Source: Streptomyces plumbidurans
Lineage (GTDB): Bacteria > Actinomycetota > Actinomycetes > Streptomycetales > Streptomycetaceae
NCBI RefSeq assembly: GCF_019857225.1
Contig: NZ_JAFJSY010000004.1
Location: 124,001 to 188,000 of the forward strand
Direction of reading: 5' to 3'
Length of the DNA: 64,000 nt
The notes under the pieces: generated by a model
Told to the model about the DNA's origin: nothing
Seen by the model: the letters and a program-made list of their open reading frames with translations, nothing else
Database searches by the model: none
Program-made: the position numbers and the translations under genes
In this document: in pieces, positions 1 to 64,000 of the stretch
Layout of the letters: every line of letters starts with the position of its first letter
Position numbering within the stretch: position 1 is the first letter of the stretch

Positions 1-476
1 GACTCGCCGGAGACGAACACGGTCCAGGCGACCAGTCGGCCACTGGGGGAGACCCGGGCCCGGCTGGGGGTGCCCGCGAGGGCGAACGTGTGCCGGGTGC
101 GCAGGTTCGCATCCAGCAGGAGCGCGCGGTTGCTCTGCTTGAGGACGCCCGTGGTCGACTGGAGGCAGACGCCCGTGCCGCCCGCCGCGTAGAAGCGCAC
201 GCACTTCAGGTCCGAGGCGACGCGCTTGGCCTTCGGGTCGTCGGAGGGGACCGCGGCGACCGCGGTGCGGTGCGGGCCCGCGGCCCCGTTGACGAAGGCC
301 AGACGCTTGTCCTGATTGAGCGTCAACTTGCCCGCGCCGACGGCGGGTCCGCCGGCCTGGGGGTGGTTCGCACGGTCCGCGCGGGCGGCGGCGTGCAGCA
401 CGACGCCGGTTCCCACGCCCGCGAGCACGAGGACCGCCGCGACGAGTACGAGCAGGCGGCGTCGCATGGATGTCAT
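1..476 (-). CDS. TolB-like secreted or membrane-anchored protein, N-terminal part
   Basis: The gene runs off the left edge, so only about 158 N-terminal residues are visible. Translation from the ATG at 476 gives a basic start (MTSMRRRLL) and a hydrophobic stretch to about residue 30, consistent with a signal peptide or signal anchor. A soluble region follows with phrases such as KLTLNQDKRLAFVNG and VSPSGRLVAWTVFVSGES, which resemble WD40-like/TolB beta-propeller blades. A second ATG in frame at 467 is possible. The MFS gene upstream on the same strand ends at 580. The propeller assignment is inference from repeated W/F-V-S blade edges and the full protein is not visible. Confidence 0.6.
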   Translation of the reverse strand, partial: MTSMRRRLLVLVAAVLVLAGVGTGVVLHAAARADRANHPQAGGPAVGAGKLTLNQDKRLAFVNGAAGPHRTAVAAVPSDDPKAKRVASDLKCVRFYAAGGTGVCLQSTTGVLKQSNRALLLDANLRTRHTFALAGTPSRARVSPSGRLVAWTVFVSGE

Positions 477-579
477 CTGGATCCCTGTGGTCTTGTCGCT
501 TGGTCTTGTCGCTGAGGCGGTCATCGGCCGGCTGAGGTGGTCATCGGGTCCCTGCGGTGTTCAACGGTCGTTGTGGTCG

Positions 580-1956
580 TCATCGGGTGCCGTCGGCCGG
601 TCGTAGCGCCACACCCGCTACGGCCGCGCAGCACAGCAGTCCGATCGCGGAGCCCGCCAGCGCCGGGCCGTCGCCCCATACGGTCCAGGCGGCGCCGAAG
701 GCCAGCGAGCAGCAGAACCGGGCCAGCGCCTGGCTGGTACCGACGATGGCCAGACCGCTGGCCCGCAGATGGCCGGGTACGACGGCGGCGAGCGCGGCCG
801 GGAGCACGCCGTCGGTGGCCGCGTAGAACACGCCGTGCAGAGCAAGTACCAGACACGGCAGAGCCGGTGTGTCCGGAGCCCACAGCAGGAGGGCGTAGGC
901 GGTGAGCAGCACCGCATGTCCGGCGAGGAACACGGTACGGCGCCCGATCCGGTCGGCCAGTGCGCCGACGGGCACGGCCAGCAGCAGGAAGACGACGGCG
1001 GTGCCCAGCGGCAGCAGCGGGAACCACTCCTCGCCGATGCCCGCCCGCCGTTGCAGCAGCAGGTAGACGAAGGCGTCGCTGACGGTGGTCAGGCCGAGCA
1101 GCGCGGCGCACCCGGCGAGCGCCCGCAGCCGCGGTATGCGTAGGAGCGCCAGTGCTTCGCGGACGCGAACGGGTTGTTTGGTGCCGGGGTCGGCCGCCTC
1201 GCCGCTCGCCGCTGCTCCGTCGCGCGCCAAGTCCTCGTCGGGCGCGGCGGTCGCTGCCGCCGCATCGCCCGGCGCGGCCCGCTCACCCGACTGCCCGCCT
1301 CCCCGCCGAGCCGACGCCCCCCGCTCCCTCCCCGGCACGAACAGCACCAGCACCAGTACGCCGAGCACGGCGACGCACGCGCTCACGCCGAAGACCGCGT
1401 CGTAGCCGTCAACTGCCGTACGTAGGATGAGGAACGCGGCGAGCGGGCCGAGCATCGCGCCGGTGGTGTCCATCGCGCGGTGCACGCCGAAGGCCCGGCC
1501 CTGTTTTCCGGCGGGTGTGGACAGGGAGATCATCGCGTCGCGCGGGGCGGTGCGCAGACCCTTGCCGGTGCGGTCCAGGGCGAGGACGGTGCCGAGCGCT
1601 CCGACGCTGCTCGCGAGCAGGAGCAGCGGCTTGCACAGCGCGGACAGGCTGTAGCCGAGCCCGGCCAGCAGTTTGTGATTGCGAATGCGGTCGGCGAGGT
1701 GGCCGCCGGTCAGCTGGACGAGCGCGCTGACGCCGTTGTAGACGCCGTCGAGGGTGCCGAAGCCCAGCGGGCTGAAGCCGAGCGTGGTGACGAGGTAGAG
1801 CGGCAGGACGGCGGTGACCATCTCCGAGGAGATGTCGGTGATCAGGCTGACCGTGCCCAGTACGAGGACGACCGGGGCGACCTTGCGGCCCGGTCCGCGT
1901 CTTCGGCCCTGATCGGTGCCCGCTTGGGCGGGCGCGGAACGGTCGGTGAGATACAA
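580..1956 (-). CDS. MFS transporter
   Basis: Integral membrane transporter of the major facilitator superfamily, 458 residues. About 12 hydrophobic segments are split by a hydrophilic Ala/Gly-rich central loop (about residues 205-265), as expected between the two six-helix halves. MFS loop motifs are visible: GGHLADRIRNHKL after TM2 and GALADRIGRRTV in the second half. The phrase DRTGKGLRTAPRDAMI matches a subgroup of bacterial MFS proteins often annotated as multidrug or uncharacterised permeases. The start is TTG with GGAG about 10 nt upstream. It lies 25 bp after the glycosyltransferase at 1982 and may be co-transcribed. The substrate cannot be told. Confidence 0.85.
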   Translation of the reverse strand: MYLTDRSAPAQAGTDQGRRRGPGRKVAPVVLVLGTVSLITDISSEMVTAVLPLYLVTTLGFSPLGFGTLDGVYNGVSALVQLTGGHLADRIRNHKLLAGLGYSLSALCKPLLLLASSVGALGTVLALDRTGKGLRTAPRDAMISLSTPAGKQGRAFGVHRAMDTTGAMLGPLAAFLILRTAVDGYDAVFGVSACVAVLGVLVLVLFVPGRERGASARRGGGQSGERAAPGDAAAATAAPDEDLARDGAAASGEAADPGTKQPVRVREALALLRIPRLRALAGCAALLGLTTVSDAFVYLLLQRRAGIGEEWFPLLPLGTAVVFLLLAVPVGALADRIGRRTVFLAGHAVLLTAYALLLWAPDTPALPCLVLALHGVFYAATDGVLPAALAAVVPGHLRASGLAIVGTSQALARFCCSLAFGAAWTVWGDGPALAGSAIGLLCCAAVAGVALRPADGTR

Positions 1957-1981
1957 GCTGTGAACTCCAGGTGTGGTGCGG

Positions 1982-2878
1982 TCAGTTCTGCCGGCTGCTC
2001 TCGTCCCGCAGCCAGGTGCCGAAGTCCTGTGTCCGGATGGCCTTCCTGGCTTTGCGCCGGGCGGTGACCGCCGCCGCGAGGAAGACCACGAGGCTCGGCA
2101 GAAGCCTCGGCTCCCTGCGGAGCATGGCCTTGAGATCCGCCGAACTCGTACGCGCCGACGCCTCCTTGGGGCCCTGACTCCGCTCGCCCCGACTCCGCTC
2201 GCCCTGATTCTGTTCGCCCTGATTCTGTTCGACCTGGGCCGTGGACACGGCTGCCCGGATGCGTCTTCTGATCAGATCCGGCCAAGTTCGCGGTGGTTGG
2301 ATCACCACGGAGGCCGAGTCCACCACGCGCCGCTCCTCGGGCGTGAACGCCAGCGAAGCCGCCAGGTCATCGGCCATCAGCGGTGGCAGCGCGGCGATCC
2401 GGGCGTGCCCGGCCTTGGAGACCGCGACGACCCCCCGGCCGAACAGCCCCTCGCGCACGGCGGGCAGCCGCTGCCACACCCGGTAGTAGGCCCGAACCCG
2501 CCAAGTGCAGGCGGCGAGCGGGATGTTGCGCGCGGGGGCGGTGGCCAGGATGCCCGAGGTCCCGTCCTCCAGGGGCTCGGCCAGTGCCCTCACCCCGGCA
2601 CCCGTGATGACCACGTCGGCGTCCACGTAGACGCGGGGAAAGCCGCGCGCGTGGTCGTCACCCGCCCGCAGAGCAGCGTGCTTTGACGGGACGGGGATCT
2701 CCACCACCCGGACCCGCGGACCGCGCGCGGCGGCGACCTGTGCGGTCTCGTCCGTGCAGCCGTTGCACACGACCAGGATGTCCGTGTCGTCCTCGGGGAC
2801 GGAATCGGCCAACAGTGAATCGAGGAGTCTGCCGATGACTGCCGCCTCATTGTGGGCAGGGATCACGATGCTGGTCAC
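1982..2878 (-). CDS. Glycosyltransferase family 2
   Basis: GT-A fold sugar transferase, 298 residues, probably cytoplasmic-face. The N-terminus MTSIVIPAHNEAAVIGRLL is the typical GT2 nucleotide-binding strand; YVDADVVITG supplies the DxD metal-binding motif near residue 88, and LMADDLAASL near 170 is the acceptor-side acidic motif. A hydrophobic segment near residue 265 may tether it to the membrane. Residues about 216-235 are a Gln/Glu/Arg-rich pentapeptide repeat encoded by four 15-bp units. It is transcribed away from the exopolysaccharide operon at 3165, sharing a 286-bp intergenic region, so a role in the same polymer is plausible but unproven. Confidence 0.85.
   Translation of the reverse strand: MTSIVIPAHNEAAVIGRLLDSLLADSVPEDDTDILVVCNGCTDETAQVAAARGPRVRVVEIPVPSKHAALRAGDDHARGFPRVYVDADVVITGAGVRALAEPLEDGTSGILATAPARNIPLAACTWRVRAYYRVWQRLPAVREGLFGRGVVAVSKAGHARIAALPPLMADDLAASLAFTPEERRVVDSASVVIQPPRTWPDLIRRRIRAAVSTAQVEQNQGEQNQGERSRGERSQGPKEASARTSSADLKAMLRREPRLLPSLVVFLAAAVTARRKARKAIRTQDFGTWLRDESSRQN
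2173..2232 (-). repeat. In-frame 15-bp tandem repeat, 4 units
   Basis: Four consecutive 15-bp units (2173-2187, 2188-2202, 2203-2217, 2218-2232) lie inside the glycosyltransferase gene. Units 1-2 and 3-4 form two near-identical pairs. They encode a charged pentapeptide (E-Q/R-N/S-Q/R-G) linker between the GT2 domain and the C-terminal helix. Confidence 0.9.
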
Positions 2879-3164
2879 GCGGGCAGTATGCCGCTGGTGT
2901 CTCTATTGCGACATGTGTTTCGTCCAACTGTTCCCGAGACTGAGGTACGTGGTCTAGATTGAGCTCCGCCGGACCGGTTTGGGTGGGGAACAAGGCTTGA
3001 TTGCATGTCACGGTGCGGCTTTGTGAACGGATTTGATCAACCAGTAACCGGCGCGCTGGGGGCGTGAGGGCGGTTGGGGAACCGCTGCAGCTTCCGTCGC
3101 TTTCCAGTGCCGCCTTCGCGAGGGCACTTCGGTCAGGGGTAGTCGCGCATGTGGTGGGGGGCGC
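2879..3164. promoter_or_regulatory. Divergent promoter region of the polysaccharide locus
   Basis: No gene is seen in these 286 bp. Local GC is lower than in the flanking genes (2890-3060), as expected for promoters of the minus-strand glycosyltransferase and the plus-strand exopolysaccharide operon. A small hairpin candidate, AGTGCC paired with GGCACT, lies at about 3107-3127. No known riboswitch was recognised. Confidence 0.45.
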
Positions 3165-4604
3165 ATGACCATTGAGGTCACGCATGAGCGAGTGGTTGTG
3201 GAGCGCAGACGTCCACAGACTCGTCGAAGACGTTGGGAACAGAAGTACCGGATTGTTCTGATGGTCGCGGACGGCCTCGCAGCCGCTGCCGCGGCCTTCT
3301 TGGTCCACGCGGCCTACGGCCGCTGGGCGGTGGCCCTGGTGCTGCCGCCGATCTGGATCGTGGCGATGTTCGCCCACCGCGCCTACGACCGCGGCGCCCT
3401 CGGCCTGGGAACCGAGGAGTACCGCCGGGTGCTGCGCGGTGCCGTGGCCCTGCCGGCCCTGTCGGCTCTCGCGTACGGGCTGGGAACCCGCGACTCGGGC
3501 CTCCTTCATGACATGATCATGGCGGCTGTGCCGGTCGCCGTGCTGGCGGTGATGCTGCGCGGCACGCTCCGCCGCAGACTGCACCGGCGCTGGGCGCGCG
3601 ACCGGGACCGCAGCGCGACGCTCCTGTTCGGTCCGTCGCAGGGCATCGTGGAACTGGCCGCCGTACTGCGGCGCGGCGGCGCCGAGGAACTCCAGGTCGT
3701 CGGCGTGTGCTTGAGCGATCCCGAAAACGCCGCGGACATACGTAAGTTGGGGCTTCCCTTTCTCGGTGGCCTCGGCGACATCAACGACGTCGTGCGGGCC
3801 CTGGGCATCAACACCCTTGTGGTGCTGCCGGTTCCGGGTGCCGACGTCTCCGTACTGCGCCGGATGTCGTGGGCCGCGGCCGCGCAGGGCGTCGACTTCC
3901 TGCTGGCACCTGTCCTGAACGACGTGTCCGCCTCGCGGCTGGCGATACGGCCCACCAACGGGGTGCCGCTGGTACGGATCAAGGCACCCGACCTCTCCCG
4001 GTTCTCACGGCTGCCGAAGGAAGTGCTGGACCGTTCCCTCGCCGGAGCGCTGCTGCTGTTCCTCGCGCTGCCCATGCTGCTGATCGCCCTGATCGTCCGG
4101 CTGGACAGCTCAGGACCGGCGCTGTTCCGGCAGCAGCGGGTGGGCCGCTACGGCGACCACTTCACCATGCTGAAGTTCCGCACCATGCGGCCGGACTCCG
4201 AGGCCCTCAGGGCGCAGCTGCAGCACCTCAACGAGAACAGTGACGGCCTGCTGTTCAAGGTGAAGCAGGACCCGCGCATCACCCGGGTCGGCTCCTTCCT
4301 GCGCCGCAGCTCGCTGGACGAACTGCCGCAGCTCATCAATGTCGTCAAGGGCCATATGTCGCTCGTCGGCCCCCGCCCGTCGCTGCCCGAGGAGGTCGAG
4401 GAGTACGCGCCGGACGTCAAGCGCCGACTGCTGGTCAAGCCCGGTCTGACCGGACTGTGGCAGGTCAGCGGCCGCTCCGACCTGCCCTGGGACGAGGCGG
4501 TCCGGCTCGATCTCGGATACGTGGACAACTGGTCGACGGGTCTTGACCTGTCGATCCTGGCGCGCACCGGGTCCGCGGTGGTGCGCGGAACGGGGGCCTA
4601 CTGA
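3165..4604 (+). CDS. Polyprenyl-phosphate sugar-phosphate transferase (exopolysaccharide initiation)
   Basis: Membrane enzyme that starts repeat-unit synthesis by moving a sugar-1-phosphate from an NDP-sugar to undecaprenyl phosphate (WbaP/WcaJ family), 479 residues. The N-terminal half has about four hydrophobic helices and a CoA-binding-like region (about 145-250). The C-terminal bacterial sugar-transferase domain (about 285-475) shows the family blocks GPALFRQQRVGRYG, MLKFRTM, LDELPQLINVVKG, MSLVGPRP and GLTGLWQVSGRSDLPW. ATG at 3165 follows a G-rich ribosome site. It is the first gene of the plus-strand operon and its stop overlaps a possible upstream start of the next gene (TGATG). The sugar donor is unknown. 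Confidence 0.93.
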   Translation: MTIEVTHERVVVERRRPQTRRRRWEQKYRIVLMVADGLAAAAAAFLVHAAYGRWAVALVLPPIWIVAMFAHRAYDRGALGLGTEEYRRVLRGAVALPALSALAYGLGTRDSGLLHDMIMAAVPVAVLAVMLRGTLRRRLHRRWARDRDRSATLLFGPSQGIVELAAVLRRGGAEELQVVGVCLSDPENAADIRKLGLPFLGGLGDINDVVRALGINTLVVLPVPGADVSVLRRMSWAAAAQGVDFLLAPVLNDVSASRLAIRPTNGVPLVRIKAPDLSRFSRLPKEVLDRSLAGALLLFLALPMLLIALIVRLDSSGPALFRQQRVGRYGDHFTMLKFRTMRPDSEALRAQLQHLNENSDGLLFKVKQDPRITRVGSFLRRSSLDELPQLINVVKGHMSLVGPRPSLPEEVEEYAPDVKRRLLVKPGLTGLWQVSGRSDLPWDEAVRLDLGYVDNWSTGLDLSILARTGSAVVRGTGAY

Positions 4605-4636
4605 TGGACCTGACCGACCGGGAGAAGAGGAAGCAA

Positions 4637-5692
4637 GTGACGCAGACCAGCAAGCCGTTGGGGGTCGCGGTCGTCGGGGCCGGCTACTGGGGCCCCAACC
4701 TCGTACGCAACTTCCAGGCCGGCGAGGGATTCCGGCTGCGCTGGCTGTGCGACCTCGACGTGGAGCGGGCCCAGCGGGTCCTCGGCTCCTACTCGACCGT
4801 GCAGGCGACCTCGGACTACGCGGCCGTACTCGCCGACCCCGAGGTGACGGCCGTCGCCGTGGCCACGCCCGCGGGCACCCACCTCGACATCGCCCTGGCC
4901 GCCCTGCGCGCCGGGAAACACGTCCTCGTGGAGAAGCCGCTCGCGGCCACCTACGCCGACGGACTGCGCCTGGTGACCGAGGCCGAGGAGCGCGGCCTCA
5001 TCCTGATGTGCGACCACACCTACTGCTACACACCCGCCGTCGGCCACATCCGCGAGCTGGTCCGCTCCGGCGAACTCGGCGAGATCCACTTCGTCGACTC
5101 GGTCCGGATCAACCTCGGGCTCGTCCAGAAGGACATCGACGTGATGTGGGACCTGGCCCCGCACGACCTGTCGATCCTGGACTTCATCCTCCCGGCCGGT
5201 GTCGAGCCGGTCGCCGTCGCCGCCCACGGGGCCGACCCGATCGGTGCGGGCCAGGCCTGCGTCGCCTATCTGACGCTCCAGCTCAACACCGGGGCGATCG
5301 CCCACGTGCACGTCAACTGGCTGTCGCCGACCAAGGTGCGCACCACCATGGTGGGCGGCTCCAAGCGCACCCTCGTCTGGGACGACCTCAACCCCGCCCA
5401 GCGCGTGGCGGTCTTCGACCGGGGCGTGGACCTGGCCTCGCCGCAGGAGATCGGCGCGGACGAGCGCCGCGACATGCTCATCTCCTACCGCTCCGGGGAC
5501 ATGGTCGCGCCCGCGATCGGCGAGAAGGAAGCGCTGCGCAGCATGGTCGAGGAGTTCGGCGCCGCGATCACCGGGCGCAGGGCGCCGCTGACGGACGGCC
5601 GGGCGGGCCTGAGGGTGCTGGACATCCTCGAAGCGGCCTCCCGCAGCCTGGAGTTCAAGGGCGCGGTCGTCGGCCTGCGCGCCGGACACTGA
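4637..5692 (+). CDS. Gfo/Idh/MocA oxidoreductase, WlbA/WbpB-like
   Basis: Predicted NAD-dependent nucleotide-sugar dehydrogenase. Family members WlbA/WbpB oxidise C3 of UDP-GlcNAc-uronic acid to the 3-keto sugar. From the GTG at 4637 the protein has 351 residues: Rossmann motif VGAGYWGPN near the start, catalytic-Lys block EKPLA (Lys about 100) and DLAPHDLS (His about 176). That GTG has a strong GAGGAAG ribosome site; an ATG at 4604, overlapping the previous stop, would add 11 residues. The WlbA role is inferred from company: a WbpE-like aminotransferase, WbpD-like acetyltransferase, WbpA-like dehydrogenase and WbpI-like epimerase are all in the locus. Other Gfo/Idh sugar oxidoreductases remain possible. 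Confidence 0.8.
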   Translation: MTQTSKPLGVAVVGAGYWGPNLVRNFQAGEGFRLRWLCDLDVERAQRVLGSYSTVQATSDYAAVLADPEVTAVAVATPAGTHLDIALAALRAGKHVLVEKPLAATYADGLRLVTEAEERGLILMCDHTYCYTPAVGHIRELVRSGELGEIHFVDSVRINLGLVQKDIDVMWDLAPHDLSILDFILPAGVEPVAVAAHGADPIGAGQACVAYLTLQLNTGAIAHVHVNWLSPTKVRTTMVGGSKRTLVWDDLNPAQRVAVFDRGVDLASPQEIGADERRDMLISYRSGDMVAPAIGEKEALRSMVEEFGAAITGRRAPLTDGRAGLRVLDILEAASRSLEFKGAVVGLRAGH

Positions 5693-5748
5693 GCGCGTCC
5701 GGTCCGGATTCGGTGCAGCCAATGCAATTCACTGGGAGGGCACAGCAG

Positions 5749-6735
5749 TTGAGCAGCGTACGAGGCAAGAAGATCCTGGTCACCGGGGGAGCGGGCACCA
5801 TCGGCTCCAACCTCGTCGACCTCCTGGCCGAGGGCGGCGCCCGCGAGATCGTCGTACTCGACAACCTCGTGCGCGGCCGGCTGGCCAACCTCGCCCAGGC
5901 CCTGCCGAGCGGTGTCGTGCAGGTCGTCGAGGGCGACGTCCGCGACGCCGACACCGTACGGAAGGTCACCGAGGGCGCGGAGCTGGTGTTCCACCTCGCC
6001 GCGATCCGCATCACCCAGTGCGCGGAGGAGCCCCGGCTCGCCAACGAGGTACTCGTCGACGGCACCTTCAACGTCCTGGAGGCGGCGGCCGAGGCCGGCG
6101 TCGCCAAGGTGATCGCCTCGTCCTCGGCGTCGGTGTACGGCATGGCCGAGGACTTCCCGACGACCGAGCGCCACCACCCCTACAACAACGACACCTTCTA
6201 CGGCGCGGCCAAGGCCTTCAACGAGGGCATGCTGCGCAGCTTCCACAGCATGTACGGCCTGGACTACGTGGCGCTGCGCTACTTCAACGTCTACGGCCCC
6301 CGCATGGACATCCACGGCCTGTACACCGAGGTCCTCATCCGCTGGATGGAGCGCATCGAGGCGGGCGAGCCGCCGCTGATCCTCGGCGACGGCACCCAGA
6401 CCATGGACTTCGTCGACGTACGCGACATCGCCCGCGCCAACGTCCTGGCCGCCGAGTCGGATCTGACCGACGAGGTGTTCAACATCGCGAGCGGTACGGA
6501 GACTTCGCTGAAGGAGCTCGCCGAAGGTTTGTTGGAGGCGATGGGGGCGTCCGGTCTGGAGCCGGTGCACGGGCCGGCCCGCGCGGTCAACGGCGTGACC
6601 CGCCGGCTCGCGGACACCTCGCAGGCGGCCGAACGGCTCGGCTTCACCGCGCGGATCGACCTGCGCACGGGGCTGCGCGACCTGGTCGAGTGGTGGCGCG
6701 CGGAGCGCTCCGCCGCCCAGGAGGCCGCCCAGTGA
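5749..6735 (+). CDS. NAD-dependent nucleotide-sugar epimerase/dehydratase (extended SDR)
   Basis: Extended short-chain dehydrogenase acting on an NDP-sugar, probably a C4 epimerase, 328 residues from TTG. Seen: glycine-rich NAD site GGAGTIG (13-19), Ser/Thr region SSSASVYG, and catalytic YGAAK (Tyr151, Lys155). RYFNVYGPRMD resembles UDP-GlcNAc/UDP-Glc 4-epimerases; the TDE motif of 4,6-dehydratases is absent. The TTG at 5749 is preferred because GGGAGGG sits 8 nt upstream and translation then starts just before the Rossmann strand; an in-frame ATG at 5722 is the alternative. It overlaps the following aminotransferase (GTGA). Confidence 0.85.
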   Translation: MSSVRGKKILVTGGAGTIGSNLVDLLAEGGAREIVVLDNLVRGRLANLAQALPSGVVQVVEGDVRDADTVRKVTEGAELVFHLAAIRITQCAEEPRLANEVLVDGTFNVLEAAAEAGVAKVIASSSASVYGMAEDFPTTERHHPYNNDTFYGAAKAFNEGMLRSFHSMYGLDYVALRYFNVYGPRMDIHGLYTEVLIRWMERIEAGEPPLILGDGTQTMDFVDVRDIARANVLAAESDLTDEVFNIASGTETSLKELAEGLLEAMGASGLEPVHGPARAVNGVTRRLADTSQAAERLGFTARIDLRTGLRDLVEWWRAERSAAQEAAQ

Positions 6736-7871
6736 GCACCGACCGCATCCCGGTGATGATCCCCTGGCTCGGTGAGGAGGAGGCCGCGGCCGCCTCCGCC
6801 GCGGTGCTGTCCGGGTGGGTCGCCCAGGGGCCGCGCGTGGCCGCCTTCGAGAGGGCCTTCGCCGAACGGGTGGGCGCCGAGCACGCCGTCGCCGTCAGCT
6901 CCTGCACCACCGCCCTGCATCTGTCCCTCGTCGCGCTCGGCCTGGGCGCGGGCGACGAGGTCGTGGTGCCCTCGCTGTCGTTCATCGCCACCGCCAACGC
7001 CGTACGGTACGTCGGTGCCGAGCCGGTGTTCGCCGACGTCGACCCCGACACCGGCAACCTGACCCCGGCCACGGTGGACGTGGTCCGCACCCCGCGCACC
7101 AAGGCCGTCCTCGCCGTCCACCAGGGCGGTGTACCGGCCGACGTGCACGCCCTGCGAGCCGCCTGCGCCGACTGGGACCTGCCCCTGGTCGAGGACGCGG
7201 CCTGCGCCATCGGCTCGACCGTCGGCGGCAAGCCGGTCGGCCACGGCGCGCTGCTCGCCGCCTGGTCCTTCCACCCGCGCAAGCTCGTCACCACGGGCGA
7301 GGGCGGCATGGTCACCACCGACGACGCCGAGTGGGCGGCACGGCTGCGCAGGCTGCGCGAGCACGGCATGAACGCCTCGGCGGCCGAACGCCACGCCAGC
7401 GACAGGCCCGTCCTGGAGAGCTATCTGGAAGTCGGCTTCAACTACCGGATGACGGACGTCCAGGCCGCGATCGGCCTGGTCCAGCTCGGCAAGCTGGACA
7501 CGATGATCGCCCGCCGCCGTGAACTGGCCGCGCGCTACGCGCAGTTGCTGCACGACGTGCCCGGTCTGACCCCGGTGAGCGATCCCCCGCACGGGCAGAG
7601 CAACTTCCAGTCCTACTGGGTGCTGCTCGCCGAGGACTTCCCCGTCGGCCGGGACGACCTGCTCGCCGCGCTCGCCGCAGCCGGCGTCTCCGCCCGGCGC
7701 GGGATCATGGCCGCGCACCTCGAACCCGCCTACGCGGACCACCCGCGCGCACCGCTGCCGGTCACCGAGCGCCTCACCCGCGACTCGCTGATCCTGCCGC
7801 TGTTCCACACCCTGACCGAGGCCCAGCAGGACCGCGTCGTGGCCGTACTGCGTGAACAGGCCGGTGGATGA
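6732..7871 (+). CDS. DegT/DnrJ/EryC1 sugar aminotransferase, PglE/RfbE-like
   Basis: PLP-dependent aminotransferase that converts a keto-nucleotide sugar to an amino sugar, 379 residues. The PLP lysine is Lys184 in SFHPRKLVTTGEGG, and VEDAAC supplies the cofactor-binding aspartate. The SFHPRK...TGEGG version and NYRMTDVQAAIG are most like C4 aminotransferases (perosamine or bacillosamine type), unlike its neighbour at 8578. The GTG start overlaps the epimerase stop by 4 nt. The NeuD/PglD-like acetyltransferase follows with a 4-nt overlap, the order seen where a 4-amino sugar is N-acetylated. No 4,6-dehydratase that would make a 4-keto substrate is present in the window. Confidence 0.88.
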   Translation: MSTDRIPVMIPWLGEEEAAAASAAVLSGWVAQGPRVAAFERAFAERVGAEHAVAVSSCTTALHLSLVALGLGAGDEVVVPSLSFIATANAVRYVGAEPVFADVDPDTGNLTPATVDVVRTPRTKAVLAVHQGGVPADVHALRAACADWDLPLVEDAACAIGSTVGGKPVGHGALLAAWSFHPRKLVTTGEGGMVTTDDAEWAARLRRLREHGMNASAAERHASDRPVLESYLEVGFNYRMTDVQAAIGLVQLGKLDTMIARRRELAARYAQLLHDVPGLTPVSDPPHGQSNFQSYWVLLAEDFPVGRDDLLAALAAAGVSARRGIMAAHLEPAYADHPRAPLPVTERLTRDSLILPLFHTLTEAQQDRVVAVLREQAGG

Positions 7872-8581
7872 ACGAACTTGTCATCGTGGGAGCGGGCGGC
7901 TTCGCCCGGGAGACCGCGCAGGCCGTGGCCGACGCGGGCGAGTTCACGCTGCTCGGACACCTCGACGACGACGCCGCCCTGCACGGCACCGAGGTGGACG
8001 GCGTACCCGTCCTCGGCGGCTGCGACCTGGTCCGCGAACTGCCCAATGCCCGCGTGGTGGTCTGCGTCGGCAACCCTCGGGACTACGCGGCCCGCGCCCG
8101 ACTGGTGCACCGGCTCGCCCTGCCCGTGGAGCGCTACGCCACCGTGGTCCATCCCACCGCGGCGGTGTCGGTCACCTCCCGGATCGGCCCCGGCTCGGTC
8201 CTGCTCGCGCACTGCGTGCTGACCGCCGCCGTACGGGTGGGCGCGCATGTCGCCGTGATGCCCCATGTCGTCCTCACCCATGACGACGTGGTGGAGGACT
8301 TCGCCACGCTCACCTCGGGCGTCCGCCTGGGCGGCAGCGCACGGCTGGCGCGGGGAGCCTACGTGGGCTCCGGTGCCCTCGTCAGGGAGGGCACGACGAT
8401 CGGCGCCTGGTCGCTGATCGGAATGGGCAGTGCCGTGCTCGGCGACGTACCGCCGGGCGAGGTCTGGGTGGGGAGCCCGGCCCGGCGGCTGCGCGCGGCG
8501 GACGCGCCCGCGCTCGACCAACTCGCGGCGCAGACAGATGACTTCGCGTCGCCGCACGTACTGGGGGGACCAGTCACATGA
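7868..8581 (+). CDS. NeuD/PglD-like sugar O/N-acyltransferase
   Basis: Predicted acetyl-CoA-dependent acetyltransferase of the NeuD/PglD/sialic-acid-O-acetyltransferase family, 237 residues. The N-terminal Rossmann-like sugar-nucleotide domain begins MNELVIVGAGGFARE; the C-terminal left-handed beta-helix (about 95-215) has hexapeptide turns and the active-site-type histidine in VLTHDDVV. PglD acetylates the 4-amino group of a UDP-4-amino sugar, and the aminotransferase directly upstream is of the PglE kind, so that role is inferred here. Four-nucleotide overlaps on both sides show tight translational coupling. Confidence 0.87.
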   Translation: MNELVIVGAGGFARETAQAVADAGEFTLLGHLDDDAALHGTEVDGVPVLGGCDLVRELPNARVVVCVGNPRDYAARARLVHRLALPVERYATVVHPTAAVSVTSRIGPGSVLLAHCVLTAAVRVGAHVAVMPHVVLTHDDVVEDFATLTSGVRLGGSARLARGAYVGSGALVREGTTIGAWSLIGMGSAVLGDVPPGEVWVGSPARRLRAADAPALDQLAAQTDDFASPHVLGGPVT

Positions 8582-9696
8582 ACCAGATTCCGCTTGTGGA
8601 CCTCAAGGCGGCCCACGAGGAGGTCGCCGACGAGGTACGGGCCGGATTCGAACGGGTCCTGGCCAACACCGCCTTCGTCGGCGGCGAGGAAGTCCGCCGA
8701 TTCGAGCGCGAGTACGCGGACTTCGGCGGCATCGCGCACTGCGTGGGCGTCGCCAACGGCACCGACGCCGTCGAACTCGCCCTGCGTGCAAGCGGGATCG
8801 GCCCCGGCGACGAGGTCGTGCTGCCCGCCAACACCTTCATTGCCACCGCGGGCGCGGTGGCCAGGATCGGCGCCCGCCCGGTCCTCGCGGACTGCCTGCC
8901 CGACAGCCAACTGCTCGATCTGCAGGCCGCGCTCGACGCGGTCGGCCCGGCCACCCGCGCGGTCGTCCCCGTCCACCTCTACGGCCAGATGGCCGACGTC
9001 GCGGCACTGACCGGCCAACTGCCCGACCGCGTAAGGGTCGTCGAGGACGCCGCCCAGAGCCAGGGCGCGAGCCGCGACGGCCGCACCCCGGGCAGCGGCC
9101 ACATCGCGGCCACCAGCTTCTACCCGGGCAAGAACCTCGGCGCCTACGGCGACGCGGGCGCGGTCCTCACCGACGACGAGGAACGCGCCGGCCTGGTGCG
9201 GGCCATCGCCAACCACGGCGGCACCGCCAAGTACCGCCACGACGTACCCGGGTTCAACAGCCGTCTGGACGGACTGCAGGCCGTCGTCCTGCGGGCCAAG
9301 CTGGCCCGCCTCGCCGACGGCAACACCGCCCGCCGGGCGGCCGCGGCCCGCTACGACGCGCTGCTCGCCGGCCTGGCCGAGGCCGGCCGTGTCGTCCTTC
9401 CGGTGACGGAGCCGGGCAACGTCCACGTCTGGCACCTGTACGTGATCCAGGTCGCCGGAGCCGACCGCGACGACGTCGTCGGCAAGCTCAACGCCGAGGG
9501 CATCGGCGCCGGAGTGCACTACCCGGCCCCGGTCCACCTCACCCCGGCGTACCGCCAACTCGGCCACAGCCGCGGCGACTTCCCGCACGCCGAAGCCGCG
9601 GCGGACCGGATCCTGTCCCTGCCGCTGTACCCGCAGATCAGCCCCGACCAGCAGCAACGGGTCGTCGACACGCTCACCGACGCACTCGACGGCTGA
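8578..9696 (+). CDS. DegT/DnrJ/EryC1 sugar 3-aminotransferase, WbpE/WlbC-like
   Basis: PLP-dependent aminotransferase for a 3-keto nucleotide sugar, 372 residues. The PLP lysine is Lys185 in SFYPGKNLGAYGDAGA; VEDAAQSQGA, FNSRLDGLQA and GVHYPAPVHL are hallmarks of the WbpE/WlbC and DesV/FdtB 3-aminotransferase branch. This makes it the natural partner of the 3-dehydrogenase at 4637: oxidise C3, then transaminate. It differs clearly from the 4-aminotransferase-like gene at 6732, so two amino groups or two amino sugars are implied. ATG overlaps the acetyltransferase stop by 4 nt. A 72-bp gap follows. Confidence 0.87.
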   Translation: MNQIPLVDLKAAHEEVADEVRAGFERVLANTAFVGGEEVRRFEREYADFGGIAHCVGVANGTDAVELALRASGIGPGDEVVLPANTFIATAGAVARIGARPVLADCLPDSQLLDLQAALDAVGPATRAVVPVHLYGQMADVAALTGQLPDRVRVVEDAAQSQGASRDGRTPGSGHIAATSFYPGKNLGAYGDAGAVLTDDEERAGLVRAIANHGGTAKYRHDVPGFNSRLDGLQAVVLRAKLARLADGNTARRAAAARYDALLAGLAEAGRVVLPVTEPGNVHVWHLYVIQVAGADRDDVVGKLNAEGIGAGVHYPAPVHLTPAYRQLGHSRGDFPHAEAAADRILSLPLYPQISPDQQQRVVDTLTDALDG

Positions 9697-9768
9697 CCGG
9701 TCCCACATGTACGACGCTCCACGCCCGGCCCGCCGACCGGTCCGGCACAGCACCGCTGAGAGGTACAC

Positions 9769-12700
9769 ATGAAGAGATGGAGCAGACGGATCCGGGGCGG
9801 GCGCCTCGCCGTCGCAGCAGCACTGATATTGGCGGTGCTCCCGCTGGCCGGGTCCGCACAGGCTGCGTCCGATCCGTGCGGGTCGGGCTCGAACCCCATC
9901 GTCTGCGAGAACTCCAAGCCGGGCAGTCCCAAGGAGGACTGGTTCTCGCCCAACGCCTACGGTGACATCCAGGGCTTCTCCACCAAGGAGAGCGTCCAGG
10001 CCGGTGACACCGTCCAGTTCAAGATCCAGTCGAAGACCCCGTACAACGTCCAGATCTACCGTCTGGGCTGGTACGGCGGCGACGGCGCCCGTCAGATGTC
10101 GACCGCCGCCGAGGCGGCCAAGACGTACCCGGCCAACTACACTACGAATCCCGCCAGTTGCACCACCAAGCCCGCCGCGGGCCTGGTCGACTGCGGCAAC
10201 TGGCCGGTGACCGCGAGCTGGACCGTGCCCAGCGATGCCGTGTCCGGCCTGTACATCGCGAACCTGACGCAGACCGACGGCGACGGCCTGATGCCGTACC
10301 CCTTCGTCGTGCGCAACGACTCCAGCACCTCCGACGTCGTCGTGCAGACCAGCGACCAGACCTGGCAGGCCTACAACGACTACGGCGGCCAGGACCTCTA
10401 CGGAGGCACCGGGCCCGCGCCGGACGGCCGCGCCTACGAGGTCAGCTACAACCGGCCGCTGGACATCGGCGGCGACAACGGCATCTACGGCTCCGAGTAC
10501 ATGATGCTGGCCTGGCTGGAACGCAACGGCTACGACGTCAGCTACACCTCCGGCGTGGACGTGTCGTCCGCGAACGGCGCCGCCCTGCTGGAGAAGCACA
10601 AGGTGTATCTGTCGTCGGGGCACGACGAGTACTGGACGCAGAGCCAGTACTCCAACGTCCTCGCGGCCCGGAAAGCGGGCGTCCGCCAGGGCTTCTTCAG
10701 CGGCAACGAGGTCTTCTGGAAGACCCGCCTGGCCCCCAGCATCGACGGCACCAGCACCGCCGACCGCACCCTGGTCTGCTACAAGATGACCAAGATGGCG
10801 CAGAACAACGGCATCGCGGATCCCAGCGGCAGCTGGACCGGCACCTGGATGGACCCGGCCAGCAAGGACTACGGCCAGGACTACCAGCCGCCCAACATCC
10901 TCACCGGCTCCATGTTCACGGTGAACGGCTACCGCGCCGACGCCATCACCGTCCCCGGCTCGTACGGCAAGAACCGGATCTGGCGCAACACCTCGATCGC
11001 GGGCCTCAGTTCGAGCCAGACCGCCACGTTCCCGACGGGCACCCTCGGCTACGAGTGGGACAGCGACATCGACAACAGCACCCGGCCCGCCGGGGCGATC
11101 GACGTGTCGTCCACGACGGTCGACATCAACGACGGCAAGCTCCGCATGGACTGGGGCAACGTCTACGGCAACGGCACCGCGACGCACAACCTCGTCGAGT
11201 TCCGCGACCAGGACTCAGGAGCCCTGGTGTTCGGCACGGCGACCGTGCAGTGGTCGTGGGGCCTGACCAACGTGCCCACGTACAACCCCGACGACACGGT
11301 GGTCACCGAGGACTCCCGGATGCAGCAGGCGACGCTGAACATCCTCGCCGACATGGGTGTCCAGCCGCTGACCCGGCAGAGCAACCTCGTGGCCGCGACG
11401 GCCTCCACCGACACCACAGGGCCGACCGTCACCGTGACGAGCCCGGCCTCCGGGGTCACCGTGCCCGCGCTGAAGCCGCTCACCATCAAGGGCACCGCCA
11501 CCGACTCCGGCGGCGTGGTGGCCCGGGTGGAGGTGTCCACGGACGGCGGCAAGACCTGGAAGGCCGCGAGCGGACTGTCCTCCTGGACCTTCAGCTGGAC
11601 CCCGACCGCCCCGGGCGCGGCGTCCATCAAGGTCCGCGCGGTCGACGACAGCGTCAACATCGGCGCCGTCACCACCATCCCGGTGACCGTCGGCCCCCAG
11701 GCCTGCCCCTGCAGCATCTGGCCGGCCTCGGCGGTGCCCGGCACCGTCAACGCGGGCGACGGCAGCTCCCTGGAGCTGGGCGTCAAGTTCCGTACCACCG
11801 TGGCCGGTTCGATCACCGGCGTGCGCTTCTACAAGTCGCCCGCCAACACCGGCACCCACACCGGCAGCCTGTGGAGCGCCTCCGGCACCCGCCTGGCCAC
11901 CGGCACCTTCACCGACGAGACGGACTCCGGCTGGCAGCAGCTGAACTTTTCCACCCCGGTCACCGTCAAGGCCAACACCACCTATGTCGCCTCCTACTTC
12001 GCCCCCAACGGCGGATACTCCTACGACGGCGGCTACTTCGACGACAATGACGCGGGCCTGGCCCCGCTCACCGCACTGAAGTCCGGCACCGACGGCGGCA
12101 ACGGCGTCTTCCACTACGGCTCGACCAGCGCCTTCCCGAACACACCGTCCGAGGGCAGCAACTACTGGGTCGACGTGGTGCTGGACACCTCCACCGCCAG
12201 CACGACTCCGCCCACAGTCGGCTCGACCTCCCCGACGTCCGGGGCGACCGACACCTCGATCACGGCACCGGTGTCGGCCACCTTCAGCGCCGCCGTCGAC
12301 ACCGACGACGTGACGTTCACCGTGAAGGACGCGGACGGCGACACCGTGCCCGGCGCGGTCACCTTCCCCTCGTCGAACAAGGCGACTTTCACCCCGTCGA
12401 CGCAGCTGTCGCTGCACACCACGTACACCGCCTCGGTGCAGGCCTCCGACGTGTGGGGCAACGCCATGGCGGAACCGGTGACCTGGTCCTTCACCACCAG
12501 TTCCACCCCGCCCGCGGTCACCTGCCCCTGCACCCTGTGGAGTGCCTCCGCGACGCCGGCCACCACTGACACGACCGGGGACACCAACTCCGTGGAGCTG
12601 GGCACCCGGTTCACGTCCTCGGCGGACGGCTGGGTCACCGGTGTCACCTTCTACAAGGGCACCGGCAACACGGGCACCCACACCGGCAGCCTGTGGACCG

Positions 12701-13374
12701 ACGACGGCACGCTGCTGGGCAGCGGGACCTTCACCGACGAGACGGCGTCAGGCTGGCAGACCCTGACGTTCGCCACTCCGGTGCCCGTCACCGCCGGCAC
12801 CCCGTACGTCGTCTCCTACCACGCGCCGAACGGCAACTACGCGGTGAACGGCGGCTACTTCGCCGGCGCCCACCAGTCGTATCCGCTCACCGCCACGGCC
12901 GACACCACCGCGCACCACAACGGGCTCTACCGCTACGGCGCCGACCCGGCCTTCCCCAACGGCTCCTACGGATCCGCGAACTACTGGGTGGGCCCGGTCT
13001 TCACCGCCGAGAACCCGAGCGCGTCCCTGGCCACGGAGACCGCAACGGAGGTGACCGCGTCCTCGGCGGCGCACACCGCCGACGCGGCGAGCCCCCTGGT
13101 CATGGCCGTGGACAAGAAGGCCGCGGTGGCCTCGGTCAAGGCGAGCGTGAGCATCGTCAAGGGCTCCAAGGCGGCCAGAAAGCTCCATGTCACGGCCGTC
13201 GTCTCCTACGACCGGGCGACCCGCAAGGCGTCCGTCCGTCTGTCCGCCCCCCTGCCGGACGGCACCCGGTTCAAGGTCACGGTCACGGCGAAGGACAAGC
13301 ACCGGCACACGGTGAAGTCCCGCAGCTGGACGCTGACGAGCAAGACCGTCTTCCACAAGAAGAAGAGCCGATGA
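9769..13374 (+). CDS. Large secreted protein: DMFase-beta-like domain, Ig-like domains, two DUF4082
   Basis: A 1201-residue exported protein of unknown role. Residues 1-32 form a signal peptide (MKRWSRRIRG, hydrophobic core, cleavage after AQA). Residues about 55-535 resemble the N,N-dimethylformamidase large-subunit-like domain seen in many secreted actinobacterial proteins (IYRLGWYGGDGARQM, YLSSGHDEYWT, GFFSGNEVFWKTR). An Ig-like domain (about 545-630), a DUF4082 module (about 640-800), a second Ig/SbsA-like domain (about 805-900), a second DUF4082 (about 910-1075) and a Lys-rich tail follow. No sortase or membrane anchor is visible. Its stop overlaps the glycosyltransferase start at 13371, so it is truly part of the polysaccharide operon. 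Binding or modifying the polymer outside the cell is a guess. Confidence 0.85.
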   Translation: MKRWSRRIRGGRLAVAAALILAVLPLAGSAQAASDPCGSGSNPIVCENSKPGSPKEDWFSPNAYGDIQGFSTKESVQAGDTVQFKIQSKTPYNVQIYRLGWYGGDGARQMSTAAEAAKTYPANYTTNPASCTTKPAAGLVDCGNWPVTASWTVPSDAVSGLYIANLTQTDGDGLMPYPFVVRNDSSTSDVVVQTSDQTWQAYNDYGGQDLYGGTGPAPDGRAYEVSYNRPLDIGGDNGIYGSEYMMLAWLERNGYDVSYTSGVDVSSANGAALLEKHKVYLSSGHDEYWTQSQYSNVLAARKAGVRQGFFSGNEVFWKTRLAPSIDGTSTADRTLVCYKMTKMAQNNGIADPSGSWTGTWMDPASKDYGQDYQPPNILTGSMFTVNGYRADAITVPGSYGKNRIWRNTSIAGLSSSQTATFPTGTLGYEWDSDIDNSTRPAGAIDVSSTTVDINDGKLRMDWGNVYGNGTATHNLVEFRDQDSGALVFGTATVQWSWGLTNVPTYNPDDTVVTEDSRMQQATLNILADMGVQPLTRQSNLVAATASTDTTGPTVTVTSPASGVTVPALKPLTIKGTATDSGGVVARVEVSTDGGKTWKAASGLSSWTFSWTPTAPGAASIKVRAVDDSVNIGAVTTIPVTVGPQACPCSIWPASAVPGTVNAGDGSSLELGVKFRTTVAGSITGVRFYKSPANTGTHTGSLWSASGTRLATGTFTDETDSGWQQLNFSTPVTVKANTTYVASYFAPNGGYSYDGGYFDDNDAGLAPLTALKSGTDGGNGVFHYGSTSAFPNTPSEGSNYWVDVVLDTSTASTTPPTVGSTSPTSGATDTSITAPVSATFSAAVDTDDVTFTVKDADGDTVPGAVTFPSSNKATFTPSTQLSLHTTYTASVQASDVWGNAMAEPVTWSFTTSSTPPAVTCPCTLWSASATPATTDTTGDTNSVELGTRFTSSADGWVTGVTFYKGTGNTGTHTGSLWTDDGTLLGSGTFTDETASGWQTLTFATPVPVTAGTPYVVSYHAPNGNYAVNGGYFAGAHQSYPLTATADTTAHHNGLYRYGADPAFPNGSYGSANYWVGPVFTAENPSASLATETATEVTASSAAHTADAASPLVMAVDKKAAVASVKASVSIVKGSKAARKLHVTAVVSYDRATRKASVRLSAPLPDGTRFKVTVTAKDKHRHTVKSRSWTLTSKTVFHKKKSR

Positions 13375-14417
13375 GCAGCGTCAGCGTGGTGATCCCCTGC
13401 TACAAGTACGGCCACTTCCTGGCCGACTGCGTCAGCAGCGTCCTGGACGAGCAGGACGGCGTCGACGTCCGCGTCCTCATCATCGACGACGCCTCGCCCG
13501 ACGACTCGGCGGCGGCCGCGCAGAAGCTGGCCGCCTCCGACCCGCGGATCGAGGTCCTCGTCCACGAGAGCAACAAGGGCCATATCGCCACGTACAACGA
13601 GGGCCTGATGGAATGGGCCGACGGCGACTACGTGGCCCTGCTGTCCGCCGACGACCGGCTGGTGCCGGGCGCACTGGTCCGGGCCGCCCGGCTGCTGGAC
13701 GAACACCCCGAGGCGGGCTTCGCCTACGGCCGCCCGCTGCGCTTCCAGCACGGAGGCCCGCTGCCCAAGGCCCGTACACGGAGCACCGGTTCGGTCGTCT
13801 ACCCCGGGCACTGGTGGCTGGAGCGGCGCTTCCGCGAGGGCACCGGCTGCATCACCTCGCCCGAGGTCGTCGTCCGCACCAGCCTGCAGCACAAGGTCGG
13901 CGGCTACGATCCGGCCCTGCCGCACGCCGGCGACATCGAGATGTGGATGCGGCTCGCCTCGCACGCCGACGTCGGCTACGTCCGCGGCGCCGACCAGGCC
14001 TTCTACCGCGTCCACGGCAAGAACATGTCCACCGTCGACTTCGGGGGCCAGCTCGACGACCTGCGCCAGCGGCTGGTGGCCTTCGACTCGGTGCTGGCCA
14101 AGTGCGGCGACCTGCTGCCCGAGGCCGACCGCCTGGCCGAGCAGGTCCACACCCGCCTGGCCCGCTTCGCCCTGCGCCGGGCCTACCGGGCCTACGACCG
14201 CGGCCGTACCGGCGTCGTACCGGTCGACGAGTGCGTGACGTTCGCCGAGCAGTGCCTGCCGGGATACCAGGCCCTGCCGGAGTACCGCGCGCTACGGCTG
14301 CGGCGGCGCGTCGGCCCGAAGGCGATGCCGTATCTGCAGCCGCTGGTGTGGTCGGCCGTGGCCGAGCGCGGGCGGGAGTGGCTGTGGTGGGAGTCCTGGA
14401 AGCGCCGCGGTATCTGA
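13371..14417 (+). CDS. Glycosyltransferase family 2
   Basis: GT-A sugar transferase, 348 residues. MSSVSVVIPCYKYGHFL is the nucleotide-binding start, IIDDASPDDS the first acidic motif and LLSADDRLV the DxD-type metal motif (about residue 90). HAGDIEMWMRL supplies the acceptor-side E/D-x-W region typical of GT2 enzymes of surface polysaccharides. The ATG overlaps the stop of the secreted protein by 4 nt. It is the last gene of the plus-strand operon and is followed by a hairpin at 14434-14462. The sugar and linkage are unknown. Confidence 0.88.
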   Translation: MSSVSVVIPCYKYGHFLADCVSSVLDEQDGVDVRVLIIDDASPDDSAAAAQKLAASDPRIEVLVHESNKGHIATYNEGLMEWADGDYVALLSADDRLVPGALVRAARLLDEHPEAGFAYGRPLRFQHGGPLPKARTRSTGSVVYPGHWWLERRFREGTGCITSPEVVVRTSLQHKVGGYDPALPHAGDIEMWMRLASHADVGYVRGADQAFYRVHGKNMSTVDFGGQLDDLRQRLVAFDSVLAKCGDLLPEADRLAEQVHTRLARFALRRAYRAYDRGRTGVVPVDECVTFAEQCLPGYQALPEYRALRLRRRVGPKAMPYLQPLVWSAVAERGREWLWWESWKRRGI

Positions 14418-14433
14418 TGGATGGTCAGTTCAG

Positions 14434-14462
14434 CCCGGTGGCCGGGTCAGTTGGCCACCGGG
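14434..14462. terminator. Hairpin between convergent genes
   Basis: CCCGGTGGCC (14434-14443) pairs perfectly with GGCCACCGGG (14453-14462). It sits between the convergent glycosyltransferase (+) and Wzz-like gene (-), overlapping the last codons of the latter, so it may terminate both. No clear T-tract is seen. Confidence 0.55.
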
Positions 14463-15112
14463 ACGGCAGGAGTGGAGCTTCGCCGGCGGCCCTGCGGGGT
14501 CGTCCGGCGGTTCAGCGCGTACCGGTCGAGCCACAGCGCGCCGACCACACCGGCCGCGAGCCCCAGCAGCGCCACGCCCGCAAGGCCGCGGGTCTTGTTG
14601 CCCCGCACCGCGGCGGCGCTCGGGGTGGTCAGCACGGAGGCGGTGATCCGCGCACCGGACGGGACGTGCTGGGCGCTCTGCAACTGCTCGACGTGCCGGG
14701 TGTAGACGTCGATGATGCGGCGCACCGCCGTCACCGCGGCGTCGGGCCCGGACGCCTGCGACTGCACCTGCAGGGACGGGATCAGATACTGCGGCGTCGC
14801 GCTGGTGCCGCTGTTGCGGGGGATCAGCTGATAGGTCCCCCGGACACCGGCCGCGTGCAGCTCCTCGGTCCCGGCGGGGGACCGCAGTTGCTGCACGACG
14901 CCGTAGGAGACCACCGCGAGCGGTGGCTGCAGATTGGTGTACTGGTTGGGCTGGTTCCGCGTCACCGGCGGCTTGAGCACGACCACTGCGGAGCCCACGT
15001 ACTGCGGCGCGGGCCGGAGCACGAAGTACGCCCCGGCGATCGTCACCAGCAGCGCGGCCACCACGACGTACCAGCGGCGGAGCAGCGCGTCGGCGACGTT
15101 TCCAGGCGACAT
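14447..15112 (-). CDS. Wzz-like chain-length/polysaccharide co-polymerase protein
   Basis: Small inner-membrane protein, 221 residues, with the Wzz plan: N-terminal cytoplasmic helix and TM1 (LLRRWYVVVAALLVTIAGAY), an extracytoplasmic domain of about 130 residues, and TM2 near residues 175-195 (GLAGVALLGLAAGVVGALWL) followed by a basic tail. Such proteins set polymer length with Wzy. No Walker motifs or tyrosine cluster are present, so it is not a Wzc kinase. The ATG at 15112 has GGAAGGA upstream. It is transcribed divergently from the Wzz-Wzy fusion gene at 15184, with 71 bp between them. Two more Wzz-type domains occur in the locus. Confidence 0.78.
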   Translation of the reverse strand: MSPGNVADALLRRWYVVVAALLVTIAGAYFVLRPAPQYVGSAVVVLKPPVTRNQPNQYTNLQPPLAVVSYGVVQQLRSPAGTEELHAAGVRGTYQLIPRNSGTSATPQYLIPSLQVQSQASGPDAAVTAVRRIIDVYTRHVEQLQSAQHVPSGARITASVLTTPSAAAVRGNKTRGLAGVALLGLAAGVVGALWLDRYALNRRTTPQGRRRSSTPAVPVAN

Positions 15113-15183
15113 ACGAGTTCCTTCCGTCACTCCCGATACTGGCAGGACGCGCGGTGGGATGCCACCGAATGGAGGGACGCATC

Positions 15184-17235
15184 GTGAGTCTTGGTGAGAT
15201 ATGGGCAATTCTGCGCCGACGCTGGTACTTCATGGTGCCCTTCACCGTGCTCAGCCTGATCGGTGGCGGCTATCTGTGGGTGACCGTGCCCGTCTCCTAC
15301 GAGTCGCACAGCTCCGTCGCGCTGCTGGACTCCTCGGCCGTCGCACGGCTCGCGCCCACCTTCGGCAATCCCATCTCGAACGCGGGCGGTTCGCTCATCG
15401 TCACGGCCGACGTGCTGATCAGAACGCTCGAATCGGCGGACGCCGCAAAGGAGTTGCAGGGCCGCGGAGTCACCGACGCGTACACGGCCGGCTTCGCACC
15501 GGCCAGCGACAGCCCGCTGCTGGTGCTCACGGTCACCGGCACGGACCGGGAGAAGGTGCTCAAGGAGACCAGCACCCTGACCGCGTTCGCCGGTGAGCAG
15601 CTCGACGCCCTGCAGTCCGCCGCGAAGGTCCCGCCCGCGTACGCCGTGCAGACCGCGCCCGTCGTGCTGCCGCAGACCCCCGTCGCCAAGTCCAAGAGCC
15701 GCTACCAGGGCGTCGCGGCCGTCGTCATCCTCGGTGTGGTCAGCGCGTTCCTGCTGTCCATCCTGATGGAGGGCGTCTCGGTGGTCCGCCGCCGCTACAA
15801 GACGGCGTCGAAACCCAAGAAGGCCCGCACTCCCGGGCGGGGCCGGGCGGGCATGCTCGGCCGGCGGGTCGACGCCACCGCGATCCTCACCGTCTACCTG
15901 GTGCTGGCCTTCTTCATCCCCTCGAACCTCGCCCTGCCCGCGCTCGGCGGAGTGGGCACCCCCGCCAATGTCTTCGCCCTGCTCGGCCTGATGTGGTACC
16001 TGGCGACCTGGCTCGGCGGCCGTATCCTGCCCGCGCCCGGCACCAGACTCGTGCGGGTCGCGCTGTGCGTGCTCGGGCTGGCCGTCCTTTCGGCGTACAT
16101 CTCCGACGCGATGCGCGAGAGTTCGCACGAGGAGGTCCTCGGGGCCGACCGCGGACTCATCGGCTTCCTGGTGTGGGTGTCCCTGGTCGTCCTGACCGCG
16201 GCGGCCATGCAGCAGCGCGGGCGGCTGGACGTGCTGATGCGCCGCGTGGTCGTCATGGCGTCCGTCGTCGCCGCGATCGGCTTCTACGACTTCTTCGCCG
16301 CCACCAACATCGCCGACTCCATCAACATCCCCGGCCTGCAGACCAGCGTGGCCCAGGTCAGCGTCATGGACCGCGGCGCCTTCACCCGGCCCCGGGCCAC
16401 CACGGCCCAACCCCTCGAATTCGCGGGCATGTTGGCCATCCTGCTGCCGTTCGCCGTCCAGCAGGCATTGGACCCGGTGCGCCGCCACCGCCACGCACTG
16501 CGCCGCTGGGGCCCGGTGATCCTGATGGCCGGCGCGCTGCCCCTGTCGGTGTCGCGGACCTCGATCATCGGCCTGCTGCTGGTGGCCCTGGTGATGGTGC
16601 CGCGCTGGAAGCCGGCCCGGCGCTGGGCCGCGATCGGTGTGCTGACGGGCTCCGTTGCCGTGTTCAAGGTGCTGGTTCCGGGCCTGATCGGCACCATCAC
16701 GGGCCTGTTCGCGTCGTTCCTGTCCAACTCCGACAGCAGCACCCAGGCCCGCACCGTCAAGTACAGCGCGATCGTGCCCTATCTGAAGGAACACCCGCTG
16801 TTCGGGCGGGGGTTCGGCACCTTCACCCCGGACCTGTACTTCTTCACCGACAACCAGTACATGCTGGGCCTCGCCGAGATGGGTCTGCTGGGGCTGATCG
16901 CCCTGCTCACCCTGTTCTTCACCGGCATCCACCAGGGCGGCGCGATCCGCCGGTTGGCGCGCACCGAGAGCGACCGTGAACTGGGCCAGGCGTTCTTCGC
17001 CTCGGCGCTGGTCGCCCTGGTCATCAGCGCCACCTTCGACTCGCTGAGCTTCCCGATGTTCGCCGGCATGTTCTTCCTGATGCTGGGGGCGGGGTCCGGC
17101 TATCTGGGCTTCGTCCGGCGCGAGGCGGCCGCCGCCACCGTGCCCGGCCCCCGCAGGACCCCGAAAACCGCACTGGCCCGACCAGTTGAGCGTCCCCGAC
17201 CGGCCGAGCTTCCCCGACCCGTGGAGTCCCGATGA
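15184..17235 (+). CDS. Wzz-domain/Wzy O-antigen-polymerase-like fusion protein
   Basis: A 683-residue membrane protein joining two functions usually encoded separately. Residues 1-205 resemble Wzz: MSLGEIWAILRRRWYFM, TM1, a periplasmic-type stretch with VLTVTGTDREKVLK, then TM2 (VVILGVVSAFLLSIL). After a basic linker (RRRYKTASKPKKARTPG) there are about ten or more hydrophobic segments (235-640) with a large loop and SRTSIIGLLLV and YLKEHPLFGRGFGTF, resembling O-antigen ligase/polymerase (Wzy_C) proteins. GTG at 15184 is chosen for its GGAGGG site and because it aligns with the start of the Wzz paralogue at 22326. It overlaps the downstream glycosyltransferase by 4 nt. Polymerase activity is inferred. 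Confidence 0.82.
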   Translation: MSLGEIWAILRRRWYFMVPFTVLSLIGGGYLWVTVPVSYESHSSVALLDSSAVARLAPTFGNPISNAGGSLIVTADVLIRTLESADAAKELQGRGVTDAYTAGFAPASDSPLLVLTVTGTDREKVLKETSTLTAFAGEQLDALQSAAKVPPAYAVQTAPVVLPQTPVAKSKSRYQGVAAVVILGVVSAFLLSILMEGVSVVRRRYKTASKPKKARTPGRGRAGMLGRRVDATAILTVYLVLAFFIPSNLALPALGGVGTPANVFALLGLMWYLATWLGGRILPAPGTRLVRVALCVLGLAVLSAYISDAMRESSHEEVLGADRGLIGFLVWVSLVVLTAAAMQQRGRLDVLMRRVVVMASVVAAIGFYDFFAATNIADSINIPGLQTSVAQVSVMDRGAFTRPRATTAQPLEFAGMLAILLPFAVQQALDPVRRHRHALRRWGPVILMAGALPLSVSRTSIIGLLLVALVMVPRWKPARRWAAIGVLTGSVAVFKVLVPGLIGTITGLFASFLSNSDSSTQARTVKYSAIVPYLKEHPLFGRGFGTFTPDLYFFTDNQYMLGLAEMGLLGLIALLTLFFTGIHQGGAIRRLARTESDRELGQAFFASALVALVISATFDSLSFPMFAGMFFLMLGAGSGYLGFVRREAAAATVPGPRRTPKTALARPVERPRPAELPRPVESR

Positions 17236-18134
17236 GCACGACCGTCGCCGTCATCGTCGTCACCTGGAACAGCGCCTCGGTGCTCCCCGGGTTCCTGGCC
17301 GCGCTGCCCGACGCCATGAAGGGCCTCGACCACCGGCTGGTCGTCGCCGACAACGACTCTGCCGACGACACCGTCGACATCCTCAAGACCCTGGCCCCCG
17401 AGGCCACCGTCGTCCAGACCGGCCGCAACGCCGGGTACGCCGCCGGGGTCAACGCGGCGCTGAACGCCGCCGGGGACATCGGCGCCGCCCTGATCTGCAA
17501 CCCCGACATCCGGATGCGGCAGGGCTGCGCGAAGCGGCTCGTCGACAGCCTGGGGGAGGGCGTCGGGATCGCCGTACCCCTGCTCTACGAGGAGGGCCGG
17601 GACACCCCCCACTATTCGCTGCGACGTGAGTCGAGCGTGCCGCGGGCGCTGGGCGAGGCGGTGATCGGCAACCGCCGGGCCGGGCGGTTCCCGGCCCTGA
17701 GTGAACTGGTCACCGACCCCGGCGCCTATCGCCGCCCCACCCGCGTCGACTGGGCGACCGGCGCCCTGATGGCGATCTCGGCCGACTGCCTGTCCGCCTG
17801 CGGTCCCTGGGACGAATCCTTCTTCCTCTACTCGGAGGAGACCGAATTCTGCCTGCGCGCGCGGGACTTGGGCCACGCCACACAGCTGGAGCCGACCGCC
17901 GAGGCCGTCCACCTCGGAGGCGACTCCCAGGTCTCACCCCGCCTGTGGAGCCTGCTCACGGTCAATCGCGTACGGCTGTACGCGCGTCGGCACGGAAGGC
18001 TCGCCACCCTCTGCTTCCGGGCCGCCGTCCTGCTGCGCGAGGCGTCACGGGCGGCCCTCGGACGCAAGGCGAGCCGCGCGGCGGCGGGCGCCCTTCTCAG
18101 GCCGGGGGCGCTGCGGGCGACGCCCGGGCCGTGA
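17232..18134 (+). CDS. Glycosyltransferase family 2, rhamnosyltransferase-like
   Basis: GT2 enzyme, 300 residues. VAVIVVTWNSASVLPGFL, VVADNDSADDT, GRNAGYAAGVNAAL and CNPDIRM are the successive blocks of the WbbL-like rhamnosyl/galactosyl-transferase branch. WATGALMAIS and FFLYSEETEFCLRARDLG complete the acceptor/metal site typical of this branch. Its start overlaps the polymerase stop by 4 nt (ATGA), linking it to the Wzz-Wzy fusion. It is convergent with the gene ending at 18146, with only 11 bp between them. Rhamnose specificity is suggested by resemblance only. Confidence 0.86.
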   Translation: MSTTVAVIVVTWNSASVLPGFLAALPDAMKGLDHRLVVADNDSADDTVDILKTLAPEATVVQTGRNAGYAAGVNAALNAAGDIGAALICNPDIRMRQGCAKRLVDSLGEGVGIAVPLLYEEGRDTPHYSLRRESSVPRALGEAVIGNRRAGRFPALSELVTDPGAYRRPTRVDWATGALMAISADCLSACGPWDESFFLYSEETEFCLRARDLGHATQLEPTAEAVHLGGDSQVSPRLWSLLTVNRVRLYARRHGRLATLCFRAAVLLREASRAALGRKASRAAAGALLRPGALRATPGP

Positions 18135-18145
18135 CCGGAGGGCGC

Positions 18146-18940
18146 TCAGCCGCCGCTCCAAGTCGTGTAGAAACTCTCGGGGTTGACCAGGTACCGCACC
18201 GTCGCGTGCGGCACGTGGCGCACCTCGTGGTTCCGGCTGTAGCGGTACACCAGCTCCCAGTCCTCACGCGGGAGCACCTTCGGTGTCCGGCGCAGGCGGC
18301 TGAAGTGCAGGGCGCCGTCGCGGCGGGCCACGAACGCGTTGGTGTCGAGGAAGGACTCGCGGGCGGCGCGGCGGCGGTCGAACGGGACGGAGAGGGTGTC
18401 GCGTTCGGTGCCGTCCGGCAGGACGCGAAGCAGGGCGGTGTAGATGCCGTCGGGGCCGCCGGGGGAGTCCAGGACCGCCAACGCCCGTTCCAGATGGTCG
18501 GATTCCCAGACGTTGTCGTCGTCGAGGAAGGCCACGTAACGGGAGCGGGTGAGGCGGATGCCGACGTTGCGCACGACACCGGCCACGGCGGTGTTGCGGG
18601 CCAGTGACACCGCGAACAGCCGTGGATCGTCCGGGAGTTCGGGGAGCCCCGCGCCGTCGTCGACGACGATGACGACCTGGTCGCGCACGGTCTGCGCCAG
18701 CGCCGAGCGGACGGCCGCCCGCAGTGCGTCCGGCCGGCGGTGGGTGGCGATGACGGTGGCCACGAGGGCGCTGGGCATGGGCCCCGTTGCGGCCTTGAGG
18801 CGGCGGACCTCCGCGGATTCGAAGCGGCGCAGCCGCAGCGCGGACGGCGCGAGCAGCACCTTGTTGCGCAGCTCGAAGAGGACCAGCCAGCCGAAGGCGC
18901 CCTTGAGAAGCTCCCAGGGAGCCCGCGCGACACGTCTCAT
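18146..18940 (-). CDS. Glycosyltransferase family 2
   Basis: GT-A sugar transferase, 264 residues. After an N-terminal amphipathic or membrane-associated stretch (LLKGAFGWLVLFELRNKVLL), the catalytic fold begins at about residue 60 (LVATVIATHRRPDALR). VIVVDDGAGLPE and VAFLDDDNVWESDHLE are the acidic nucleotide and DxD motifs. ATG at 18940 has GAGGAAGAGGA upstream. It is the last gene of the minus-strand polysaccharide operon, 11 bp after the beta-helix lipoprotein gene. The donor sugar is unknown. Confidence 0.85.
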   Translation of the reverse strand: MRRVARAPWELLKGAFGWLVLFELRNKVLLAPSALRLRRFESAEVRRLKAATGPMPSALVATVIATHRRPDALRAAVRSALAQTVRDQVVIVVDDGAGLPELPDDPRLFAVSLARNTAVAGVVRNVGIRLTRSRYVAFLDDDNVWESDHLERALAVLDSPGGPDGIYTALLRVLPDGTERDTLSVPFDRRRAARESFLDTNAFVARRDGALHFSRLRRTPKVLPREDWELVYRYSRNHEVRHVPHATVRYLVNPESFYTTWSGG

Positions 18941-18951
18941 GGTCCTCTTCC

Positions 18952-19998
18952 TCAGCCGGCCGGTGCGGGGGTGATCGGGGTGCCGTCGGCGAAGCGGTTG
19001 TCGCGCCAGACGTTGCCGCTGCCCGTGGCGTTCCAGGCGGTGACGGCGCCGTAGACACCGGCGTTGCCGTGGTACCGGGTCGAGAAGACGTTGTCGGTGA
19101 CCGTGATCCCGGTGGCCCCGTCGCCGCCGCCGTAGAGGGCGTAGGCGCCGCCCGCCAGCAGGTTGCCGTCGATGACGGTGTCGGAGACATGGCCGGTGTC
19201 GGCGAACAGCCCGATGCTCGCGGACGCCCCCCGGTTCACGTCGACCGGGTTGAGCAGCGTGTTGTGCCGGATGACCAGCCTGCCCGTGTTGCCGCCGCCG
19301 CTGATCACCGCGTCCGTGTGCTGCCACTCGCCACCGGCGTTGCGGAACGGGACGAGGTCGTGGACGTAGTTGTCGTGGATGGTGCCCTGGCCCATGGACA
19401 GCGCGTTGCCGAACACGGAGATGTCGCACCAGCCGACCTCGACGGAGCTGGTCCCCATGTTGGACACGGCGTAGTCCACACCGCCGTTGTCGGGGCCCTT
19501 GCCCGGGACGGCCGTGATGGTGGTGTGCAGGACCCGCAACCCGTGATGGCCGGGACGGAGGTTGACGCCCCACCAATTGGTTGAGGTGATCCGGGAGTCG
19601 ACGATGGTCACGTCGTTCGCGTAGATGTCCAGGGACCCGGTGATGTCCCAGCCCTTGATGACCGTGCCGTCGGTCCTGACGCTCATGTTGCCTGTGGCGT
19701 GCGGCTTGAGGCGGGTCCGGGGGCCGGTGGTGCGGGCGCTGGGGAAGTCGGCCTCCACGGGTGCCACGGTGGTGACGCGGGTCGAGGGCTTGGCGCCGGA
19801 CCCGGTGGCGGAGGGCGGGGAGCTGGGGCTGGGCGTGGGGGAGGCCGTGGCCGAGGGGGAGGGGCTGGACGCCGGCGCGGCCGAGGGCCGGTCGTGGGTG
19901 CCGGCCGTGTGCGGTGACGCGGACGGAGCGCCGGAGCCGGAGCAGCCGGCGATCAGCAGCAGGGCCAGGCAGGCGAGCGGGCCGCGGAGCCTTCTCAT
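18952..19998 (-). CDS. Secreted lipoprotein with right-handed parallel beta-helix
   Basis: A 348-residue predicted lipoprotein. The signal peptide ends in the lipobox LIAGC (Cys about 18), followed by a Ser/Pro/Thr/Ala-rich flexible linker (about 20-75). From about 95 onward there are regularly spaced short beta repeats (IKGWDITGSLDIYANDVTI, VIRHNTLLNPVDV, VIDGNLLAGGAYALYGG), the pattern of pectate-lyase-like parallel beta-helices that bind or cleave polysaccharides. The ATG overlaps the Wzx stop by 4 nt, so it is embedded in the export operon. A role as surface lyase, hydrolase or anchor for the polymer is inference; catalytic residues could not be assigned. Confidence 0.75.
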   Translation of the reverse strand: MRRLRGPLACLALLLIAGCSGSGAPSASPHTAGTHDRPSAAPASSPSPSATASPTPSPSSPPSATGSGAKPSTRVTTVAPVEADFPSARTTGPRTRLKPHATGNMSVRTDGTVIKGWDITGSLDIYANDVTIVDSRITSTNWWGVNLRPGHHGLRVLHTTITAVPGKGPDNGGVDYAVSNMGTSSVEVGWCDISVFGNALSMGQGTIHDNYVHDLVPFRNAGGEWQHTDAVISGGGNTGRLVIRHNTLLNPVDVNRGASASIGLFADTGHVSDTVIDGNLLAGGAYALYGGGDGATGITVTDNVFSTRYHGNAGVYGAVTAWNATGSGNVWRDNRFADGTPITPAPAG

Positions 19999-21500
19999 AC
20001 GGCCTCCGGTGTCCGGGTGCCGCGCAGGAAGCCGAGGCCGGGCAGGACGCACAGCACGTAACTGGCCAGCGCCACCGCGCCGATGGCGAACACGGCCGGG
20101 GTGCCGTCGCCGAGCAGCCGTCGCGCGCCGAGGATCACCAGGGTCATCACGATTCCCCCGAGGAAGGGCCAGGCACAGGCTCTGGCGATGTGGGCGAGGC
20201 CGATCCCGGCCCGGCCGAGGGCGTGCAGGAACACCGGGACGACCAGCACTGCGCCGACCAGGACGTGGCCCTGCGCGACGCCGACGATGCCGCCCGTGCG
20301 CGCGCCGACGATCAGGACCGGGACGAGAGCGACGACCCACAGACCCTGCACGAGGATGAGGGAGCGCCGCTGCCCGGACGCCACCAGGCAGTCGTAGGCG
20401 AGTTCGCAGCCGATGCGGATCAGACCCAGGGCCATCAGCCAGGGCAGCGCCTCGGCGGCGGGCAGCCACTTGCCGCCGTAGACGAGGTGGACGACCGGGC
20501 CCGCGAGGCCGCCGAGCAGGACGCACAGGGGCACGGTGCCGGTGACCAGCACCCCGAGCGCCCGGCTGAAGCCCTGGGCGAGGGCCTGCGGGGTGTCGGC
20601 GAGGCGGGAGAAGCCGGCGAAGGAGACCCGCCGGGCCGCCTCGGAGATGACCCGGACGGGCCAGCCGGACATGTTGAACGCCAGGACGTAGAAGCCGAGG
20701 GAGACCCCGCCGAGCGTGGAGCCGACGACCAGGGTGTCCACGTTGACGACCGCGAGCGCGAGCAGGCTCGCACCGGCCAGGGGGAGCCCGAACTTCAGCA
20801 GGGCGCGGGCCTGTTCGCGGTCCCAGCCGAAGCGCAGGGTGCCCGGGGCGGCCACGGCGGAGGCGACGAGCGCGGCGACGTTGCCCACGACCGCGCCCCA
20901 CGCGAAGCTCATCGCGCCCCAGCCCGCGAAGGCCAGCGTCAGGGTCACGGCGGTGCTGAGGACGAAGTTGAGCGCGTCGATGAGCATTCGCTTGCCCTGC
21001 GCGAACTCGCGGGTCAGGAAGCCGGCGGGCACCTGCGCCACCCCGTCGATCACCAGGCACAGACACATCACGCGCAGGACGCCCGAGGCGTGCGGCGAGT
21101 CGAGCAGACCGGCCACCGTCGGCGCCGAGACGAACAGCGCGGCGTACAACACGACGCTGGAGGCGGTCGCCAGGGTCAGCACCGTCGGCGCGAAGCGGCG
21201 CGGGTCGCCGTCCCAGCGGATGAGGGCCAGGCTGACGCCCAGCTCGTTCGCCGAGAGCAGGACCAGCAGGACGGTCTGGGCGATGCCGTAGACGCCCCAC
21301 TCGGCCGGGCCCAGGGCGAAGCGCGCCAGCAGGATGCCCGTGGCGAAGTTGCCCAGGCGCATGACCACGGTGTTGATCAGGCTCCACCGGGCCGCCGAAC
21401 GGACCTTGCGGCCAAAGGAGTTGTCGACCGCCGGAACTGACGCCCCGGAGTTCCCGCTCGCCTCAGATCTCTCGCTGTCCGGTGTGCGAACGCTGTCCAT
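19995..21500 (-). CDS. Wzx-type oligosaccharide flippase
   Basis: Polytopic membrane protein, 501 residues, with 12-14 hydrophobic segments, of the polysaccharide-transport (PST/MOP) superfamily. It should flip the undecaprenyl-linked repeat unit across the membrane. Family-like phrases are SLINTVVMRLGNFATGILLAR at TM1 (20-residue core) and FYVLAFNMSGWPVRVISE mid-protein. ATG at 21500 has GAGGAG 8 nt upstream; the first 38 bp overlap the end of the Wzz-like gene, and the stop overlaps the lipoprotein start. With the Wzz-Wzy fusion at 15184 it implies a Wzx/Wzy-dependent assembly route. Confidence 0.88.
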   Translation of the reverse strand: MDSVRTPDSERSEASGNSGASVPAVDNSFGRKVRSAARWSLINTVVMRLGNFATGILLARFALGPAEWGVYGIAQTVLLVLLSANELGVSLALIRWDGDPRRFAPTVLTLATASSVVLYAALFVSAPTVAGLLDSPHASGVLRVMCLCLVIDGVAQVPAGFLTREFAQGKRMLIDALNFVLSTAVTLTLAFAGWGAMSFAWGAVVGNVAALVASAVAAPGTLRFGWDREQARALLKFGLPLAGASLLALAVVNVDTLVVGSTLGGVSLGFYVLAFNMSGWPVRVISEAARRVSFAGFSRLADTPQALAQGFSRALGVLVTGTVPLCVLLGGLAGPVVHLVYGGKWLPAAEALPWLMALGLIRIGCELAYDCLVASGQRRSLILVQGLWVVALVPVLIVGARTGGIVGVAQGHVLVGAVLVVPVFLHALGRAGIGLAHIARACAWPFLGGIVMTLVILGARRLLGDGTPAVFAIGAVALASYVLCVLPGLGFLRGTRTPEAV

Positions 21501-22326
21501 GAGTCGACTCCTCGTCGAGCGGCTCGGCGGCGGACGCCACGGCCGTGGCGGACCGTCCGGCCCCCGGCTGCGTGGCGCGCCGGTTCTCGGCGGAACGCGA
21601 CCAGGCGGGCGGCCGCCTGAGGGCGATCGTCTGGTCCGCGACCGGCTCCCCGGCCTTCGGCTCGGGGAAGTCGTCCTGCCCCGCCGGTTCTTCGGGCGGC
21701 GCGAATTCGTCCGGCCCCGCCGCGGTGCGCGGTCGGCGGCGCGCCTCCACGTAGAAGACGGCGACCAGGCTCAGCACCAGACCCAGGAGCCCGGCCATGA
21801 CCATGTACTCCAGCCGCGTCTTCGTCTGCGCCGCCGGGTTCTGCGGCGGCACGATCGTCGTCATGCGGATCATGGCCTTCGGGGCGACCGACTGCTGCTT
21901 CTGGAACTGGTCGAGGCGGTCCTTGGCGTACGAGGTGAAGACCTTGTCCGAGGCCAGGACGGAGGCCTTGTCGGTGCCGGTGACGGTCAGCCACATCAGC
22001 GGGCCCTGCGCGTTGTCGGCGAGCTTGGCCTCGAACGTGCCTTTGGCTCCACGGGACTTGAGCTCCCGCAGCGACACGTCGGAGTTGAGATTGCGGGCCA
22101 GGCTGTCGGCCATGCCGGTGAGCGAGGTCTGGGTGCTGAGGAAGGGGTTGCCGTCGTAGGCCATGGTGGCCTTCTGGGAGTTGAGGAGGACCACGGTGCT
22201 CTGCGACTGGTAGGTGACCGGGACCAGCACGAGGACGCCGACGACCAGACCGGCGGTCAGCAGCAGTCCCGGCAGCAGGACGTACCAGCGCCTGCGCATG
22301 ACGCGGAAGATCTCAGCGAGATCCAT
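21463..22326 (-). CDS. Wzz-like chain-length determinant protein
   Basis: A 287-residue membrane protein. MDLAEIFRVMRRRWYVLL leads into TM1 (about 19-38); an extracytoplasmic domain with LTVTGTDKASVLASD closely parallels the Wzz part of the fusion protein at 15184, so the two are paralogues. TM2 spans about 173-192, then a long Pro/Glu/Arg-rich cytoplasmic tail of about 90 residues. No Walker A/B motif is seen, so it is a Wzz-type or capsular-adaptor (CapA-like) protein without kinase. It lies 51 bp after the 2-epimerase gene and overlaps the Wzx gene start. Confidence 0.8.
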   Translation of the reverse strand: MDLAEIFRVMRRRWYVLLPGLLLTAGLVVGVLVLVPVTYQSQSTVVLLNSQKATMAYDGNPFLSTQTSLTGMADSLARNLNSDVSLRELKSRGAKGTFEAKLADNAQGPLMWLTVTGTDKASVLASDKVFTSYAKDRLDQFQKQQSVAPKAMIRMTTIVPPQNPAAQTKTRLEYMVMAGLLGLVLSLVAVFYVEARRRPRTAAGPDEFAPPEEPAGQDDFPEPKAGEPVADQTIALRRPPAWSRSAENRRATQPGAGRSATAVASAAEPLDEESTHGQRSHTGQREI

Positions 22327-22377
22327 GGCGGTCCCCCCTAGCGACCAGATGTTCGACGAGCATATGTTGCAAGCGGA

Positions 22378-23598
22378 TCATATGGGGAACGTTCGGTCCG
22401 TAGGTCTGGGCTGGTCCGTAGGTCTGGGCTGGTCCGTGGGGCTGGGCTGGTCCGTGGGGCTGGGCTGGTCAGTGGGGCTCGGCTGATCCGTGGGTCTCGG
22501 CCGGTCGGTCGGTCGTGGCCGGGTGCTCGCGGTGCCTCCTCCCAGCAGCACGTCGGCGATGCGGTCGCTCGCGCGGCCGTCCCACAGGTCGGGTCTGCGC
22601 GGTGCGGGCGGGGCGTCCAGTACGGCGCTCACGGTGGCCACGATCCGCGCCGGGTCCCGGCCGGCGAGCACATTGGTGCCCTGCTCGACGGTGATGGGGC
22701 GCTCGGTGTTGTCCCGCAGGGTCACACAGGGCACGCCCAGTGCGGTCGTCTCCTCCTGCACGCCGCCGGAGTCGGTCAGCACGAGGCGGGCCGCGTCCTG
22801 CAGCGCGATGAAGTCCAAGTACCCTGCGGGCGGCACGAGTTGGATGCCGCCCGGCACGCCGATCTCGGCCAGCTTCCCGGCCGCCCGCGGATGCACGGGC
22901 AGCACGAGCGGGCAGCTTCCGGCGATCTCGCCCAGGGCCTTGAGCAGTCCGGCGAGGACCTCGGGGTCGTCGACATTGGCGGGCCGGTGCAGGGTGACCA
23001 GGCCGAACTCGCCCTGGGACAGGCCGTATCGGCCGAGCACGTCCGAGGCGCGGGCCCGTTCCAGGTTGGCCAGCAGCGTGTCGATCATGACGTTGCCGAC
23101 CAGATGGATCTGGTCCTCCCGGTAGCCCTCCGCGCGCAGGTTGGCGACGGCATCGGGGGAGGGGGCCAGCAGGTAGTCGCTGACCCGGTCCGTGGCGACC
23201 CGGTTGACCTCCTCCGGCATGCCCCAGTCGCGGCTGCGCAGACCGGCCTCGACATGGGCGAGCAGCGGTCCGGCCTTGGCGGTGACCAGGGCGCAGGCCA
23301 GCGTGGAATTGATGTCGCCGACCACGACGACGAGGTCCGGCGCCACCTCCTCCAGCAGCGGTTCGAACGCGGTCATCACCCGTCCGGTCTGCTCCGCGTG
23401 GCTGCCGGAGCCGACCCCCAGGAAGCGGTCGGGCGGGCGGATGCCGAGGTCGGCGAAGAACACGTCGTTCATGGCCGGGTCGTAGTGCTGGCCGGTGTGG
23501 ACGAGGAGCAGCTCGGCGCCCCGGCGTTCCAGGGCGTCCATCACCGGTTTGATCTTCATGTAGTTGGGGCGCGCCCCGGCGACACAGACGATGCGCAT
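22378..23598 (-). CDS. Non-hydrolysing UDP-N-acetyl-amino-sugar 2-epimerase, WecB/WbpI-like
   Basis: Cytoplasmic GT-B-fold epimerase, 406 residues. WecB interconverts UDP-GlcNAc and UDP-ManNAc; the homologue WbpI does the same at C2 of UDP-2,3-diacetamido-glucuronate. Seen: VAGARPNYMKIKPV, HTGQHYD, HVEAGLRS, MPEEVNR, THRPANVD and DSGGVQEE, all family signatures. ATG at 23598 follows the dehydrogenase stop by 4 nt. The last 45 or so residues are a Pro/Thr/Asp/Gln hexapeptide repeat absent from the core family. The WbpI reading is favoured because WbpA, B, D and E-like genes are all present, but WecB activity alone is possible. Confidence 0.88.
   Translation of the reverse strand: MRIVCVAGARPNYMKIKPVMDALERRGAELLLVHTGQHYDPAMNDVFFADLGIRPPDRFLGVGSGSHAEQTGRVMTAFEPLLEEVAPDLVVVVGDINSTLACALVTAKAGPLLAHVEAGLRSRDWGMPEEVNRVATDRVSDYLLAPSPDAVANLRAEGYREDQIHLVGNVMIDTLLANLERARASDVLGRYGLSQGEFGLVTLHRPANVDDPEVLAGLLKALGEIAGSCPLVLPVHPRAAGKLAEIGVPGGIQLVPPAGYLDFIALQDAARLVLTDSGGVQEETTALGVPCVTLRDNTERPITVEQGTNVLAGRDPARIVATVSAVLDAPPAPRRPDLWDGRASDRIADVLLGGGTASTRPRPTDRPRPTDQPSPTDQPSPTDQPSPTDQPRPTDQPRPTDRTFPI
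22395..22520 (-). repeat. In-frame 18-bp tandem repeat, 7 units
   Basis: Seven contiguous 18-bp units (first unit 22395-22412) encode the C-terminal PTDQPS/PTDQPR hexapeptide tail of the 2-epimerase. The first two units are identical and divergence grows toward 22520. There are no spacers, so this is not a CRISPR. Confidence 0.93.
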
Positions 23599-23602
23599 GG
23601 CT

Positions 23603-24862
23603 TCAGAGCACCTCGATCGTGGGTCCGGACGGCAGCCGCCGACGGCAGTCCAGGACGAAGGGGGCGTGTTCGGCGACGAGTTCGTAGTCGAAGCTGTCGT
23701 GGTCCGTGAGCAGCACCACCACGTCGGCGCCCGCCAGCTCCTCGGGTGTCGGCTCGACCCGCACCAGCCGGGTGTCCACCGGCAGGCTCTCGACGACATG
23801 CGGATCCGCCGCCCTGACCTGCGCGCCCATGTCGAGCAGAAGTTGGGAGATGCGCAGGGCGGGCGACTCGCGGGCGTCGCCGGTGTTCTTCTTGTACGCC
23901 AGCCCCAGCAGCAGGACCCGCGAGCCGTTGACGGAGCGCCGCCGGTCGTTGAAGTGCTCGCTGATGCGGCGCGTCACGTACTCCGGCATATGGCCGTTGA
24001 TGTCGTTGGCCAGCTCCACGAACCGGAAGTTCTGGCCCAGTTCGCGCTGCACCCGCCAGGACAGATAGGAGGGGTCGATCGGCAGGCAGTGGCCGCCGAC
24101 GCCCGGGCCTGGCGTGAACTTCATGAAGCCGAAGGGCTTGCTGGAGGCCGCGTCGATGGCCTGCCAGATGTCGATGTCCAGGTGATGGGCGAACATCGCG
24201 ACCTCGTTGACCAACGCGATGTTCACATGCCGGAAGGTGTTCTCCAGCAGCTTGGCGAGCTCGGCCTCCTTGGGGGAGCGCACCGGCACGGTGGTGTCGA
24301 CGAGTTGGGCGTAGAAGTCCTGAACCGCCTTCAGAGAGGCGTCGTTCACTCCGGAGACGACCTTCGGGGTCTCCTTGAAGCCCCACACGGCGTTGCCGGG
24401 GTCGATCCGTTCGGGGCTGTAGCCGAGCTGGAAGTCGGCGCCCGCGGTCAGTCCCGAGCCCTCCTCCAGGATCGGCGCGAACAGCTCCTGGGTGGTGCCG
24501 GGATAGGTCGTCGACTCCAGGACGACCGTTGCGCCGGGACGCAGATAGCGGGCGAGGGTGACCGCCGACTCCTTGATGTACCGCAGGTCGGGGGTGCCCT
24601 CGTGCAGCGGGGTCGGCACGGTCACCACGGCGATGTCGAAACCGCCGCAGTCGCGGGCCGAATCGCTCGCCCGGTAGGTGCCGTTGTCCAGGGCTGCGCG
24701 GATCCTCTCGGAGGAGACGTCCTCGACGAAGGACTCACCGGCGGCGAGGCGCTTGATCCGCCGGGCGTCGACGTCGTAGCCGATCACCTCGTGTCCGACC
24801 TCGGCGGCCCGGATGGCCAGGGGCAGGCCGACGTAGCCCTGCCCCACCACGACGACGCGCAT
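23603..24862 (-). CDS. UDP-N-acetylglucosamine 6-dehydrogenase-like enzyme, WbpA family
   Basis: NAD-dependent four-electron dehydrogenase that turns the C6 hydroxyl of a UDP-HexNAc into a carboxylate, 419 residues. Seen: N-terminal Rossmann GQGYVGLPLA (8-17), YSPERIDPGN, catalytic Lys204 in AKLLENTFRHVNIALVNE and catalytic Cys259 in GPGVGGHCLPIDP, then a C-terminal UDP-binding domain with GLAYKKNTGDARESPA. The GGHCLPIDP form matches WbpA/TviB-type UDP-GlcNAc dehydrogenases more than WecC. The ATG overlaps the WecG-like stop by one base (TGATG) with AGGAGT upstream. It would supply UDP-GlcNAcA to the 3-dehydrogenase at 4637. Confidence 0.88.
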   Translation of the reverse strand: MRVVVVGQGYVGLPLAIRAAEVGHEVIGYDVDARRIKRLAAGESFVEDVSSERIRAALDNGTYRASDSARDCGGFDIAVVTVPTPLHEGTPDLRYIKESAVTLARYLRPGATVVLESTTYPGTTQELFAPILEEGSGLTAGADFQLGYSPERIDPGNAVWGFKETPKVVSGVNDASLKAVQDFYAQLVDTTVPVRSPKEAELAKLLENTFRHVNIALVNEVAMFAHHLDIDIWQAIDAASSKPFGFMKFTPGPGVGGHCLPIDPSYLSWRVQRELGQNFRFVELANDINGHMPEYVTRRISEHFNDRRRSVNGSRVLLLGLAYKKNTGDARESPALRISQLLLDMGAQVRAADPHVVESLPVDTRLVRVEPTPEELAGADVVVLLTDHDSFDYELVAEHAPFVLDCRRRLPSGPTIEVL

Positions 24863-25632
24863 CAGTGACTCCTGTTCGCGGGGGCGGTCGACGCGGTGAG
24901 CCGGATCAGCTCGCGCGCCGTCATGAGGAGGAAGGAGACGTTGGTGGTGAGGTAGCGCCGGCCCAGACGTCGGGGCTCCTGCTTGACGCGGTAGAGCCAC
25001 TCCAGGCCCCAGCGCTGCCAGGTGGCGGGGGCGCGCTTGGTGACTCCGGCCAGGATGTCGAAGGAGCCGCCGACGCCGTGCACCACGCGGGCGCCGGTGC
25101 GGGTGCCGTAGGCGGCGGTGAAGATCTCCTTCTTCGGCGAGGTCATGCCAAGGAAAAGCATCTGGGCACCGCTTCGCGCGATGGTGTCGGCGATCTCCTG
25201 CTGCTCGGAGTCGTCGAAGTAGCCGTTGCGGCTGCCGGCCACCTTCAGACCGGGGAAGCGGTCGGCGACGCGGAGCAGCATCCGCTCCATCACCTCCTGC
25301 TTGGCGCCGAGGAAGTACACGGAGATGCCCGCCGCCTCCGCCTCGGCCAGCAATCGCAGGAACAGGTCGATCCCGGCCACCCGCTCGGGCAGCGGGGCGC
25401 GCAGCACCCGCCCGGCCCACACCACGGCCTGTCCGTCCGCGAGGACCAGATCGCAGCCGGAGACCGCCTTGGCGAGCCGTTCGTCGCGCCGCATGTTGAC
25501 CAGCTTCGCGGCGTTGACCACGCCGATCTCCAACTGCCGTTTGTCACGCACCGCTTCGAGACAGCGCTCGACGGTCTCGTCCATCGTCAGCGGATCCAGC
25601 TCGACGCCGAACAACTTCCGACGCTCCGTCAT
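24862..25632 (-). CDS. WecG/TagA/CpsF-family glycosyltransferase
   Basis: Membrane-associated transferase of the GT26 family, 256 residues, which moves ManNAc, ManNAcA or related sugars onto polyprenyl-linked acceptors. Seen: VVNAAKLVNMRRDE, LADGQAVVWAGR, ERVAGIDLF (the TagA T/S-G-x-D region appears as AGID), YFLGAKQEV and LGMTSPKKE (family GSPKQE block). A Rossmann-like core ends near residue 200, followed by the basic C-terminal tail used for membrane docking in TagA. It is linked by short overlaps to the WbpA-like gene and to the unknown gene at 25629. ManNAc-type donor use fits the 2-epimerase in the same operon. Confidence 0.87.
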   Translation of the reverse strand: MTERRKLFGVELDPLTMDETVERCLEAVRDKRQLEIGVVNAAKLVNMRRDERLAKAVSGCDLVLADGQAVVWAGRVLRAPLPERVAGIDLFLRLLAEAEAAGISVYFLGAKQEVMERMLLRVADRFPGLKVAGSRNGYFDDSEQQEIADTIARSGAQMLFLGMTSPKKEIFTAAYGTRTGARVVHGVGGSFDILAGVTKRAPATWQRWGLEWLYRVKQEPRRLGRRYLTTNVSFLLMTARELIRLTASTAPANRSH

Positions 25633-26798
25633 ATCCGGCCCCCCTGCCAGGCGTAAAGCATCCAGCCGAACTCGTACGGCCGGCATTCGCGGTCCACTGA
25701 CAGGGGGCGGTACACCCGGTCCAGGGACTTCAGCCGGGCGCCCGGCGCGAGTCGCGTCGACAGGCCACGGGCGGCACGTACGGCCTTCTTCGGGTCGCCC
25801 CGGTAGACCTTGCGCCAGGTGGCGCCGAGCTCGTCGAGGATCATCGGCTCGCGGTGCTGAGAACCGGCCAGTTCGGGTACGTCCGTCATCCAGCGCAGCC
25901 CCTTGCGGACGGCCGCGCCGAAGTCGGTGCCGCCGGCGTCGGCGAGGTCGAACAGGGCGGTCGGGGCCATCGCGTGCTGATGGACGCTGTAGACGGGGTA
26001 GCCCTCCACGACACCGCCGGTGCGCGCGTCGTAGTGCCACCACCACTGCCCGCCCTCGCCCTGCAGTTCACAGATCCGCGCGGCACACGCCTCGGCCGCG
26101 GCCAGCGCCTCCGGGTCGCCGTCCCCGTCACCACTGGCATGGGCGCGGGCCAGCGCCTGCAGCGGGTAGGTCTGGTCGGCGAAGCAGCTGACGTGCGCCC
26201 GGTACCAGGGCACCAGGCCCGGGCCGGTGGCGTGCGGGAAGAGCGGACTGCCCTCGATCCGGGCCCGCAGCAGACGGTTGCGGGCCGCGGCGAAACGTGC
26301 CTCCACGTCGACCGTGTCACGCGCCGCCGTGAGGGCGGACAGCACCCAGGCGGCCTCGACGGTGTACTGCGGCCGGTCCTCGTCGTCCAGGGCGTCAACC
26401 CGGGCGACGGCGTCGGAGAGCTTGGGATGCTCGGTCTCGGCGGCGGCCCAGGCGATCAGTGCCGCGTCACCGAGATTGGTCACCGCGGGCAGCGATTCGA
26501 TCAGCAGGCCGGTGAACTCCTGCGCCGTACGCCCCCCGAGCACCGCACGCTGGCGGTCCTCGGGCAGAAAACGGACGCCCAGTGCGGTGATGGCCGCATA
26601 GCGGGTGCTGGTGCCCCGGCGCTCCAACGTCCATGAACCGTCCGGGGCTTGCTGTCCGGCCATGGTGAAGACGAAGGCCTCACTGCCGGGCAGCAGCATC
26701 GACGGAAGCCCCAACTCGGCGACGGTGAGAAGCCGTTGGGCGAGCGCAAGAAGCGGCGGTTCCTCCTGAGCGAGTGCCGCGAGACGTGTGGTGGTCAT
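25629..26798 (-). CDS. Conserved protein of unknown function, helical-repeat fold
   Basis: I do not recognise this 389-residue soluble protein with confidence. It has repeated helical segments separated by aromatic loops (DGSWTLERRGTSTRYAAI, NLGDAALIAWAAAET, YTVEAAWVLSALTAA, GGQWWWHYDARTGGVV, YPVYSVHQHAMAP), reminiscent of alpha/alpha-toroid proteins such as prenyltransferase/squalene-cyclase repeats or certain glycoside hydrolases and lyases. No signal peptide or membrane helix is seen. It is probably the first gene of the minus-strand operon and overlaps the WecG-like gene by 4 nt, so it should act with it, perhaps on a lipid-linked or nucleotide sugar. ATG at 26798 has only a weak ribosome site. 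Confidence 0.65.
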   Translation of the reverse strand: MTTTRLAALAQEEPPLLALAQRLLTVAELGLPSMLLPGSEAFVFTMAGQQAPDGSWTLERRGTSTRYAAITALGVRFLPEDRQRAVLGGRTAQEFTGLLIESLPAVTNLGDAALIAWAAAETEHPKLSDAVARVDALDDEDRPQYTVEAAWVLSALTAARDTVDVEARFAAARNRLLRARIEGSPLFPHATGPGLVPWYRAHVSCFADQTYPLQALARAHASGDGDGDPEALAAAEACAARICELQGEGGQWWWHYDARTGGVVEGYPVYSVHQHAMAPTALFDLADAGGTDFGAAVRKGLRWMTDVPELAGSQHREPMILDELGATWRKVYRGDPKKAVRAARGLSTRLAPGARLKSLDRVYRPLSVDRECRPYEFGWMLYAWQGGRI

Positions 26799-27018
26799 CT
26801 TTTGGGCACACCAACCCCCCTGTGGTCCTGTTGTGCACGGACTGGTGATCGCCAGTGCACGCACCGGTGATCGCCGCGGCGTGGATGGCCACGCGGCGGA
26901 AGACGGACGTCAGGTGTCGAGACCGACGTCGCTAGTGGTTTCAAGCACAGGTGTCCCCCACCCCGTTACCCCCCTGGGCACTACCGGTACGTGTGCTCAT
27001 TGTGCTGGATCTGCACAG

Positions 27019-27034
27019 ATAACACACATGTTAT
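27019..27034. promoter_or_regulatory. Perfect 6-4-6 inverted repeat in intergenic region
   Basis: ATAACA (27019-27024), CACA spacer, TGTTAT (27029-27034). It lies in the 280-bp gap between the acetyltransferase stop (27078) and the operon starting at 26798, in AT-rich sequence. It is a plausible operator or promoter element for the minus-strand polysaccharide operon. The rest of this gap holds no gene that I can support. Confidence 0.35.
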
Positions 27035-27077
27035 GCCGGTAGATGTTCGAAGATTTGCGGTTTGGGGGAAACCGGAG

Positions 27078-27677
27078 TCACGCACGTTCGAGGAGTTCAC
27101 TGTCCTTCTCGTCGTACAGCGCACCCGTCCGCGGGCACTCCCACACGCCCGGCTCGCCCTCGCGCTCGACAAGCCGTACGCCGGCCCGTCCGACCCAGCC
27201 GATCCGGCGCGCCGGAACACCGGCCACGAGAGCGAAGTCCGGTACGTCGCGGGTCACTACGGCGCCCGCCGCGACCAGCGCCCAGCGACCGACACGCACC
27301 GGCGCCACGCACACCGAACGGGCGCCCAGCGACGCGCCTTCGGCCACCGTCACCGCGACGGGCTCCCAGTCGCCGCCGCGCTTGAGCCGGCCCTCTTCGT
27401 CCACCGACCTCGGGAAGTAGTCGTTGGTCAGCACGGCCGCCGGGCCGACGAACACCCCGTCGGCGAGGACGGCAGGCTCGTAAACCAGCGCGTAGTTCTG
27501 CAACTTGACGTTGTCGCCGATCCGGACGCCGGGGCCGACATACGCTCCCCGGCCCACGATGCATCCGTTGCCCAGCAGGGCGTTCTCCCGGATCTGGGCC
27601 AGATCCCAGACCGTTGTCCCGTCGCCGACCGTGGCCGTCTCGTCGACCTGTGCGGTCGGCTGGATTCTGAAGCTCAA
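27078..27677 (-). CDS. WbpD/WlbB-like UDP-amino-sugar N-acetyltransferase
   Basis: Left-handed beta-helix acetyltransferase, 199 residues. WlbB/WbpD acetylate the 3-amino group of UDP-2-acetamido-3-amino-glucuronate. Hexapeptide turns run from residue 8 to about 165: AQVDETATVGDGTTVWD, QIRENALLGNGCIVGRG, KLQNYALVYEPAVL, VFVGPAAVLTNDYFPRS, CVAPVRVGRWALV. The VGPAAVLTNDYFPRS block and the segment after it are typical of WxcM-N/WbpD proteins. The C-terminal WECPRTGALYDEKD extension is also seen in some relatives. The start is TTG with AAAGG upstream. It lies 55 bp after the nucleotidyltransferase gene on the same strand. Confidence 0.82.
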   Translation of the reverse strand: MSFRIQPTAQVDETATVGDGTTVWDLAQIRENALLGNGCIVGRGAYVGPGVRIGDNVKLQNYALVYEPAVLADGVFVGPAAVLTNDYFPRSVDEEGRLKRGGDWEPVAVTVAEGASLGARSVCVAPVRVGRWALVAAGAVVTRDVPDFALVAGVPARRIGWVGRAGVRLVEREGEPGVWECPRTGALYDEKDSELLERA

Positions 27678-27732
27678 CGGGCAGAACCTTTCTTCTCGTT
27701 GCTGTCGCGGACGGGCGAGGAGGAAGAGGCCG

Positions 27733-28800
27733 TCATGACGAGATCTGCACCTTGCTGTGGTCGCCGAGGACGAAACGGTGGGCGGCAGGTCTGCGAGGTG
27801 CCGGAGTCACCTCGACATTGCGGCCGATGAGCGAGGCCTCCACGCGCCGGACCCCGCTCACGGAGGAGTCGCGCAGCACGATCGAGTACTCGATCTCGCT
27901 GTCCTCGATACGGCAGTCATCGGCGATCGAGGTGAAGGGGCCGACGTAGGAGTCGGTGATCACGGTGTGCGCGCCGACGACCACGGGACCCACGATCCGG
28001 CTGCCCGTCACCTTCGCCCCGGCCTCGATGCGCACCCGGCCGATGATCTCGCTGTCCTCGTCGACCGTGCCGTCGATCCTGCGCTCCAGGGTCTCCAGCA
28101 CGGAGCGGTTGACCTCCAGCATGTCGGTGACGTTCCCGGTGTCCTTCCAGTACCCGGAGATCGTCGTGGAGCGCACATCGCGTCCGGCGTCCAGCATCCA
28201 CTGGATGGCGTGGGTGATCTCCAACTCGCCGCGCCGGGACGGCTTGATGGCGCGCACGGCCTCATGGACGGCGGGGGTGAACAGATACACGCCCACCAGC
28301 GCGAGATCGCTCTTGGGGTGCTCGGGCTTCTCCTCCAGGCCGATCACCCGGCCCGCCGCGTCCAGTTGGGCCACTCCGAACGCGGTCGGGTTCGCCACCT
28401 TCGTCAACAGGATCTGCGCATCGGGCCGTTCGGCGCGGAAGGCGTCCACCAGGTCCCTGATGCCGCCGACGACGAAGTTGTCGCCGAGGTACATCACGAA
28501 GTCGTCCTCGCCCAGGAACTGCCGTGCGATCAACACCGCGTGGGCGAGCCCCAGCGGCTCGGCCTGCGGGATGTAGGTGACGTCGAGGCCGAACGCGGAA
28601 CCGTCGCCGACCGCCTCCCGGATCTCCTCGGCCGTCTCCCCCACGATGATCCCGACCTGCGTGATGCCCGCCTCCGCGATCGCCTCCAGTCCGTAGAACA
28701 ACACCGGCTTGTTCGCGACCGGTACGAGTTGCTTCGCCGACGTATGCGTGATGGGGCGCAAACGAGTACCTGAGCCACCGGACAACACGAGTGCCTTCAC
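27733..28800 (-). CDS. Glucose-1-phosphate thymidylyltransferase, StrD/long RmlA type
   Basis: Nucleotidyltransferase making an NDP-hexose (usually dTDP-glucose) from hexose-1-phosphate, 355 residues, the StrD length rather than the roughly 290 of short RmlA. Seen: MKALVLSGGSGTRLRP with the GxGTRLRP signature, KQLVPVANKPVLFYGLE, MYLGDNFVVGG with the metal-binding Asp, and EKPEHPKSDLALVGVYLF. A C-terminal left-handed beta-helix (about 250-345) follows. The start is GTG. No RmlB dehydratase is in the window, so its product may feed sugars made elsewhere or a dTDP-glucose-derived residue of the polymer. Confidence 0.88.
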   Translation of the reverse strand: MKALVLSGGSGTRLRPITHTSAKQLVPVANKPVLFYGLEAIAEAGITQVGIIVGETAEEIREAVGDGSAFGLDVTYIPQAEPLGLAHAVLIARQFLGEDDFVMYLGDNFVVGGIRDLVDAFRAERPDAQILLTKVANPTAFGVAQLDAAGRVIGLEEKPEHPKSDLALVGVYLFTPAVHEAVRAIKPSRRGELEITHAIQWMLDAGRDVRSTTISGYWKDTGNVTDMLEVNRSVLETLERRIDGTVDEDSEIIGRVRIEAGAKVTGSRIVGPVVVGAHTVITDSYVGPFTSIADDCRIEDSEIEYSIVLRDSSVSGVRRVEASLIGRNVEVTPAPRRPAAHRFVLGDHSKVQISS

Positions 28801-28814
28801 GCGATCACCATACT

Positions 28815-28832
28815 TTCGGCACAGTTGCCGAA
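28815..28832. promoter_or_regulatory. Inverted repeat upstream of the thymidylyltransferase gene
   Basis: TTCGGC (28815-28820) and GCCGAA (28827-28832) with a 6-bp spacer sit 14 bp before the GTG start. This may be an operator or a 5-prime leader hairpin controlling the thymidylyltransferase. Confidence 0.35.
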
Positions 28833-28953
28833 GAAAGGATTCCGCATATGTCTGGCTGGTCTGGAACGTCCGAGGTCGGCGGGGTGGCCGAGAACAGCTT
28901 CGACGGGCCCGATTCAGGGGACAAAGGTCCCTCTGCTCCCCCCCTACTGCCCC

Positions 28954-29688
28954 CTACTGCCCGTCGGCCGGAGCCGTCGCGGGCTTGGTGTGCAGGACCT
29001 CGCGGGCCTGTTCGGCGGCGCGGGTGATGCTCTCGCTGATGAAGTCGAGGAAGCGGGCGATGTTCTCCAGACGGTCGGCGGCCGGAGTTTCGGGGCCGAG
29101 GACGGCGACGCCCCGGCGTGCGGTCTCCACGAGCTGGTCGTTGGCCCGGGCGCTGGCGATCGTCGCCTGGTAGAAGAGCTCGTCGTCGACGATGTAGCGG
29201 TCGCGGCGGCGTTCGTCGCGTTCCCGGCGCACGAGGCTCTGGCTCTCCAGAAACGCGATCGCCTTGGACACGGACGCCGGGCTGACCTGGAGGTGCTGGG
29301 CGAGTTGTGACGCGGTGAGGCGGCCCGCGTCGGTGATGAAGAGGCAGGTCAGCACCCGCGCCGTCATCTTGGGCAGCCCCGAGGACATCAGCACGGTGGT
29401 CAGGGTCTCCTCGTACGCGGCCACCGCCTCGGCGTCGCGCCCGTGCGGCTGGGGGACCGACGTCGTCGCCCGGGAGGAGGCGGGCCTGCGCCGGTGGGCT
29501 CGGTGCTCGGTGGCCCGGTGGGCCAGGTCGGCGCGATAGGCGGTGGGGCCGCCGTTGCGCATCACCTCCCGCGTGACCGTCGAGGTCGGACGCCCCAGAC
29601 GCCGGGCGATCTCGGCGTAGGGGAGGTTGTCGGCCAGCCCCAGCGCGATCTGCCTGCGTTCGGACTGGGTGAGCCTGCCTCCCGGCAT
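28954..29688 (-). CDS. MarR/GbsR-family regulator with N-terminal IS30-like HTH
   Basis: Transcription factor of 244 residues with two DNA-binding modules. Residues about 5-50 resemble the HTH_38 domain of IS30 transposases (LTQSERRQIALGLADNL, YAEIARRLGRPTSTVTREV). Residues about 85-200 are a winged MarR/GbsR domain (GLPKMTARVLTCLFIT, QLAQHLQVSPASVSKAIAFL, RRERDERRRDRY). ATG at 29688 has GAGGAG upstream. It is divergent from the hydrolase at 29929 across an AT-rich region holding several TTGCA elements, which suggests it controls that hydrolase and itself. Confidence 0.82.
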   Translation of the reverse strand: MPGGRLTQSERRQIALGLADNLPYAEIARRLGRPTSTVTREVMRNGGPTAYRADLAHRATEHRAHRRRPASSRATTSVPQPHGRDAEAVAAYEETLTTVLMSSGLPKMTARVLTCLFITDAGRLTASQLAQHLQVSPASVSKAIAFLESQSLVRRERDERRRDRYIVDDELFYQATIASARANDQLVETARRGVAVLGPETPAADRLENIARFLDFISESITRAAEQAREVLHTKPATAPADGQ

Positions 29689-29768
29689 CGCGGTCTCCTC
29701 GGTGCTTTTGTGTGACGGCCTGCGTGATGGCCGTTCCTGAGGCGTCACCATAGCGTTCGCGTTCTCAT

Positions 29769-29864
29769 CATTGCAATGGACGGACCAGGAGTCGTTGCAT
29801 TAAATCTTGCCTCGTTGCAACACTTTAACTGCTCTGTACTGCAGCTATTCAATCGCAGTGCAAT
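29769..29864. promoter_or_regulatory. Cluster of TTGCAA-type operator-like sites
   Basis: Perfect palindromes CATTGCAATG (29769-29778) and GTTGCAAC (29814-29821), plus GTTGCAT (29794-29800) and TGCAAT (29859-29864), lie in an unusually AT-rich 170-bp divergent region. They are likely sites for the adjacent MarR/GbsR-type regulator and would overlap both promoters. Confidence 0.5.
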
Positions 29865-29928
29865 AAGCTTGTTGCCGCATGTTGGAAAGCAACGTAGCGT
29901 TTCAGGAGTCGGAAACAAGGAGGCAGGC

Positions 29929-30771
29929 ATGACGAAGAACAGCACCCCGCAGAGCAACACTCCCCAGAACGCGACCGGCGCGACCTGGACCGGCATGGTG
30001 CCCGTCGACGACACGGCCCTGGCCGTGACCGACACCGGCGGTCCCGGCGTTCCCGTCGTCTACCTCAACGGCCAGTTCGCCACGCAGGGCTACTGGCGAC
30101 GGGTCATCGCCGAACTGGGCACCGGATGGCGGCACATCACCTACGACGAGCGGGCGCGCGGCAGAAAATCGAAACGCTCGGCGGACTATTCCTTCGAGGC
30201 CGCCGTCCGGGACGTCGACGCCGTACTCGCGGCCCGGGGCGTGGACCGGGCGCTGCTGGTCGGCTGGTCCTACGGAGCCGTCGTCGGGGCACACTGGGCC
30301 CACCGGAACCCGGAGCGTTCACTGGGCGCGGTCCTGGTCGACGGCGCCTTCCCGTACGACTGGCTCGACGAGGCGATGGAGCAGCGGATCCGCAAGCAGT
30401 TCCGGCAGTGGGGCCCCTTCCTGCCGTTGCTGCGCCCGACGGGTCTGACCCCGCGGCTGAACGCCGAGCAGATGGCGGACAGCAACATCGAGCTCGGCAG
30501 GCTCTCCAGCGAACGTGAACTCGGCCCCGTACTGGACGCAATCACCGTCCCGGTGCGCTACGTCGTCGCCTCGGGGACGTCCCTGGGAAGCCGCGATGAC
30601 GAGCAGGAACAGATCCGCACCGGCCTCGACGCGGTAACCGCCCGCAATCCGCACATCAAGGTGAGCGCGAAGGTCGCCAGCAATCACGGGGCGATCCTGA
30701 AGAAGGATTTCCGGGCCGTCGTGGAGGCCGTGCGCGAGATCGCGGACCTCGACCGCGGCCGGGCGGAGTAG
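29929..30771 (+). CDS. Alpha/beta hydrolase
   Basis: Soluble alpha/beta-hydrolase-fold enzyme, 280 residues. The nucleophile elbow is GWSYGAVV with Ser114; HITYDERARGRK is the family loop after strand beta-4; ASNHGAIL near residue 250 carries the likely catalytic His. The ATG has a perfect AAGGAGG ribosome site. It is divergent from the MarR/GbsR regulator, a common arrangement for detoxifying or catabolic esterases induced by their substrate. The substrate is unknown. It is followed by a strong terminator. Confidence 0.85.
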   Translation: MTKNSTPQSNTPQNATGATWTGMVPVDDTALAVTDTGGPGVPVVYLNGQFATQGYWRRVIAELGTGWRHITYDERARGRKSKRSADYSFEAAVRDVDAVLAARGVDRALLVGWSYGAVVGAHWAHRNPERSLGAVLVDGAFPYDWLDEAMEQRIRKQFRQWGPFLPLLRPTGLTPRLNAEQMADSNIELGRLSSERELGPVLDAITVPVRYVVASGTSLGSRDDEQEQIRTGLDAVTARNPHIKVSAKVASNHGAILKKDFRAVVEAVREIADLDRGRAE

Positions 30772-30803
30772 ACACCACCCATGGTGGGGCGAAGGGCTCC
30801 CCT

Positions 30804-30843
30804 CACGTCGGCGCCGACCCTCTGATGGGACGGCGCCGACGTG
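30804..30843. terminator. Bidirectional hairpin terminator
   Basis: A 13-bp perfect stem: CACGTCGGCGCCG (30804-30816) pairs with CGGCGCCGACGTG (30831-30843) around a 14-nt loop. It lies between the convergent hydrolase (+) and dihydrofolate-reductase-like (-) genes. Confidence 0.8.
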
Positions 30844-30867
30844 CTTCGGCCGCCGAGCAGCAGCGAT

Positions 30868-31515
30868 TCAGCCGCCCGCGCGGGTGAACGTCAGGTGCGT
30901 GACTCCGCTGGGCGAGGAGGTGGCCTCGATGTCGTAGTCCTTCTCGAGGTCCTCCAGTTCGTCCCAGAGGCGTACGCCGCGCCCGAGCAGGATCGGGGCC
31001 ACCACGACGTGCATGTGGTCGATGAGCCGGGCGGCGAGGAACTCACGAACCACCGTGGCCCCTCCGCCGATGCGCACGTCCTGGCCCTCCGCGGCCTTGC
31101 GGGCCGCTTCGAGCGCCTCGGCGGGGGAGGCGTCGAGGAAGTGGAACGTCGTGCCGCCCTCCATCTCGATCGGCGGCCGTGTGTGGTGCGTGAGGATGAA
31201 CGTCGGTGTGTGGAACGGTGGGTTGGGCCCCCACCAGCCCTTCCACTCCGGGTCCTCGTGCCACCCGGGGAAGCCGTACTTCCCGGCGCCCATGATCTCG
31301 GCGCCGATCCCGGGGTTGAACTGCCGCGCGAAGGCGTCGTCGATGCCGGAGCTCCCGCCGGGCTTGCCGATCATGTCGTGCCAGAAACGGGTCTTGAACA
31401 TCCACTGGTGCAGCCGTTCGCCGGCGTGACCGAACGGCGCTTCCCGGCTCTGGCCCTCACCGGTGCCGAAACCGTCGAGCGAGATGGCGAAGTTGTGGAC
31501 GCGGGCGAGTGACAT
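30868..31515 (-). CDS. Dihydrofolate reductase/RibD C-terminal family protein
   Basis: Single-domain protein of 215 residues with the DHFR-like fold used by RibD reductase domains. Seen: N-terminal VHNFAISLDGFGTG, an NADPH-site IGGGATVVREFLAARLIDH and C-terminal PILLGRGVRLWDEL, all typical of this family. These proteins are annotated in actinomycetes as dihydrofolate reductase family proteins, but few have a proven substrate. It is not the main folate enzyme, whose motifs are absent. It is a single-gene unit, and the 192 bp upstream of it (31516-31707) contains no gene. Confidence 0.82.
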   Translation of the reverse strand: MSLARVHNFAISLDGFGTGEGQSREAPFGHAGERLHQWMFKTRFWHDMIGKPGGSSGIDDAFARQFNPGIGAEIMGAGKYGFPGWHEDPEWKGWWGPNPPFHTPTFILTHHTRPPIEMEGGTTFHFLDASPAEALEAARKAAEGQDVRIGGGATVVREFLAARLIDHMHVVVAPILLGRGVRLWDELEDLEKDYDIEATSSPSGVTHLTFTRAGG

Positions 31516-31707
31516 GGCTGGCGACTCCCTCTTCTCGGATCCGGCTTGTTCGGATCAGCTCGATCATGCGGGGACGATGGCCGTCATGCAGCGATGATGG
31601 CCGCCCCGTGTCATGACGTCCAATGCCAATCCGTCTCAGATGTCATGGATGAACTCAATACCGTCGATCCATGCCTGTACGCGTCAGCCGTCGCGGCCGT
31701 CGTCGCC

Positions 31708-32394
31708 TCAGCCGATGGGTGCCGGCATGGGCCGGACGGCGTAGTCGAGGCGGATGGTGTCCCCGGTGACGGGGTCGCCCAGTTCCACGGTCCAGCCGTC
31801 GGCGAACTGGTCCACGCCGGGGGCCATCGGGATGGTCCCGGAGATCAGGACCGTGCCCGGGACGAGGGCGTCACGCGAGCGCAGGACGTCGACCCAATAG
31901 GCGGGGGTGAGGAGTTCGGCGAGGGTGCCGTGCTGGATCTCGGTGCGCGTGTCGCCGTGGGTGACCCAGGCCCGCAGGGTGAGCTCGTCGACACGGGACT
32001 CCACGTCGGCAAGGCGCCAGGCGCGACGGGCGAGCACGTCCGGGCCGGCGTTCTTGCTCCAGGCCACCCCGTGCACCTCCAGGTCGCGGTCAGTGTGGTC
32101 GCAGGCGGCCGTCAGCAGCAGTTCCCCGCCGTCCGCGACGACCAGCGCCCACTCCGCCTCTCCGGACGTGCGCCCGTGCTGCGCCTGGACCCGGTCGGTC
32201 TGCTGTGCGAGGTAGGGGGAGACGGGGTAGAGGGCCGGCGTCACCGACGGACCCGGCACGCCCAGCTCGGCGAGTTCCGCGACATGCGCGGCGACGTCGT
32301 CCTGGCTGCGGCCGGCGTACCCGGCGTTGAGGACCTGGACGACGTCGACCTCGCGCATCGATCCGTCGGGCAGTTCGAAGGTCAGCACGGCCAT
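31708..32394 (-). CDS. DUF2848 family protein
   Basis: Cytoplasmic protein of 228 residues. The phrases VLNAGYAGRSQDDVAAHV, SGEAEWALVV, LTAACDHTDRDLE, WSKNAGPDVL and TVLISGTIPM fit the DUF2848 family, whose architecture recalls fumarylacetoacetate-hydrolase-like enzymes. ATG at 32394 is chosen because GGGAG lies 8 nt upstream and homologues start at this point. It is divergent from the MHS transporter across a region containing the GntR-type operator (32460-32476), so it likely belongs to the same catabolic regulon as the transporter, nitrilase and cupin. The reaction is unknown. Confidence 0.75.
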   Translation of the reverse strand: MAVLTFELPDGSMREVDVVQVLNAGYAGRSQDDVAAHVAELAELGVPGPSVTPALYPVSPYLAQQTDRVQAQHGRTSGEAEWALVVADGGELLLTAACDHTDRDLEVHGVAWSKNAGPDVLARRAWRLADVESRVDELTLRAWVTHGDTRTEIQHGTLAELLTPAYWVDVLRSRDALVPGTVLISGTIPMAPGVDQFADGWTVELGDPVTGDTIRLDYAVRPMPAPIG

Positions 32395-32459
32395 GAGGGC
32401 ACTCCCAGAGATCGCATCCACGGTGAACTTCTTGGCGCAGGGGCTTGCGCATACGACCT

Positions 32460-32476
32460 GTATACAAGAAGTATGC
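32460..32476. promoter_or_regulatory. GntR/FCD operator-like site, copy 1
   Basis: GTATACAAGAAGTATGC, within a 28-bp imperfect palindrome (32449-32476) formed by GCATAC, central TGTATACA and GTATGC. The same 17-mer with two changed central bases occurs at the start of the GntR regulator gene (36244-36260). It is placed between the divergent DUF2848 and MHS-transporter genes. Confidence 0.7.
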
Positions 32477-32511
32477 CGGAAGGTCGATGTCTCTCAGCAA
32501 GGATGGGAACC

Positions 32512-33876
32512 ATGCCCCGCACCCCGAAGGACGACCTGAACGCGTCCGCCCGGCACTCCGGCGTCCGCCGGGCGTTCGTCGCGAGCCTGACCGGAACAGC
32601 GCTGGAGTGGTACGACTTCGCCGTCTACTCCGCCGCGGCCGCCCTGGTCTTCGGCGACCTCTTCTTCCCCTCCGAGGACCCGCTCACCGGCACGCTCCTG
32701 GCGTTCTCCACCTACGCGGTCGGCTACGTCTCCCGCCCGCTGGGCGGCTTCGTGTTCGGCCGTCTCGGCGACGTCATCGGCCGCAAGAGGGTGCTGATGG
32801 CCACGCTGGTCCTCATCGGCGCGGCCACCTTCCTGATCGGCGTCCTGCCCGCGTACTCGACGGTCGGCGTCGCCGCCCCGATCGCCCTGGTCGTGCTGCG
32901 CTTCGCCCAGGGCGTCGGCGTCGGCGGCGAGTGGGGCGGAGCCGTCCTGCTGTCCAGCGAGTTCGGGGACCCGCGCCGTCGCGGCTTCTACGCCTCCGCC
33001 GCGCAGGTCGGCCCTCCCGCCGGGAACCTGCTGGCCAACGGCGTCCTGGCCGCCCTCGGCGCGCTGCTGACCGAGGCGCAGTTCGAGTCCTGGGGCTGGC
33101 GCGTGGCCTTCCTGCTCTCCGGCGTCCTGGTCGCGTTCGGGCTGTGGGTGCGGGCGAAGCTGGAGGAGACGCCGGTGTTCAAGGCGATGGCGGCGGAGCA
33201 CTCCCGCCCCGAGGCGCCGATCCGCGAGGTCTTCACCACCCAGCCCCGCGCCCTGCTCGCCGCGATCCTGTGCCGCGTCGGCCCCGACGTGCTGTACGCC
33301 ATGTTCACGGTCTTCGTCCTGACGTACGCCACCAAGGAACTCGGCATGTCGCGCGGCTCCGCTCTCGCGGCCGTCCTCATCGGCTCCACCCTGCAGGTCT
33401 TCCTGATGCCGCTGGCCGGTGCCCTCTCCGACCGCGTCAACCGGCGGCTGCTGTCCGGCGGTGCGGCGGTGGCCTCCGCCGTGTGGCCCTTCCTGTTCTT
33501 CCCGATGATCGGCGGCGGCAGCTGGCTGCCGCTCGCCGCCGGTGTGGTCGTCGGCCTCGTGATCCACTGCTGCCTCTACGGCCCGCAGGCCGCCTTCATC
33601 GCGGAGCAGTTCTCGCCCCGCCTGCGCTACACCGGCTCCTCACTCGCGTACACCCTGGCCGGGATCATCGGCGGCGCGATCGCCCCGCTGCTGTTCACCA
33701 CCCTGCTGAGCGTCTACGGCACCTGGGTGCCGCTGGCCGCGTACATCGCCGTCGCCTCGGCCGTCTCCCTCGCCGGGGTCTGTCTGGGCCGCGACCCCGA
33801 GGCCGCCGTGGACGAGGACGCCGTACTCGCCGCGCCGAAGACGCGCACGGCGCCGGACACCACCCGCACCCACTGA
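32512..33876 (+). CDS. MHS-family MFS transporter
   Basis: Proton-coupled metabolite transporter, 454 residues, 12 transmembrane segments. The start LTGTALEWYDFAVYSAAAAL, the loop GRLGDVIGRKRVL and RFAQGVGVGGEWGGAVLL are hallmarks of the metabolite:H+ symporter (ShiA/ProP/KgtP) subfamily, which imports carboxylates, betaines and aromatic acids. ATG at 32512 has AAGGA upstream; an in-frame ATG at 32503 is possible. It is the first gene of an operon with a nitrilase-family enzyme and a cupin and is preceded by the shared GntR-type operator. Confidence 0.9.
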   Translation: MPRTPKDDLNASARHSGVRRAFVASLTGTALEWYDFAVYSAAAALVFGDLFFPSEDPLTGTLLAFSTYAVGYVSRPLGGFVFGRLGDVIGRKRVLMATLVLIGAATFLIGVLPAYSTVGVAAPIALVVLRFAQGVGVGGEWGGAVLLSSEFGDPRRRGFYASAAQVGPPAGNLLANGVLAALGALLTEAQFESWGWRVAFLLSGVLVAFGLWVRAKLEETPVFKAMAAEHSRPEAPIREVFTTQPRALLAAILCRVGPDVLYAMFTVFVLTYATKELGMSRGSALAAVLIGSTLQVFLMPLAGALSDRVNRRLLSGGAAVASAVWPFLFFPMIGGGSWLPLAAGVVVGLVIHCCLYGPQAAFIAEQFSPRLRYTGSSLAYTLAGIIGGAIAPLLFTTLLSVYGTWVPLAAYIAVASAVSLAGVCLGRDPEAAVDEDAVLAAPKTRTAPDTTRTH

Positions 33877-33923
33877 CCCCCGAACCCCGAGTCCCCGCCG
33901 CACCTCCGAGGAGGAACCGCGTC

Positions 33924-34715
33924 ATGCGGATCGCTTTGAGCCAGCTCACCACCGGCCCAGACCCCGGCAAGAACCTCCGTCTCCTGGAGGAATGGACCCA
34001 CCGCGCGGCAGCCGACAAAGCCCGCGTCGTCGTCTTCCCGGAGGCGTCGATGGCCTGCTTCGGCACGCCCCTGGCCCCGCTCGCCGAACCCCTGGACGGC
34101 CCCTGGGCCGAGGGCGTACGGCAGATCGCACAGGCCACCGGCACGGTGGTCGTGGCCGGCATGTTCACCCCGGCCTCCGGCGGCAGGGTGGCCAACACCC
34201 TGCTGGCCACCGGACCCGGCGTCGAGGCGTCGTACGACAAGATCCACCTCTACGACGCCTTCGGCTACCGCGAGTCCGACAGCGTCGCGGCGGGATCGGC
34301 CCCGACGCTGATCGACGTGGACGGCGTACGGCTGGGCCTGGCCACCTGCTATGACGTCCGCTTCCCGGAGCTGTTTCGGGCACACGCCGACGCGGGAGCC
34401 GTCGGCACCCTGCTCGCCGCCTCCTGGGGCGCGGGGCCCGGCAAGCCGGAACAGTGGGAGCTGCTGGTGCGAGCCCGTGCGCTGGACGCCACCGTGTGGC
34501 TCGCCGCCGTCGGTCAGGCCGAGCCCGGGGGCGAGCCGGGTACCGCGCCGACCGGCATCGGGCACAGCCGCATCGTCGGACCCGACGGCACGGTCCGCTA
34601 CGCGCTGGGCGCCGAGCCCGATCTGCTGGTGGCCGACCTGGACTTCGACGAGGTCGCCGCCGTACGGCAGAAGACGTCCGTACTGGCCAACCGGCGCCCG
34701 GAGTTGTGGCGATGA
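33924..34715 (+). CDS. Nitrilase-superfamily carbon-nitrogen hydrolase
   Basis: Hydrolase of amide or nitrile C-N bonds, 263 residues, with the full Glu-Lys-Cys triad: Glu40 (VVFPEA), Lys106 (YDKIHLYD) and Cys142 (ATCYDVRFPEL). The KIHLYDAFGYRES phrase resembles omega-amidase/deaminated-glutathione amidase and carbamoylase-type branches. ATG has GAGGAGGAA 8 nt upstream. It lies 47 bp after the MHS transporter and overlaps the cupin gene by 4 nt, suggesting that an imported amide or ureide is hydrolysed here. The substrate is unproven. Confidence 0.9.
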   Translation: MRIALSQLTTGPDPGKNLRLLEEWTHRAAADKARVVVFPEASMACFGTPLAPLAEPLDGPWAEGVRQIAQATGTVVVAGMFTPASGGRVANTLLATGPGVEASYDKIHLYDAFGYRESDSVAAGSAPTLIDVDGVRLGLATCYDVRFPELFRAHADAGAVGTLLAASWGAGPGKPEQWELLVRARALDATVWLAAVGQAEPGGEPGTAPTGIGHSRIVGPDGTVRYALGAEPDLLVADLDFDEVAAVRQKTSVLANRRPELWR

Positions 34716-35050
34716 GCAAGCCCGAGCTGGAGTTCCATCTCCCGGACGGATTGTGGATCGCCCCTGTGGGGGCGGGCCCCGGCGTCGAGGAGCGCGTCCT
34801 GGCCGACGACCCCGAGAGCGGCTGCCGCACCGCGCTCGTCCGCTGGGCGCCCGGCACCGACACCTCGGACGGCGGCGTGGCACGCCACGACTTCTGGGAG
34901 GAGGTCTACCTCGTCGAGGGCGCCCTGCACGACCTGACCCTGGACCGCACCTTCACCGCGGGCATGTACGCCTGCCGCCCACCGGGCATGCCGCACGGCC
35001 CCTGGACCACCGAGGACGGCGTGACCATGCTCGTGATCACCTACCCCTGA
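34712..35050 (+). CDS. Small cupin-domain protein
   Basis: Single cupin barrel of 112 residues. Metal-ligand positions are seen in RHDFWEEVYLVEGALHD (His and Glu of motif 1) and GMPHGPW (His of motif 2). Such short cupins act as dioxygenase-like, isomerase or binding proteins in catabolic operons. The ATG overlaps the nitrilase stop by 4 nt (ATGA), so the two are translationally coupled. The function within the transporter-nitrilase pathway is unknown. Confidence 0.82.
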   Translation: MSKPELEFHLPDGLWIAPVGAGPGVEERVLADDPESGCRTALVRWAPGTDTSDGGVARHDFWEEVYLVEGALHDLTLDRTFTAGMYACRPPGMPHGPWTTEDGVTMLVITYP

Positions 35051-35126
35051 CCGGACGTCGAGGACAGGACTCCTCGCCCCATTCGCCGCTACCTGCGCGG
35101 ACGGCAGATCCAGCACATTATCCCCG

Positions 35127-35155
35127 AGCCGAACAGCCGAACAGCCGAACAGCCG
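35127..35155. repeat. 8-bp tandem repeat
   Basis: The unit AGCCGAAC occurs 3.6 times in a row in the 151-bp gap between the cupin gene and the small gene at 35202. It is not in a coding frame I can support. The rest of the gap shows nothing recognisable. Confidence 0.8.
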
Positions 35156-35201
35156 GCCAACGATCCGACCGTGGCTCAGTACGTGACCGGGCAGCTGGGA
35201 C

Positions 35202-35552
35202 TCACAACCACCGCTGTGCCGCCTCGACGCTGTCCCCGCCGCTGGTGTTGAACGCGATCGCAGCCTGGGGCGCATGGCGCCGGACCAGGTTCACGATCTG
35301 TTCGAAGAGCGGAAGCAGCGGCTCGGCCTTGCGGATCCCGCCGCCGACGACAACGACATCCCACGGCTGCTCGGTCAACGAGGCGACGAGGGTGGACTCG
35401 GCCGATTCGTCGAACACGAGCAGCGTCATGGCCGCGTCGATGCCGTGCTCACCGAACCGTCCCAACTCCGCGTCGAGCGCCGCACGAAGGGCCTCTCCGT
35501 CAACACCGGGTATCGCTTGCGGGTCGTAACCGACGACGAGTGCAGAAGACAT
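35202..35552 (-). CDS. Small conserved hypothetical protein
   Basis: A 116-residue soluble protein that I cannot name. MSSALVVGYDPQAIPGVD, VDGEALRAALDAEL, WDVVVVGGGIRKAEPLLPLF and IVNLVRRHAPQAAIAFNTS suggest a small alpha/beta Rossmann-like fold. It has no signal peptide or membrane helix. It sits alone between the cupin operon and the GntR regulator, on the regulator's strand and 47 bp downstream of it, so it could be co-transcribed with the regulator. Confidence 0.65.
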   Translation of the reverse strand: MSSALVVGYDPQAIPGVDGEALRAALDAELGRFGEHGIDAAMTLLVFDESAESTLVASLTEQPWDVVVVGGGIRKAEPLLPLFEQIVNLVRRHAPQAAIAFNTSGGDSVEAAQRWL

Positions 35553-35599
35553 GCGGCCAACCTACCGAGCCCTGCCCGAACATGATCCGCCGGACAGGG

Positions 35600-36247
35600 C
35601 TACCCCGCGAGCAGCACCTTCAGCGTCGACTCCAGGTGGTGGTCGATGGCGGCGCACGCGGCCTGTGCGTCGCCGGCGGCCAGGGCGTCCAGGATCGCCT
35701 CGTGTTCCTGCAGTACGGCCTCCTGCCGGCCCTGCTGGTTGAACAGGGCGACCACGCCGGCGCGGACCTGGCGGCTGCGCAGTCCGTCGTAGTGGCGGTC
35801 CAGGAGGCTGTTGCCGACGGCGGAGATCAGTGCCGAGTGGAAGCGGTGGTCGACGTCGATGAACTCCTTGGCGTCCTCGGCGCCGGTCAGCTCGCGCTGC
35901 TGCTCCAGCAGCGACCGCAGCTCCGCCACCGGCGGGCGTCCGGCGGAGACCAACTGCTCGGCGGCGTACCGCTCGACGATGGCGCGCAGCTCCATGAGCT
36001 CGCGGATCTCCCGCCCCGTCAGCGGCGCCACCCGCGCGCCCCGCTTGGGCACCAGCTCGACCAGATCCTCGGCCGCGAGCTGCAGCAGCGCCTCGCGAAT
36101 GGGCGTGCGGGAGACACCGATACGGTCGGCGAGCTCCTGCTCCGACAGGAACGCCCCCTGCATGTCGGGATCCGACAGCACCGTGTCCTTGAGATACGCG
36201 TACGCCTTCTCCCGGCCCGACGCCACGGCAACCCCCACAGCTCGCAT
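35600..36247 (-). CDS. GntR-family regulator, FCD (FadR) subfamily
   Basis: Transcription regulator of 215 residues. The winged-helix domain (about 15-75) includes GAFLSEQELADRIGVSRTPIREALLQLA, read as QELADRIGVSRTPIREALLQ for the HTH. The C-terminal all-helical FCD ligand domain (about 90-210) has ELRAIVERYAAEQL, DVDHRFHSALISA and HEAILDALAAGD, including metal-type Asp/His positions. Its start codon lies inside a 17-bp operator-like motif that recurs before the MHS transporter/DUF2848 pair, so it most likely represses itself and that catabolic operon. A downstream GTG is a possible alternative start. Confidence 0.88.
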   Translation of the reverse strand: MRAVGVAVASGREKAYAYLKDTVLSDPDMQGAFLSEQELADRIGVSRTPIREALLQLAAEDLVELVPKRGARVAPLTGREIRELMELRAIVERYAAEQLVSAGRPPVAELRSLLEQQRELTGAEDAKEFIDVDHRFHSALISAVGNSLLDRHYDGLRSRQVRAGVVALFNQQGRQEAVLQEHEAILDALAAGDAQAACAAIDHHLESTLKVLLAG

Positions 36248-36260
36248 ACAGCTTGTATAC
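36244..36260. promoter_or_regulatory. GntR/FCD operator-like site, copy 2
   Basis: Minus-strand reading GTATACAAGCTGTATGC matches copy 1 (32460-32476) at 15 of 17 positions. It overlaps the start codon of the GntR/FCD regulator gene, consistent with autorepression. Confidence 0.7.
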
Positions 36261-36354
36261 GGACGCTACGACGCTACCATGTGCCACCCTCAGCAGCCCC
36301 GGCCCGCCCGAGAGGCCGACGGGAGGACCGGAGCCGGTGGGGGTGGCCGGGTGG

Positions 36355-37791
36355 TCAGTGCTCGGCGGCGGCCGCGTCCAGCGGGACCCCGGCGCCCGGA
36401 GCGGTCGCGAGCCCCGGAGAGGTGAGCTCCTCGAGCGAGCGGCCGGTGGTCCGCGGGCCGAGCAGGCCGATGTCGACGATGACCGCCGCCATCGCGCAGG
36501 CGATGAAGACGAAGACCGCGTTGGCGCCGTGGTTCAGCAGCAGCGGCAGCAGGACGTACGGCATGACCGCGGAGGCGAGGCGGCTGAGCGAGTAGGCGCC
36601 GCCCGCGCCCGTGGCGCGCAGCCGGGTGGGGAAGAGCTCGCCCTGGTACACGTGGTAGGCGTTGGAGAAGAGGTTGCTCACCAAGGTGTAGCAGAAGCCG
36701 AAGGCGACGATCATCGCGGTGTTCTGGGCGTAGCCGAAGCCCAGGCCGAAGGCGAGCATGCCGAAGGCGGACAGCATGATCAGTGTCTTGCGCTCGACCC
36801 GCTCGATGACGAACACCGACAGCAGGGAGCCGATCGGGTAGCCCACGAAGGACAGGGAGCTGAAGGTCAGGCTGTGGACGATGTCGTAGCCCTTGCTGGC
36901 CAGCACCAGCGGGGCCAGGGTGCCGAAGCCGTAGTAGCCGAAGACCTGCAGGATCTGGAAGATCACCAGCATCACCGAACGGGACCGCCAGGGCGGCTGG
37001 GCCAGTTGGCGCAGCGAGGCCTTCTCGGGAACCGTCGCCGGCGCCTCGGCCTCCGGGTCGGTCGGGCCATTGGGGCCGGTCGGGCTCGTCGCGGCGGCGG
37101 TGTTGCGGTGGGCCGACTCCTCGAAGATGCGCACGACGCGGTCGGCCTCCTCGTGCCGCCCCATCGCCTCCAGCCAGCGCGGCGACTCCGGGAGGCCGCG
37201 GCGCAGGACCCAGCACAGCGCCGCACCGACCCCGCCGATCACGAACATCCAGCGCCACCCGGCCACGCCCAGATAGGTGTCCGGCACGATGTTCAGCGCG
37301 AGGAAGCCGGCGAGCGGCACGCCGCAGAAGCCGACCGTGTACGCCCAGCCGATGAGACGCCCGCGGTGGCGTGCGGGCAGCAGGTCCGAGAGATAGGCGT
37401 CGCACAGCGGCAGCTCGCCGCCGATGCCGAGACCGGCCAGGAAGCGGCAGACGATCAGCATCTCGACATTCGGACTGAACGCCGCGAGTACCGAGAAGGC
37501 CGAGTAGACGGCCAGGGTGAGATAGAAGGCCCTGCGGCGGCCGAGGCGGTCGGCGATGCGGGACATGACGACCGCGCCGACGAAGGCCCCGACGAAGGCG
37601 GAGGCCAGCAGCGGCTTGAGCTGGTCCGCGCCGACCTGGAAGTCGTCCTTGAGCGCGGTGCTGACCGTGCCTGCGAGAAACACCTCGTAAAGGTCGAAGA
37701 AGATACCCAGGCCGACCACGAGGACGGCCATGAGATGCATGCGGGTGATGGGTAGGCGATCGAGCCTGGTGGCAACCGAGGCGTCCTTCAC
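36355..37791 (-). CDS. MFS transporter (sugar/carboxylate-type)
   Basis: Membrane transporter of 478 residues with 12 predicted helices and a central hydrophilic loop (about 220-265). LGIFFDLYEVFLAGTVST, SRIADRLGRRRAF, FLAGLGIGGELPLCDAYL and PESPRWLEAMGRHEEA are typical of the sugar-transporter/aromatic-acid (AAHS-like) MFS groups. GTG has GGAGG 5 nt upstream. It is divergent from the IclR regulator, and an ACTCACAATGTG motif 32 bp upstream recurs before the CoA-transferase gene, so it likely imports the acid degraded by that operon. Confidence 0.88.
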   Translation of the reverse strand: MKDASVATRLDRLPITRMHLMAVLVVGLGIFFDLYEVFLAGTVSTALKDDFQVGADQLKPLLASAFVGAFVGAVVMSRIADRLGRRRAFYLTLAVYSAFSVLAAFSPNVEMLIVCRFLAGLGIGGELPLCDAYLSDLLPARHRGRLIGWAYTVGFCGVPLAGFLALNIVPDTYLGVAGWRWMFVIGGVGAALCWVLRRGLPESPRWLEAMGRHEEADRVVRIFEESAHRNTAAATSPTGPNGPTDPEAEAPATVPEKASLRQLAQPPWRSRSVMLVIFQILQVFGYYGFGTLAPLVLASKGYDIVHSLTFSSLSFVGYPIGSLLSVFVIERVERKTLIMLSAFGMLAFGLGFGYAQNTAMIVAFGFCYTLVSNLFSNAYHVYQGELFPTRLRATGAGGAYSLSRLASAVMPYVLLPLLLNHGANAVFVFIACAMAAVIVDIGLLGPRTTGRSLEELTSPGLATAPGAGVPLDAAAAEH

Positions 37792-37822
37792 GGGCCCTCC
37801 AGCGAGCGGTGGTGAGTTGTAG

Positions 37823-37834
37823 ACTCACAATGTG
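37823..37834. promoter_or_regulatory. IclR operator-like site, copy 1
   Basis: ACTCACAATGTG, 32 bp before the MFS start codon. It matches the site before the CoA-transferase gene (41370-41381) at 11 of 12 positions. The surrounding 224-bp gap (37792-38015) is otherwise gene-free. Confidence 0.55.
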
Positions 37835-38015
37835 GTTCGACTCATGCTGAAGGTGCAATGGTCTGACGTCAATGGGTCGGCGGCCACGGTCTGAAGAAAA
37901 GTCCCGCGGCGGGGCGCGCGGCACCGCGGCGGAGCCCGGCCGGGGCGGCGCTCAGTAACCTTGGCCCGGGCAGCACGGATCCGCGGAGGACGGGCGCCCG
38001 GGGGAGAGGAGACCA

Positions 38016-38816
38016 GTGGTGAGTGCGGGCGAGAAGGTGGGTGCGGGCGAGAAGAGCGGCATTCCGCCGATCCTGGTGCTGCAGAAGTTCCGCCAGGTCC
38101 TGGAGTGCTTCACGATCGCGGAGCCCTGTCTCACGTTGCAGCAGATCACCAGGAAAACGGGACTGCCGGCCAGCACCAGCCAGCGCCTGGTCCACAACCT
38201 GGTCCGGGAGGGGTTCCTGGACCGGGACGAGGACGGTTACCGCATCGGTCTCGGACTGGTGCGCTGGGCGGCCCCCGGCACCTTCGGCCTGGACATGGTG
38301 CGCCTGACCCGCCCGTCGCTGCAGGACCTGCGGGACTCCACCGGCGAGACGGCCTGTCTCTACGTGCGCGACGGCGCCTACCGCACGGTGGTCTCCATCG
38401 CGGACACCCACCACGTCGTCATGCGGCTGTTCATGGTGGGCATGGTGATGGCCCTGCACGCGGGCTCGGCGGGAAAGGTCTTCATGGCCTACGACCCGCT
38501 GGCCCGCTCCGCGGCCGTCAGCCACGGCCTCAGCCGGCACACGGCCCGCACCGTCGTCGACATCGACCTGCTCGACCAGCAGCTGGAGGAGATCCGCAAG
38601 CTCGGCTACGCGGCCTCCTTCGAGGAACGCGACCTGGGCGCGGCCTCGGTCAGCGCCCCGGTCTTCGGGCTCACCGGTGAACTCGTCGCGGTGCTCGGCA
38701 TCGGCGCGCCGACGCAGCGGCTGACCCCCTCCGACGTCGGTGAGCTGGCGCCGAAGGTGGTGGCCGCCGCGGAGGACGCCTCACGCCGGCTCGGCTACCG
38801 CCCCGGAACCCGCTGA
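38016..38816 (+). CDS. IclR-family transcriptional regulator
   Basis: Regulator of 266 residues. The N-terminal winged HTH (about 20-85) has VLECFTIAEPCLTLQQIT and KTGLPASTSQRLVHNLV; the C-terminal effector domain (about 90-260) has LRDSTGETACLYVRDG, LHAGSAGKVFMAY and the late GELVAVLGIGAPTQRLT block. It starts at GTG (a second GTG follows 3 nt later). It is divergent from an MFS transporter and convergent with the lyase-CoA-transferase operon, the usual setting for IclR control of carboxylic-acid catabolism. Confidence 0.88.
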   Translation: MVSAGEKVGAGEKSGIPPILVLQKFRQVLECFTIAEPCLTLQQITRKTGLPASTSQRLVHNLVREGFLDRDEDGYRIGLGLVRWAAPGTFGLDMVRLTRPSLQDLRDSTGETACLYVRDGAYRTVVSIADTHHVVMRLFMVGMVMALHAGSAGKVFMAYDPLARSAAVSHGLSRHTARTVVDIDLLDQQLEEIRKLGYAASFEERDLGAASVSAPVFGLTGELVAVLGIGAPTQRLTPSDVGELAPKVVAAAEDASRRLGYRPGTR

Positions 38817-38839
38817 CCGAGCGAATCCCCGGCCCGGGC

Positions 38840-40102
38840 TCAGACGCGCAGTGCCACGGGAGCCGCCGGCACGGACGAGAGCGCGGACTCCAGCTTTCTG
38901 CCGAGCAGGACATGCAGCTGGTCGCGTACGGCCACCAGCTTGGCGGCGTCGACTCCGGTGGCGATGCCGACGTTGTGGAAGAGGTTGACCAGGTCGTCGG
39001 TGGCGATGTTGCCCGCCGCCCCGGGCGCGAACGGGCAGCCGCCGATCCCGCCGAGCGCCGCGTCGAAGCGGCGCACGCCCAGCTGGACGCCCTCCCACGC
39101 GTTGGCCGAGGCCATGCCGTAGGTGTTGTGCAGATGCAGCCCGAGCGACTGGGCGGGCAGCGCGGCGCGCACCTCGGAGACCGTACGGCGGATGTGCGCC
39201 GGACTCGCCGCGCCGATCGTGTCGGCGAGGTGGATCACCTTCGCGCCCAGCTCGACCAGTCGGTGGGCCACGTCCACGACCCGCCGCGGCGCGGTCTGGC
39301 CGTCGTAGGGGCAGACGAACGCCGTCGCGATCGACGCCTCGATCCGGATGCCGCGCTCGGTCAGCAGCCGGGCGCAGGGCTCCAGCCGCTCCAGGGCGCC
39401 CCGGGTGTCCGTGCCGGCGTTCGCCCTGCTGTGGCCGTCGCTCGCGGAGACGACGAAGCGCACGTGCCGGGCTCCCGCGGCGATCGCGCGCCGGGCGCCG
39501 CGCTCGTTGAAGACCAGCGTGTGCAGGGCGGCGTCCGTGCCCGGCTGCAGGGCGGCCACGAGCGGATCGGTGTCCGCCATCTGCGGCACCTTCTCCGGGT
39601 GGACGAAGGCCCCCACCTCCAGCGACGTCAGACCGGCCTCGATGAGGCCGTGCGCCAGCCGGATCTTGTCGGACGTCGGCACGCTGACGGGCTCGATCTG
39701 CAGGCCGTCGCGCAGCAGGACGTCGGTGATGAGCACTTGCTCGACCGGCTCCTGCGCCGCTGGTCCGGTGGTCACGGGTCCGGGCGTTGCGGATCCGGGC
39801 GTCCTGGGTCCGGTCGTCCTGGGTCCGGGCGTCACGGGTCCGGTCGTCCTGGGTCCGGTCGTCCTGGGTCCGGGCGTCACGGGTCCGGGCGTCGCGGGTC
39901 CGGGCGTCGCGGATCCGGTCGTCCTGGATCCGGGCGTCGCGGGTCTGGGCGTCGCGGGTCCGGGCGTCGCGGATCCGGTCGTCCTGGATCCGGGCGTCGC
40001 GGATCCGGTCGTCACGGGTCCGGGCGTCCCGGAACCGGGCGTCCCGGAATCGCTCGTGACGGATCCGGTCGTCTCCGTACCGGTCGTCTCGGAACCCGTC
40101 AT
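38840..40102 (-). CDS. HMG-CoA-lyase-family enzyme with repetitive N-terminus
   Basis: TIM-barrel acyl-CoA lyase, 420 residues; the family cleaves HMG-CoA or citramalyl-type CoA esters. The catalytic domain (about 118-420) has ITDVLLRDGLQ, VSASDGHSR, LHLHNTYGMA and the Cys-containing signature GGIGGCPFAPGAAGNI. Residues 1-110 are a Thr/Gly/Pro/Ser pentapeptide repeat from a 15-bp DNA array, absent from the family. ATG at 40102 overlaps the CoA-transferase stop (TGATG). A GTG just before LITDVLLRDG, with CAGGAG upstream, may be the ancestral start. With CoA activation by the upstream transferase, degradation of a branched hydroxy-dicarboxylate is likely. Confidence 0.85.
   Translation of the reverse strand: MTGSETTGTETTGSVTSDSGTPGSGTPGPVTTGSATPGSRTTGSATPGPATPRPATPGSRTTGSATPGPATPGPVTPGPRTTGPRTTGPVTPGPRTTGPRTPGSATPGPVTTGPAAQEPVEQVLITDVLLRDGLQIEPVSVPTSDKIRLAHGLIEAGLTSLEVGAFVHPEKVPQMADTDPLVAALQPGTDAALHTLVFNERGARRAIAAGARHVRFVVSASDGHSRANAGTDTRGALERLEPCARLLTERGIRIEASIATAFVCPYDGQTAPRRVVDVAHRLVELGAKVIHLADTIGAASPAHIRRTVSEVRAALPAQSLGLHLHNTYGMASANAWEGVQLGVRRFDAALGGIGGCPFAPGAAGNIATDDLVNLFHNVGIATGVDAAKLVAVRDQLHVLLGRKLESALSSVPAAPVALRV
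39771..40100 (-). repeat. 15-bp minisatellite, 22 units
   Basis: Twenty-two head-to-tail 15-bp units with a GTCNNGGGTCCGGNC-like plus-strand consensus run from 39771 to 40100. The core is nearly uniform and the units near 40050-40100 are degenerate. The array is in frame with the lyase and fills the whole segment between the coupled start codon and the conserved catalytic domain. Because the unit has no stop codon in any frame, all six frames stay open. Confidence 0.95.
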
Positions 40103-41325
40103 CACAGCACCCCCTGCGCACGCAGCCGCTCGCGCCGGGCCGCGCCGACGCCGAGCGAGTCCAGGACGGCATCGGTGTGTTCACCCAGGTCGGGGCCGAG
40201 CCACCGGGTGCTGCCCGGACGGTCCTCGAACCGGGGCACGACCCCGGGGAAGACCACCTCCGCCTTCTCGTCGGCGCTCACGGCGACCGGATGCCTCTCG
40301 TGCATGCCCCGGGCGCGGAAGTGCGGGTCGTCGAGGATGTCGGCGGCGGTGTAGATGGGGCCGCCCGGAACCGCGGCTTCCGTCAGCGCCTCGAGTACGT
40401 CGGCGCAGGGCAGCGAGGCGGTCCAGGCGCTGATCGCGTCGTCCAGTTCCTCGGCCCGGGCCACCCGTCCGGCGTTGTCCGCGAGCGCGGGGTCCTCGGC
40501 CAGGTCGGGGCGGCCGACCAGCCGCATCAGCCGCCGGTAGATGGCGTCGCCGTTGCCGCTGATCACCGCGTATTTGCCGTCCGCGCACCGGTAGGTGTTG
40601 GAGGGCACCACGCCGGGCAGGGCGCTGCCCGTGCGCTCGCGCTCGACGCCGTACGCGTCGAAGTCCGGGACCAGGGACTCCATCAGCGAGTAGATGCCCT
40701 CGTAGAGCGCCACGTCCACGGTGTCGCCGTGGCCGTCGCGGCCGCGCCGGTGCAGCGCCATCAGGGCGCCGATCACCGCGTACAGCCCGGCGATCTGGTC
40801 GGCGATGCTGATGCCGACCCGGGTCGGCGCGCGGTCCGGGTAGCCGGTCAGGTTCCGCAGCCCGCCCACCGCCTCGGCGACCCCGCCGAAGCCCGGGCGG
40901 TCGCGGTAGGGCCCGCTCTGGCCGTACCCGGAGATCCGCACGAGGACGGCCCGCGGGTTGGCGCGCCGGATCTCCTCCGGGCCCAGGCCCCAGCGCTCCA
41001 GGGTGCCGGGCCTGAAGTTCTCCAGCACTACGTCGCACTCGCGGATCAGGTCGAGACAGAGCGCGCGGCCCTCGTCCGTGCGCAGGTCCAGGGTCACCGA
41101 CCGCTTGTTGCGGTTCATCACGCGAAACAGCAGTGAGGTGTCGCCGCCGTGCAGCCGCCAGCGCCTCAACTCGTCGCCGGTGCCGGGTCGTTCGACCTTC
41201 ACCACGTCCGCCCCGAAGTCCGCGAACAGCCGTCCGGCGGACGGCGCCGCGATAAAGCTGCCGAGCTCCAGGACGCGGAGTCCGGCCAGGACGTCGTCGG
41301 AACCGACGGATCGCTGCCTGCTCAT
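40102..41325 (-). CDS. CaiB/BaiF family III CoA-transferase
   Basis: Formyl-CoA-transferase-type enzyme, 407 residues, that moves CoA between carboxylic acids. LRVLELGSFIAAPSAGRLFADFGADVVKVE (start block LELGSFIAAPSAGRLFADFG), NRNKRSVTLDLR, NFRPGTLERWGL and the catalytic-Asp region DTVDVALYEGIYSLME are signatures of the family. ATG at 41325 has GGAAGGG upstream. The stop overlaps the lyase ATG. It should activate the imported acid with succinyl-CoA or acetyl-CoA for cleavage by the lyase. An IclR-type motif lies 45 bp upstream. Confidence 0.9.
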   Translation of the reverse strand: MSRQRSVGSDDVLAGLRVLELGSFIAAPSAGRLFADFGADVVKVERPGTGDELRRWRLHGGDTSLLFRVMNRNKRSVTLDLRTDEGRALCLDLIRECDVVLENFRPGTLERWGLGPEEIRRANPRAVLVRISGYGQSGPYRDRPGFGGVAEAVGGLRNLTGYPDRAPTRVGISIADQIAGLYAVIGALMALHRRGRDGHGDTVDVALYEGIYSLMESLVPDFDAYGVERERTGSALPGVVPSNTYRCADGKYAVISGNGDAIYRRLMRLVGRPDLAEDPALADNAGRVARAEELDDAISAWTASLPCADVLEALTEAAVPGGPIYTAADILDDPHFRARGMHERHPVAVSADEKAEVVFPGVVPRFEDRPGSTRWLGPDLGEHTDAVLDSLGVGAARRERLRAQGVL

Positions 41326-41369
41326 CCCGCACACCCTTCCTTGTCTGCTACTCACATTCCGAGTGGTGC

Positions 41370-41381
41370 ACTCATAATGTG
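41370..41381. promoter_or_regulatory. IclR operator-like site, copy 2
   Basis: ACTCATAATGTG lies upstream of the CoA-transferase gene. Nearby CTCACATT (41351-41358) forms an inverted pair with AATGTGAG (41376-41383), suggesting two half-sites for the IclR protein encoded at 38016. Confidence 0.55.
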
Positions 41382-41464
41382 AGCGCGCTTCGAGAGCGGT
41401 CAACCGGTGTCCACCCAGCGGACAGGCGATGAGACGGGAGTCGGCCGGAGCCGGGCAACAAAAG

Positions 41465-41524
41465 GGCCGGGCAGTGGCGCGGCTCCGTCACCCGAGTGAC
41501 GGGACCGCTGCCGACTGCCCGGCC
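41465..41524 (-). terminator. Rho-independent terminator of the cyclophilin gene
   Basis: GGCCGGGCAGT (41465-41475) pairs perfectly with ACTGCCCGGCC (41514-41524); an inner GTCAC/GTGAC hairpin sits in the loop. On the minus strand it is followed by CCTTTTGTT, a short T-tract just after the peptidylprolyl-isomerase gene. Confidence 0.8.
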
Positions 41525-41542
41525 GGGTCCGAAAGAGGAGGA

Positions 41543-42037
41543 CTAGGCGACTACGCCCGAGTCCTCGATGACGATCTTCTTCGAGGTCGTGCCCGAGCGG
41601 CTGCCCAGGGCCTCGACGGCCTTGACGACGTCCTCGCCCTCGACGACCTCGCCGAAGACGACGTGCTTGCCGTCCAGCCACGGCGTCACGATCGTGGTGA
41701 TGAAGAACTGCGAGCCGTTGGTGCCGGGGCCCGCGTTGGCCATGCTGAGCAGGAACGGCCTGTCGTGCTTGAGCTGGAAGTTCTCGTCCGCGAACTTCTC
41801 GCCGTAGATGCTCTTGCCGCCGGTGCCGTTGCCGTTGGTGAAGTCGCCGCCCTGCAGCATGAACTCGGGGATGACCCGGTGGAAGGGCGCGCCCTTGTAA
41901 CCGAACCCGTTCTGGCCGGTCGCCAGCTCACGGAAGTTGCGCGCCGTCTTCGGCACGACGTCGTCGAACAGCCGGAAGACGACGCGGCCGAGCTTCTCGC
42001 CGTTGGCCGAAATTTCGAAATACACGTTCTCGCTCAT
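41543..42037 (-). CDS. Cyclophilin-type peptidylprolyl isomerase
   Basis: Cytoplasmic prolyl cis-trans isomerase of 164 residues, the full cyclophilin length without signal peptide. [21 protein letters not shown] (core [17 protein letters not shown]), the active-site Arg/Phe/Gln pattern, [20 protein letters not shown] (core [17 protein letters not shown]) and [15 protein letters not shown] are canonical. ATG at 42037 is chosen because the family begins here (MSENVYFEI). It is followed by a clear terminator and appears to be monocistronic. Confidence 0.95.
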
Positions 42038-42106
42038 GGCTCTGATTCTCCACATCAGGCGCGCCCAGGTCGAACGGGCCCGGCGCAAAAGGGGTGCCCC
42101 GCGTCG

Positions 42107-42769
42107 TCAGCCCGTGATGCGCAGGGCCTGCAGCTGCTCCTGGAGCGGGCCGAGACCGACATCGCTGCGGCGCTCGTCGACGCTCTGCGGATGGCGGATC
42201 GGATACGGGCGCAGCGTTCTGGGGCTGATCCGCGTGCCGTAGTACTGGGGCTGGCCCAGATCGACCGCGCACTGGTCCGCGACATAGGCGAAGTGGATGG
42301 CGGGCGTGTGCCCGTCCGCGGTGGCCAGCGCGATCAGATCGCGGCACCGCAGGCGGAAGCCGAGGTCGGGGGAGTGCAGCAGGATCATCACGGCCGCCGT
42401 CGACGCGGGCGATCCGACCAGGTCGGCGTGCGGCCACCCGTACCGGGCGACGATCGCCGCAAGGGCCTCGGCGTTGTCCCGGTGGCACTGGGCGATCCGG
42501 TGCCGCCGCAGCGGCGCGGGATCCTCCTGCGCCTGCCGCATCAACTCCCTGTCCTGCTCCGCCCTGCCCAGCAACTCGACGGCGAGCGCCGCCACATCGT
42601 CCGGCACCTGCGCCTTCGGGGCGAGCGTGGTGGTCTCCGTCGGTACGCCGTCACGGACTTCACCGCTCGCGGCCTGTCGACCGACCGGCGTGCCGGCTGC
42701 GTCGTCGCCCGGCCGTCCCGTCGGCAGGCCGGCTGCGTCGTCGTTGCGACGTCCCGTCGTGCCCCTCAC
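42107..42769 (-). CDS. DUF6624-like hypothetical protein
   Basis: A 220-residue protein. The N-terminal 45 residues are low-complexity (two 12-residue copies rich in DDAAG and Gly/Arg/Pro). The rest is helical, with VALAVELLGRAEQDRELM, RIAQCHRDNAEALAAIV, GWPHADLVG and LLHSPDLGFRLRCRDLIA, then DQCAVDLGQPQYYGTRI; this fits the DUF6624 family, of unknown biochemical function. The GTG start overlaps the stop of the anti-sigma-type ATPase gene by 4 nt (GTGA), so the two are translationally coupled and may work together. Confidence 0.7.
   Translation of the reverse strand: MRGTTGRRNDDAAGLPTGRPGDDAAGTPVGRQAASGEVRDGVPTETTTLAPKAQVPDDVAALAVELLGRAEQDRELMRQAQEDPAPLRRHRIAQCHRDNAEALAAIVARYGWPHADLVGSPASTAAVMILLHSPDLGFRLRCRDLIALATADGHTPAIHFAYVADQCAVDLGQPQYYGTRISPRTLRPYPIRHPQSVDERRSDVGLGPLQEQLQALRITG
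42686..42757 (-). repeat. In-frame 36-bp duplication
   Basis: Two adjacent 36-bp copies (42686-42721 and 42722-42757) near the start of the DUF6624-like gene encode duplicated 12-residue segments containing DDAAG. Confidence 0.85.
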
Positions 42770-43287
42770 GGTGCCACCTCCCGGCGCGTCATCGTGAACC
42801 ACACCCGTTTGCCCGGTCTGCCCGGTTCGGGAGGTGCGATTCCCCAGTTGTCGGTCAGGGCCGAGACGATGGCCAGACCACGGCCCGACTCGGCGCACGC
42901 ATCCGTCGTCTGCGGTCGGGGCGGTACGGGGGAGCGGTCGGCGACGATCACGCGGAGCGAGTGCTCGGTGCATTCGACGGCGACGGTGACGGTGTCGCCG
43001 GGGCCGAGGCCGGCATGTCTGACGGCGTTCGCGAAGAGTTCGCCGGTGGCCAGGGCCGCGTTGTCGATCTGCTCGGGGTGCGGCAGCACGGTCGCGAGGC
43101 GGTCGGCGACCGTGCGCCGTACCGCGGCGGCCCAGGAGGGGTCGGCCGGGAAGGTCGAGCGAAGGAGTTCGTTCGCGGCGGTGTTCGCAGTTCGGGCCCG
43201 AACCGCCGCCCTGGGGGCGAACGTTCCGTCACCATCGTGGACCCGTAAGAGCGACGGCGCGCGGCGCTGTGCCCTGGATGCCGTCAT
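42766..43287 (-). CDS. Anti-sigma-factor-type ATP-binding protein (HATPase_c, RsbW-like)
   Basis: Serine-kinase-type ATPase domain protein of 173 residues. The N box is ATGELFANAVRHAG (Asn in ELFANAV), and the G1/G2-type region is ACAESGRGLAIVSAL, with a shortened lid as is usual for the many streptomycete RsbW/SpoIIAB-like proteins. The C-terminus WFTMTRREVAP is typical. ATG at 43287 has a perfect AAGGAGG. It is divergent from the XRE regulator at 43562 across 274 bp. Such ATPases next to XRE and DUF397 genes form developmental control modules in streptomycetes; the sigma partner is unknown. Confidence 0.88.
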   Translation of the reverse strand: MTASRAQRRAPSLLRVHDGDGTFAPRAAVRARTANTAANELLRSTFPADPSWAAAVRRTVADRLATVLPHPEQIDNAALATGELFANAVRHAGLGPGDTVTVAVECTEHSLRVIVADRSPVPPRPQTTDACAESGRGLAIVSALTDNWGIAPPEPGRPGKRVWFTMTRREVAP

Positions 43288-43561
43288 CGAACCTCCTTCG
43301 TACACAGCCCTGTTGTGGGGTGGCTGCAGCGGTGGCCGTGATGAGAACGGCAGACCCGTCGGAACATCAGTTCCCTTGGCCTCAACGGCCGTTGGGCACC
43401 ACATGAGCGCTCTGTACGACAGGTCACGGGTTAACTATGGCCTTCTGCAAACTCAGCCCGCAACCTTCATTCCGATAATTTCAGATCTATCGCATCGTTC
43501 TGTCGGAGTCGTCCGAGCCGTGGCACACTGCAGAGCGTGACGGCCGTTCAGGAGGTTGAAC
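43288..43561. promoter_or_regulatory. Divergent promoter region, ATPase/XRE pair
   Basis: These 274 bp carry no supportable gene. Near 43460-43500 the sequence becomes AT-rich (contains CGATAATTTCAGATCTATCGC), a likely promoter for the XRE gene; the ATPase promoter must lie toward 43300. Confidence 0.4.
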
Positions 43562-44428
43562 GTGACCGATAACCGCTCGGGCGGCAGCGCGCCGACCGTC
43601 CTGCGCATCGTTCTCGGCAGACGTCTGCGGACCCTGCGCGAGCAGGCCGGTGTGTCGTTCGAGGATGCGGCGAGGGCCATCGAGGTGACCCCTTTGACGG
43701 TCCGCCGGATCGAGAAGGCCGAGGTGGGGCTGCGGATCCCGTACGTCAGGGAACTGCTGCACCTCTACGGGGTCCCGAAAGGGGAGATCGACGACTTCCT
43801 CGGCCTGGCCAGGGAGGCCAACCAGCCCGGGTGGTGGTACTCGTACCGCGACGTACTGCCCGAGTGGTTCAAGGCCTACGTCAGCCTGGAGAGCGAAGCC
43901 AGCGTCATCCGGCTCTACGAACCCCACTACGTCCCGGGCCTGTTGCAGACGCGCGACTACGCCGCCGCGCTGCTGCACGTCGGCTTCCCCAACGAACCCA
44001 AGGAGGAGATCGACCGCCGCGTGTCCCTGCGCCTGAGGCGCCAGGACCTCCTCACCAAGCCGGACGCCCCGACCCTCTGGGCCATCCTGGACGAGACGGT
44101 ACTGCGCCGGCCCGTCGGCGGGACCGAGGTGATGCGGGCTCAGATAGGCCATCTGATCGAGGCCTTGGCCAGGCCCAAGGTCCGCTTACAGATCATGCCC
44201 GTGTCCGTGGGCGCCCACCCCGGTGCCTTCGGTCCCTTCCACCACTTCCGCTTCGGATTCTCCGAACTGCCCGACGTCGTCTACACCGAGAACCTGACCG
44301 GCGCCGTCTACGTCGACCGGCCCGAGGACGTCGTCTCCTATCTCGAAGTGCTGGACCGGATGTCCGTTCAGGCGGAGCCGGTTGCACGAACCAGGGACAT
44401 CCTGGGTGAACTGCGTAAGGAGCTGTGA
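43562..44428 (+). CDS. XRE-family regulator with DUF5753 effector domain
   Basis: WhiJ-type transcription factor of 288 residues. The N-terminal Cro/C1 HTH (about 12-68) has LGRRLRTLREQAGVSFEDAA and VTPLTVRRIEKAEVGLR. The C-terminal DUF5753 domain (about 95-285) has WFKAYVSLESEASVIRLYEP, YVPGLLQTRDYAAALL and the late FRFGFSELPDVVYTEN block. GTG at 43562 has AGGAGG 8 nt upstream. A DUF397 protein gene follows after 3 bp. XRE-DUF397 pairs are abundant in streptomycetes and affect development and antibiotic production. Confidence 0.92.
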   Translation: MTDNRSGGSAPTVLRIVLGRRLRTLREQAGVSFEDAARAIEVTPLTVRRIEKAEVGLRIPYVRELLHLYGVPKGEIDDFLGLAREANQPGWWYSYRDVLPEWFKAYVSLESEASVIRLYEPHYVPGLLQTRDYAAALLHVGFPNEPKEEIDRRVSLRLRRQDLLTKPDAPTLWAILDETVLRRPVGGTEVMRAQIGHLIEALARPKVRLQIMPVSVGAHPGAFGPFHHFRFGFSELPDVVYTENLTGAVYVDRPEDVVSYLEVLDRMSVQAEPVARTRDILGELRKEL

Positions 44429-44431
44429 TCC

Positions 44432-44677
44432 ATGGGATCCAAGGACCGCATCTACAGTGGAATGCCCGCCATCGATCTGGGAGCCGAGGGCTGGCACAAG
44501 CCCTGGAGCGGGACCAACGGCGGCAGTTGCGTGGAAGCCAAGCGACTGTCCGACGGCCGCGTCGCCTTCCGCCAGTCCACCAACCCCGACGGACCCGCAC
44601 TCGTCTACACCCGCGACGAGATGATCTCCTTCCTGGAAGGCGCCAAGGCCGGCCAGGCGGACTTCCTCGTCGCCTGA
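44432..44677 (+). CDS. DUF397 protein
   Basis: Small 81-residue partner of the XRE/DUF5753 regulator. The DUF397 consensus is visible as WHKPWSGTNGGSCVEAKRL, VAFRQSTNPDGPALVYTRDE and FLEGAKAGQADFLV. In characterised homologous pairs the small protein works with or against the XRE protein. The gene starts 3 bp after the regulator stop, so they form one operon, ended by the hairpin at 44716-44744. Confidence 0.9.
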   Translation: MGSKDRIYSGMPAIDLGAEGWHKPWSGTNGGSCVEAKRLSDGRVAFRQSTNPDGPALVYTRDEMISFLEGAKAGQADFLVA

Positions 44678-44715
44678 ACGACCGCGCCCGACCCCGCGAA
44701 CGGACGACCGGACAC

Positions 44716-44744
44716 GCCCGCACGGCAACCTCAGTCGTGCGGGC
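44716..44744. terminator. Hairpin terminator after the DUF397 gene
   Basis: GCCCGCACG (44716-44724) pairs perfectly with CGTGCGGGC (44736-44744) around an 11-nt loop. It separates the XRE/DUF397 operon from the DUF574 methyltransferase gene. Confidence 0.65.
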
Positions 44745-44836
44745 CCGCGACCCTCGCCTTGTCAACTCGGGTCCCTCGCGGGGGCGTTGTCGTTAGGTTG
44801 AACACACACCCCGTGACGCACGGCAGGAGAAGCTCC

Positions 44837-45643
44837 ATGGCTGACAGCAAGCCGACCGACCAGGACGCGCTGTCCAAGATCGACACCTCGGTGCCGCACT
44901 CGGCGCGCATCTGGAACTACTGGATGGGCGGGAAGGACAACTACGAGGTCGACCGGGCCGCGGGGGACGCCTACCGCGAGGTCGCCCCCAACATCGAGAC
45001 CATGGCCCGTGCCTCCCGCCACTATCTGATCCGCGCCGTCACCCTCGTGGCCGGCGAACTCGGCGTCCGCCAGTTCCTCGACATCGGCACCGGCCTGCCG
45101 ACGTACGACAACACCCACCAGGTCGCCCAGCGCATCGCACCCGAATCACGCATCGTCTACGTCGACAACGACCCCCTGGTGCTGCGGCACGCCCAGGCAC
45201 TGCTCACCAGCTCCCCCGAGGGCGTGACCGAGTACATCGACGCCGACCTGCACGAGCCCGAGAAGATCATCGAACGGGCCGCCAAGATCCTGGACTTCGA
45301 CCGTCCGGTCGCGCTCATGCTGATGGGCATCCTCGGCCACATCCAGGACTACGAGGAGGCCAAGTCCATCGTCGCCCGCCTCCAGGCCGCGCTGCCGTCC
45401 GGCAGCTACTTCGTCCACTACGACAGCACCGACACCGACGCCTCGCTCAAGGACGCCCAGCAGGGCTACGACGACACCGGCGCCATCCCGTACGTGCTGC
45501 GCAGCCCGGCCCAGCTGGCCGCCTACTACGAGGGCCTCGAACTGCTGGAGCCCGGAATCGTCTCGTGCCCGCTGTGGCGACCCGAGCCGGGCAGCACGCC
45601 CGAACCCACGGACATCTATGGCGGAGTCGCCCGCAAGGCCTGA
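44837..45643 (+). CDS. DUF574-type S-adenosylmethionine-dependent methyltransferase
   Basis: Rossmann-fold SAM enzyme of 268 residues in an actinomycete-specific family. SVPHSARIWNYWMGGKDNY is the diagnostic N-terminal block, QFLDIGTGLPTYDNTH the SAM-binding motif I, IVYVDNDPLVL motif II and PVALMLMGILGHI motif IV. The substrate is unknown for almost all members. ATG has AGGAGAAG upstream. It is a close paralogue of the protein at 57738-58559. Its neighbourhood with XRE/DUF397 genes is frequent in streptomycetes. Confidence 0.92.
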   Translation: MADSKPTDQDALSKIDTSVPHSARIWNYWMGGKDNYEVDRAAGDAYREVAPNIETMARASRHYLIRAVTLVAGELGVRQFLDIGTGLPTYDNTHQVAQRIAPESRIVYVDNDPLVLRHAQALLTSSPEGVTEYIDADLHEPEKIIERAAKILDFDRPVALMLMGILGHIQDYEEAKSIVARLQAALPSGSYFVHYDSTDTDASLKDAQQGYDDTGAIPYVLRSPAQLAAYYEGLELLEPGIVSCPLWRPEPGSTPEPTDIYGGVARKA

Positions 45644-45650
45644 ACGCCCG

Positions 45651-46376
45651 TCACCGGGTGCGGGGGCCGGGGAGCCGGTTCCAGGAACGCAGCTTGTCCG
45701 GGTTGAGGACCACCCAGACCTGTGCGACGTGGTGGTCGGCCACGTCCAGGCTGAGCACCGCGGCGACCCGGCGCTCGTAGCGCACGACCAGACCGGTACG
45801 GCCGTTGACGGACTGCGCGCTCATGGCGGTGCGCGGCCCGTGGGCCAGCAGGGTCAGCAGGGCGCGGGCCACCGGCCGGCTCCCGTGCACCGGCCGGTCC
45901 AGCGCCCTGACCTTGCCGCCCCCGTCGAAGAACGCCACGGCATCCGCACACAGCAGGGCCGTCAGCGCCTCGTCGTCCCCGGACGCGCACGCCCGCACCA
46001 CCGAGCGCACCACGGCGTCCTGCTCCCGCGTCGACGCGGGCCGCGCCCGCCGCACCCGGACGCCCGCCCGCGCCCGCTCGGCCGGTTCGGCACACTCCGG
46101 CTCGCCGCGTCCCACGCCGTCGGCGACCTCTCCGACGTCCTCGCCGGTGTCGGACGGGCGGTTCCAGCAGCTGCGGCTCGCCGCCCCCGCCAGCCAGGAC
46201 CTCGGCCGTACGATCTCTCGACGCGCGTCGTGCGACAGCCCGTACCAGAGACGGTAGACCTCGTCGACGACCCGCTCCGCCTCCGGGGCGCTGCCCAGCA
46301 TCCCAAAGGCCACCTCCAGCAGGTAGCGGCGTTCGTCGAGCAGGTCGGCGATCGGCAGCGCCTCGGCCTCGTCCAC
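45651..46376 (-). CDS. ECF41-like sigma factor remnant lacking region 4, with SnoaL-like domain
   Basis: A 241-residue protein that aligns at both ends with the full ECF41 sigma factor at 51109. Residues about 8-65 resemble sigma region 2 (LLEVAFGMLGSAPEAERVVDE, RPRSWLAGAAS). Residues about 120-235 match the SnoaL-like C-terminal domain of ECF41 (ALTALLCADAVAFFDGGGK, WVVLNPDKLRSWNRL against the partner's LLWVMNPAKL). The DNA-binding region 4 is missing, replaced by an Arg/Glu-rich linker (about 66-115). GTG at 46376 has GGGAGGGAGG upstream. It may no longer drive transcription and could act as a decoy, adaptor or sensor; the function is unknown. Confidence 0.72.
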   Translation of the reverse strand: MDEAEALPIADLLDERRYLLEVAFGMLGSAPEAERVVDEVYRLWYGLSHDARREIVRPRSWLAGAASRSCWNRPSDTGEDVGEVADGVGRGEPECAEPAERARAGVRVRRARPASTREQDAVVRSVVRACASGDDEALTALLCADAVAFFDGGGKVRALDRPVHGSRPVARALLTLLAHGPRTAMSAQSVNGRTGLVVRYERRVAAVLSLDVADHHVAQVWVVLNPDKLRSWNRLPGPRTR

Positions 46377-46531
46377 GGGACGGCCTCCCTCCCGGTGGCA
46401 TCCATATGACCGGACACACACCGATCGTGTGACACGCGCCTCCCCGCTCCAGTGTCACACCGGCGCCGCCCGTCCGGTCTCACTTGTGAGCGTCCGACAC
46501 CACTCACGGCGATGCTGGAGGTGCGCTTTCG

Positions 46532-46822
46532 ATGGCTGTTGAACGAGCAGACCCCACCCTGTCCTGGCGTGAACGGGCCGGCTGTCTGGGCCAGGACCCC
46601 GATCTCTTCTTCCCCGTCGGCACCATCGGCCCGGCGCTCGTCCAGATCGACGAGGCCAAGGCCGTCTGCGGCCGCTGTCCGGTCGTACGGCAGTGCCTGG
46701 ACTGGGCCCTGCGCGCCGGACAGGTGGACGGCATCTGGGGCGGCACGACGGAGAGCGAACGCCGAGCGGTGAACCGGCGCCGGGCCCGCCCCGCACAGGA
46801 CACGGTCACCACGGCGGCCTGA
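46532..46822 (+). CDS. WhiB-like (Wbl) iron-sulfur regulator
   Basis: Wbl-family [4Fe-4S] protein of 96 residues. The four cluster cysteines are Cys18, Cys46, Cys49 and Cys55 (C...CGRCPVVRQC), followed by the family G-W-G turn as DGIWGGTTESERR and a basic C-terminus. Wbl proteins bind the principal sigma factor and sense redox or NO. ATG has GGAGGTG upstream. It precedes the cytochrome b gene by 44 bp in the same direction, so co-expression of a redox-sensing regulator with a respiratory subunit is likely. Confidence 0.94.
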   Translation: MAVERADPTLSWRERAGCLGQDPDLFFPVGTIGPALVQIDEAKAVCGRCPVVRQCLDWALRAGQVDGIWGGTTESERRAVNRRRARPAQDTVTTAA

Positions 46823-46866
46823 CCACAACTCTTTCGAACACATCAGGGAACGGTGGTGCTGGAGCC

Positions 46867-48354
46867 GTGGACGAGGGCAGCCAGGACAACGACGTACGGG
46901 AACGAGGCAGGGGCGAACGGGTCGCCGAGTGGGCGGACGGGCGTCTGGGGCTCTACAGCCTGGTACGGGGAAAGGCGCGCAAAGCCTTTCCGGACCACTG
47001 GTCGTTCCTGCTCGGCGAGATCAGCCTCTACAGCTTCGTCGTCGTCATCGTCACGGGGGTCTATCTGACACTGTTCTTCCACCCGTCGATGAACCAGGTG
47101 GAATACCACGGCAGTTACGCACCGCTGCGGGGCCGGACGGTGTCGGAGGCGTTCGACTCGACGATGCACATCTCCTTCGACGTCCGCGGCGGACTGCTGA
47201 TCCGGCAGGCCCACCACTGGGCCGCGCTGGTCTTCGTCGCCGCCATGCTGCTGCACATGATGCGCGTGTTCTTCACGGGCGCCTTCCGCAAGCCGCGCGA
47301 ACTGAACTGGGTCCTCGGATTCCTGCTGTTGGTGCTCGGAATGTTCGCGGGACTGACAGGCTACGACCTGCCCGACGACCTGCTCTCCGGTACGGGCCTC
47401 GCCGTCGTGAACGGCACGATCCTCTCCATCCCGATCGTCGGAACGTATCTCTCGATGTTCCTCTTCGGAGGCGAGTTCCCCGGACACGATCTGGTGGCCC
47501 GCTTCAACACGATCCACGTGCTGATCATCCCCGCGCTGATGGTGGGGGTGCTGGTCGCCCATGTCTTCCTGGCCTTCCGCCACCGGCACACGCAGTACCC
47601 GGGCCGGGGACGGACGGAGAAGAACGTCGTGGGACTGCCGTTCAGGGTCCGGGCCGTCAAGTCCGCAGGGGTCTTCTTCCTGGTCGCCGGCGTCATCTTC
47701 GTCATGGCCGCGATCGCGCAGATCAACCCCGTCTGGCAGTACGGCCCCTACCGCGCCGACCAGGTCTCGGCCGGGTCCCAGCCCGACTGGTACATGGGTG
47801 TCGCGGACGGCCTGCTGCGGGTCATGCCCGGCTGGGAGGTCGTCCTGTGGGGCCACACACTGGCGCTCGACAATCTCATCCCCCTGCTCGCGGGTGTCGG
47901 GGTCTTCGTCGCCATGGGCGTCTACCCGTTCATCGAGTCCTGGGTGACCGGCGACGACCGCGACCACCATCTGCTCGACCGGCCGCGCAACCGACCGGCA
48001 CGAACGGCCCTCGGCGTCTCGTGGATCAGCTTCTATCTGGTCGCCCTGCTCGGCGCCGCGAACGACATCATCGCCACACGCTTCCACGTCTCCGTCGAGT
48101 CCGTGACCTGGGCCGTCCGCATCGGTCTCGTCGTCGTACCGCCCCTTGCCTACGTCCTCACCAAGCGATGGGCGCTCGGCCTGCAGCGCAAGGACCGCGA
48201 CGAGCTGCTGCACGGCCGCGAGACCGGCATCATCAAACGCATGCCGAACGGCGAATACGTCGAGATCCACGCCCCGCTCAGCCAGGAACGGCTCAGCCTG
48301 CTCACCGGACACGAGCAGTACGAGGCAATCGGTACCGACGAGCAGTCGCACTGA
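46867..48354 (+). CDS. Solitary QcrB-like cytochrome b subunit
   Basis: Membrane diheme cytochrome b of the actinobacterial bc complex family, 495 residues with about 8-9 helices. Heme ligands appear as His116/His130 (RQAHHWAALVF...LLH) and His217/His232. GYDLPDDLLSGTGL is the QcrB core motif, and the C-terminal third (NPVWQYGPYRADQVSAGSQPD, core NPVWQYGPYRADQVSAG) carries the quinol-site region. No qcrA or qcrC gene is near, unlike the main operon of these bacteria, so this is a stand-alone paralogue. GTG at 46867 is the likely start but its ribosome site is weak. A strong terminator follows. Confidence 0.9.
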   Translation: MDEGSQDNDVRERGRGERVAEWADGRLGLYSLVRGKARKAFPDHWSFLLGEISLYSFVVVIVTGVYLTLFFHPSMNQVEYHGSYAPLRGRTVSEAFDSTMHISFDVRGGLLIRQAHHWAALVFVAAMLLHMMRVFFTGAFRKPRELNWVLGFLLLVLGMFAGLTGYDLPDDLLSGTGLAVVNGTILSIPIVGTYLSMFLFGGEFPGHDLVARFNTIHVLIIPALMVGVLVAHVFLAFRHRHTQYPGRGRTEKNVVGLPFRVRAVKSAGVFFLVAGVIFVMAAIAQINPVWQYGPYRADQVSAGSQPDWYMGVADGLLRVMPGWEVVLWGHTLALDNLIPLLAGVGVFVAMGVYPFIESWVTGDDRDHHLLDRPRNRPARTALGVSWISFYLVALLGAANDIIATRFHVSVESVTWAVRIGLVVVPPLAYVLTKRWALGLQRKDRDELLHGRETGIIKRMPNGEYVEIHAPLSQERLSLLTGHEQYEAIGTDEQSH

Positions 48355-48382
48355 CCTCCGCCCCGGAAAGCAGACCCAAAAA

Positions 48383-48410
48383 ATGGCCCCCGCCGACCGG
48401 CGGGGGCCAT
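48383..48410. terminator. Bidirectional terminator
   Basis: ATGGCCCCCGCC (48383-48394), loop GACC, GGCGGGGGCCAT (48399-48410): a perfect 12-bp stem preceded by AAAAAA on the plus strand, which is a T-tract for minus-strand transcription. It serves the convergent cytochrome b and SDR-like genes. Confidence 0.9.
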
Positions 48411-48420
48411 CACGTGGGGC

Positions 48421-49167
48421 TTACTTCTGCTGCGCCAGCCAGTCGGCGAACCTGGTCTCGGCGAGGTGTGCGTCAGGGCCCGGCAGCAGGGTGTTCTCCT
48501 CGAGCTCCGCACCCCAGTACCGCGCCTCGGGGTCCGTGACGACCTTGCGCGGGTCATCGATGGCGTCGAGTCCCATGCGGATGAACTCCTCCAGCTCGAA
48601 CGCCTCCGGACCCCCGACCTCCACCACACCGCCCACCGGGGCGGCCACGGCGGCCCGGCCGACGGCCGCCGCCACGTCGTCGGAGACCATGGGCTGGATC
48701 TTGGCGGCGGGCAGGCGCACGGTGTCGCCCTCGGTGACCCCGTCGGCCAGCCCCTTCGCGAACTCGAAGAACTGGGTGGCGTGGACGATGGTGTACGGCA
48801 CCCCGGACGCCTTGATCAGGTCTTCCTGGACCTGCTTGGCGCGGAAGTAGCCGCTGCCCTGGAGGCGGTCGGTGCCGACCACGGACAGCGCCACATGGTG
48901 CTGCACGCCCGCCTCGGTCTCCGCCTTGAGGACGTTGGCCGTGGAGGTGCGGAAGAACTCCATGACCGCGTCGTCCGCGAACGAGGGGGAGTTGGAGACG
49001 TCCACCACGACCGAGGCACCCTCGAGCGCCTCGGCCAGCCCCTCGCCCGTCAGGGTGTCGACGCCGGTGCTGGGCGCGGCCGGAACCGCCTCGTGCCCGT
49101 GCTCCGTCAGCTTGCCGACCAGCTTGGAGCCGATGAGCCCCGTACCACCGATCACTACGATCTTCAT
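48421..49167 (-). CDS. NmrA/SDR-like NAD(P)H-binding protein, paralogue 1
   Basis: Atypical short-chain dehydrogenase of 248 residues. MKIVVIGGTGLIGSKLV is the NAD(P)-binding strand and loop; the active-site YxxxK is present as YFRAK, and the rest resembles NmrA-like/uncharacterised NAD(P)H-binding proteins. It closely parallels the protein at 54746 (shared STGVDxxTGxGL, SVVG, PYxIVxATQF, LPAxxIQP). Genes of this kind are frequent neighbours and targets of ECF41 sigma factors, and one lies at 51109. ATG at 49167 has AAAGGA upstream; an in-frame start 6 nt earlier is possible. Confidence 0.85.
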   Translation of the reverse strand: MKIVVIGGTGLIGSKLVGKLTEHGHEAVPAAPSTGVDTLTGEGLAEALEGASVVVDVSNSPSFADDAVMEFFRTSTANVLKAETEAGVQHHVALSVVGTDRLQGSGYFRAKQVQEDLIKASGVPYTIVHATQFFEFAKGLADGVTEGDTVRLPAAKIQPMVSDDVAAAVGRAAVAAPVGGVVEVGGPEAFELEEFIRMGLDAIDDPRKVVTDPEARYWGAELEENTLLPGPDAHLAETRFADWLAQQK

Positions 49168-49233
49168 GACCATTCCTTTCGCGGAAATGCCTGCATCAGG
49201 AAGGACCGGACAGCTTCTTCGGCTGTGACAGGG

Positions 49234-50964
49234 CTATTCGGCGAGTTTTCCCTCGGTCGAGATCTCCTGCATCAGCGCGGCGATCTCCTCCGGAACGTCC
49301 GGAATGCTCTCGCGGGTGACACCGCCGGACGGCGACCACACGAGATTCACCCGCAGCGCCGGATCCTGTGCGGGGAAGTCGCTGCGGTTGTGGCAGCCGC
49401 GCGTCTCACGGCGCTCCAGGGCCGATTCGAGGGTGGCCCGGGCGGCCAGGGCAGCGGACTTGAGGTCGAAGGCGTGCGCGAGGTCCTGGTAGCCGGCGAT
49501 GTCCGGGTGCACGCCGACGTCCTCCATCCGCTTCTCGATCGCGGCGAGTTCCGCCAGCCCGGCGCGCAGGCCCTCCTCGTCGCGTACGACGCCCGCGTGC
49601 TCGGTCATGGTGTTGCGGATCGCGCGCTGCAGGGCCCGGACGTTCTCCCGCCCGTCGGCGGCGAGCAGGTCGTCGACCTCCGCCCGGGCCTCGGCGATCG
49701 CCGACGCCGAACGCGGCTGCGCGGTCAGGGACTCGGAGTAGGCGGCGGCCGCCCGGCCGGTGAGCCGCCCGAACACCAGCAGCTCGATGAGGCTGTTCCC
49801 GCCGAGGCGGTTGGCCCCGTGCAGACCGCTGGACGCCTCGCCGATGGCGTACAGACCGCGTACGTCGGTGCCGTGGTCCTCGGGCCGTACCCACACCCCG
49901 CCCATCGAGTAGTGCGCGGTGGGGGCGATCTCGATCGGTTCGCGGGTGATGTCGAGCATCTGCAGGTCCAGCAGCGTCTGATAGACGCGGGGCAGCCGCG
50001 TCATGATCGTCTGCCGGGGCAGGTGCGAGACGTCCAGCCACACACCGCCGTTGGGGGTGCCGCGGCCTTCCTTGATCTCCGTGTAGGACGCCAGGGCCAC
50101 GCGGTCACGGGTGGACAGCTCCATGCGCTCGGGGTCGTAGCGCGACATGAACCGTTCCCCGAGCGCGTTGCGCAGGATGCCGCCCTCGCCGCGGGCGGCC
50201 TCGCTGACCAGGGTGCCGGCCGCGTTCTCCGGCTCGATGATCCCGGACGGGTGGAACTGCACCAGCTCGGCGTCGCGCAGCCGGGCCCCCGCCTCGACCG
50301 CGAGCCGGAAGGAGTCGCCCGTGTTCTCGTCGCGCCGCGAGGAGGTGCGCCGCCAGATGCGCGTGTGGCCGCCCGCCGCGAGGATGACGGCGTCCGCGTG
50401 GATCAGATACCGCCTGCCGCTCGTGAGGTCGAAGCCGTAGGCGCCGAAGACCGCGCCGTCGTGCACCAGCAGCCGGGTGATGTAGACGCCGTCCAGCACC
50501 GGGATGTCGAGCTGCTGCGCCCGCCGGACGAGGGTGCGCTGGATCTCCAGACCGGTGTAGTCACCGGCGAAGGCGGTCCGCCGGAACTTGTGCGCGCCGA
50601 AGAAGCGCTGCGAGATCCGGCCGTCCTCCTCCCTGGCGAAGGCCATGCCGTACCGCTCCAGATCGTCGATGCCACGGGCGGCGCCCTGGGTGACGATCTC
50701 GACGGTCCGGGGATCGGCCAGCAGATAGCTCTCCTTGAGCGTGTCCGCGGCGTGCTGCTGCCAGCTGTCCTCGGGGTCCATGGTGGCCAGAGCGGCGTTG
50801 ATGCCCCCGGCGGCGAGCGCCGTGTGGGCGTCGTCCTTGGGGCGCTTGCCGACCGCGAGGACGTCGACGCCGGCCTCGGCCAGCTCGATCGCCGCGCGCA
50901 GCCCGGCTCCTCCGGTGCCGATCACCAGCACCATGGTGGAAAGACGTTGTTCGGTGACAGCCAC
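49234..50964 (-). CDS. FAD-dependent oxidoreductase, L-aspartate oxidase/fumarate reductase flavoprotein family
   Basis: Flavoprotein of 576 residues. N-terminal FAD motif is VLVIGTGGAGLRAAIE; THTALAAGGIN-like AHTALAAGGINAAL, catalytic region RRTAFAGDYTG, LVQFHPSGI and HYSMGGVWV, and the late GEASSGLHGANRLGGNSL match SdhA/FrdA/NadB flavoproteins. No iron-sulfur or membrane-anchor subunit gene is adjacent and no nadA/nadC, so its electron acceptor and substrate are open. GTG at 50964 has GGAGAAC upstream. A C-terminal helical domain (about 440-575) is complete. Confidence 0.88.
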   Translation of the reverse strand: MAVTEQRLSTMVLVIGTGGAGLRAAIELAEAGVDVLAVGKRPKDDAHTALAAGGINAALATMDPEDSWQQHAADTLKESYLLADPRTVEIVTQGAARGIDDLERYGMAFAREEDGRISQRFFGAHKFRRTAFAGDYTGLEIQRTLVRRAQQLDIPVLDGVYITRLLVHDGAVFGAYGFDLTSGRRYLIHADAVILAAGGHTRIWRRTSSRRDENTGDSFRLAVEAGARLRDAELVQFHPSGIIEPENAAGTLVSEAARGEGGILRNALGERFMSRYDPERMELSTRDRVALASYTEIKEGRGTPNGGVWLDVSHLPRQTIMTRLPRVYQTLLDLQMLDITREPIEIAPTAHYSMGGVWVRPEDHGTDVRGLYAIGEASSGLHGANRLGGNSLIELLVFGRLTGRAAAAYSESLTAQPRSASAIAEARAEVDDLLAADGRENVRALQRAIRNTMTEHAGVVRDEEGLRAGLAELAAIEKRMEDVGVHPDIAGYQDLAHAFDLKSAALAARATLESALERRETRGCHNRSDFPAQDPALRVNLVWSPSGGVTRESIPDVPEEIAALMQEISTEGKLAE

Positions 50965-51108
50965 GGTGTTCTCCGAGTTCTCCGCTGACCGGTGTGGACA
51001 CTCAGTACGACCGGGCAGGGGAGGTATCTGTGACACCGCCTCGATGGGGCGGAGGCCGTGGGTGGGAGGGGCCCGGCCGTGAACGGCGGCAGCGGCCCGT
51101 CCGGCCGT

Positions 51109-52035
51109 TCAGCCCTCCAGCGAGGCCACGTACGGTGCCAGCTTGGCCGGGTTCATGACCCACAGGAGGCGCTCGATGCCGCGCTCCGACGCCTCGATGG
51201 TAAGCAGGGCCACGGCCTTTTCGCCGGACGAGACGAGCACGGCGGGGCTGCCGTTGGCCTCGACCGCGCGGACCTGAGTCCCCGGCCAGAACCGCGGCGC
51301 GAACGCGGCCAGGTACCTGGCCACGTGCAGCCGTCCGAGGACCGGGATCCTGGACGCCCCGCGGATGCCTCCGCCGTCGGTGTAGCTGACCACGTCCTCG
51401 GTGAGCACGTCCTCGAGCACCGCAAGATCGCCGGTCTGCGCCGCGGCGAGGAACACATCGAGGAGCCGCCGGTGTGCCTCGGGGCTCGCGGGCTCCCGGC
51501 GTTCCGCCGACAGATGCCTGCGGGCACGGCTCACCAGCTGACGCGTGTTGGCCTCGCTCGTCTCCAGCATCTCCGCGATCTGCCGGTACGGATAGTCGAA
51601 GGCCTCGCGCAGCACGTAGGCGGCGCGTTCCACCGGGTTCAGCTTCTCCAGCAGGAAGAGCACGGCCATGTCGAGCGCCTCGGCCCGCTCCGCGCCCAGC
51701 TGCGGATCCCTGCTCGTGTCGACGGGCTCCGGCAGCCAGGGCCCGATGTACGTCTCGTGCCGCTTCCTCGCGGACTGCGCGACGTTGATCGCCAGACGGG
51801 AGGTGACCGTGACCAGAAAGGCGACCGGGTCCTCGATCTCCGTGCGATCGGTGCGCTGCCAGCGCAGCCAGGCCTCCTGGACGACGTCCTCGGCCTCCGT
51901 GGCACTTCCCAGCATGCGGTAGGCGATACCGAAGAGCCGGGGCCGCGCGGCCATGAACTCCCGCGTCGCCCGATCGAGAGAGACTCGGTCGAGAGAGCCT
52001 CGGTCGGGAGAGTCTGCGTCATCCCCGGCGCGCAT
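51109..52035 (-). CDS. ECF41-type RNA polymerase sigma factor
   Basis: Extracytoplasmic-function sigma factor of 308 residues with a fused regulatory domain. Region 2 (about 25-95) has FGIAYRMLGSATEAEDVVQE; region 4 (about 125-180) has LNPVERAAYVLREAFDYPYR and ETSEANTRQLVSRARRHL; the SnoaL-like C-terminal domain (about 190-305) ends LLWVMNPAKLAPYVASL and contains the DGGG element diagnostic of ECF41. ATG has GGAGG. Next upstream is the carboxymuconolactone decarboxylase/AhpD-like gene, the classic ECF41 partner. The N-terminus carries a pentapeptide repeat. Confidence 0.93.
   Translation of the reverse strand: MRAGDDADSPDRGSLDRVSLDRATREFMAARPRLFGIAYRMLGSATEAEDVVQEAWLRWQRTDRTEIEDPVAFLVTVTSRLAINVAQSARKRHETYIGPWLPEPVDTSRDPQLGAERAEALDMAVLFLLEKLNPVERAAYVLREAFDYPYRQIAEMLETSEANTRQLVSRARRHLSAERREPASPEAHRRLLDVFLAAAQTGDLAVLEDVLTEDVVSYTDGGGIRGASRIPVLGRLHVARYLAAFAPRFWPGTQVRAVEANGSPAVLVSSGEKAVALLTIEASERGIERLLWVMNPAKLAPYVASLEG
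51971..52015 (-). repeat. In-frame 15-bp tandem repeat, 3 units
   Basis: Three 15-bp units (51971-51985, 51986-52000, 52001-52015) encode an S-x-D-R-x pentapeptide repeat near the N-terminus of the ECF41 sigma factor. Confidence 0.88.
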
Positions 52036-52201
52036 GTGTCCTCCAGAAGTGGATCACCATGCTACAAGCGGCACGGCGACCGTGCCGTACTCATCTCGAA
52101 CGACGGTCCGTCCGCACACCGCCGGTGGGGCAGCGGTGTGCGGACGGACCCGTGAATGCCATGCAGGCCGAGCAATGCGGGCAGACCGAGGCAGGCGCCG
52201 A

Positions 52202-52675
52202 CTAGCCGAACATGCCGGGCTGGTAGTCCCCGGCGGGCTGCTGGGTGATGACGTTCACGCGGTTGTACGCGTTGATGATGGCGATGAGGGCGACCAGCGC
52301 GGCGAGTTGGTCCTCGTCGAAGTGCTTGGCGGCGTTCTCCCAGGCCTCGTCCGTCACGCCACCGGCCGCGTCCGCGGTACGGGTGCCCTGCTCGGCCAGC
52401 TCCAGCGCGGCGCGCTCGGCCTCGGTGAACACCTTGGCCTCGCGCCAGACGGCGACCAGGTTCAGGCGCTGCTGGGTCTCGCCCTGGGCGGTGGCGTCCT
52501 TGGTGTGCATGTCGGTGCAGAAGCCGCAACCGTTGATCTGGCTCGCACGGATCTTCACCAGCTCCTGCGTCGCATGCGGCAGCGTCGAGTCCGCCACCAC
52601 CTTGTTCGCGGAGTTGATGTGCCGCAGCACCTTGCCCGCGAGGGGGTGGTTGAAGAAGTCGAGACGGGATTCCAC
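52202..52675 (-). CDS. Carboxymuconolactone decarboxylase/AhpD-like protein
   Basis: Helical redox protein of 157 residues with the AhpD active site: Cys50 and Cys53 in NGCGFCTDMHTKDA, with His57. This supports thiol peroxidase or disulfide-reductase activity rather than true decarboxylase activity. The start is GTG with AAGGAG 6 nt upstream. It lies 166 bp before the ECF41 sigma gene on the same strand; genes of this family are the main known ECF41 targets. It is divergent from the MarR regulator, whose operator-like site lies in the shared promoter. Confidence 0.9.
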   Translation of the reverse strand: MESRLDFFNHPLAGKVLRHINSANKVVADSTLPHATQELVKIRASQINGCGFCTDMHTKDATAQGETQQRLNLVAVWREAKVFTEAERAALELAEQGTRTADAAGGVTDEAWENAAKHFDEDQLAALVALIAIINAYNRVNVITQQPAGDYQPGMFG

Positions 52676-52808
52676 GGTGATCTCCTTGCGTGTCGCGGAT
52701 ACACACTGTTGACCGGGCGGGGCGCCGGCCTGTGACAGCCCCCGGAGTGACCTGCGTCACCGCCACGCGCTCTCGCTCCCGGACGGCACCGAGCGTGAGA
52801 CGGATTTA

Positions 52809-52822
52809 GTATCGAGCGATAC
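52809..52822. promoter_or_regulatory. MarR operator-like site, copy 1
   Basis: GTATCGAGCGATAC: perfect 6-bp arms with a 2-bp centre, 36 bp before the MarR start codon. A near-identical site (GTATTGAGTGATAC) precedes the nitroreductase gene at 53880. Confidence 0.65.
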
Positions 52823-52857
52823 CGTTTCGGGTGATTGAGTGGCTGTAATCTGACGTC

Positions 52858-53361
52858 ATGAGCGCCGACGTCCCCCCGAGGACCACCACCCCGCGTGCCA
52901 CGGACCGCCCCGGGGACGCCTCGCCCTTCGCGCTCGGGCTGCTGCTGCGCCGGGCGCACTGGCGCGCGGCCACGTTGATCTCGCAGGCGCTCAAGCCGCT
53001 CGGCATCGAGCTGCGCCACTTCGCCGTACTGATCGTGCTGGTCAACGAGGGGCCCACGGTCCAGCGGGACCTGGCGGCGGCGACGGGGACCGACAAGGCG
53101 GGGATCATGCGGGTCGTGGACGACCTGGAGCGCAAGGGACTGGCCGTACGCAAGTCCGTTCCGGGGGACCGGCGCGTGCGGGCGGTCGAGATCACGCAAG
53201 CGGGACTCGAACTCGTCGACGTGGCCCACGTGGCGGCGGAGCCGCTGGCCGCACGCCTGCGTGCCGAACTGGGGCCCGGCGAGCCCGAGAAGCTCACGGA
53301 ACTGCTGACCCGGCTCGCGCATCCGGCGGACGTGGAGGGCTCCGGAGCGGCGGAAGCCTAG
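52858..53361 (+). CDS. MarR-family transcriptional regulator
   Basis: Winged-helix regulator of 167 residues. GIELRHFAVLIVLVNEGPTV, QRDLAAATGTDKAGIMRVVD (recognition helix) and the wing KSVPGDRRVRAVEITQAG are canonical for MarR. The operator-like palindrome is 36 bp upstream and is repeated before the nitroreductase at 53948, pointing to autoregulation and control of that gene and formerly of the adjacent azoreductase. The stop overlaps that of the convergent azoreductase pseudogene. Confidence 0.9.
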   Translation: MSADVPPRTTTPRATDRPGDASPFALGLLLRRAHWRAATLISQALKPLGIELRHFAVLIVLVNEGPTVQRDLAAATGTDKAGIMRVVDDLERKGLAVRKSVPGDRRVRAVEITQAGLELVDVAHVAAEPLAARLRAELGPGEPEKLTELLTRLAHPADVEGSGAAEA

Positions 53362-53876
53362 GGGTGCCGGGCGCCGGCGGTGACAAGCTCCGCCAACTCC
53401 TTGGCCCTGGTGACCGCTTCCGCGAAGGCGCGTTCGCGTGAGGCCTCGTAGAGGGGTATCAGCGCGGACAAAAGCGGGGTTGCGGGTGGCCATGGTGAGT
53501 TCCGGGACGATGAACTCCACGTCCAGGCCCAGGGTGTTGCCGAGGACGGCCGTCAGATAGTTCTGCACGAACTCGTAGCCCTCGCGCGGGGTTCCCGGCG
53601 CATAGGAGCCGCCGCGGCTCGCGACGACGACCGTCGGTGTGCCCTGGGCGGAAGGGGTCTCGCCCGCGGTGCGGCCCTCGATGAGCCGCACCTGCGCGGC
53701 GAACGCGGCGGACTGCTCCGGGGTGCGCTCGGACGGGTCGGTCCAGCCGGCGGACCAGGCGTCGGCGGTGATGTGCGAAACGGGGTCGGCGGCCAGGTCG
53801 CGGTGGATCACCGTGCCGTGCGGGTGCTGCTCCTCCCAGGTCCGGCGGATCGCGCTGAGCGGTAGTCACTCGCGAG
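53358..53876 (-). pseudogene. Degraded FMN-dependent NADH-azoreductase
   Basis: Remnant of an AzoR/flavodoxin-2-family enzyme. The readable middle has GTVIHRDLAADPVSHITADA (20 residues), TPTVVVASRGGSYAPGTPRE and FIVPELTMATRNPAF, in one frame. A one-base frameshift near 53465 separates it from the true C-terminus (LIPLYEASRERAFAEA...) in another frame, ending in TAG at 53358-53360. The first roughly 20-25 residues with the FMN phosphate site are missing: upstream of SAIRRTWEEQHPHG a stop codon appears. Both lesions argue against function. It is convergent with the MarR gene. Confidence 0.78.
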
Positions 53877-53879
53877 AAG

Positions 53880-53893
53880 GTATTGAGTGATAC
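53880..53893. promoter_or_regulatory. MarR operator-like site, copy 2
   Basis: GTATTGAGTGATAC, extending to GGTAT/ATACC arms (53879-53894), 54 bp before the nitroreductase start and just outside the broken azoreductase. It matches copy 1 at 12 of 14 positions. Confidence 0.65.
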
Positions 53894-53947
53894 CATCTCG
53901 ACTGTAACCGACTTCGAGCGCGCGAACCCAGGAGGAGGCAGGCGATC

Positions 53948-54616
53948 ATGGACGTCTACGAGGCGGTCACGAGCCGGCGGGCGGTGCGCGCATTCACCGA
54001 CCGGCCCGTGCCGAAGCAGACGCTGGAGCGCGTGCTGTCCGCCGCTGCCTGGGCGCCGTCCGGATCCAACATCCAGCCCTGGCGGGCCTATGTGCTCACC
54101 GGCGCCCCGCTCGCCGAGGTCAAGAAGCGGGCCGGCGAGCGCCTTGCCGCGGGCGACGCCTGGGACGAGCCGGAGTACGAGCAGTACCCGACCGCGCTGG
54201 AATCGCCGTACCGCGAACGCCGGTCCGCCTTCGGACGGCAGCGCTACGGCGCACTCGGCATCGCACGCGAGGACCTGGAGGCGCGCCAGCGGGCCGCCTC
54301 CGCCAACTGGGACTGCTTCGGCGCGCCCGCCGCCCTGTTCTGCTACATCGACCGCGGCATGTGCTCGCCCCAATGGGCCGACATCGGAATGTTTCTGCAG
54401 TCCGTGATGGTGCTGCTGCGCGCCGAGGGACTGCACAGCTGCCCCCAGATGGCCTGGGCGAAGTTCCACCGCAGCGTCGCCGAGGTCGTCTCACCTCCGA
54501 AGGAGCCGATGCTCTTCTGCGGCATGTCCATCGGCCACGAGGACGGGGCGGCGGGCCGGCCGCGTACGGAACGGGCGCCGCTGGAAGAGACGGTCACCTT
54601 CGTCGACGGCCTCTGA
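53948..54616 (+). CDS. Nitroreductase-family flavoprotein
   Basis: FMN-dependent NAD(P)H oxidoreductase of 222 residues. The FMN-binding N-terminal SRRAVRAFTDRPVP, APSGSNIQPW, the mid-protein QSVMVLLRAEGLHSCPQ and the C-terminal MLFCGMSIGHED match classical nitroreductases of quinones and nitro compounds. ATG has AGGAGGAGG. A MarR-type operator (53880) lies in its promoter, so induction by electrophiles or quinones through the MarR protein at 52858 is likely. Confidence 0.92.
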   Translation: MDVYEAVTSRRAVRAFTDRPVPKQTLERVLSAAAWAPSGSNIQPWRAYVLTGAPLAEVKKRAGERLAAGDAWDEPEYEQYPTALESPYRERRSAFGRQRYGALGIAREDLEARQRAASANWDCFGAPAALFCYIDRGMCSPQWADIGMFLQSVMVLLRAEGLHSCPQMAWAKFHRSVAEVVSPPKEPMLFCGMSIGHEDGAAGRPRTERAPLEETVTFVDGL

Positions 54617-54745
54617 CGCCGGACTCCCTCACCGCCCCGCGGAGCCGGTCGGCATGGCCGTTTCTCGCCGCGCCCACATCGCCCCCCATGTGCCATATTG
54701 CGCACATGGTCCCGAAGATGCATACGACAAGAAGAAAGGCATGAC

Positions 54746-55474
54746 ATGAAGTTCGCAGTCATCGGCGGTACCGGCCTGATCGGTTCGCAGGTCGTCAAGG
54801 ACCTCAATGCCGCAGGACACGAGGCGGTGCCGCACTCAAAGTCCACGGGCGTCGACGTCATCACCGGCCAGGGCCTGGACGAGGCAGTGGCGGGAGCCGA
54901 CGTCGTCGTGAACCTGACGAACTCCCCGACCTTCGACGAGGCCTCCCCGGCCTTCTTCCAGACCTCGATGGACAACCTGATCGCCGCGGCCCGCAAGGGC
55001 GGCGTCGGCCACTTCGTCATCCTCTCCATCGTCGGCGTGGATCAGGTCCCGGAACTGGACTACTACCGGGCCAAGTTGCTCCAGGAAGAGATCCTCGGCG
55101 CCGGACAGATCCCGTACTCCATCGTCCGGGCCACCCAGTTCATGGAGTTCATGGACGCCGCCATGTCCTGGACCGCCGACGGCGACACCGTCCGGCTGCC
55201 CGCCACGCCGATCCAGCCGATCGCCGCCAAGGACGTCGCCGCCGCGGTGGCCGAGGTCGCCGCGGGCACCCCGCTGAACGGCATCCGCAACATCGGCGGA
55301 CCCGACGTCTTCACCCTGGACGAGCTGGGCCGGATCACCCTCTCCCACAAGGGAGACAAGCGGACGGTCGTCACCGATCCCACGGCCGGCATGTTCGCCG
55401 CCGTCAAGGGAGATGTCCTCACCGACAAGGACGCACACCTCGCGCCCACCCATTACACCGACTGGCTGTCCTGA
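54746..55474 (+). CDS. NmrA/SDR-like NAD(P)H-binding protein, paralogue 2
   Basis: A 242-residue paralogue of the protein at 48421. MKFAVIGGTGLIGSQVVKDL is the dinucleotide site; YYRAK supplies the Y-x-x-x-K pair; PYSIVRATQFMEF and RLPATPIQPIAAKDVA are shared blocks. ATG at 54746 has GAAAGG upstream. Like its paralogue it sits near the ECF41/AhpD genes and is probably part of an oxidative or electrophile stress set. The stop codon lies within a 15-bp tandem duplication (55470-55499). Confidence 0.86.
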   Translation: MKFAVIGGTGLIGSQVVKDLNAAGHEAVPHSKSTGVDVITGQGLDEAVAGADVVVNLTNSPTFDEASPAFFQTSMDNLIAAARKGGVGHFVILSIVGVDQVPELDYYRAKLLQEEILGAGQIPYSIVRATQFMEFMDAAMSWTADGDTVRLPATPIQPIAAKDVAAAVAEVAAGTPLNGIRNIGGPDVFTLDELGRITLSHKGDKRTVVTDPTAGMFAAVKGDVLTDKDAHLAPTHYTDWLS

Positions 55475-55499
55475 GGCCGGTGCCCCTGAGGCCGGTGCC
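55470..55499. repeat. 15-bp duplication spanning a stop codon
   Basis: CCTGAGGCCGGTGCC occurs at 55470-55484 and 55485-55499, with a third partial copy after it. The first copy contains the stop codon of the SDR-like gene. Confidence 0.85.
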
Positions 55500-55569
55500 C
55501 TGAGGTCGGCCGTCCCGACCGGGCACCGCACAACCGGGTCGGCCCCCTACCTCCCCGTAACCTGTTCCC

Positions 55570-56526
55570 GTGCCCACCTCCCGTCTGCAGCGCGTCGCCG
55601 TTCTCGTGCTCGAGGGCGCCAAGCCGCTCGACGTCGGGATCCCCGCGCAGGTGTTCGCGACGCGCAGGAGCATGCCGTACGAGGTGCGGGTGTGCGGGGC
55701 GGCGCCCGGTCTGGTGACCGGTGGTGACGGGCTGGCCTATCACGTCGCCGACGGCGTCGACGCGCTCACGTGGGCGGACATCGTGTTCGTGCCCGGCTAC
55801 CGGTTCCCCGACCGGGAGGACCCGCCGCAGGCCGTCGTCGACGCGCTGATCGCCGCCCACGACCGGGGCGCACGGCTCGCCGCCATCTCCACGGGCGCGT
55901 TCGCGCTCGCCGCCACGGGCCTGCTCGACGGCAGGCGGGCCACGACGCACTGGCACTACACGCGCGAGCTCGCCCGCAAGCACCCGCTCGTCCAGGTCGA
56001 CGAAAACGTCCTGTTCGTCGACGCGGGCAGTGTGCTGACGTCGGCCGGCGCCGCCTCGGGCATCGACCTGTGCCTGCACATCCTGCGCTCCGACCTCGGG
56101 GTGGCCGCCTCCAACCACGCGGCCCGGCGCCTGGTCGCGGCCCCCTACCGCAGCGGCGGCCAGGCGCAGTACGTGCCGCGCAGCGTGCCCGAGCCGCTCG
56201 GGGAGCGGTTCGCCGCCACGCGGGAGTGGGCCCTGCATCGGCTCGACGAGCCCCTCAGCCTCGAAGTCCTCGCCGAGCACGCGGCCGTCTCGGCGCGCAC
56301 CTTCTCCCGGCGCTTCGTCGAGGACACCGGCTACACGCCGATGCAGTGGGTCATGCGCGCCCGCATCGACAGGGCCCGCGAGCTGCTGGAACGCTCCGAG
56401 CGCAGCGTCGAGCAGATCGCGGGCGACGTCGGCCTCGGCACCGGCGCCAATCTGCGCATGCACTTCCAGCGCATCCTGGGCACGACGCCGAGCGAGTACC
56501 GGCGCACCTTCACCCGCGGCGAATAG
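55570..56526 (+). CDS. GlxA-family AraC regulator (DJ-1/PfpI domain plus AraC HTH)
   Basis: Transcription regulator of 318 residues. Residues about 8-175 form a DJ-1/PfpI-like amidotransferase domain; the nucleophile-elbow position usually holding Cys reads AISTGAFALAATGLLDGR, with Ser/Thr instead, so it is a ligand-sensing rather than catalytic domain. The C-terminal AraC module (about 215-310) has two HTHs: LAEHAAVSARTFSRRF and IAGDVGLGTGANLRMHFQRI. GTG start. It lies before gap-like and after SDR-like genes; the target is unknown. Confidence 0.9.
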   Translation: MPTSRLQRVAVLVLEGAKPLDVGIPAQVFATRRSMPYEVRVCGAAPGLVTGGDGLAYHVADGVDALTWADIVFVPGYRFPDREDPPQAVVDALIAAHDRGARLAAISTGAFALAATGLLDGRRATTHWHYTRELARKHPLVQVDENVLFVDAGSVLTSAGAASGIDLCLHILRSDLGVAASNHAARRLVAAPYRSGGQAQYVPRSVPEPLGERFAATREWALHRLDEPLSLEVLAEHAAVSARTFSRRFVEDTGYTPMQWVMRARIDRARELLERSERSVEQIAGDVGLGTGANLRMHFQRILGTTPSEYRRTFTRGE

Positions 56527-56670
56527 GGCGCCCCGCGACCCGCCGTCCCGGCCCGCCCAGGCCTTTGGCGCGATCCTTTCGAACCATGGCGCTCACGCCA
56601 CGGCCACCGACGGCCCGCGCACGCGAACCTGGAGACGTACCGCACGGACAGGGAAACCAAGGGGCACCTC

Positions 56671-57675
56671 ATGACTCGCATCGCCATCAACGGATTCGGC
56701 CGCATCGGACGCAACGTGCTGCGCGCCCTGCTGGAGCGCGACAGCGACCTCGAGATCGTCGCCGTCAACGACCTCACCGAGCCCACCGCCCTCGCCCGGC
56801 TTCTCGCCTACGACTCCACGGCCGGCCGCCTCGGCCGCCCGGTGACCGTCGACGGGGACACCCTCGTCGTCGACGGCCGGCGCATCAAGGTGCTCGCCGA
56901 GCGCGACCCGGCGCAGCTGCCCTGGGCCGAACTCAGCGTCGACGTCGCGCTGGAGTCCACCGGCCGCTTCACCTCGGCCAAGGCCGCCCGCGCCCACCTC
57001 GACGCGGGCGCCAAGAAGGTCCTCGTCAGCGCACCCTCGGACGGCGCCGACATCACCCTCGCGTACGGGGTCAACAGCGACCTCTACGACCCCGCGCTGC
57101 ACACGATCGTCTCGAACGCCTCCTGCACGACCAACGCCCTCGCCCCGCTCGCCGCCGTCCTCGACGAACTCGCGGGCATCGAGCACGGGTTCATGACCAC
57201 GGTGCACGCCTACACGCAGGAGCAGAACCTGCAGGACGGCCCGCACCGCGACCCCCGCCGCGCCCGCGCCGCCGGCGTCAACATCGTGCCGACCACCACG
57301 GGTGCCGCCAAGGCGATCGGCCTGGTCCTGCCCGGCCTCGACGGCAAGCTCTCGGGCGACTCGATCCGCGTACCGGTCCCGGTCGGCTCGATCGTCGAGC
57401 TCAACACCACCGTCGCCCGCGACGTGACCCGGGACGAGGTGCTCGCGGCCTACCGCGCCGCGGCGGACGGCCCGCTCGCCGGTGTCCTCGAGTACTCCGA
57501 GGACCCGCTGGTGTCCTCCGACATCACCGGCAACCCGGCCTCGTCCATCTTCGACTCGGCCCTCACCCGCGTCGACGGCCGCCACATCAAGGTGGTCGCC
57601 TGGTACGACAACGAGTGGGGCTTCTCCAACCGCGTGATCGACACGCTCGAACTGCTCGCCGGCACACGGTCGTAG
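56671..57675 (+). CDS. gap: Glyceraldehyde-3-phosphate dehydrogenase, type I
   Basis: Glycolytic NAD-dependent enzyme of 334 residues, full length. N-terminal Rossmann INGFGRIGRNVLRAL; catalytic Cys near residue 150 in SNASCTTNALAPL; HGFMTTVHAYTQEQNLQDG carries the catalytic His; GAAKAIGLVLPGLDGKLSG and WYDNEWGFSNRVIDTLELL end the protein. It probably catalyses phosphorylation of glyceraldehyde-3-phosphate. No pgk or tpi is adjacent, so it is likely an extra copy besides the main glycolytic cluster. ATG has a G-rich site; a 21-bp-stem terminator follows. Confidence 0.95.
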   Translation: MTRIAINGFGRIGRNVLRALLERDSDLEIVAVNDLTEPTALARLLAYDSTAGRLGRPVTVDGDTLVVDGRRIKVLAERDPAQLPWAELSVDVALESTGRFTSAKAARAHLDAGAKKVLVSAPSDGADITLAYGVNSDLYDPALHTIVSNASCTTNALAPLAAVLDELAGIEHGFMTTVHAYTQEQNLQDGPHRDPRRARAAGVNIVPTTTGAAKAIGLVLPGLDGKLSGDSIRVPVPVGSIVELNTTVARDVTRDEVLAAYRAAADGPLAGVLEYSEDPLVSSDITGNPASSIFDSALTRVDGRHIKVVAWYDNEWGFSNRVIDTLELLAGTRS

Positions 57676-57685
57676 CACTGCCCGC

Positions 57686-57736
57686 GCCGACGCTGCCGCC
57701 CCGCACGGGTCTCAAGTGCGGGGCGGCAGCGTCGGC
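57686..57736. terminator. Strong bidirectional terminator
   Basis: A 21-bp perfect stem: 57686-57706 pairs with 57716-57736 around the loop GGGTCTCAA. It lies between the convergent GAPDH and methyltransferase genes and is the longest perfect hairpin found in the window. Confidence 0.9.
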
Positions 57737-57737
57737 A

Positions 57738-58559
57738 TCAGGGCTTGCGGCCCACCCCGCAGAACTGCGTCACGTCCGCGATCTCGCCGATGTCCGGCCG
57801 GTCCGCGCGCCAGCGCGAGCACGACACCACGCCCGGGTCGAGCAGCTCCAAGTCCCGGAAGAAGCGCAGCAGTTGCTCGCGGCTGCGCAGCTTCATGGGG
57901 CTCGAGCCCTGCTCGTTCCAGCTGGCCACCGCCGCCGTCATGGCCTCGGTGTGCACCTCGGCGGTGGGGTGGGCGAGGGCGAGGTGGCTGCCCGAGGGCA
58001 GGGCGGCGACGAGCCGGTCGACGATCTCGTACGCCTCCTCGTCGTCGTTCACGAACTGCATGATGCCGAGCAGCATCAGCGCCACCGGCTTGTCGAAGTC
58101 CAGTGTCCGGCCCGCGCGTTCGAGGATCGGGCCGGGTTCGTGCACGTCCCCGTCGATGTAGTCCGTGACGCCCTCGGGGCTGCTGGTGAGCAGGGCCTGG
58201 GCATGGACGAGGACCAGGGGGTCGTTGTCCACGTAGACGATCCGTGCCTCGGGGGCCAGCCGCTGGGCGACCTCGTGCGTGTTGTCCGCGGTGGGCAGGC
58301 CGGTGCCCAGGTCGAGGAACTGGCGCATGCCCGCCTCGCCGACCAGATGGTGCACCGCCCGCCCCAGGAAGGCCCGGTCGGCGCGGGCGGCGTCGACGAT
58401 CTCCGGGAAGTGGTGCAGGATCTGTTCGCCCAGGTCGCGATCGGGCGCGTAGTTGTCCTTGCCGCCCAGGAAGTAGTTCCACACCCGTGCCGAGTGCGGG
58501 GTGGTCAGATCCAGCCGCGCCAGCACGGCCTCACGATCGTCGGCCGGTTCTTCGGGCAT
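57738..58559 (-). CDS. DUF574-type S-adenosylmethionine-dependent methyltransferase
   Basis: A 273-residue paralogue of the protein at 44837. Diagnostic block TTPHSARVWNYFLGGKDNY, SAM motif QFLDLGTGLPTADNTHE, IVYVDNDPLVLVHAQALLTS (20 residues) and VALMLLGIMQFVNDDEE are present. C-terminal GVVSCSRWRAD and QFCGVGRK are also typical. ATG at 58559 has GAGGAG upstream. It is a single gene between terminator 57686-57736 and the Tat-exported hydrolase gene. The methyl acceptor is unknown. Confidence 0.92.
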   Translation of the reverse strand: MPEEPADDREAVLARLDLTTPHSARVWNYFLGGKDNYAPDRDLGEQILHHFPEIVDAARADRAFLGRAVHHLVGEAGMRQFLDLGTGLPTADNTHEVAQRLAPEARIVYVDNDPLVLVHAQALLTSSPEGVTDYIDGDVHEPGPILERAGRTLDFDKPVALMLLGIMQFVNDDEEAYEIVDRLVAALPSGSHLALAHPTAEVHTEAMTAAVASWNEQGSSPMKLRSREQLLRFFRDLELLDPGVVSCSRWRADRPDIGEIADVTQFCGVGRKP

Positions 58560-58717
58560 GACACGCTCCTCGTCCTCGACCGGCTGCCCCCTCGACCGCC
58601 GGCCTCCCGCGCTCGGTCCCTCACGCTTGTGACAAGCCACAACGTAGCGGGCGGTGCGGGTTGAGGCCACCAATTCCCCGATCTTGAGGGGCACTTGCGC
58701 GGTCCTGAGCCCGCCGC

Positions 58718-60001
58718 TCAGAAGAAGCGCGCCTCCGGGTAGCGGCTCGAAGGGCCGTCCAGCAGGCCGTGGTCGTCGCGGTCGCGCAGCCAGCGGTCGA
58801 AGAAGGCGGCTACGTAGGCCCGTTGGGCCTTGATCGCGTGCCGTGGCGCGATCGTGCCGACGTTCTCGACGACGGTCCTGCGGGGCAGGCCGAGTCGGCG
58901 GGCGATCTGCGGGACGAGGGCCACGGCGTCGGTGTACGTCGCGTGTTCCGCGCCGCGCAGGTTCAGGCCCCGGTGCCAGCCGTGGCTGTGCCGCCACACG
59001 GCGTCCCAGGACGGCACCGTGCTCAGGTCGTTGCCGTCCATCCCGATGAGCAGGAAGGGGCGGTCGACGCCGTCGGCGGCAACGGTCGAGAGGTTGCCGG
59101 GGGTGCTGTCCTCCTGGACGTCCGCGAGGACTCCGTCCAGGTCGGCCGCGGCCGCGATGCGCGGGTCGTCGTGCATGGCCTGCAGGGCGGTGTAACCGCC
59201 CCCGGACTGGCCGAACATGCCGATGCGGCCGAAGTCGGTCGTGCCGCGCAGGGCCCGGGGGAGCGCATGGGGCAGTTCGTCGAGGACGAAGCGGGTGTCG
59301 GCCACCCGTACGGCGATCGTCTTGTGCAGCAGGGCCCTGATGCGCTCGGGGTCCGGGAACGCCTTGTCGTACTCCGCGGGCAGCACCGACCTCTCGACGC
59401 GGCCGCCGGGGAACTCGACGGCCGAGGCGTCATAGGTGTGGTCGACGGTCACCACGACGTGGCCCCGCGAGGCGAGGTCGTCGCAGAGGGTGGTGCCCAG
59501 CGAACGAGGGTCGCCCGCCCCCGGTGAGTAGAGGACGACCGGGAGCGGTCCGCAGCCGCGTTCGACCGGTGCGCCCTCATGGGCGTGGGTGAGGGTGGCC
59601 GCCCAGTCGACCTTGTCGGCCGGCACATCGGTGAAGCTGTTCAGCGCGGCGAACCCGGCCGCCTCACCGGGAAGCATCTGCGGCGCCCGCCGGTACCCGT
59701 CGACCGACCGCGCCGGGTAACGGATTCCGATCATGAGCTCCCGGTACGGCTGCGACGTGATCCAGGGATCGGGGCGGGAGGAGTCGACGAGATGCAGCGA
59801 AACCGTCCCCACCGGGTACGGGCCGCTCAGCCCGGGCAACTTCAGCCGCAGCCCATCGCCCTTGCGTGACGTGGCGGACGCGGGCACGGGTGCGGATGCG
59901 TGCGTGGCGGATGCCGGCGTGGCGGATGCGGCGCGTGCCGGGAAAGCGGACAGGGCGAGAGCGGCGGCGGCCGACTTCATGACGGCGCGACGGGTCGGCA
60001 T
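58718..60001 (-). CDS. Tat-exported alpha/beta hydrolase, PAF-acetylhydrolase-like
   Basis: Secreted esterase/lipase of 427 residues. The N-terminus MPTRRAVMKSAAAALALSAF has a Tat-like RR motif, a hydrophobic core and an ARAASA cleavage region. The mature domain has PVVLYSPGAGDPRSLGT (oxyanion strand), the nucleophile elbow GMFGQSGGGYTAL and a late His in LRGAEHATYTD, an arrangement typical of platelet-activating-factor acetylhydrolase-like and dienelactone-hydrolase-like enzymes. Single gene; substrate unknown. Confidence 0.85.
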   Translation of the reverse strand: MPTRRAVMKSAAAALALSAFPARAASATPASATHASAPVPASATSRKGDGLRLKLPGLSGPYPVGTVSLHLVDSSRPDPWITSQPYRELMIGIRYPARSVDGYRRAPQMLPGEAAGFAALNSFTDVPADKVDWAATLTHAHEGAPVERGCGPLPVVLYSPGAGDPRSLGTTLCDDLASRGHVVVTVDHTYDASAVEFPGGRVERSVLPAEYDKAFPDPERIRALLHKTIAVRVADTRFVLDELPHALPRALRGTTDFGRIGMFGQSGGGYTALQAMHDDPRIAAAADLDGVLADVQEDSTPGNLSTVAADGVDRPFLLIGMDGNDLSTVPSWDAVWRHSHGWHRGLNLRGAEHATYTDAVALVPQIARRLGLPRRTVVENVGTIAPRHAIKAQRAYVAAFFDRWLRDRDDHGLLDGPSSRYPEARFF

Positions 60002-60188
60002 GTCTGGTCCCCTAGGGTCTGCGGGAGTGGGTTTCAGCGATCACCCACAGGGTCTCGACCAGCCGAGATCGTCACCATCCGGCGGGCCCGCCGACACGGC
60101 TGGGGGTTTTCCTCCATCCACGGGTGGAGACTCTCCATCGGCCCGTGGGTGGTGGTGATCCACTGTCTCTACGGAGCACGCTTGGCGC

Positions 60189-60812
60189 ATGAGTTCTCTG
60201 CACTCTGCACTCGTCGTTCTCACCGGCGTCTGCTTCGCGCTCTTCGTCGTGGCCTGGGTCGCGGGCGCCGTCTACTTCGGCGTGAAGAGCGAGGCGGGCC
60301 CGCTCGGTTGGCTGCGCGGACTGCGCCGCACCACGCTCCGCCGTGTCCTGCTGATGGCAGGCGTCTACGTCGTCTTCAGGCTGGTCGGACAGTCCCAGGG
60401 CTTCTGGCACGATCTGCAGTTCTGGCAGCCGGAGATAGCGCTCATCGGCGCACTGCTCGTCGTCGCCTCCACCGCACTGCTGCTGTGGGCCCGTTGGGTC
60501 CTGGGCACGATGTGGGCCGACGTCCCGACGGTCCAGGAGCACCACGAACTGCGCACGGACGGTCCCTACGCGCGGGTCCGCCACCCCATCTACACCGGCC
60601 TGCTCGGCCTGGTCGCCGGCGCCATGCTCGCCTGCGGATTCGGCATATGGACAGCGGTCCTGCTGGTCGCCGTCCCATGGCTGCTGCGCCGGGTCCAGGT
60701 CGAGGACCGGCTGATGGCAGGCCGGTTCGGTGCCTCCTACGACACCTACCGCGCCCGCGTCCCGGCACTGCTCCCGAGGCTGAGATCGCACGGAGCGGCC
60801 CCGGGAGTCTGA
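60189..60812 (+). CDS. Isoprenylcysteine carboxyl methyltransferase-like membrane protein
   Basis: Membrane protein of 207 residues with about five hydrophobic helices. The C-terminal ICMT/PEMT-type SAM-binding motif is visible: YARVRHPIYTGLLG with the R-H-P triplet, then EDRLMAGRFGASYDTYRARV with the E-E/D...Y-x-x-Y pattern. Bacterial homologues methylate small or lipid substrates, not prenyl-cysteines. It starts at ATG 60189 and faces the convergent ferritin-like gene across a short gap containing a 22-bp direct repeat. Confidence 0.86.
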   Translation: MSSLHSALVVLTGVCFALFVVAWVAGAVYFGVKSEAGPLGWLRGLRRTTLRRVLLMAGVYVVFRLVGQSQGFWHDLQFWQPEIALIGALLVVASTALLLWARWVLGTMWADVPTVQEHHELRTDGPYARVRHPIYTGLLGLVAGAMLACGFGIWTAVLLVAVPWLLRRVQVEDRLMAGRFGASYDTYRARVPALLPRLRSHGAAPGV

Positions 60813-60816
60813 CGGC

Positions 60817-60859
60817 GCGGCTGGAGGGATCAGAAGGGCGGCTGGAGGGATCAGAAGGG
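60817..60859. repeat. 21-bp-period direct repeat at a gene end
   Basis: A 22-nt segment at 60817-60838 is repeated at 60838-60859 with a 21-bp period. On the minus strand it duplicates the stop codon and final residues of the ferritin-like protein, so a second in-frame PF-stop lies just beyond the real end. Confidence 0.88.
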
Positions 60860-61999
60860 ACGGAACTGCGGGCCGTAGTTGCCCGGCGCGTCGGGGATCG
60901 AGCGTTCCATCAGCTCCACGGCAGGGTGTTCCAGCCCGCGCATCGCGTGGATGGCCGCGTTCAGGGTGCGACGGCCGCCGCCGGACCAGGCCCTCTCCAG
61001 GTTCTGCAGCACGGAGTGATACGTGGCGTCGAAACCGTCCAGGAGCCGCCGTACGTCTGCGCCGGCGTGCGACCAGCCACCGGCCGGAACGGGCGCCATG
61101 GGCCGCACGTCGGGGAAGCGCACCGGCGCGCCGGAGAACTCCCAGCCGCTGTCGGTCTCGCGCAGCCGCCGGCCGTGGTAGATCTCGCCGAAGGCGTAGT
61201 AGTGCGCGGGGTAGTCGTCGTCGAAGGCCGTGGCCGGGGAGGTGGCGGTGCCCTCGCCCTGCTCCTTGATGATCTCGATGGCGCGCATGACGTCGTCCGG
61301 GCTCCGCACCGGCTCCAGCACGTCGGAACCGATCCGCGCGGACAATTGTCCCCGCACCTGCAACTCCGGCGCCACGCTGCGGAAGGTCCGCAGGATGTCG
61401 CCGTAGAAGGCGCCGACGCTGGGCGAGGGTTCCGCGCTGCGCGCGAGCGGCTCGTCGGGGGCCTCGATGGCCATCATGACCTCGTGCACGAAGGACCTGG
61501 TCAGGCCCGACAGATACACGGTCAGGCCGGGGCGTACACCACCGGGCAGCGGGCCGGGATAGGCGGACGCCGCGCTCTTGATCTGCGGCCGCCCGCCCAC
61601 GGCCACCAGCAGATTGCAGACCGTGCCCAGGTGGTACATCTCGTCGCCGACGATGCGCCGGATCAGCCGCGCGGCCTCGCTGCCGCGGTCCTTGATGGAC
61701 CACCAGCCGCACAAGTAGGGCGGGATGGTGGCGAGTTCGAGGGCCACGGCGACCTGGAGGGACTCCCTGAGCCAGCCGAGCCCGCGGCCGTCGTGGGGAA
61801 CGGCCAGCAGGTGTGCCACGGAACGGTGGCCGGGTGCGGCGGGCGCGGCGGGCGCCTCACTCACGGGTCGTGCCGCCGCCTGTGCAGCACCGGCGGCCAC
61901 GACCGGAGCGCCGGCCGCCACGGCAGCCGACGCCAGAAAACTCCTGCGCTTGAACGGGGCAACTGCCGGGCTGTCCGAATCTTCCGTCGTACCAGTCAA
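60851..61999 (-). CDS. Tat-exported VioB/RebD-type ferritin-like protein
   Basis: A 382-residue protein with a Tat signal (FKRRSFLASAAVAAGAPVVA, cleavage near AQAAA). The mature part has the ferritin-like four-helix domain found in iminophenylpyruvate dimer synthases VioB/RebD: LQVAVALELATIPPYLCGWW, DEMYHLGTVCNLLVAVGG (Glu/His metal ligands E-x-x-H as DEMYH) and FGEIYHGRRL. A large-domain partner is not attached, unlike VioB, which is about 1000 residues. Violacein-like chemistry is not implied; the exported oxidase or binding role is unknown. Confidence 0.8.
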   Translation of the reverse strand: MTGTTEDSDSPAVAPFKRRSFLASAAVAAGAPVVAAGAAQAAARPVSEAPAAPAAPGHRSVAHLLAVPHDGRGLGWLRESLQVAVALELATIPPYLCGWWSIKDRGSEAARLIRRIVGDEMYHLGTVCNLLVAVGGRPQIKSAASAYPGPLPGGVRPGLTVYLSGLTRSFVHEVMMAIEAPDEPLARSAEPSPSVGAFYGDILRTFRSVAPELQVRGQLSARIGSDVLEPVRSPDDVMRAIEIIKEQGEGTATSPATAFDDDYPAHYYAFGEIYHGRRLRETDSGWEFSGAPVRFPDVRPMAPVPAGGWSHAGADVRRLLDGFDATYHSVLQNLERAWSGGGRRTLNAAIHAMRGLEHPAVELMERSIPDAPGNYGPQFRPF

Positions 62000-62074
62000 T
62001 TTCGCCTCAGCTCATAGCAATGGCCCCGCCTCTGCTCGATCGAGATGAACGGGACCCTCCGACAGCTCTGGAAG

Positions 62075-62788
62075 CTAGCAGCCGGCACCGCGGTTCCCCG
62101 GGCGTACGGGTCCGGGGGGACGCGTCCACCACCCTGTCAGTCCAACGGGCCGACGCCCCGGCCCGGACCGGGCTCCCTCGGGGGCGCCGGTGCAAGTCCT
62201 CGGGAGGCGGTCGGGGTTACGCCGGGTACGGCTCACGATGGTGGTGTAGTCGACGCCGCGCTCGGTGTCGCCCTTGGCATGGGAGCCGTTGGAGCACCGG
62301 GGAGCCGGTCGTCCGGTCCCTGGCCGCCGGGCTGTCCAGGCCGAGCGCTTGCCGGCCCATCCCACCACGTCCAGCACCGGGTCGAGCAGGTTCGCCGGGC
62401 CGGAGGCGTCGGTGCCGTGGTTGCTGGCGTTGATGCCCACCAGTCGGTGCACCTTCGCCGCGCCGCCGTCGAAGCGCAGATACCACTCGGACGTCACCCC
62501 GCCGCCCTGGGAGTGACCCACAAGGTCGACCTTCGAGGCACCCGTGGCGGCCAGCATCCGGTCGACGTAGGAGGCCAGTTGCCGGGCCGAATCGGGGACG
62601 TGGTCGGCGCACACGGTGGGCGGGGCCCCGGCGGCGATCTGCCGCGGTTCGGGAGCCGCGGCGGGGGCTGCGATAGCGACAGGAGCGACAGGAGCAGCGG
62701 AAGCGAGGGGGGCGGCAACGGTCAGGCAGCCCGCCGCGGCCAGGGCGGTTCCTGCGCACTTGAGGATTGTGCGCACCACGATGCGCAC
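62075..62788 (-). pseudogene. Truncated secreted lipase, probably non-functional
   Basis: The frame begins with a good signal peptide (TILKCAGTALAAAGCLTVAA, then ASAA) and contains a lipase core: HVPDSARQLASYVDRMLAAT, GHSQGGGVTSEWYLRFDGGA (nucleophile Ser) and GINASNHGT. Compared with streptomycete secreted lipases, the segment with the HG oxyanion strand between the signal peptide and HVPDSARQL is missing. After VDYTTIVSRTR the sequence turns into Arg/Pro/Gly-rich nonsense where the catalytic Asp/His region should be, indicating a frameshift. About 213 bp upstream (62789-63001) hold no gene. Confidence 0.68.
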
Positions 62789-63001
62789 CCCCTGGTGACG
62801 GGGCGTCGGTGGGGCTCAGGGCGGCCCCAGCCTCGACACCTCGCGGCACCGCGCTCGCGCACGCCGAGCGACGTACGCCCGTTCGGCGCACGCGCGATCA
62901 GCAGCGCGGGGGGATCCCCGTGCGAGGCGCTCGTGCGGCTGAACCCGCCTTGTCCGTAACGGCAGTTGACGTGACGTCAGGAAGCTATGTCGGCCCGATC
63001 G

Positions 63002-63631
63002 TCAGGGCCGCGCGGCCGCCGCCCTGATCAGCCGTCGGATGTCCTCCAGGTCCGCCTCGAACTCGGCCGTCAGGTCGACGGGCAGGTCGAGCCAGGGGGC
63101 GAGTCGGCGGTGGCCGGGGAGTTCGTCGTCCGGGAGTTGGCCCCGGCGGCTGCGCGGGTCGAGGGTGCCGGGGGTGAAGCGGCCGGAGGCCTCGGAGGCG
63201 GCGAAGCCGATGACGAAGGTGCTGATCAGGCGCTCCAGCCGCGGCACTTGGGACTCCGGGACCCCGGCATCGATGAGGGCGGTGTAGACGATGTCCACCG
63301 CGCGCACGGCGTCCGGCGTGACGGCCGGCCGTGAGAAGAGCAGGTGTGCGGCCCACGGGTGACGCCGGGTCACCTCGCGGCAGGCATGACCGAGAGCGCC
63401 GAGCCGCTCCTCCCAGGTCTGGTCCGCGGGCGTCCGTGCAGGCAGCAGTGCGGTCAGCAGGCGGCCGATCATGCCGTCCAGCAGGGCCGACTTGTCCTTG
63501 ACGTGGCGGTACAGCGCCATCGGCGTAACGCCGACCCGATCGGCCAGCGCGCGCATCGACACCGCTTCGAGGCCGTTCTCGTCGGCGATGTCCAGCGCCG
63601 CGTCCAGAATCTCTTCCCGCCTGCCGCTCAT
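63002..63631 (-). CDS. TetR-family regulator
   Basis: Regulator of 209 residues. N-terminal HTH REEILDAALDIADENGLEAV, MRALADRVGVTPMALYRHVK and DKSALLDGM, then a helical TetR_C ligand domain (about 75-205). ATG at 63631 is chosen because the family begins SGRREEILDAAL; there is no clear ribosome site, and the operator-like repeats begin 3 bp upstream. It is divergent from an ABC ATPase gene at 63693, the usual arrangement for a repressor of a drug-efflux or lipid ABC transporter. Confidence 0.88.
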   Translation of the reverse strand: MSGRREEILDAALDIADENGLEAVSMRALADRVGVTPMALYRHVKDKSALLDGMIGRLLTALLPARTPADQTWEERLGALGHACREVTRRHPWAAHLLFSRPAVTPDAVRAVDIVYTALIDAGVPESQVPRLERLISTFVIGFAASEASGRFTPGTLDPRSRRGQLPDDELPGHRRLAPWLDLPVDLTAEFEADLEDIRRLIRAAAARP

Positions 63632-63633
63632 GG

Positions 63634-63678
63634 GTCTACAGTGTAGACGTATACGATGTAGACGTGTACGGCGTAGAC
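63634..63678. promoter_or_regulatory. TetR operator cluster with 15-bp periodicity
   Basis: A perfect palindrome GTCTACAGTGTAGAC (63634-63648) is followed by direct copies TGTAGAC (63657-63663) and CGTAGAC (63672-63678), all 15 bp apart. It spans the whole promoter between the TetR and ABC genes and likely binds the TetR protein. Confidence 0.6.
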
Positions 63679-63692
63679 CAACAGGGGGCGGG

Positions 63693-64000
63693 ATGCTCAT
63701 CGCTCAAGGACTGGTGAAGTGCTACGGCCGACGGCGCGCCCTCGACGGCTTCGACCTCACGGTCGCGCCCGGCGAGATCGTCGGCCTGATCGGTCACAAC
63801 GGCGCGGGCAAGACCACGTTCGTCGAGATTGTCACCGGTCTCGTGCGACCGGACGAGGGCCGGATCCGAATCGGCCCGTACGACGCCCTGCGCACGGGAC
63901 GGGCCGCCCGACGGCTTCTGGGCGTGGCTCCCCAGGAGCCGGCGCTGTACGGCAGCGTCACCGCGCGCGAAAACCTCCGGCTGCTCGCGGGACTGGCCGG
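63693..64000 (+). CDS. ABC transporter ATP-binding protein, 5-prime part
   Basis: The gene runs off the right edge; about 102 residues are visible. MLIAQGLVKCYGRRRALDGF is the N-terminus of drug/lipid-type ABC ATPases; Walker A is GHNGAGKTT (about 38-46); the Q-loop is GVAPQEPALYGSVTARENL. G-rich ribosome site before ATG. It is divergent from the TetR gene and probably heads an exporter operon with a permease outside the window. Confidence 0.9.
   Translation, partial: MLIAQGLVKCYGRRRALDGFDLTVAPGEIVGLIGHNGAGKTTFVEIVTGLVRPDEGRIRIGPYDALRTGRAARRLLGVAPQEPALYGSVTARENLRLLAGLA

Follow-up and report, generated by a model that had tools for sequence, protein, structure and literature searches.

Does a single gene of Streptomyces plumbidurans encode both a Wzz chain-length protein and a Wzy polymerase and, if it does, does the covalent link dictate the ratio in which the two work together? 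The question is raised by an open reading frame at 15184..17235(+) of the window, by which we mean the whole stretch of 64,000 nucleotides that was analysed; the genome that it comes from measures 8.6 Mb and is 99.99% complete. The original prediction described the product as a Wzz chain-length domain fused to a Wzy-type polymerase, with a stoichiometry fixed at 1:1.

One reading frame with two predicted membrane domains

The wzz-wzy fusion gene encodes 683 amino acids in a single uninterrupted frame, from a GTG start to a stop codon that ends at 17235. The GTG at 15184 appears to have a good ribosome-binding site: a Shine-Dalgarno-like GGAGGG (15171..15176, +) can be read 7 nucleotides upstream. 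Across 38 orthologues, mean conservation is 0.80 in the Wzz half, 0.52 in the linker, 0.87 in the Wzy half and 0.60 in the tail, and because of these regional differences the protein appears to be built of two constrained domains with a free basic linker between them. The linker (residues 204-229, 15793..15870, +) has ten lysines or arginines and no aspartate or glutamate, and it varies among the 38 orthologues both in sequence (mean identity 52%) and in length (22-47 amino acids). Its basic nature is consistent with an N-in topology, in which two trans-membrane helices bring the chain back and the Wzy half begins in the cytoplasm. An internal restart that would yield free Wzy was considered and rejected: the orthologues shown have leucine or a different residue in place of M224 of the linker, and no internal ATG is conserved.

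The N-terminal half (residues 1-203, 15184..15792, +) has a trans-membrane helix at residues 14-34, an extracytoplasmic alpha/beta domain and a second trans-membrane helix at about residues 171-203. Right before this second helix lies a proline motif, PQTP (residues 163-166), of which P163 is invariant and P166 is at least 90% conserved in 53 sequences. Residues 2-217 are 36% identical (E=1.4e-30) to the stand-alone Wzz-like protein encoded at 21463..22326(-), and both proteins contain RRRWY and LTVTGTD, as had been noticed from the sequence before. This paralogue passes the cut-off of the Pfam family PF02706 (Wzz) in a genome search and is thus itself a Wzz. The match of the fusion to PF02706, which is also N-terminal, remains below threshold (14.1-17 bits, cut-off 25.5 bits); in the family of the fused Wzz domain, PF02706 matches 48 of 53 members at E<=0.01.

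A sequence search of the N-terminal half against the PDB returned nothing useful; the relationship to polysaccharide co-polymerases (PCPs) emerged by fold search. Modelled alone, the domain reached a pLDDT of 80, with the elements H14-34, E39-48, helices, E99-104, E112-119, H122-146, E156-161 and H171-205, hence with two trans-membrane helices around one extracytoplasmic alpha/beta domain, as is expected of a PCP. The top Foldseek matches of this model in the PDB are the PCPs KpsE (1.5e-6), WzzB (6rbg, 8e-5) and Wzc (1e-4), and the model accordingly predicts a PCP fold for the N-terminal half.

The C-terminal half (residues 230-645, 15871..17118, +) is polytopic with 10-12 trans-membrane helices and passes the cut-off of PF04932 (Wzy_C) at residues 445-575 (E 8e-15, 55.3 bits, cut-off 31.7 bits), in line with the polymerase-like region that had been proposed. 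The full-length AlphaFold model is of moderate quality (pLDDT 67.7, pTM 0.59); its best match in the PDB is WaaL (7tpg, 3.5e-6), followed by FtsW (about 1e-3) and then by PCPs. By sequence, a profile of 39 Wzy halves has WaaL (7tpg, 2.9e-4) as its sole significant match in the PDB. A polytopic fold of the GT-C/SEDS type is therefore predicted, and the only non-polymerase family that the C-terminal half matches is that of the related ligase WaaL. One frame thus joins a PCP-type to a Wzy/WaaL-type half, as judged from sequence and predicted folds together.

In all 79 actinomycete Wzy sequences compared, R397, R402, E412, R458, R523, G541, G543, D556, G567 and D619 are invariant. The stretch from R397 to the near-invariant N557 (16372..16854, +) contains the putative active site. 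The conserved arginines R397, R402, R458 and R523 are predicted to sit in two extracytoplasmic loops, the outward orientation following from the model and from the basic linker. Of the periplasmic Arg/His pair for which the original prediction suggested looking, only the arginine part is seen: there is no histidine among the class-wide conserved columns of the 79 sequences, and an invariant aspartate, D556, is present instead. The catalytic histidine of WaaL, in a large extracytoplasmic loop, is His338, and RodA has been proposed to use an aspartate there (PMC10449877); D556 thus suggests itself as candidate catalytic base, with a placement given by motif order, as the profile alignment to 7tpg ends before D556. 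The motif RX10G is present (R404-X10-G415), and neither of its residues is kept outside the Streptomycetaceae, to which it is restricted; it was rejected as a family-wide signature. As Wzy proteins, such as those of Pseudomonas and Shigella, differ in having RX10G or RX15G (PMC12004945), the motif appears too variable to define the Wzy family as a whole.

The joined frame is conserved in Streptomycetaceae

In a collection of genome contigs, 66 of 69 loci have the joined frame; they belong to Streptomyces, Actinacidiphila and Streptacidiphilus, include finished chromosomes and are 62-95% identical. The gene is found in 19 of 199 genomes of a genus sample, each time with both halves in one frame. 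A family sample contained 42 genomes with the gene: 37 fused, four split and one frameshifted. An order sample had 36 fused genomes, and here both proteins also matched as separate stretches in 13 genomes of a sister family, with separate genes confirmed in the seven that were read directly. There was no clear case of a further N-terminal fusion in the class and phylum samples. The N-terminal fusion thus appears to be confined, within our samples, to one clade: the Streptomycetaceae plus one MAG (L077) of an unclassified actinomycete, which clusters with them. The frameshift in the family sample (G303:C2:196767-198715) lies in the Wzy half of the fusion gene and reflects either a pseudogene or a sequencing error.

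These data bear on whether the fusion is an artefact of sequencing or assembly that merges two genes. Such an artefact might be suspected from this frameshifted genome and from some Kitasatospora, in which both proteins are encoded by tandem genes parted by one in-frame stop codon. However, the joined frame was found independently in 66 loci, finished chromosomes among them, across a wide range of identities; an artefact has a negligible probability. The assembly-error reading is refuted, and the fusion is real and conserved.

Separate genes in relatives and fusions in reverse order

A class-wide sample was inspected locus by locus, and 63 loci lacked the N-terminal fusion. Of these, 58 (four of them the Kitasatospora cluster) have wzz and wzy on one strand, with wzz immediately before wzy; a further locus has wzy flanked by wzz on either side, and the remaining four have a Wzz domain at the C-terminus of Wzy. 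The genes are also split in a Nonomuraea locus, a chromosome-sized record that was the only match in a plasmid collection.

In the Wzz tree as in the Wzy tree, the fusion groups with the tandem pair of Kitasatospora. A second, divergent wzz (lineage B by tree) adjoins this pair, just as a divergent lineage-B wzz (14447..15112, -) adjoins the fusion in 66/66 loci; it is also found beside the pair in six of seven sister-family loci that were read, the seventh being a contig end. Because the divergent wzz adjoins both and both trees group the fusion with Kitasatospora, the fused gene occupies the site held by two separate genes elsewhere, and the fusion joined ancestral neighbours. In Kitasatospora, the wzz stop codon and the apparent wzy start are within about 10 nucleotides of each other, so that a small local change would fuse the genes. 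We do not claim read-through of the Kitasatospora stop codon: in three loci both genes are in one frame, with a single TAG between them, but wzy of L096 is in a different frame and starts at a codon of its own downstream of the stop.

The fused Wzz domain and the free copy at 21463 belong to one lineage (A), in which the fused domain forms its own long-stemmed clade apart from the free copy. A lineage-A tree of fused, free, Kitasatospora and sister-family copies recovered no branching order, and the duplication is thus not tied in time to the fusion.

Two further observations concern these relatives. The wzz and wzy genes of a contig labelled Saccharothrix sp. ST-888 (L092) have very short branches within the clade of Kitasatospora; the contig is probably a mislabelled Kitasatospora, or else the genes were recently transferred. 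In family f17 (L182, L186, L192-L194, L197, L200, L203, L205) wzz of the upstream-partner lineage has a second, paralogous copy farther upstream, also on the same strand, in what appears to be another Wzz duplication without fusion.

The four proteins with a C-terminal Wzz domain (L170:862-2796(-), L181:3020-5062(+), L199 and L201) come from other actinomycete families and have, in one frame of about 650-690 amino acids, Wzy followed by a domain of the TM-PCP-TM type. Of their Wzy halves, the two that were tested score above the PF04932 cut-off; their Wzz halves are not recognised by Pfam and score 90-127 bits with a Wzz profile built here. Three are close relatives, with Wzz domains that group with lineage B; the fourth belongs to a different family, and its Wzz domain sits on a long branch in another part of the tree. 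Three of the four loci retain a separate wzz upstream; none was detected in the L201 stretch examined. The reverse fusions probably represent two events; together with the Streptomycetaceae case, they suggest that Wzz and Wzy fused about three times in actinomycetes, in one order or the other.

The polysaccharide locus

The window encodes a polyprenyl-phosphate sugar-phosphate transferase as priming enzyme (3165..4604, +), family 2 glycosyltransferases at 13374..14417(+), 17232..18134(+), with a start codon that overlaps the fusion stop, and 18146..18895(-, start approximate), and a Wzx flippase (Polysacc_synt_3, MOP family; 19995..21500, -). It further encodes a UDP-GlcNAc 2-epimerase (WecB) above the TIGR00236 cut-off (22378..23600, -, start approximate), a nucleotide-sugar dehydrogenase (23603..24853, -) and a WecG/TagA/CpsF glycosyltransferase (24862..25659, -, start approximate), as well as aminotransferases and acetyltransferases. 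The locus core is conserved in 55/55 fusion loci with long flanks. Both Wzz-like proteins that had been noted nearby, at 14447-15112(-) and 21463-22326(-), are indeed Wzz-like. We did not adopt an equation with the published Streptomyces teichuronic-acid (utr) locus, for which Wzy and Wzz are not mentioned (PMC13274773). Nor did we assign a sugar firmly (ManNAcA or ManNAc3NAcA): WecB is the one member of the uronic-acid pathway that qualifies as an equivalog.

No Wzc-type BY-kinase scored above the TIGR01007 cut-off anywhere in the genome. The original prediction had seen no such kinase either, and its suggestion that length control may differ from that of classic systems is consistent with its absence; the absence is not unusual though, as PCP-1 systems likewise have no Wzc kinase.

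The locus contains two more proteins of note. One, a lipoprotein (18952-19995, -), has a sequence reminiscent of a parallel beta-helix and lacks any Pfam match; it is present in 55/55 fusion loci and is possibly a polymer-modifying or polymer-cleaving enzyme; a similar-looking lipoprotein is encoded beside wzy in Nonomuraea (L218:8001-8906), with no BLAST match between the two. The secreted protein of 1201 amino acids at 9769-13374(+) has a DMFA2_C domain (N,N-dimethylformamidase-like), two DUF4082 and Ig-like domains, and is found in 55/55 fusion loci and in Kitasatospora.

Stoichiometry and proposed mechanism

The complex of WzzE and WzyE has about eight WzzE to one WzyE, and Wzy lies within the lumen that the Wzz ring encloses in the membrane (PMC10030265). 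A free lineage-A wzz lies within 10 kb of the fusion in 58 of 66 loci; six of the eight misses are contig ends, and one further copy is found at 11.7 kb. All 12 Streptomycetaceae genomes examined with a fusion (one of them frameshifted) also have a free lineage-A copy, and exhaustive searches of four Kitasatospora genomes found a single lineage-A copy in each. Given the ratio of about 8:1 measured elsewhere and the free Wzz paralogues retained beside the fusion, we consider a ring with a single tethered Wzz-Wzy subunit, the others being free Wzz, the likeliest arrangement. The predicted fixed 1:1 stoichiometry does not follow from the fusion, for the same two reasons.

We thus read the gene, with a probability of roughly 0.6, as a natural fusion of a PCP subunit and a Wzy polymerase in a Wzx/Wzy-dependent polysaccharide locus, with the fused Wzz as one subunit of a mixed ring. 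The local glycosyltransferases would make lipid-linked repeat units, Wzx (19995) would flip them, and the Wzy half would polymerise them outside the membrane. The fused Wzz domain would be one subunit of the Wzz ring and keep Wzy inside or beside it, while the free Wzz of lineage A (21463), possibly together with that of lineage B (14447), would supply the remaining subunits and set chain length. The tether would ensure a co-polymerase subunit on every polymerase without imposing an overall 1:1 ratio. A more tentative extension is that several actinomycete Wzz/Wzy fusions, in both orders, have a fused subunit that seeds a hetero-ring with free Wzz, the composition (fused : free A : free B), and not ring size alone, setting the length.

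The fusion might instead be a true 1:1 machine that assembles alone, as monomer, dimer or ring of fusions; its N-terminal half would then act as a dedicated lid or tether, with another step served by the free Wzz proteins. The separate, long-stemmed clade of the fused domain is what would be expected after such specialisation, and the free copy has diverged to about 36% identity. We nevertheless consider this unlikely, because the one measured Wzz:Wzy complex is about 8:1 with a single Wzy in the lumen (PMC10030265) and because practically every fusion genome that could be assessed keeps free copies of both lineages, A and B, at the locus. It is quite improbable, too, that the C-terminal half is a WaaL-like ligase that attaches the polymer to a wall acceptor. 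WaaL is its closest solved structure, and PF04932 spans ligases and polymerases alike; however, the genome encodes three Wzy_C proteins, of which the other two are on other contigs, leaving the locus with none but the fusion. Moreover, the loop in which the catalytic histidine of WaaL would be expected from motif order has an invariant aspartate, the residue proposed for RodA (PMC10449877), and across the actinomycetes the gene has wzz as its partner, as polymerases do. We infer that the C-terminal half acts as a polymerase and not as a ligase, and retain the mixed ring as the preferred reading.

Both halves are of known kinds; what is new is that they are covalently joined, and in both orders. 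The open-access literature that was searched yielded no description of a natural Wzz-Wzy fusion; with subscription journals and InterPro architectures outside this search, 'undescribed' is provisional. The number of Wzz per Wzy and the placement of Wzy in the ring rest largely on one low-resolution complex of ECA synthesis. The fusion offers a direct test of the count and arrangement of Wzz and Wzy in the membrane: a natural tether avoids dissociation of the pair at purification and marks the Wzz subunit that touches Wzy, and Kitasatospora, with the same two proteins unfused, is a natural control. Separate fusions in both orders are an evolutionary argument that Wzz and Wzy work as one complex in Gram-positives. 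Length control by ring composition, if true, is something for which we found no description in Wzx/Wzy systems.

Comparison with known systems

The N-terminal half has the PCP alpha/beta domain between two trans-membrane helices in common with Wzc (PCP-2a) and KpsE (PCP-3), but has no kinase domain and is joined to a polymerase instead; it is also much shorter than enterobacterial Wzz. The C-terminal half shares its predicted fold and the arginine-rich extracytoplasmic site with the ligase WaaL (7tpg) and with the SEDS proteins FtsW and RodA. It differs from WaaL in the invariant aspartate where motif order would place the catalytic histidine, and no lipid A acceptor is expected in this Gram-positive bacterium.

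For Actinoplanes missouriensis, the published assignment of the wps clusters has Wzy and Wzz encoded by separate genes of a Wzx/Wzy pathway (PMC13390465), and the likeness comes from that assignment and not from sequence. The tandem wzz-wzy genes of Kitasatospora and Nonomuraea encode homologous proteins in the same gene order, separate there and fused here, and with Kitasatospora the adjacent divergent lineage-B wzz is common to both. The reverse-order fusions likewise unite Wzy with a PCP-type domain in a single polypeptide, but have Wzz at the C-terminus. The system of enterobacterial common antigen, WzzE-WzyE, likewise pairs a two-TM co-polymerase with a Wzy polymerase, and a WecB-like epimerase, an NDP-sugar dehydrogenase and a WecG-family transferase are encoded locally here too. 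The periplasmic domain of WzzE is much larger, and WzzE and WzyE are two proteins at about 8:1 (PMC10030265), whereas Streptomyces plumbidurans has one polypeptide and two free Wzz paralogues.

Follow-up and report, generated by a model that had tools for sequence, protein, structure and literature searches.

The question raised by this locus is what a lipid-anchored β-helix protein does when its gene is part of a polysaccharide operon. The window, i.e. the whole stretch of 64,000 nucleotides of Streptomyces plumbidurans DNA analysed here (contig NZ_JAFJSY010000004.1, positions 124,001 to 188,000), has a GC content of 70.6% and belongs to a genome of 8.64 Mb in 189 contigs. Its segment 18952-21500 comprises the gene of a β-helix lipoprotein of 348 amino acids (18952..19998, minus strand) and that of a Wzx-type flippase (19995..21500, minus strand). 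An earlier note had proposed that, if the polymer of the cluster contains a uronic acid, the lipoprotein could be a surface lyase or C5-epimerase acting on it.

Judged from the sequence, the protein starts with a signal peptide (19942..19998, minus strand) ending in the lipobox LIAGC with Cys19, which is the mark of a bacterial lipoprotein. The N-terminus reads MRRLRGPLACLALLLIAGC, followed by Ser, and the chain stays rich in Ser, Pro and Ala up to residue ~80. This linker (19759..19941, minus strand) is predicted to be disordered, residues 1-75 of the AlphaFold2 model (29 sequences, mean pLDDT 80, 206 residues at 90 or above) having pLDDT values below 50. Residues 85-345 (18964..19746, minus strand) are modeled as a right-handed parallel β-helix, the fold also returned by Foldseek and VIA-align, and successive blocks of 10 residues between 81 and 340 reach mean pLDDT values of 83-98. 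Lipobox, Ser/Pro linker and parallel β-helix, all named in the earlier note, are thus borne out by sequence and model.

The same holds for the 4-nt overlap with the flippase gene described there, as the ATG of the lipoprotein gene (19998-19996) lies over the flippase TGA codon (19997-19995). Relatives are encoded at 30 loci found in a genome scan that was seeded with the window protein only and therefore reaches close relatives. The closest occur in Streptomyces, the nearest one in S. spinosisporus (91%). The Wzx/Wzy cluster is conserved in Streptomycetaceae: Wzx lies immediately upstream of the relative at 26 of the 30 loci, and a 4-nt overlap of an in-frame start with the Wzx stop recurs, besides the window, at 12 of these 26. 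Given the relatives and the recurring overlap, the gene is no chance open reading frame. Six of the 12 overlap loci offer a second start, 6 or 27 nt past the Wzx stop, so that the actual start is ambiguous there. At a further 10 loci the start lies at most 12 nt from the Wzx stop, at two (L031, L036) further away, and at the remaining two (L030, L035) no lipoprotein start passed the filter. By eye, a lipobox Cys is present at 14 of the 26 loci and a hydrophobic N-terminus lacking a clear lipobox at 10, among which L040 (LVTC) is ambiguous; L030 and L035 are unclear. Membrane anchoring of the β-helix protein seems, from these N-termini, to be kept by two different means. Within its own genome the gene has no clear match but itself; a further five hits (E 0.08-8) fall on stretches resembling the linker.

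Comparison of the model with solved structures by VIA-align gave Z values of at least 8 for 424 of 626 aligned chains; the best 50 of the 424 are β-helix proteins by title or by what is known of them. The top-aligned chain is the alginate lyase of Paenibacillus FPU-7 (PDB code 6kfn, Z 21.0, rmsd 2.9, 220 residues aligned, 15% identity), which has several other chains within 1 Z unit. It is followed by an alginate epimerase/lyase (8ja4, Z 20.8, rmsd 2.8, 216 aligned). Foldseek returned four PDB rows at E <0.001, namely one tailspike (two rows), a PL6 alginate lyase and RbmB. The non-enzyme NosD (Z 19.6, rmsd 2.9, 217 aligned) and the adhesin PfbA (Z 19.5, rmsd 3.2, 236 aligned) align about as well as the enzymes, and since both lie within 1.5 Z units of the lyases and epimerases, the fold cannot decide between an enzyme and a binder.

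Sequence families no more than hint at the fold. The window protein scores 17.5 bits against the Pfam model Beta_helix (PF13229), which is below the curated cut-off of 25.9, and the Pfam scan at E up to 1 yielded nothing besides it and no lyase, epimerase or hydrolase model. The NCBIfam scan at E up to 0.1 gave no match, hence likewise no lyase, epimerase or hydrolase model. Among nine relatives scanned, four pass the PF13229 cut-off (L046, L047 and two proteins of L048), L039, L041 and L043 fall below it and two L044 proteins have no listed match; at E up to 0.1 the model matches 19 of 29 family members. A phmmer search of PDB sequences at E up to 10 produced chance-level rows, the best of which (E 0.29) is a match to the linker, with NosD at E 2.1. 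Profile searches of PDB sequences returned two unrelated rows for alignment A1 (the window protein with the relatives of 28 of the 30 loci, L025 and L030 being omitted) and none for alignment A3 (20 rows from three phyla). No PHROGs family matched better than E 0.02, and there were zero matches in the phage collection.

Conservation was mapped on the model with strand faces and groove inferred from a coil register set by hand, using the DSSP string together with the ladder of Asn residues at turn T2. For 28 non-independent sequences (A1 less L043) mean conservation is 0.899 for PB1, 0.800 for PB2 and 0.889 for PB3, the last being nearly equal to PB1; PB1 residues judged to point outward reach 0.949 versus 0.780 for the alternating PB2 residues. 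Of 20,000 position sets drawn at random, 0.27% attain the value of PB1, or 2.1% when strand positions alone are drawn. On or beside PB1 the invariant residues include W142, W143, N146, R148, Y176, S179, S201, H227, S233, D267, Y286, Y289, Y316 and W322. His227 (codon 19318..19320, minus strand) is the only His invariant across all 20 rows of A3, and Tyr289 (codon 19132..19134, minus strand) is invariant there as well. Arg148 (codon 19555..19557, minus strand) and Asp267 (codon 19198..19200, minus strand) are invariant in the 28 close members and not constant among seven distant homologs: in A3 position 148 can hold Glu, Met, Val or Lys instead of Arg, and position 267 Glu, Tyr or Thr instead of Asp. 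The earlier note would have given up an enzyme if the helix had no catalytic groove or conserved cluster of acidic, Lys or Arg residues. This case does not arise in the close family, where PB1 is the best-conserved strand face and R148, H227, D267 and Y289 are invariant; an invariant Lys, however, is missing from the aligned family, and the Arg and the Asp give way in the distant homologs.

The same pattern bears on a non-catalytic binder or tether, which would hold the nascent polymer at the membrane or pass it to the wall. Besides the alignments with NosD and PfbA, such a role draws on the invariant columns of A3 (P86, G103, H227, G235, N246, N279, G283, Y289 and G317, whole-protein numbering), which apart from H227 and Y289 are Asn, Gly and Pro positions, and on the aromatic residues W142, W143, Y176, Y286, Y289, Y316 and W322, whose invariance in the 28 close members would suit sugar binding. 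Against it stand the single His and the single Tyr that are strictly conserved over three phyla on the face taken to line the groove, as well as R148 and D267, which the close family conserves, and we regard a binder as rather unlikely. Less probable still is a glycoside hydrolase that would shorten the polymer by hydrolysis, whether to set its chain length or to release it. The fold matches do include hydrolytic tailspikes and GH87, GH110 and GH136 β-helices, but the presumed PB1 groove offers no invariant acid pair, as position 229 varies between Asp and Asn, E224 is not strictly conserved and D267 stands alone. A polygalacturonase-like acid at D229 was dismissed, since many members have Asn at this position and D229 is thus no essential acid.

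The surroundings of the gene point to a probable substrate. Flippase (Polysacc_synt_3, E 1.7e-54), a Wzy-like O-antigen ligase/polymerase (15232..17235, plus strand; Wzy_C, E 8e-15) and a priming sugar-phosphate transferase (3261..4604, plus strand; TIGR03025, 372 bits, cut-off 296) all score above their cut-offs, as expected of a Wzx/Wzy cluster. A Wzz-like chain-length protein (21463..22326, minus strand) matches PF02706 with E 4.2e-5 and 24.2 bits, slightly below the cut-off of 25.5; a second Wzz match, also below it, has 14.3 bits. Family 2 glycosyltransferases are encoded downstream of the lipoprotein gene (18146..18940, minus strand; family scan and locus comparison) and at 17232..18134 (plus strand; family scan). 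The family scan also gives a 1201-residue protein with DMFA2_C, Ig-like and DUF4082 domains (9769..13374, plus strand); no literature was found on DUF4082 together with polysaccharide. The structure model of the neighbor at 25629-26699 has a mean pLDDT of 64. A family 2 glycosyltransferase homolog follows the lipoprotein relative on the same strand at 26 of the 30 loci, at a distance of 0.8-1.3 kb in L027, L031, L032 and L040, and WecB, WecC and WecG homologs accompany 25 of the 26 Wzx-adjacent loci, the exception (L025) being a contig of 3.3 kb.

The sugar genes comprise a non-hydrolysing UDP-GlcNAc 2-epimerase of the WecB/WbpI type (22378..23598, minus strand; TIGR00236, 299 bits, cut-off 210), a nucleotide-sugar 6-dehydrogenase of the WecC/WbpA type (23603..24862, minus strand; TIGR03026, 409 bits, cut-off 190), for which the UDP-ManNAc dehydrogenase models stay under their cut-offs, and a WecG/TagA/CpsF glycosyltransferase (24862..25632, minus strand; TIGR00696, 156 bits, cut-off 69). 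A hexapeptide acetyltransferase (27078..27677, minus strand) has as its closest PDB sequence the LPS biosynthesis acetyltransferase 3mqg (E 1.4e-40), and a DegT sugar aminotransferase (8578..9696, plus strand) matches several sugar aminotransferases in the PDB, WbpE among them though not first. The putative WbpB-type Gfo/Idh/MocA oxidase (4604..5692, plus strand) reaches 142 bits against NF040723 (UDP-GlcNAc 3-dehydrogenase; cut-off 450); both of its PDB matches are unnamed oxidoreductases, and its role therefore rests on this sub-threshold match and on context. Family scans add a second DegT aminotransferase, an SDR and a second hexapeptide acetyltransferase. By gene content the set probably represents the WbpA-B-E-D-I route to UDP-ManNAc3NAcA, and a second set (SDR, DegT, NeuD-type) would be compatible with a sugar resembling diacetamido-bacillosamine; the polymer may also be a simpler one of ManNAcA. 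The uronic acid that the earlier note had read from a WbpA-like gene is strengthened as a prediction, and since it is probably an amino-uronic acid the polymer would be unlike alginate.

The β-helix is also found outside this cluster. Against plasmids, tblastn retrieved 26 records from Sinorhizobium and one each from Pararhizobium, Microvirga and Streptomycetaceae, 29 in all. On pSymB of S. meliloti two β-helix copies lie near homologs of the SDR (68%), the Gfo/Idh oxidase (46%), two DegT aminotransferases (47 and 44%) and a hexapeptide acetyltransferase (40%), and the annotation of the vicinity lists a priming transferase, Wzz and O-antigen ligase; no literature was found on this β-helix together with polysaccharide. 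Pararhizobium p2 carries two copies near homologs of WecC (33%), WecG (54%), an orphan protein (46%) and WecB (32%), and by annotation only the wider region adds DegT, SDR, Gfo/Idh and acyltransferase genes as well as a third β-helix gene. RTX repeats terminate both scanned Pararhizobium proteins and are present in the Microvirga one; the scanned S. meliloti copies have none. Around the Microvirga copy, in a record that bears no annotation, a weak acetyltransferase match is the only likeness to the cluster. The tree sets the five rows from rhizobia and Microvirga apart from 28 Gram-positive rows, deeper relations being unsure owing to long branches. The L041 locus (Allorhizocola) combines the β-helix with homologs of the 1201-residue DUF4082 protein, of two glycosyltransferases and of five sugar genes. 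That the gene is a passenger whose product acts on something other than the cluster's polymer would agree with L043 (Hyphomicrobium), where the β-helix stands alone within the locus, with L039 and L042 (Ktedonobacteria), whose only cluster likeness within the locus is a DUF4082 stretch fused to the β-helix (tblastn for both, Pfam for L039), and with the Streptomycetaceae plasmid copy L046, near which no polysaccharide genes are annotated, but is made highly improbable by the synteny at 26 of 30 loci and by the similar sugar genes linked to the β-helix in two rhizobial plasmids.

We return to an enzyme that is tethered to the surface and would cleave or epimerise the polymer made by its own cluster. 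To this reading we give even chances: lipobox, predicted fold, operon coupling, conserved face and sugar-gene set come from sequence or computation, while substrate, groove geometry, catalysis and enzyme type are all predicted. The lipoprotein would be co-translated with the Wzx flippase, and its lipid anchor would keep the β-helix on the outside of the membrane, where the Wzx/Wzy machinery is expected to complete an acidic polymer containing the predicted amino-uronic acid (ManNAc3NAcA or ManNAcA). The polymer chain would lie in the PB1 groove, and His227 with Tyr286/Tyr289 may cleave it by β-elimination or epimerise it, assisted in the close family by Arg148 and Asp267. This enzyme is supported by the Wzx/Wzy synteny, the conserved PB1 face, the invariant H227 and Y289, the rhizobial linkage, the RTX fusion and the matches to alginate enzymes and RbmB; it is weakened by the fit of NosD and PfbA, the missing enzyme family model, related PDB sequence, motif and invariant Lys, and the variation of R148 and D267. 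Of the surface lyase or C5-epimerase first proposed, anchoring, fold and coupling to flippase and polymerase stand, whereas a lyase family match in Pfam or NCBIfam and the AlgE/AlgG motif did not turn up.

Known enzymes offer an analogy for such a reaction. RbmB of Vibrio cholerae, which is not known to be a lipoprotein, shares the β-helix (Foldseek E 9.7e-4 for 9ozl_A), but with 12% identity, a Foldseek TM-score of 0.23 and no sequence-family link found. It is described as the lyase of the organism's own VPS, a product of Wzx/Wzy-like synthesis, and as acting via a sugar with a C6 carbonyl (PMC11637428). The fold is equally shared by the AlgE C5-epimerases (5lw3, Z 19.8, rmsd 2.7, 215 aligned) and by AlgG (4ozz, Z 19.1, rmsd 2.7, 212 aligned). 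The comparison with AlgG suggested earlier therefore holds for the fold and fails for the motif; AlgK, suggested alongside, is not known to be a β-helix protein. The motif in question, YG(F/I)DPH(D/E), is described as containing the catalytic Tyr and His (PMC8824271). It occurs in none of 35 distinct proteins (48 rows, of which 13 are trimmed second copies), the window protein included. A DPH string in three of the 35, all rhizobial, was not counted as the AlgE motif, since it sits before the PB1 strand, unlike the DPH of AlgE4, which is located after it. For AlgE7, His154 is proposed as base and Tyr149 as acid, with Arg148 steering between lyase and epimerase (PMC8824271), and by analogy H227, Y286/Y289 and R148 could act comparably. 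That the Arg of AlgE7 and that of the window protein share the number 148 is a coincidence. AlgE epimerases are described as joining catalytic A-modules with calcium-binding R-modules, and AlgG as a periplasmic epimerase within the alginate assembly and export complex (PMC7385640). The Pararhizobium and Microvirga homologs, in which the β-helix is joined to RTX repeats, resemble the former arrangement; the window protein differs from AlgE in having no RTX part and from AlgG in being lipid-anchored in a Gram-positive organism.

Among described clusters, the teichuronic-acid-like utr cluster of S. griseus resembles the window in its sugar genes, assigned to UDP-ManNAc3NAcA, and differs in its assembly, assigned to wall-teichoic-acid-type transferases; the main text of the source contains neither 'wzy' nor 'beta-helix' (PMC13274773). 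According to the same source ManNAc3NAcA was detected by NMR in S. griseus, as the product of a cluster different from that of the window, and it is a constituent of a glycan on the Streptomyces surface to which umbrella toxins bind as their receptor (PMC13274773). In Actinoplanes the imp, wps and gsf clusters, as described, have gene sets that differ from the window's (PMC13390465; PMC12691653). Titles and the starts of abstracts in the literature disclosed no paper on this β-helix gene.

The sugar-gene set common to streptomycetes and rhizobia might mark a novel β-helix enzyme family cleaving or epimerising polymers with diacetamido-uronic acid, membrane-tethered in Gram-positives and in some Gram-negatives RTX-fused and probably secreted; we hold this wider proposal to be doubtful. 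Judging from the likeness to the rhizobial megaplasmid clusters, distant phyla may have a related polysaccharide system. Few enzymes are known to act on polymers of the ManNAc3NAcA type. With an operon-coupled, conserved candidate and its named residues, the remodelling of such polymers by streptomycetes becomes testable.

Directly N-terminal of the beta-helix of the window lipoprotein, at the site encoded by 19744-19770 (-), the alignment of this protein with its relatives from 28 of the 30 loci depicts a Cys pair (as in CASPGACGFPDA) that is absent from the window protein and from the relatives at loci L014-L018 and L020 and is present in most other Gram-positive relatives. The S. meliloti pSymB locus (L048) harbors two near-identical beta-helix genes (L048:26937-32270) with an annotated ISRm3 element between them, one of which encodes a long, repeat-rich C-terminus.

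The SDR encoded at 5749-6735 (+) shares 68% identity with its homolog in this pSymB cluster, while the remaining genes compared reach at most 47%; a cross-phylum transfer of the SDR gene is possible.

The 356-aa protein adjoining the WecG glycosyltransferase (25629-26699 (-)) is kept in this position across Streptomycetaceae with 70–97% identity (19 relatives aligned), and the WecG-adjoining protein of the Pararhizobium plasmid p2 cluster is 46% identical to it. It gave no Pfam match above the cut-off and no NCBIfam match, and its predicted model is mainly helical, at low confidence. The second Wzz-like frame (14447-15112 (-)) adjoins the Wzy gene, a synteny conserved in most loci, and matches Pfam Wzz weakly (E 0.054, 14.3 bits; cut-off 25.5).

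The 1201-aa protein encoded at 9769-13374 (+) combines a dimethylformamidase-like domain, Ig-like domains and DUF4082. Since DUF4082 is joined to a beta-helix related to that of the window lipoprotein in two Ktedonobacteria, this hints at a surface role common to the 1201-aa protein and the beta-helix lipoprotein.
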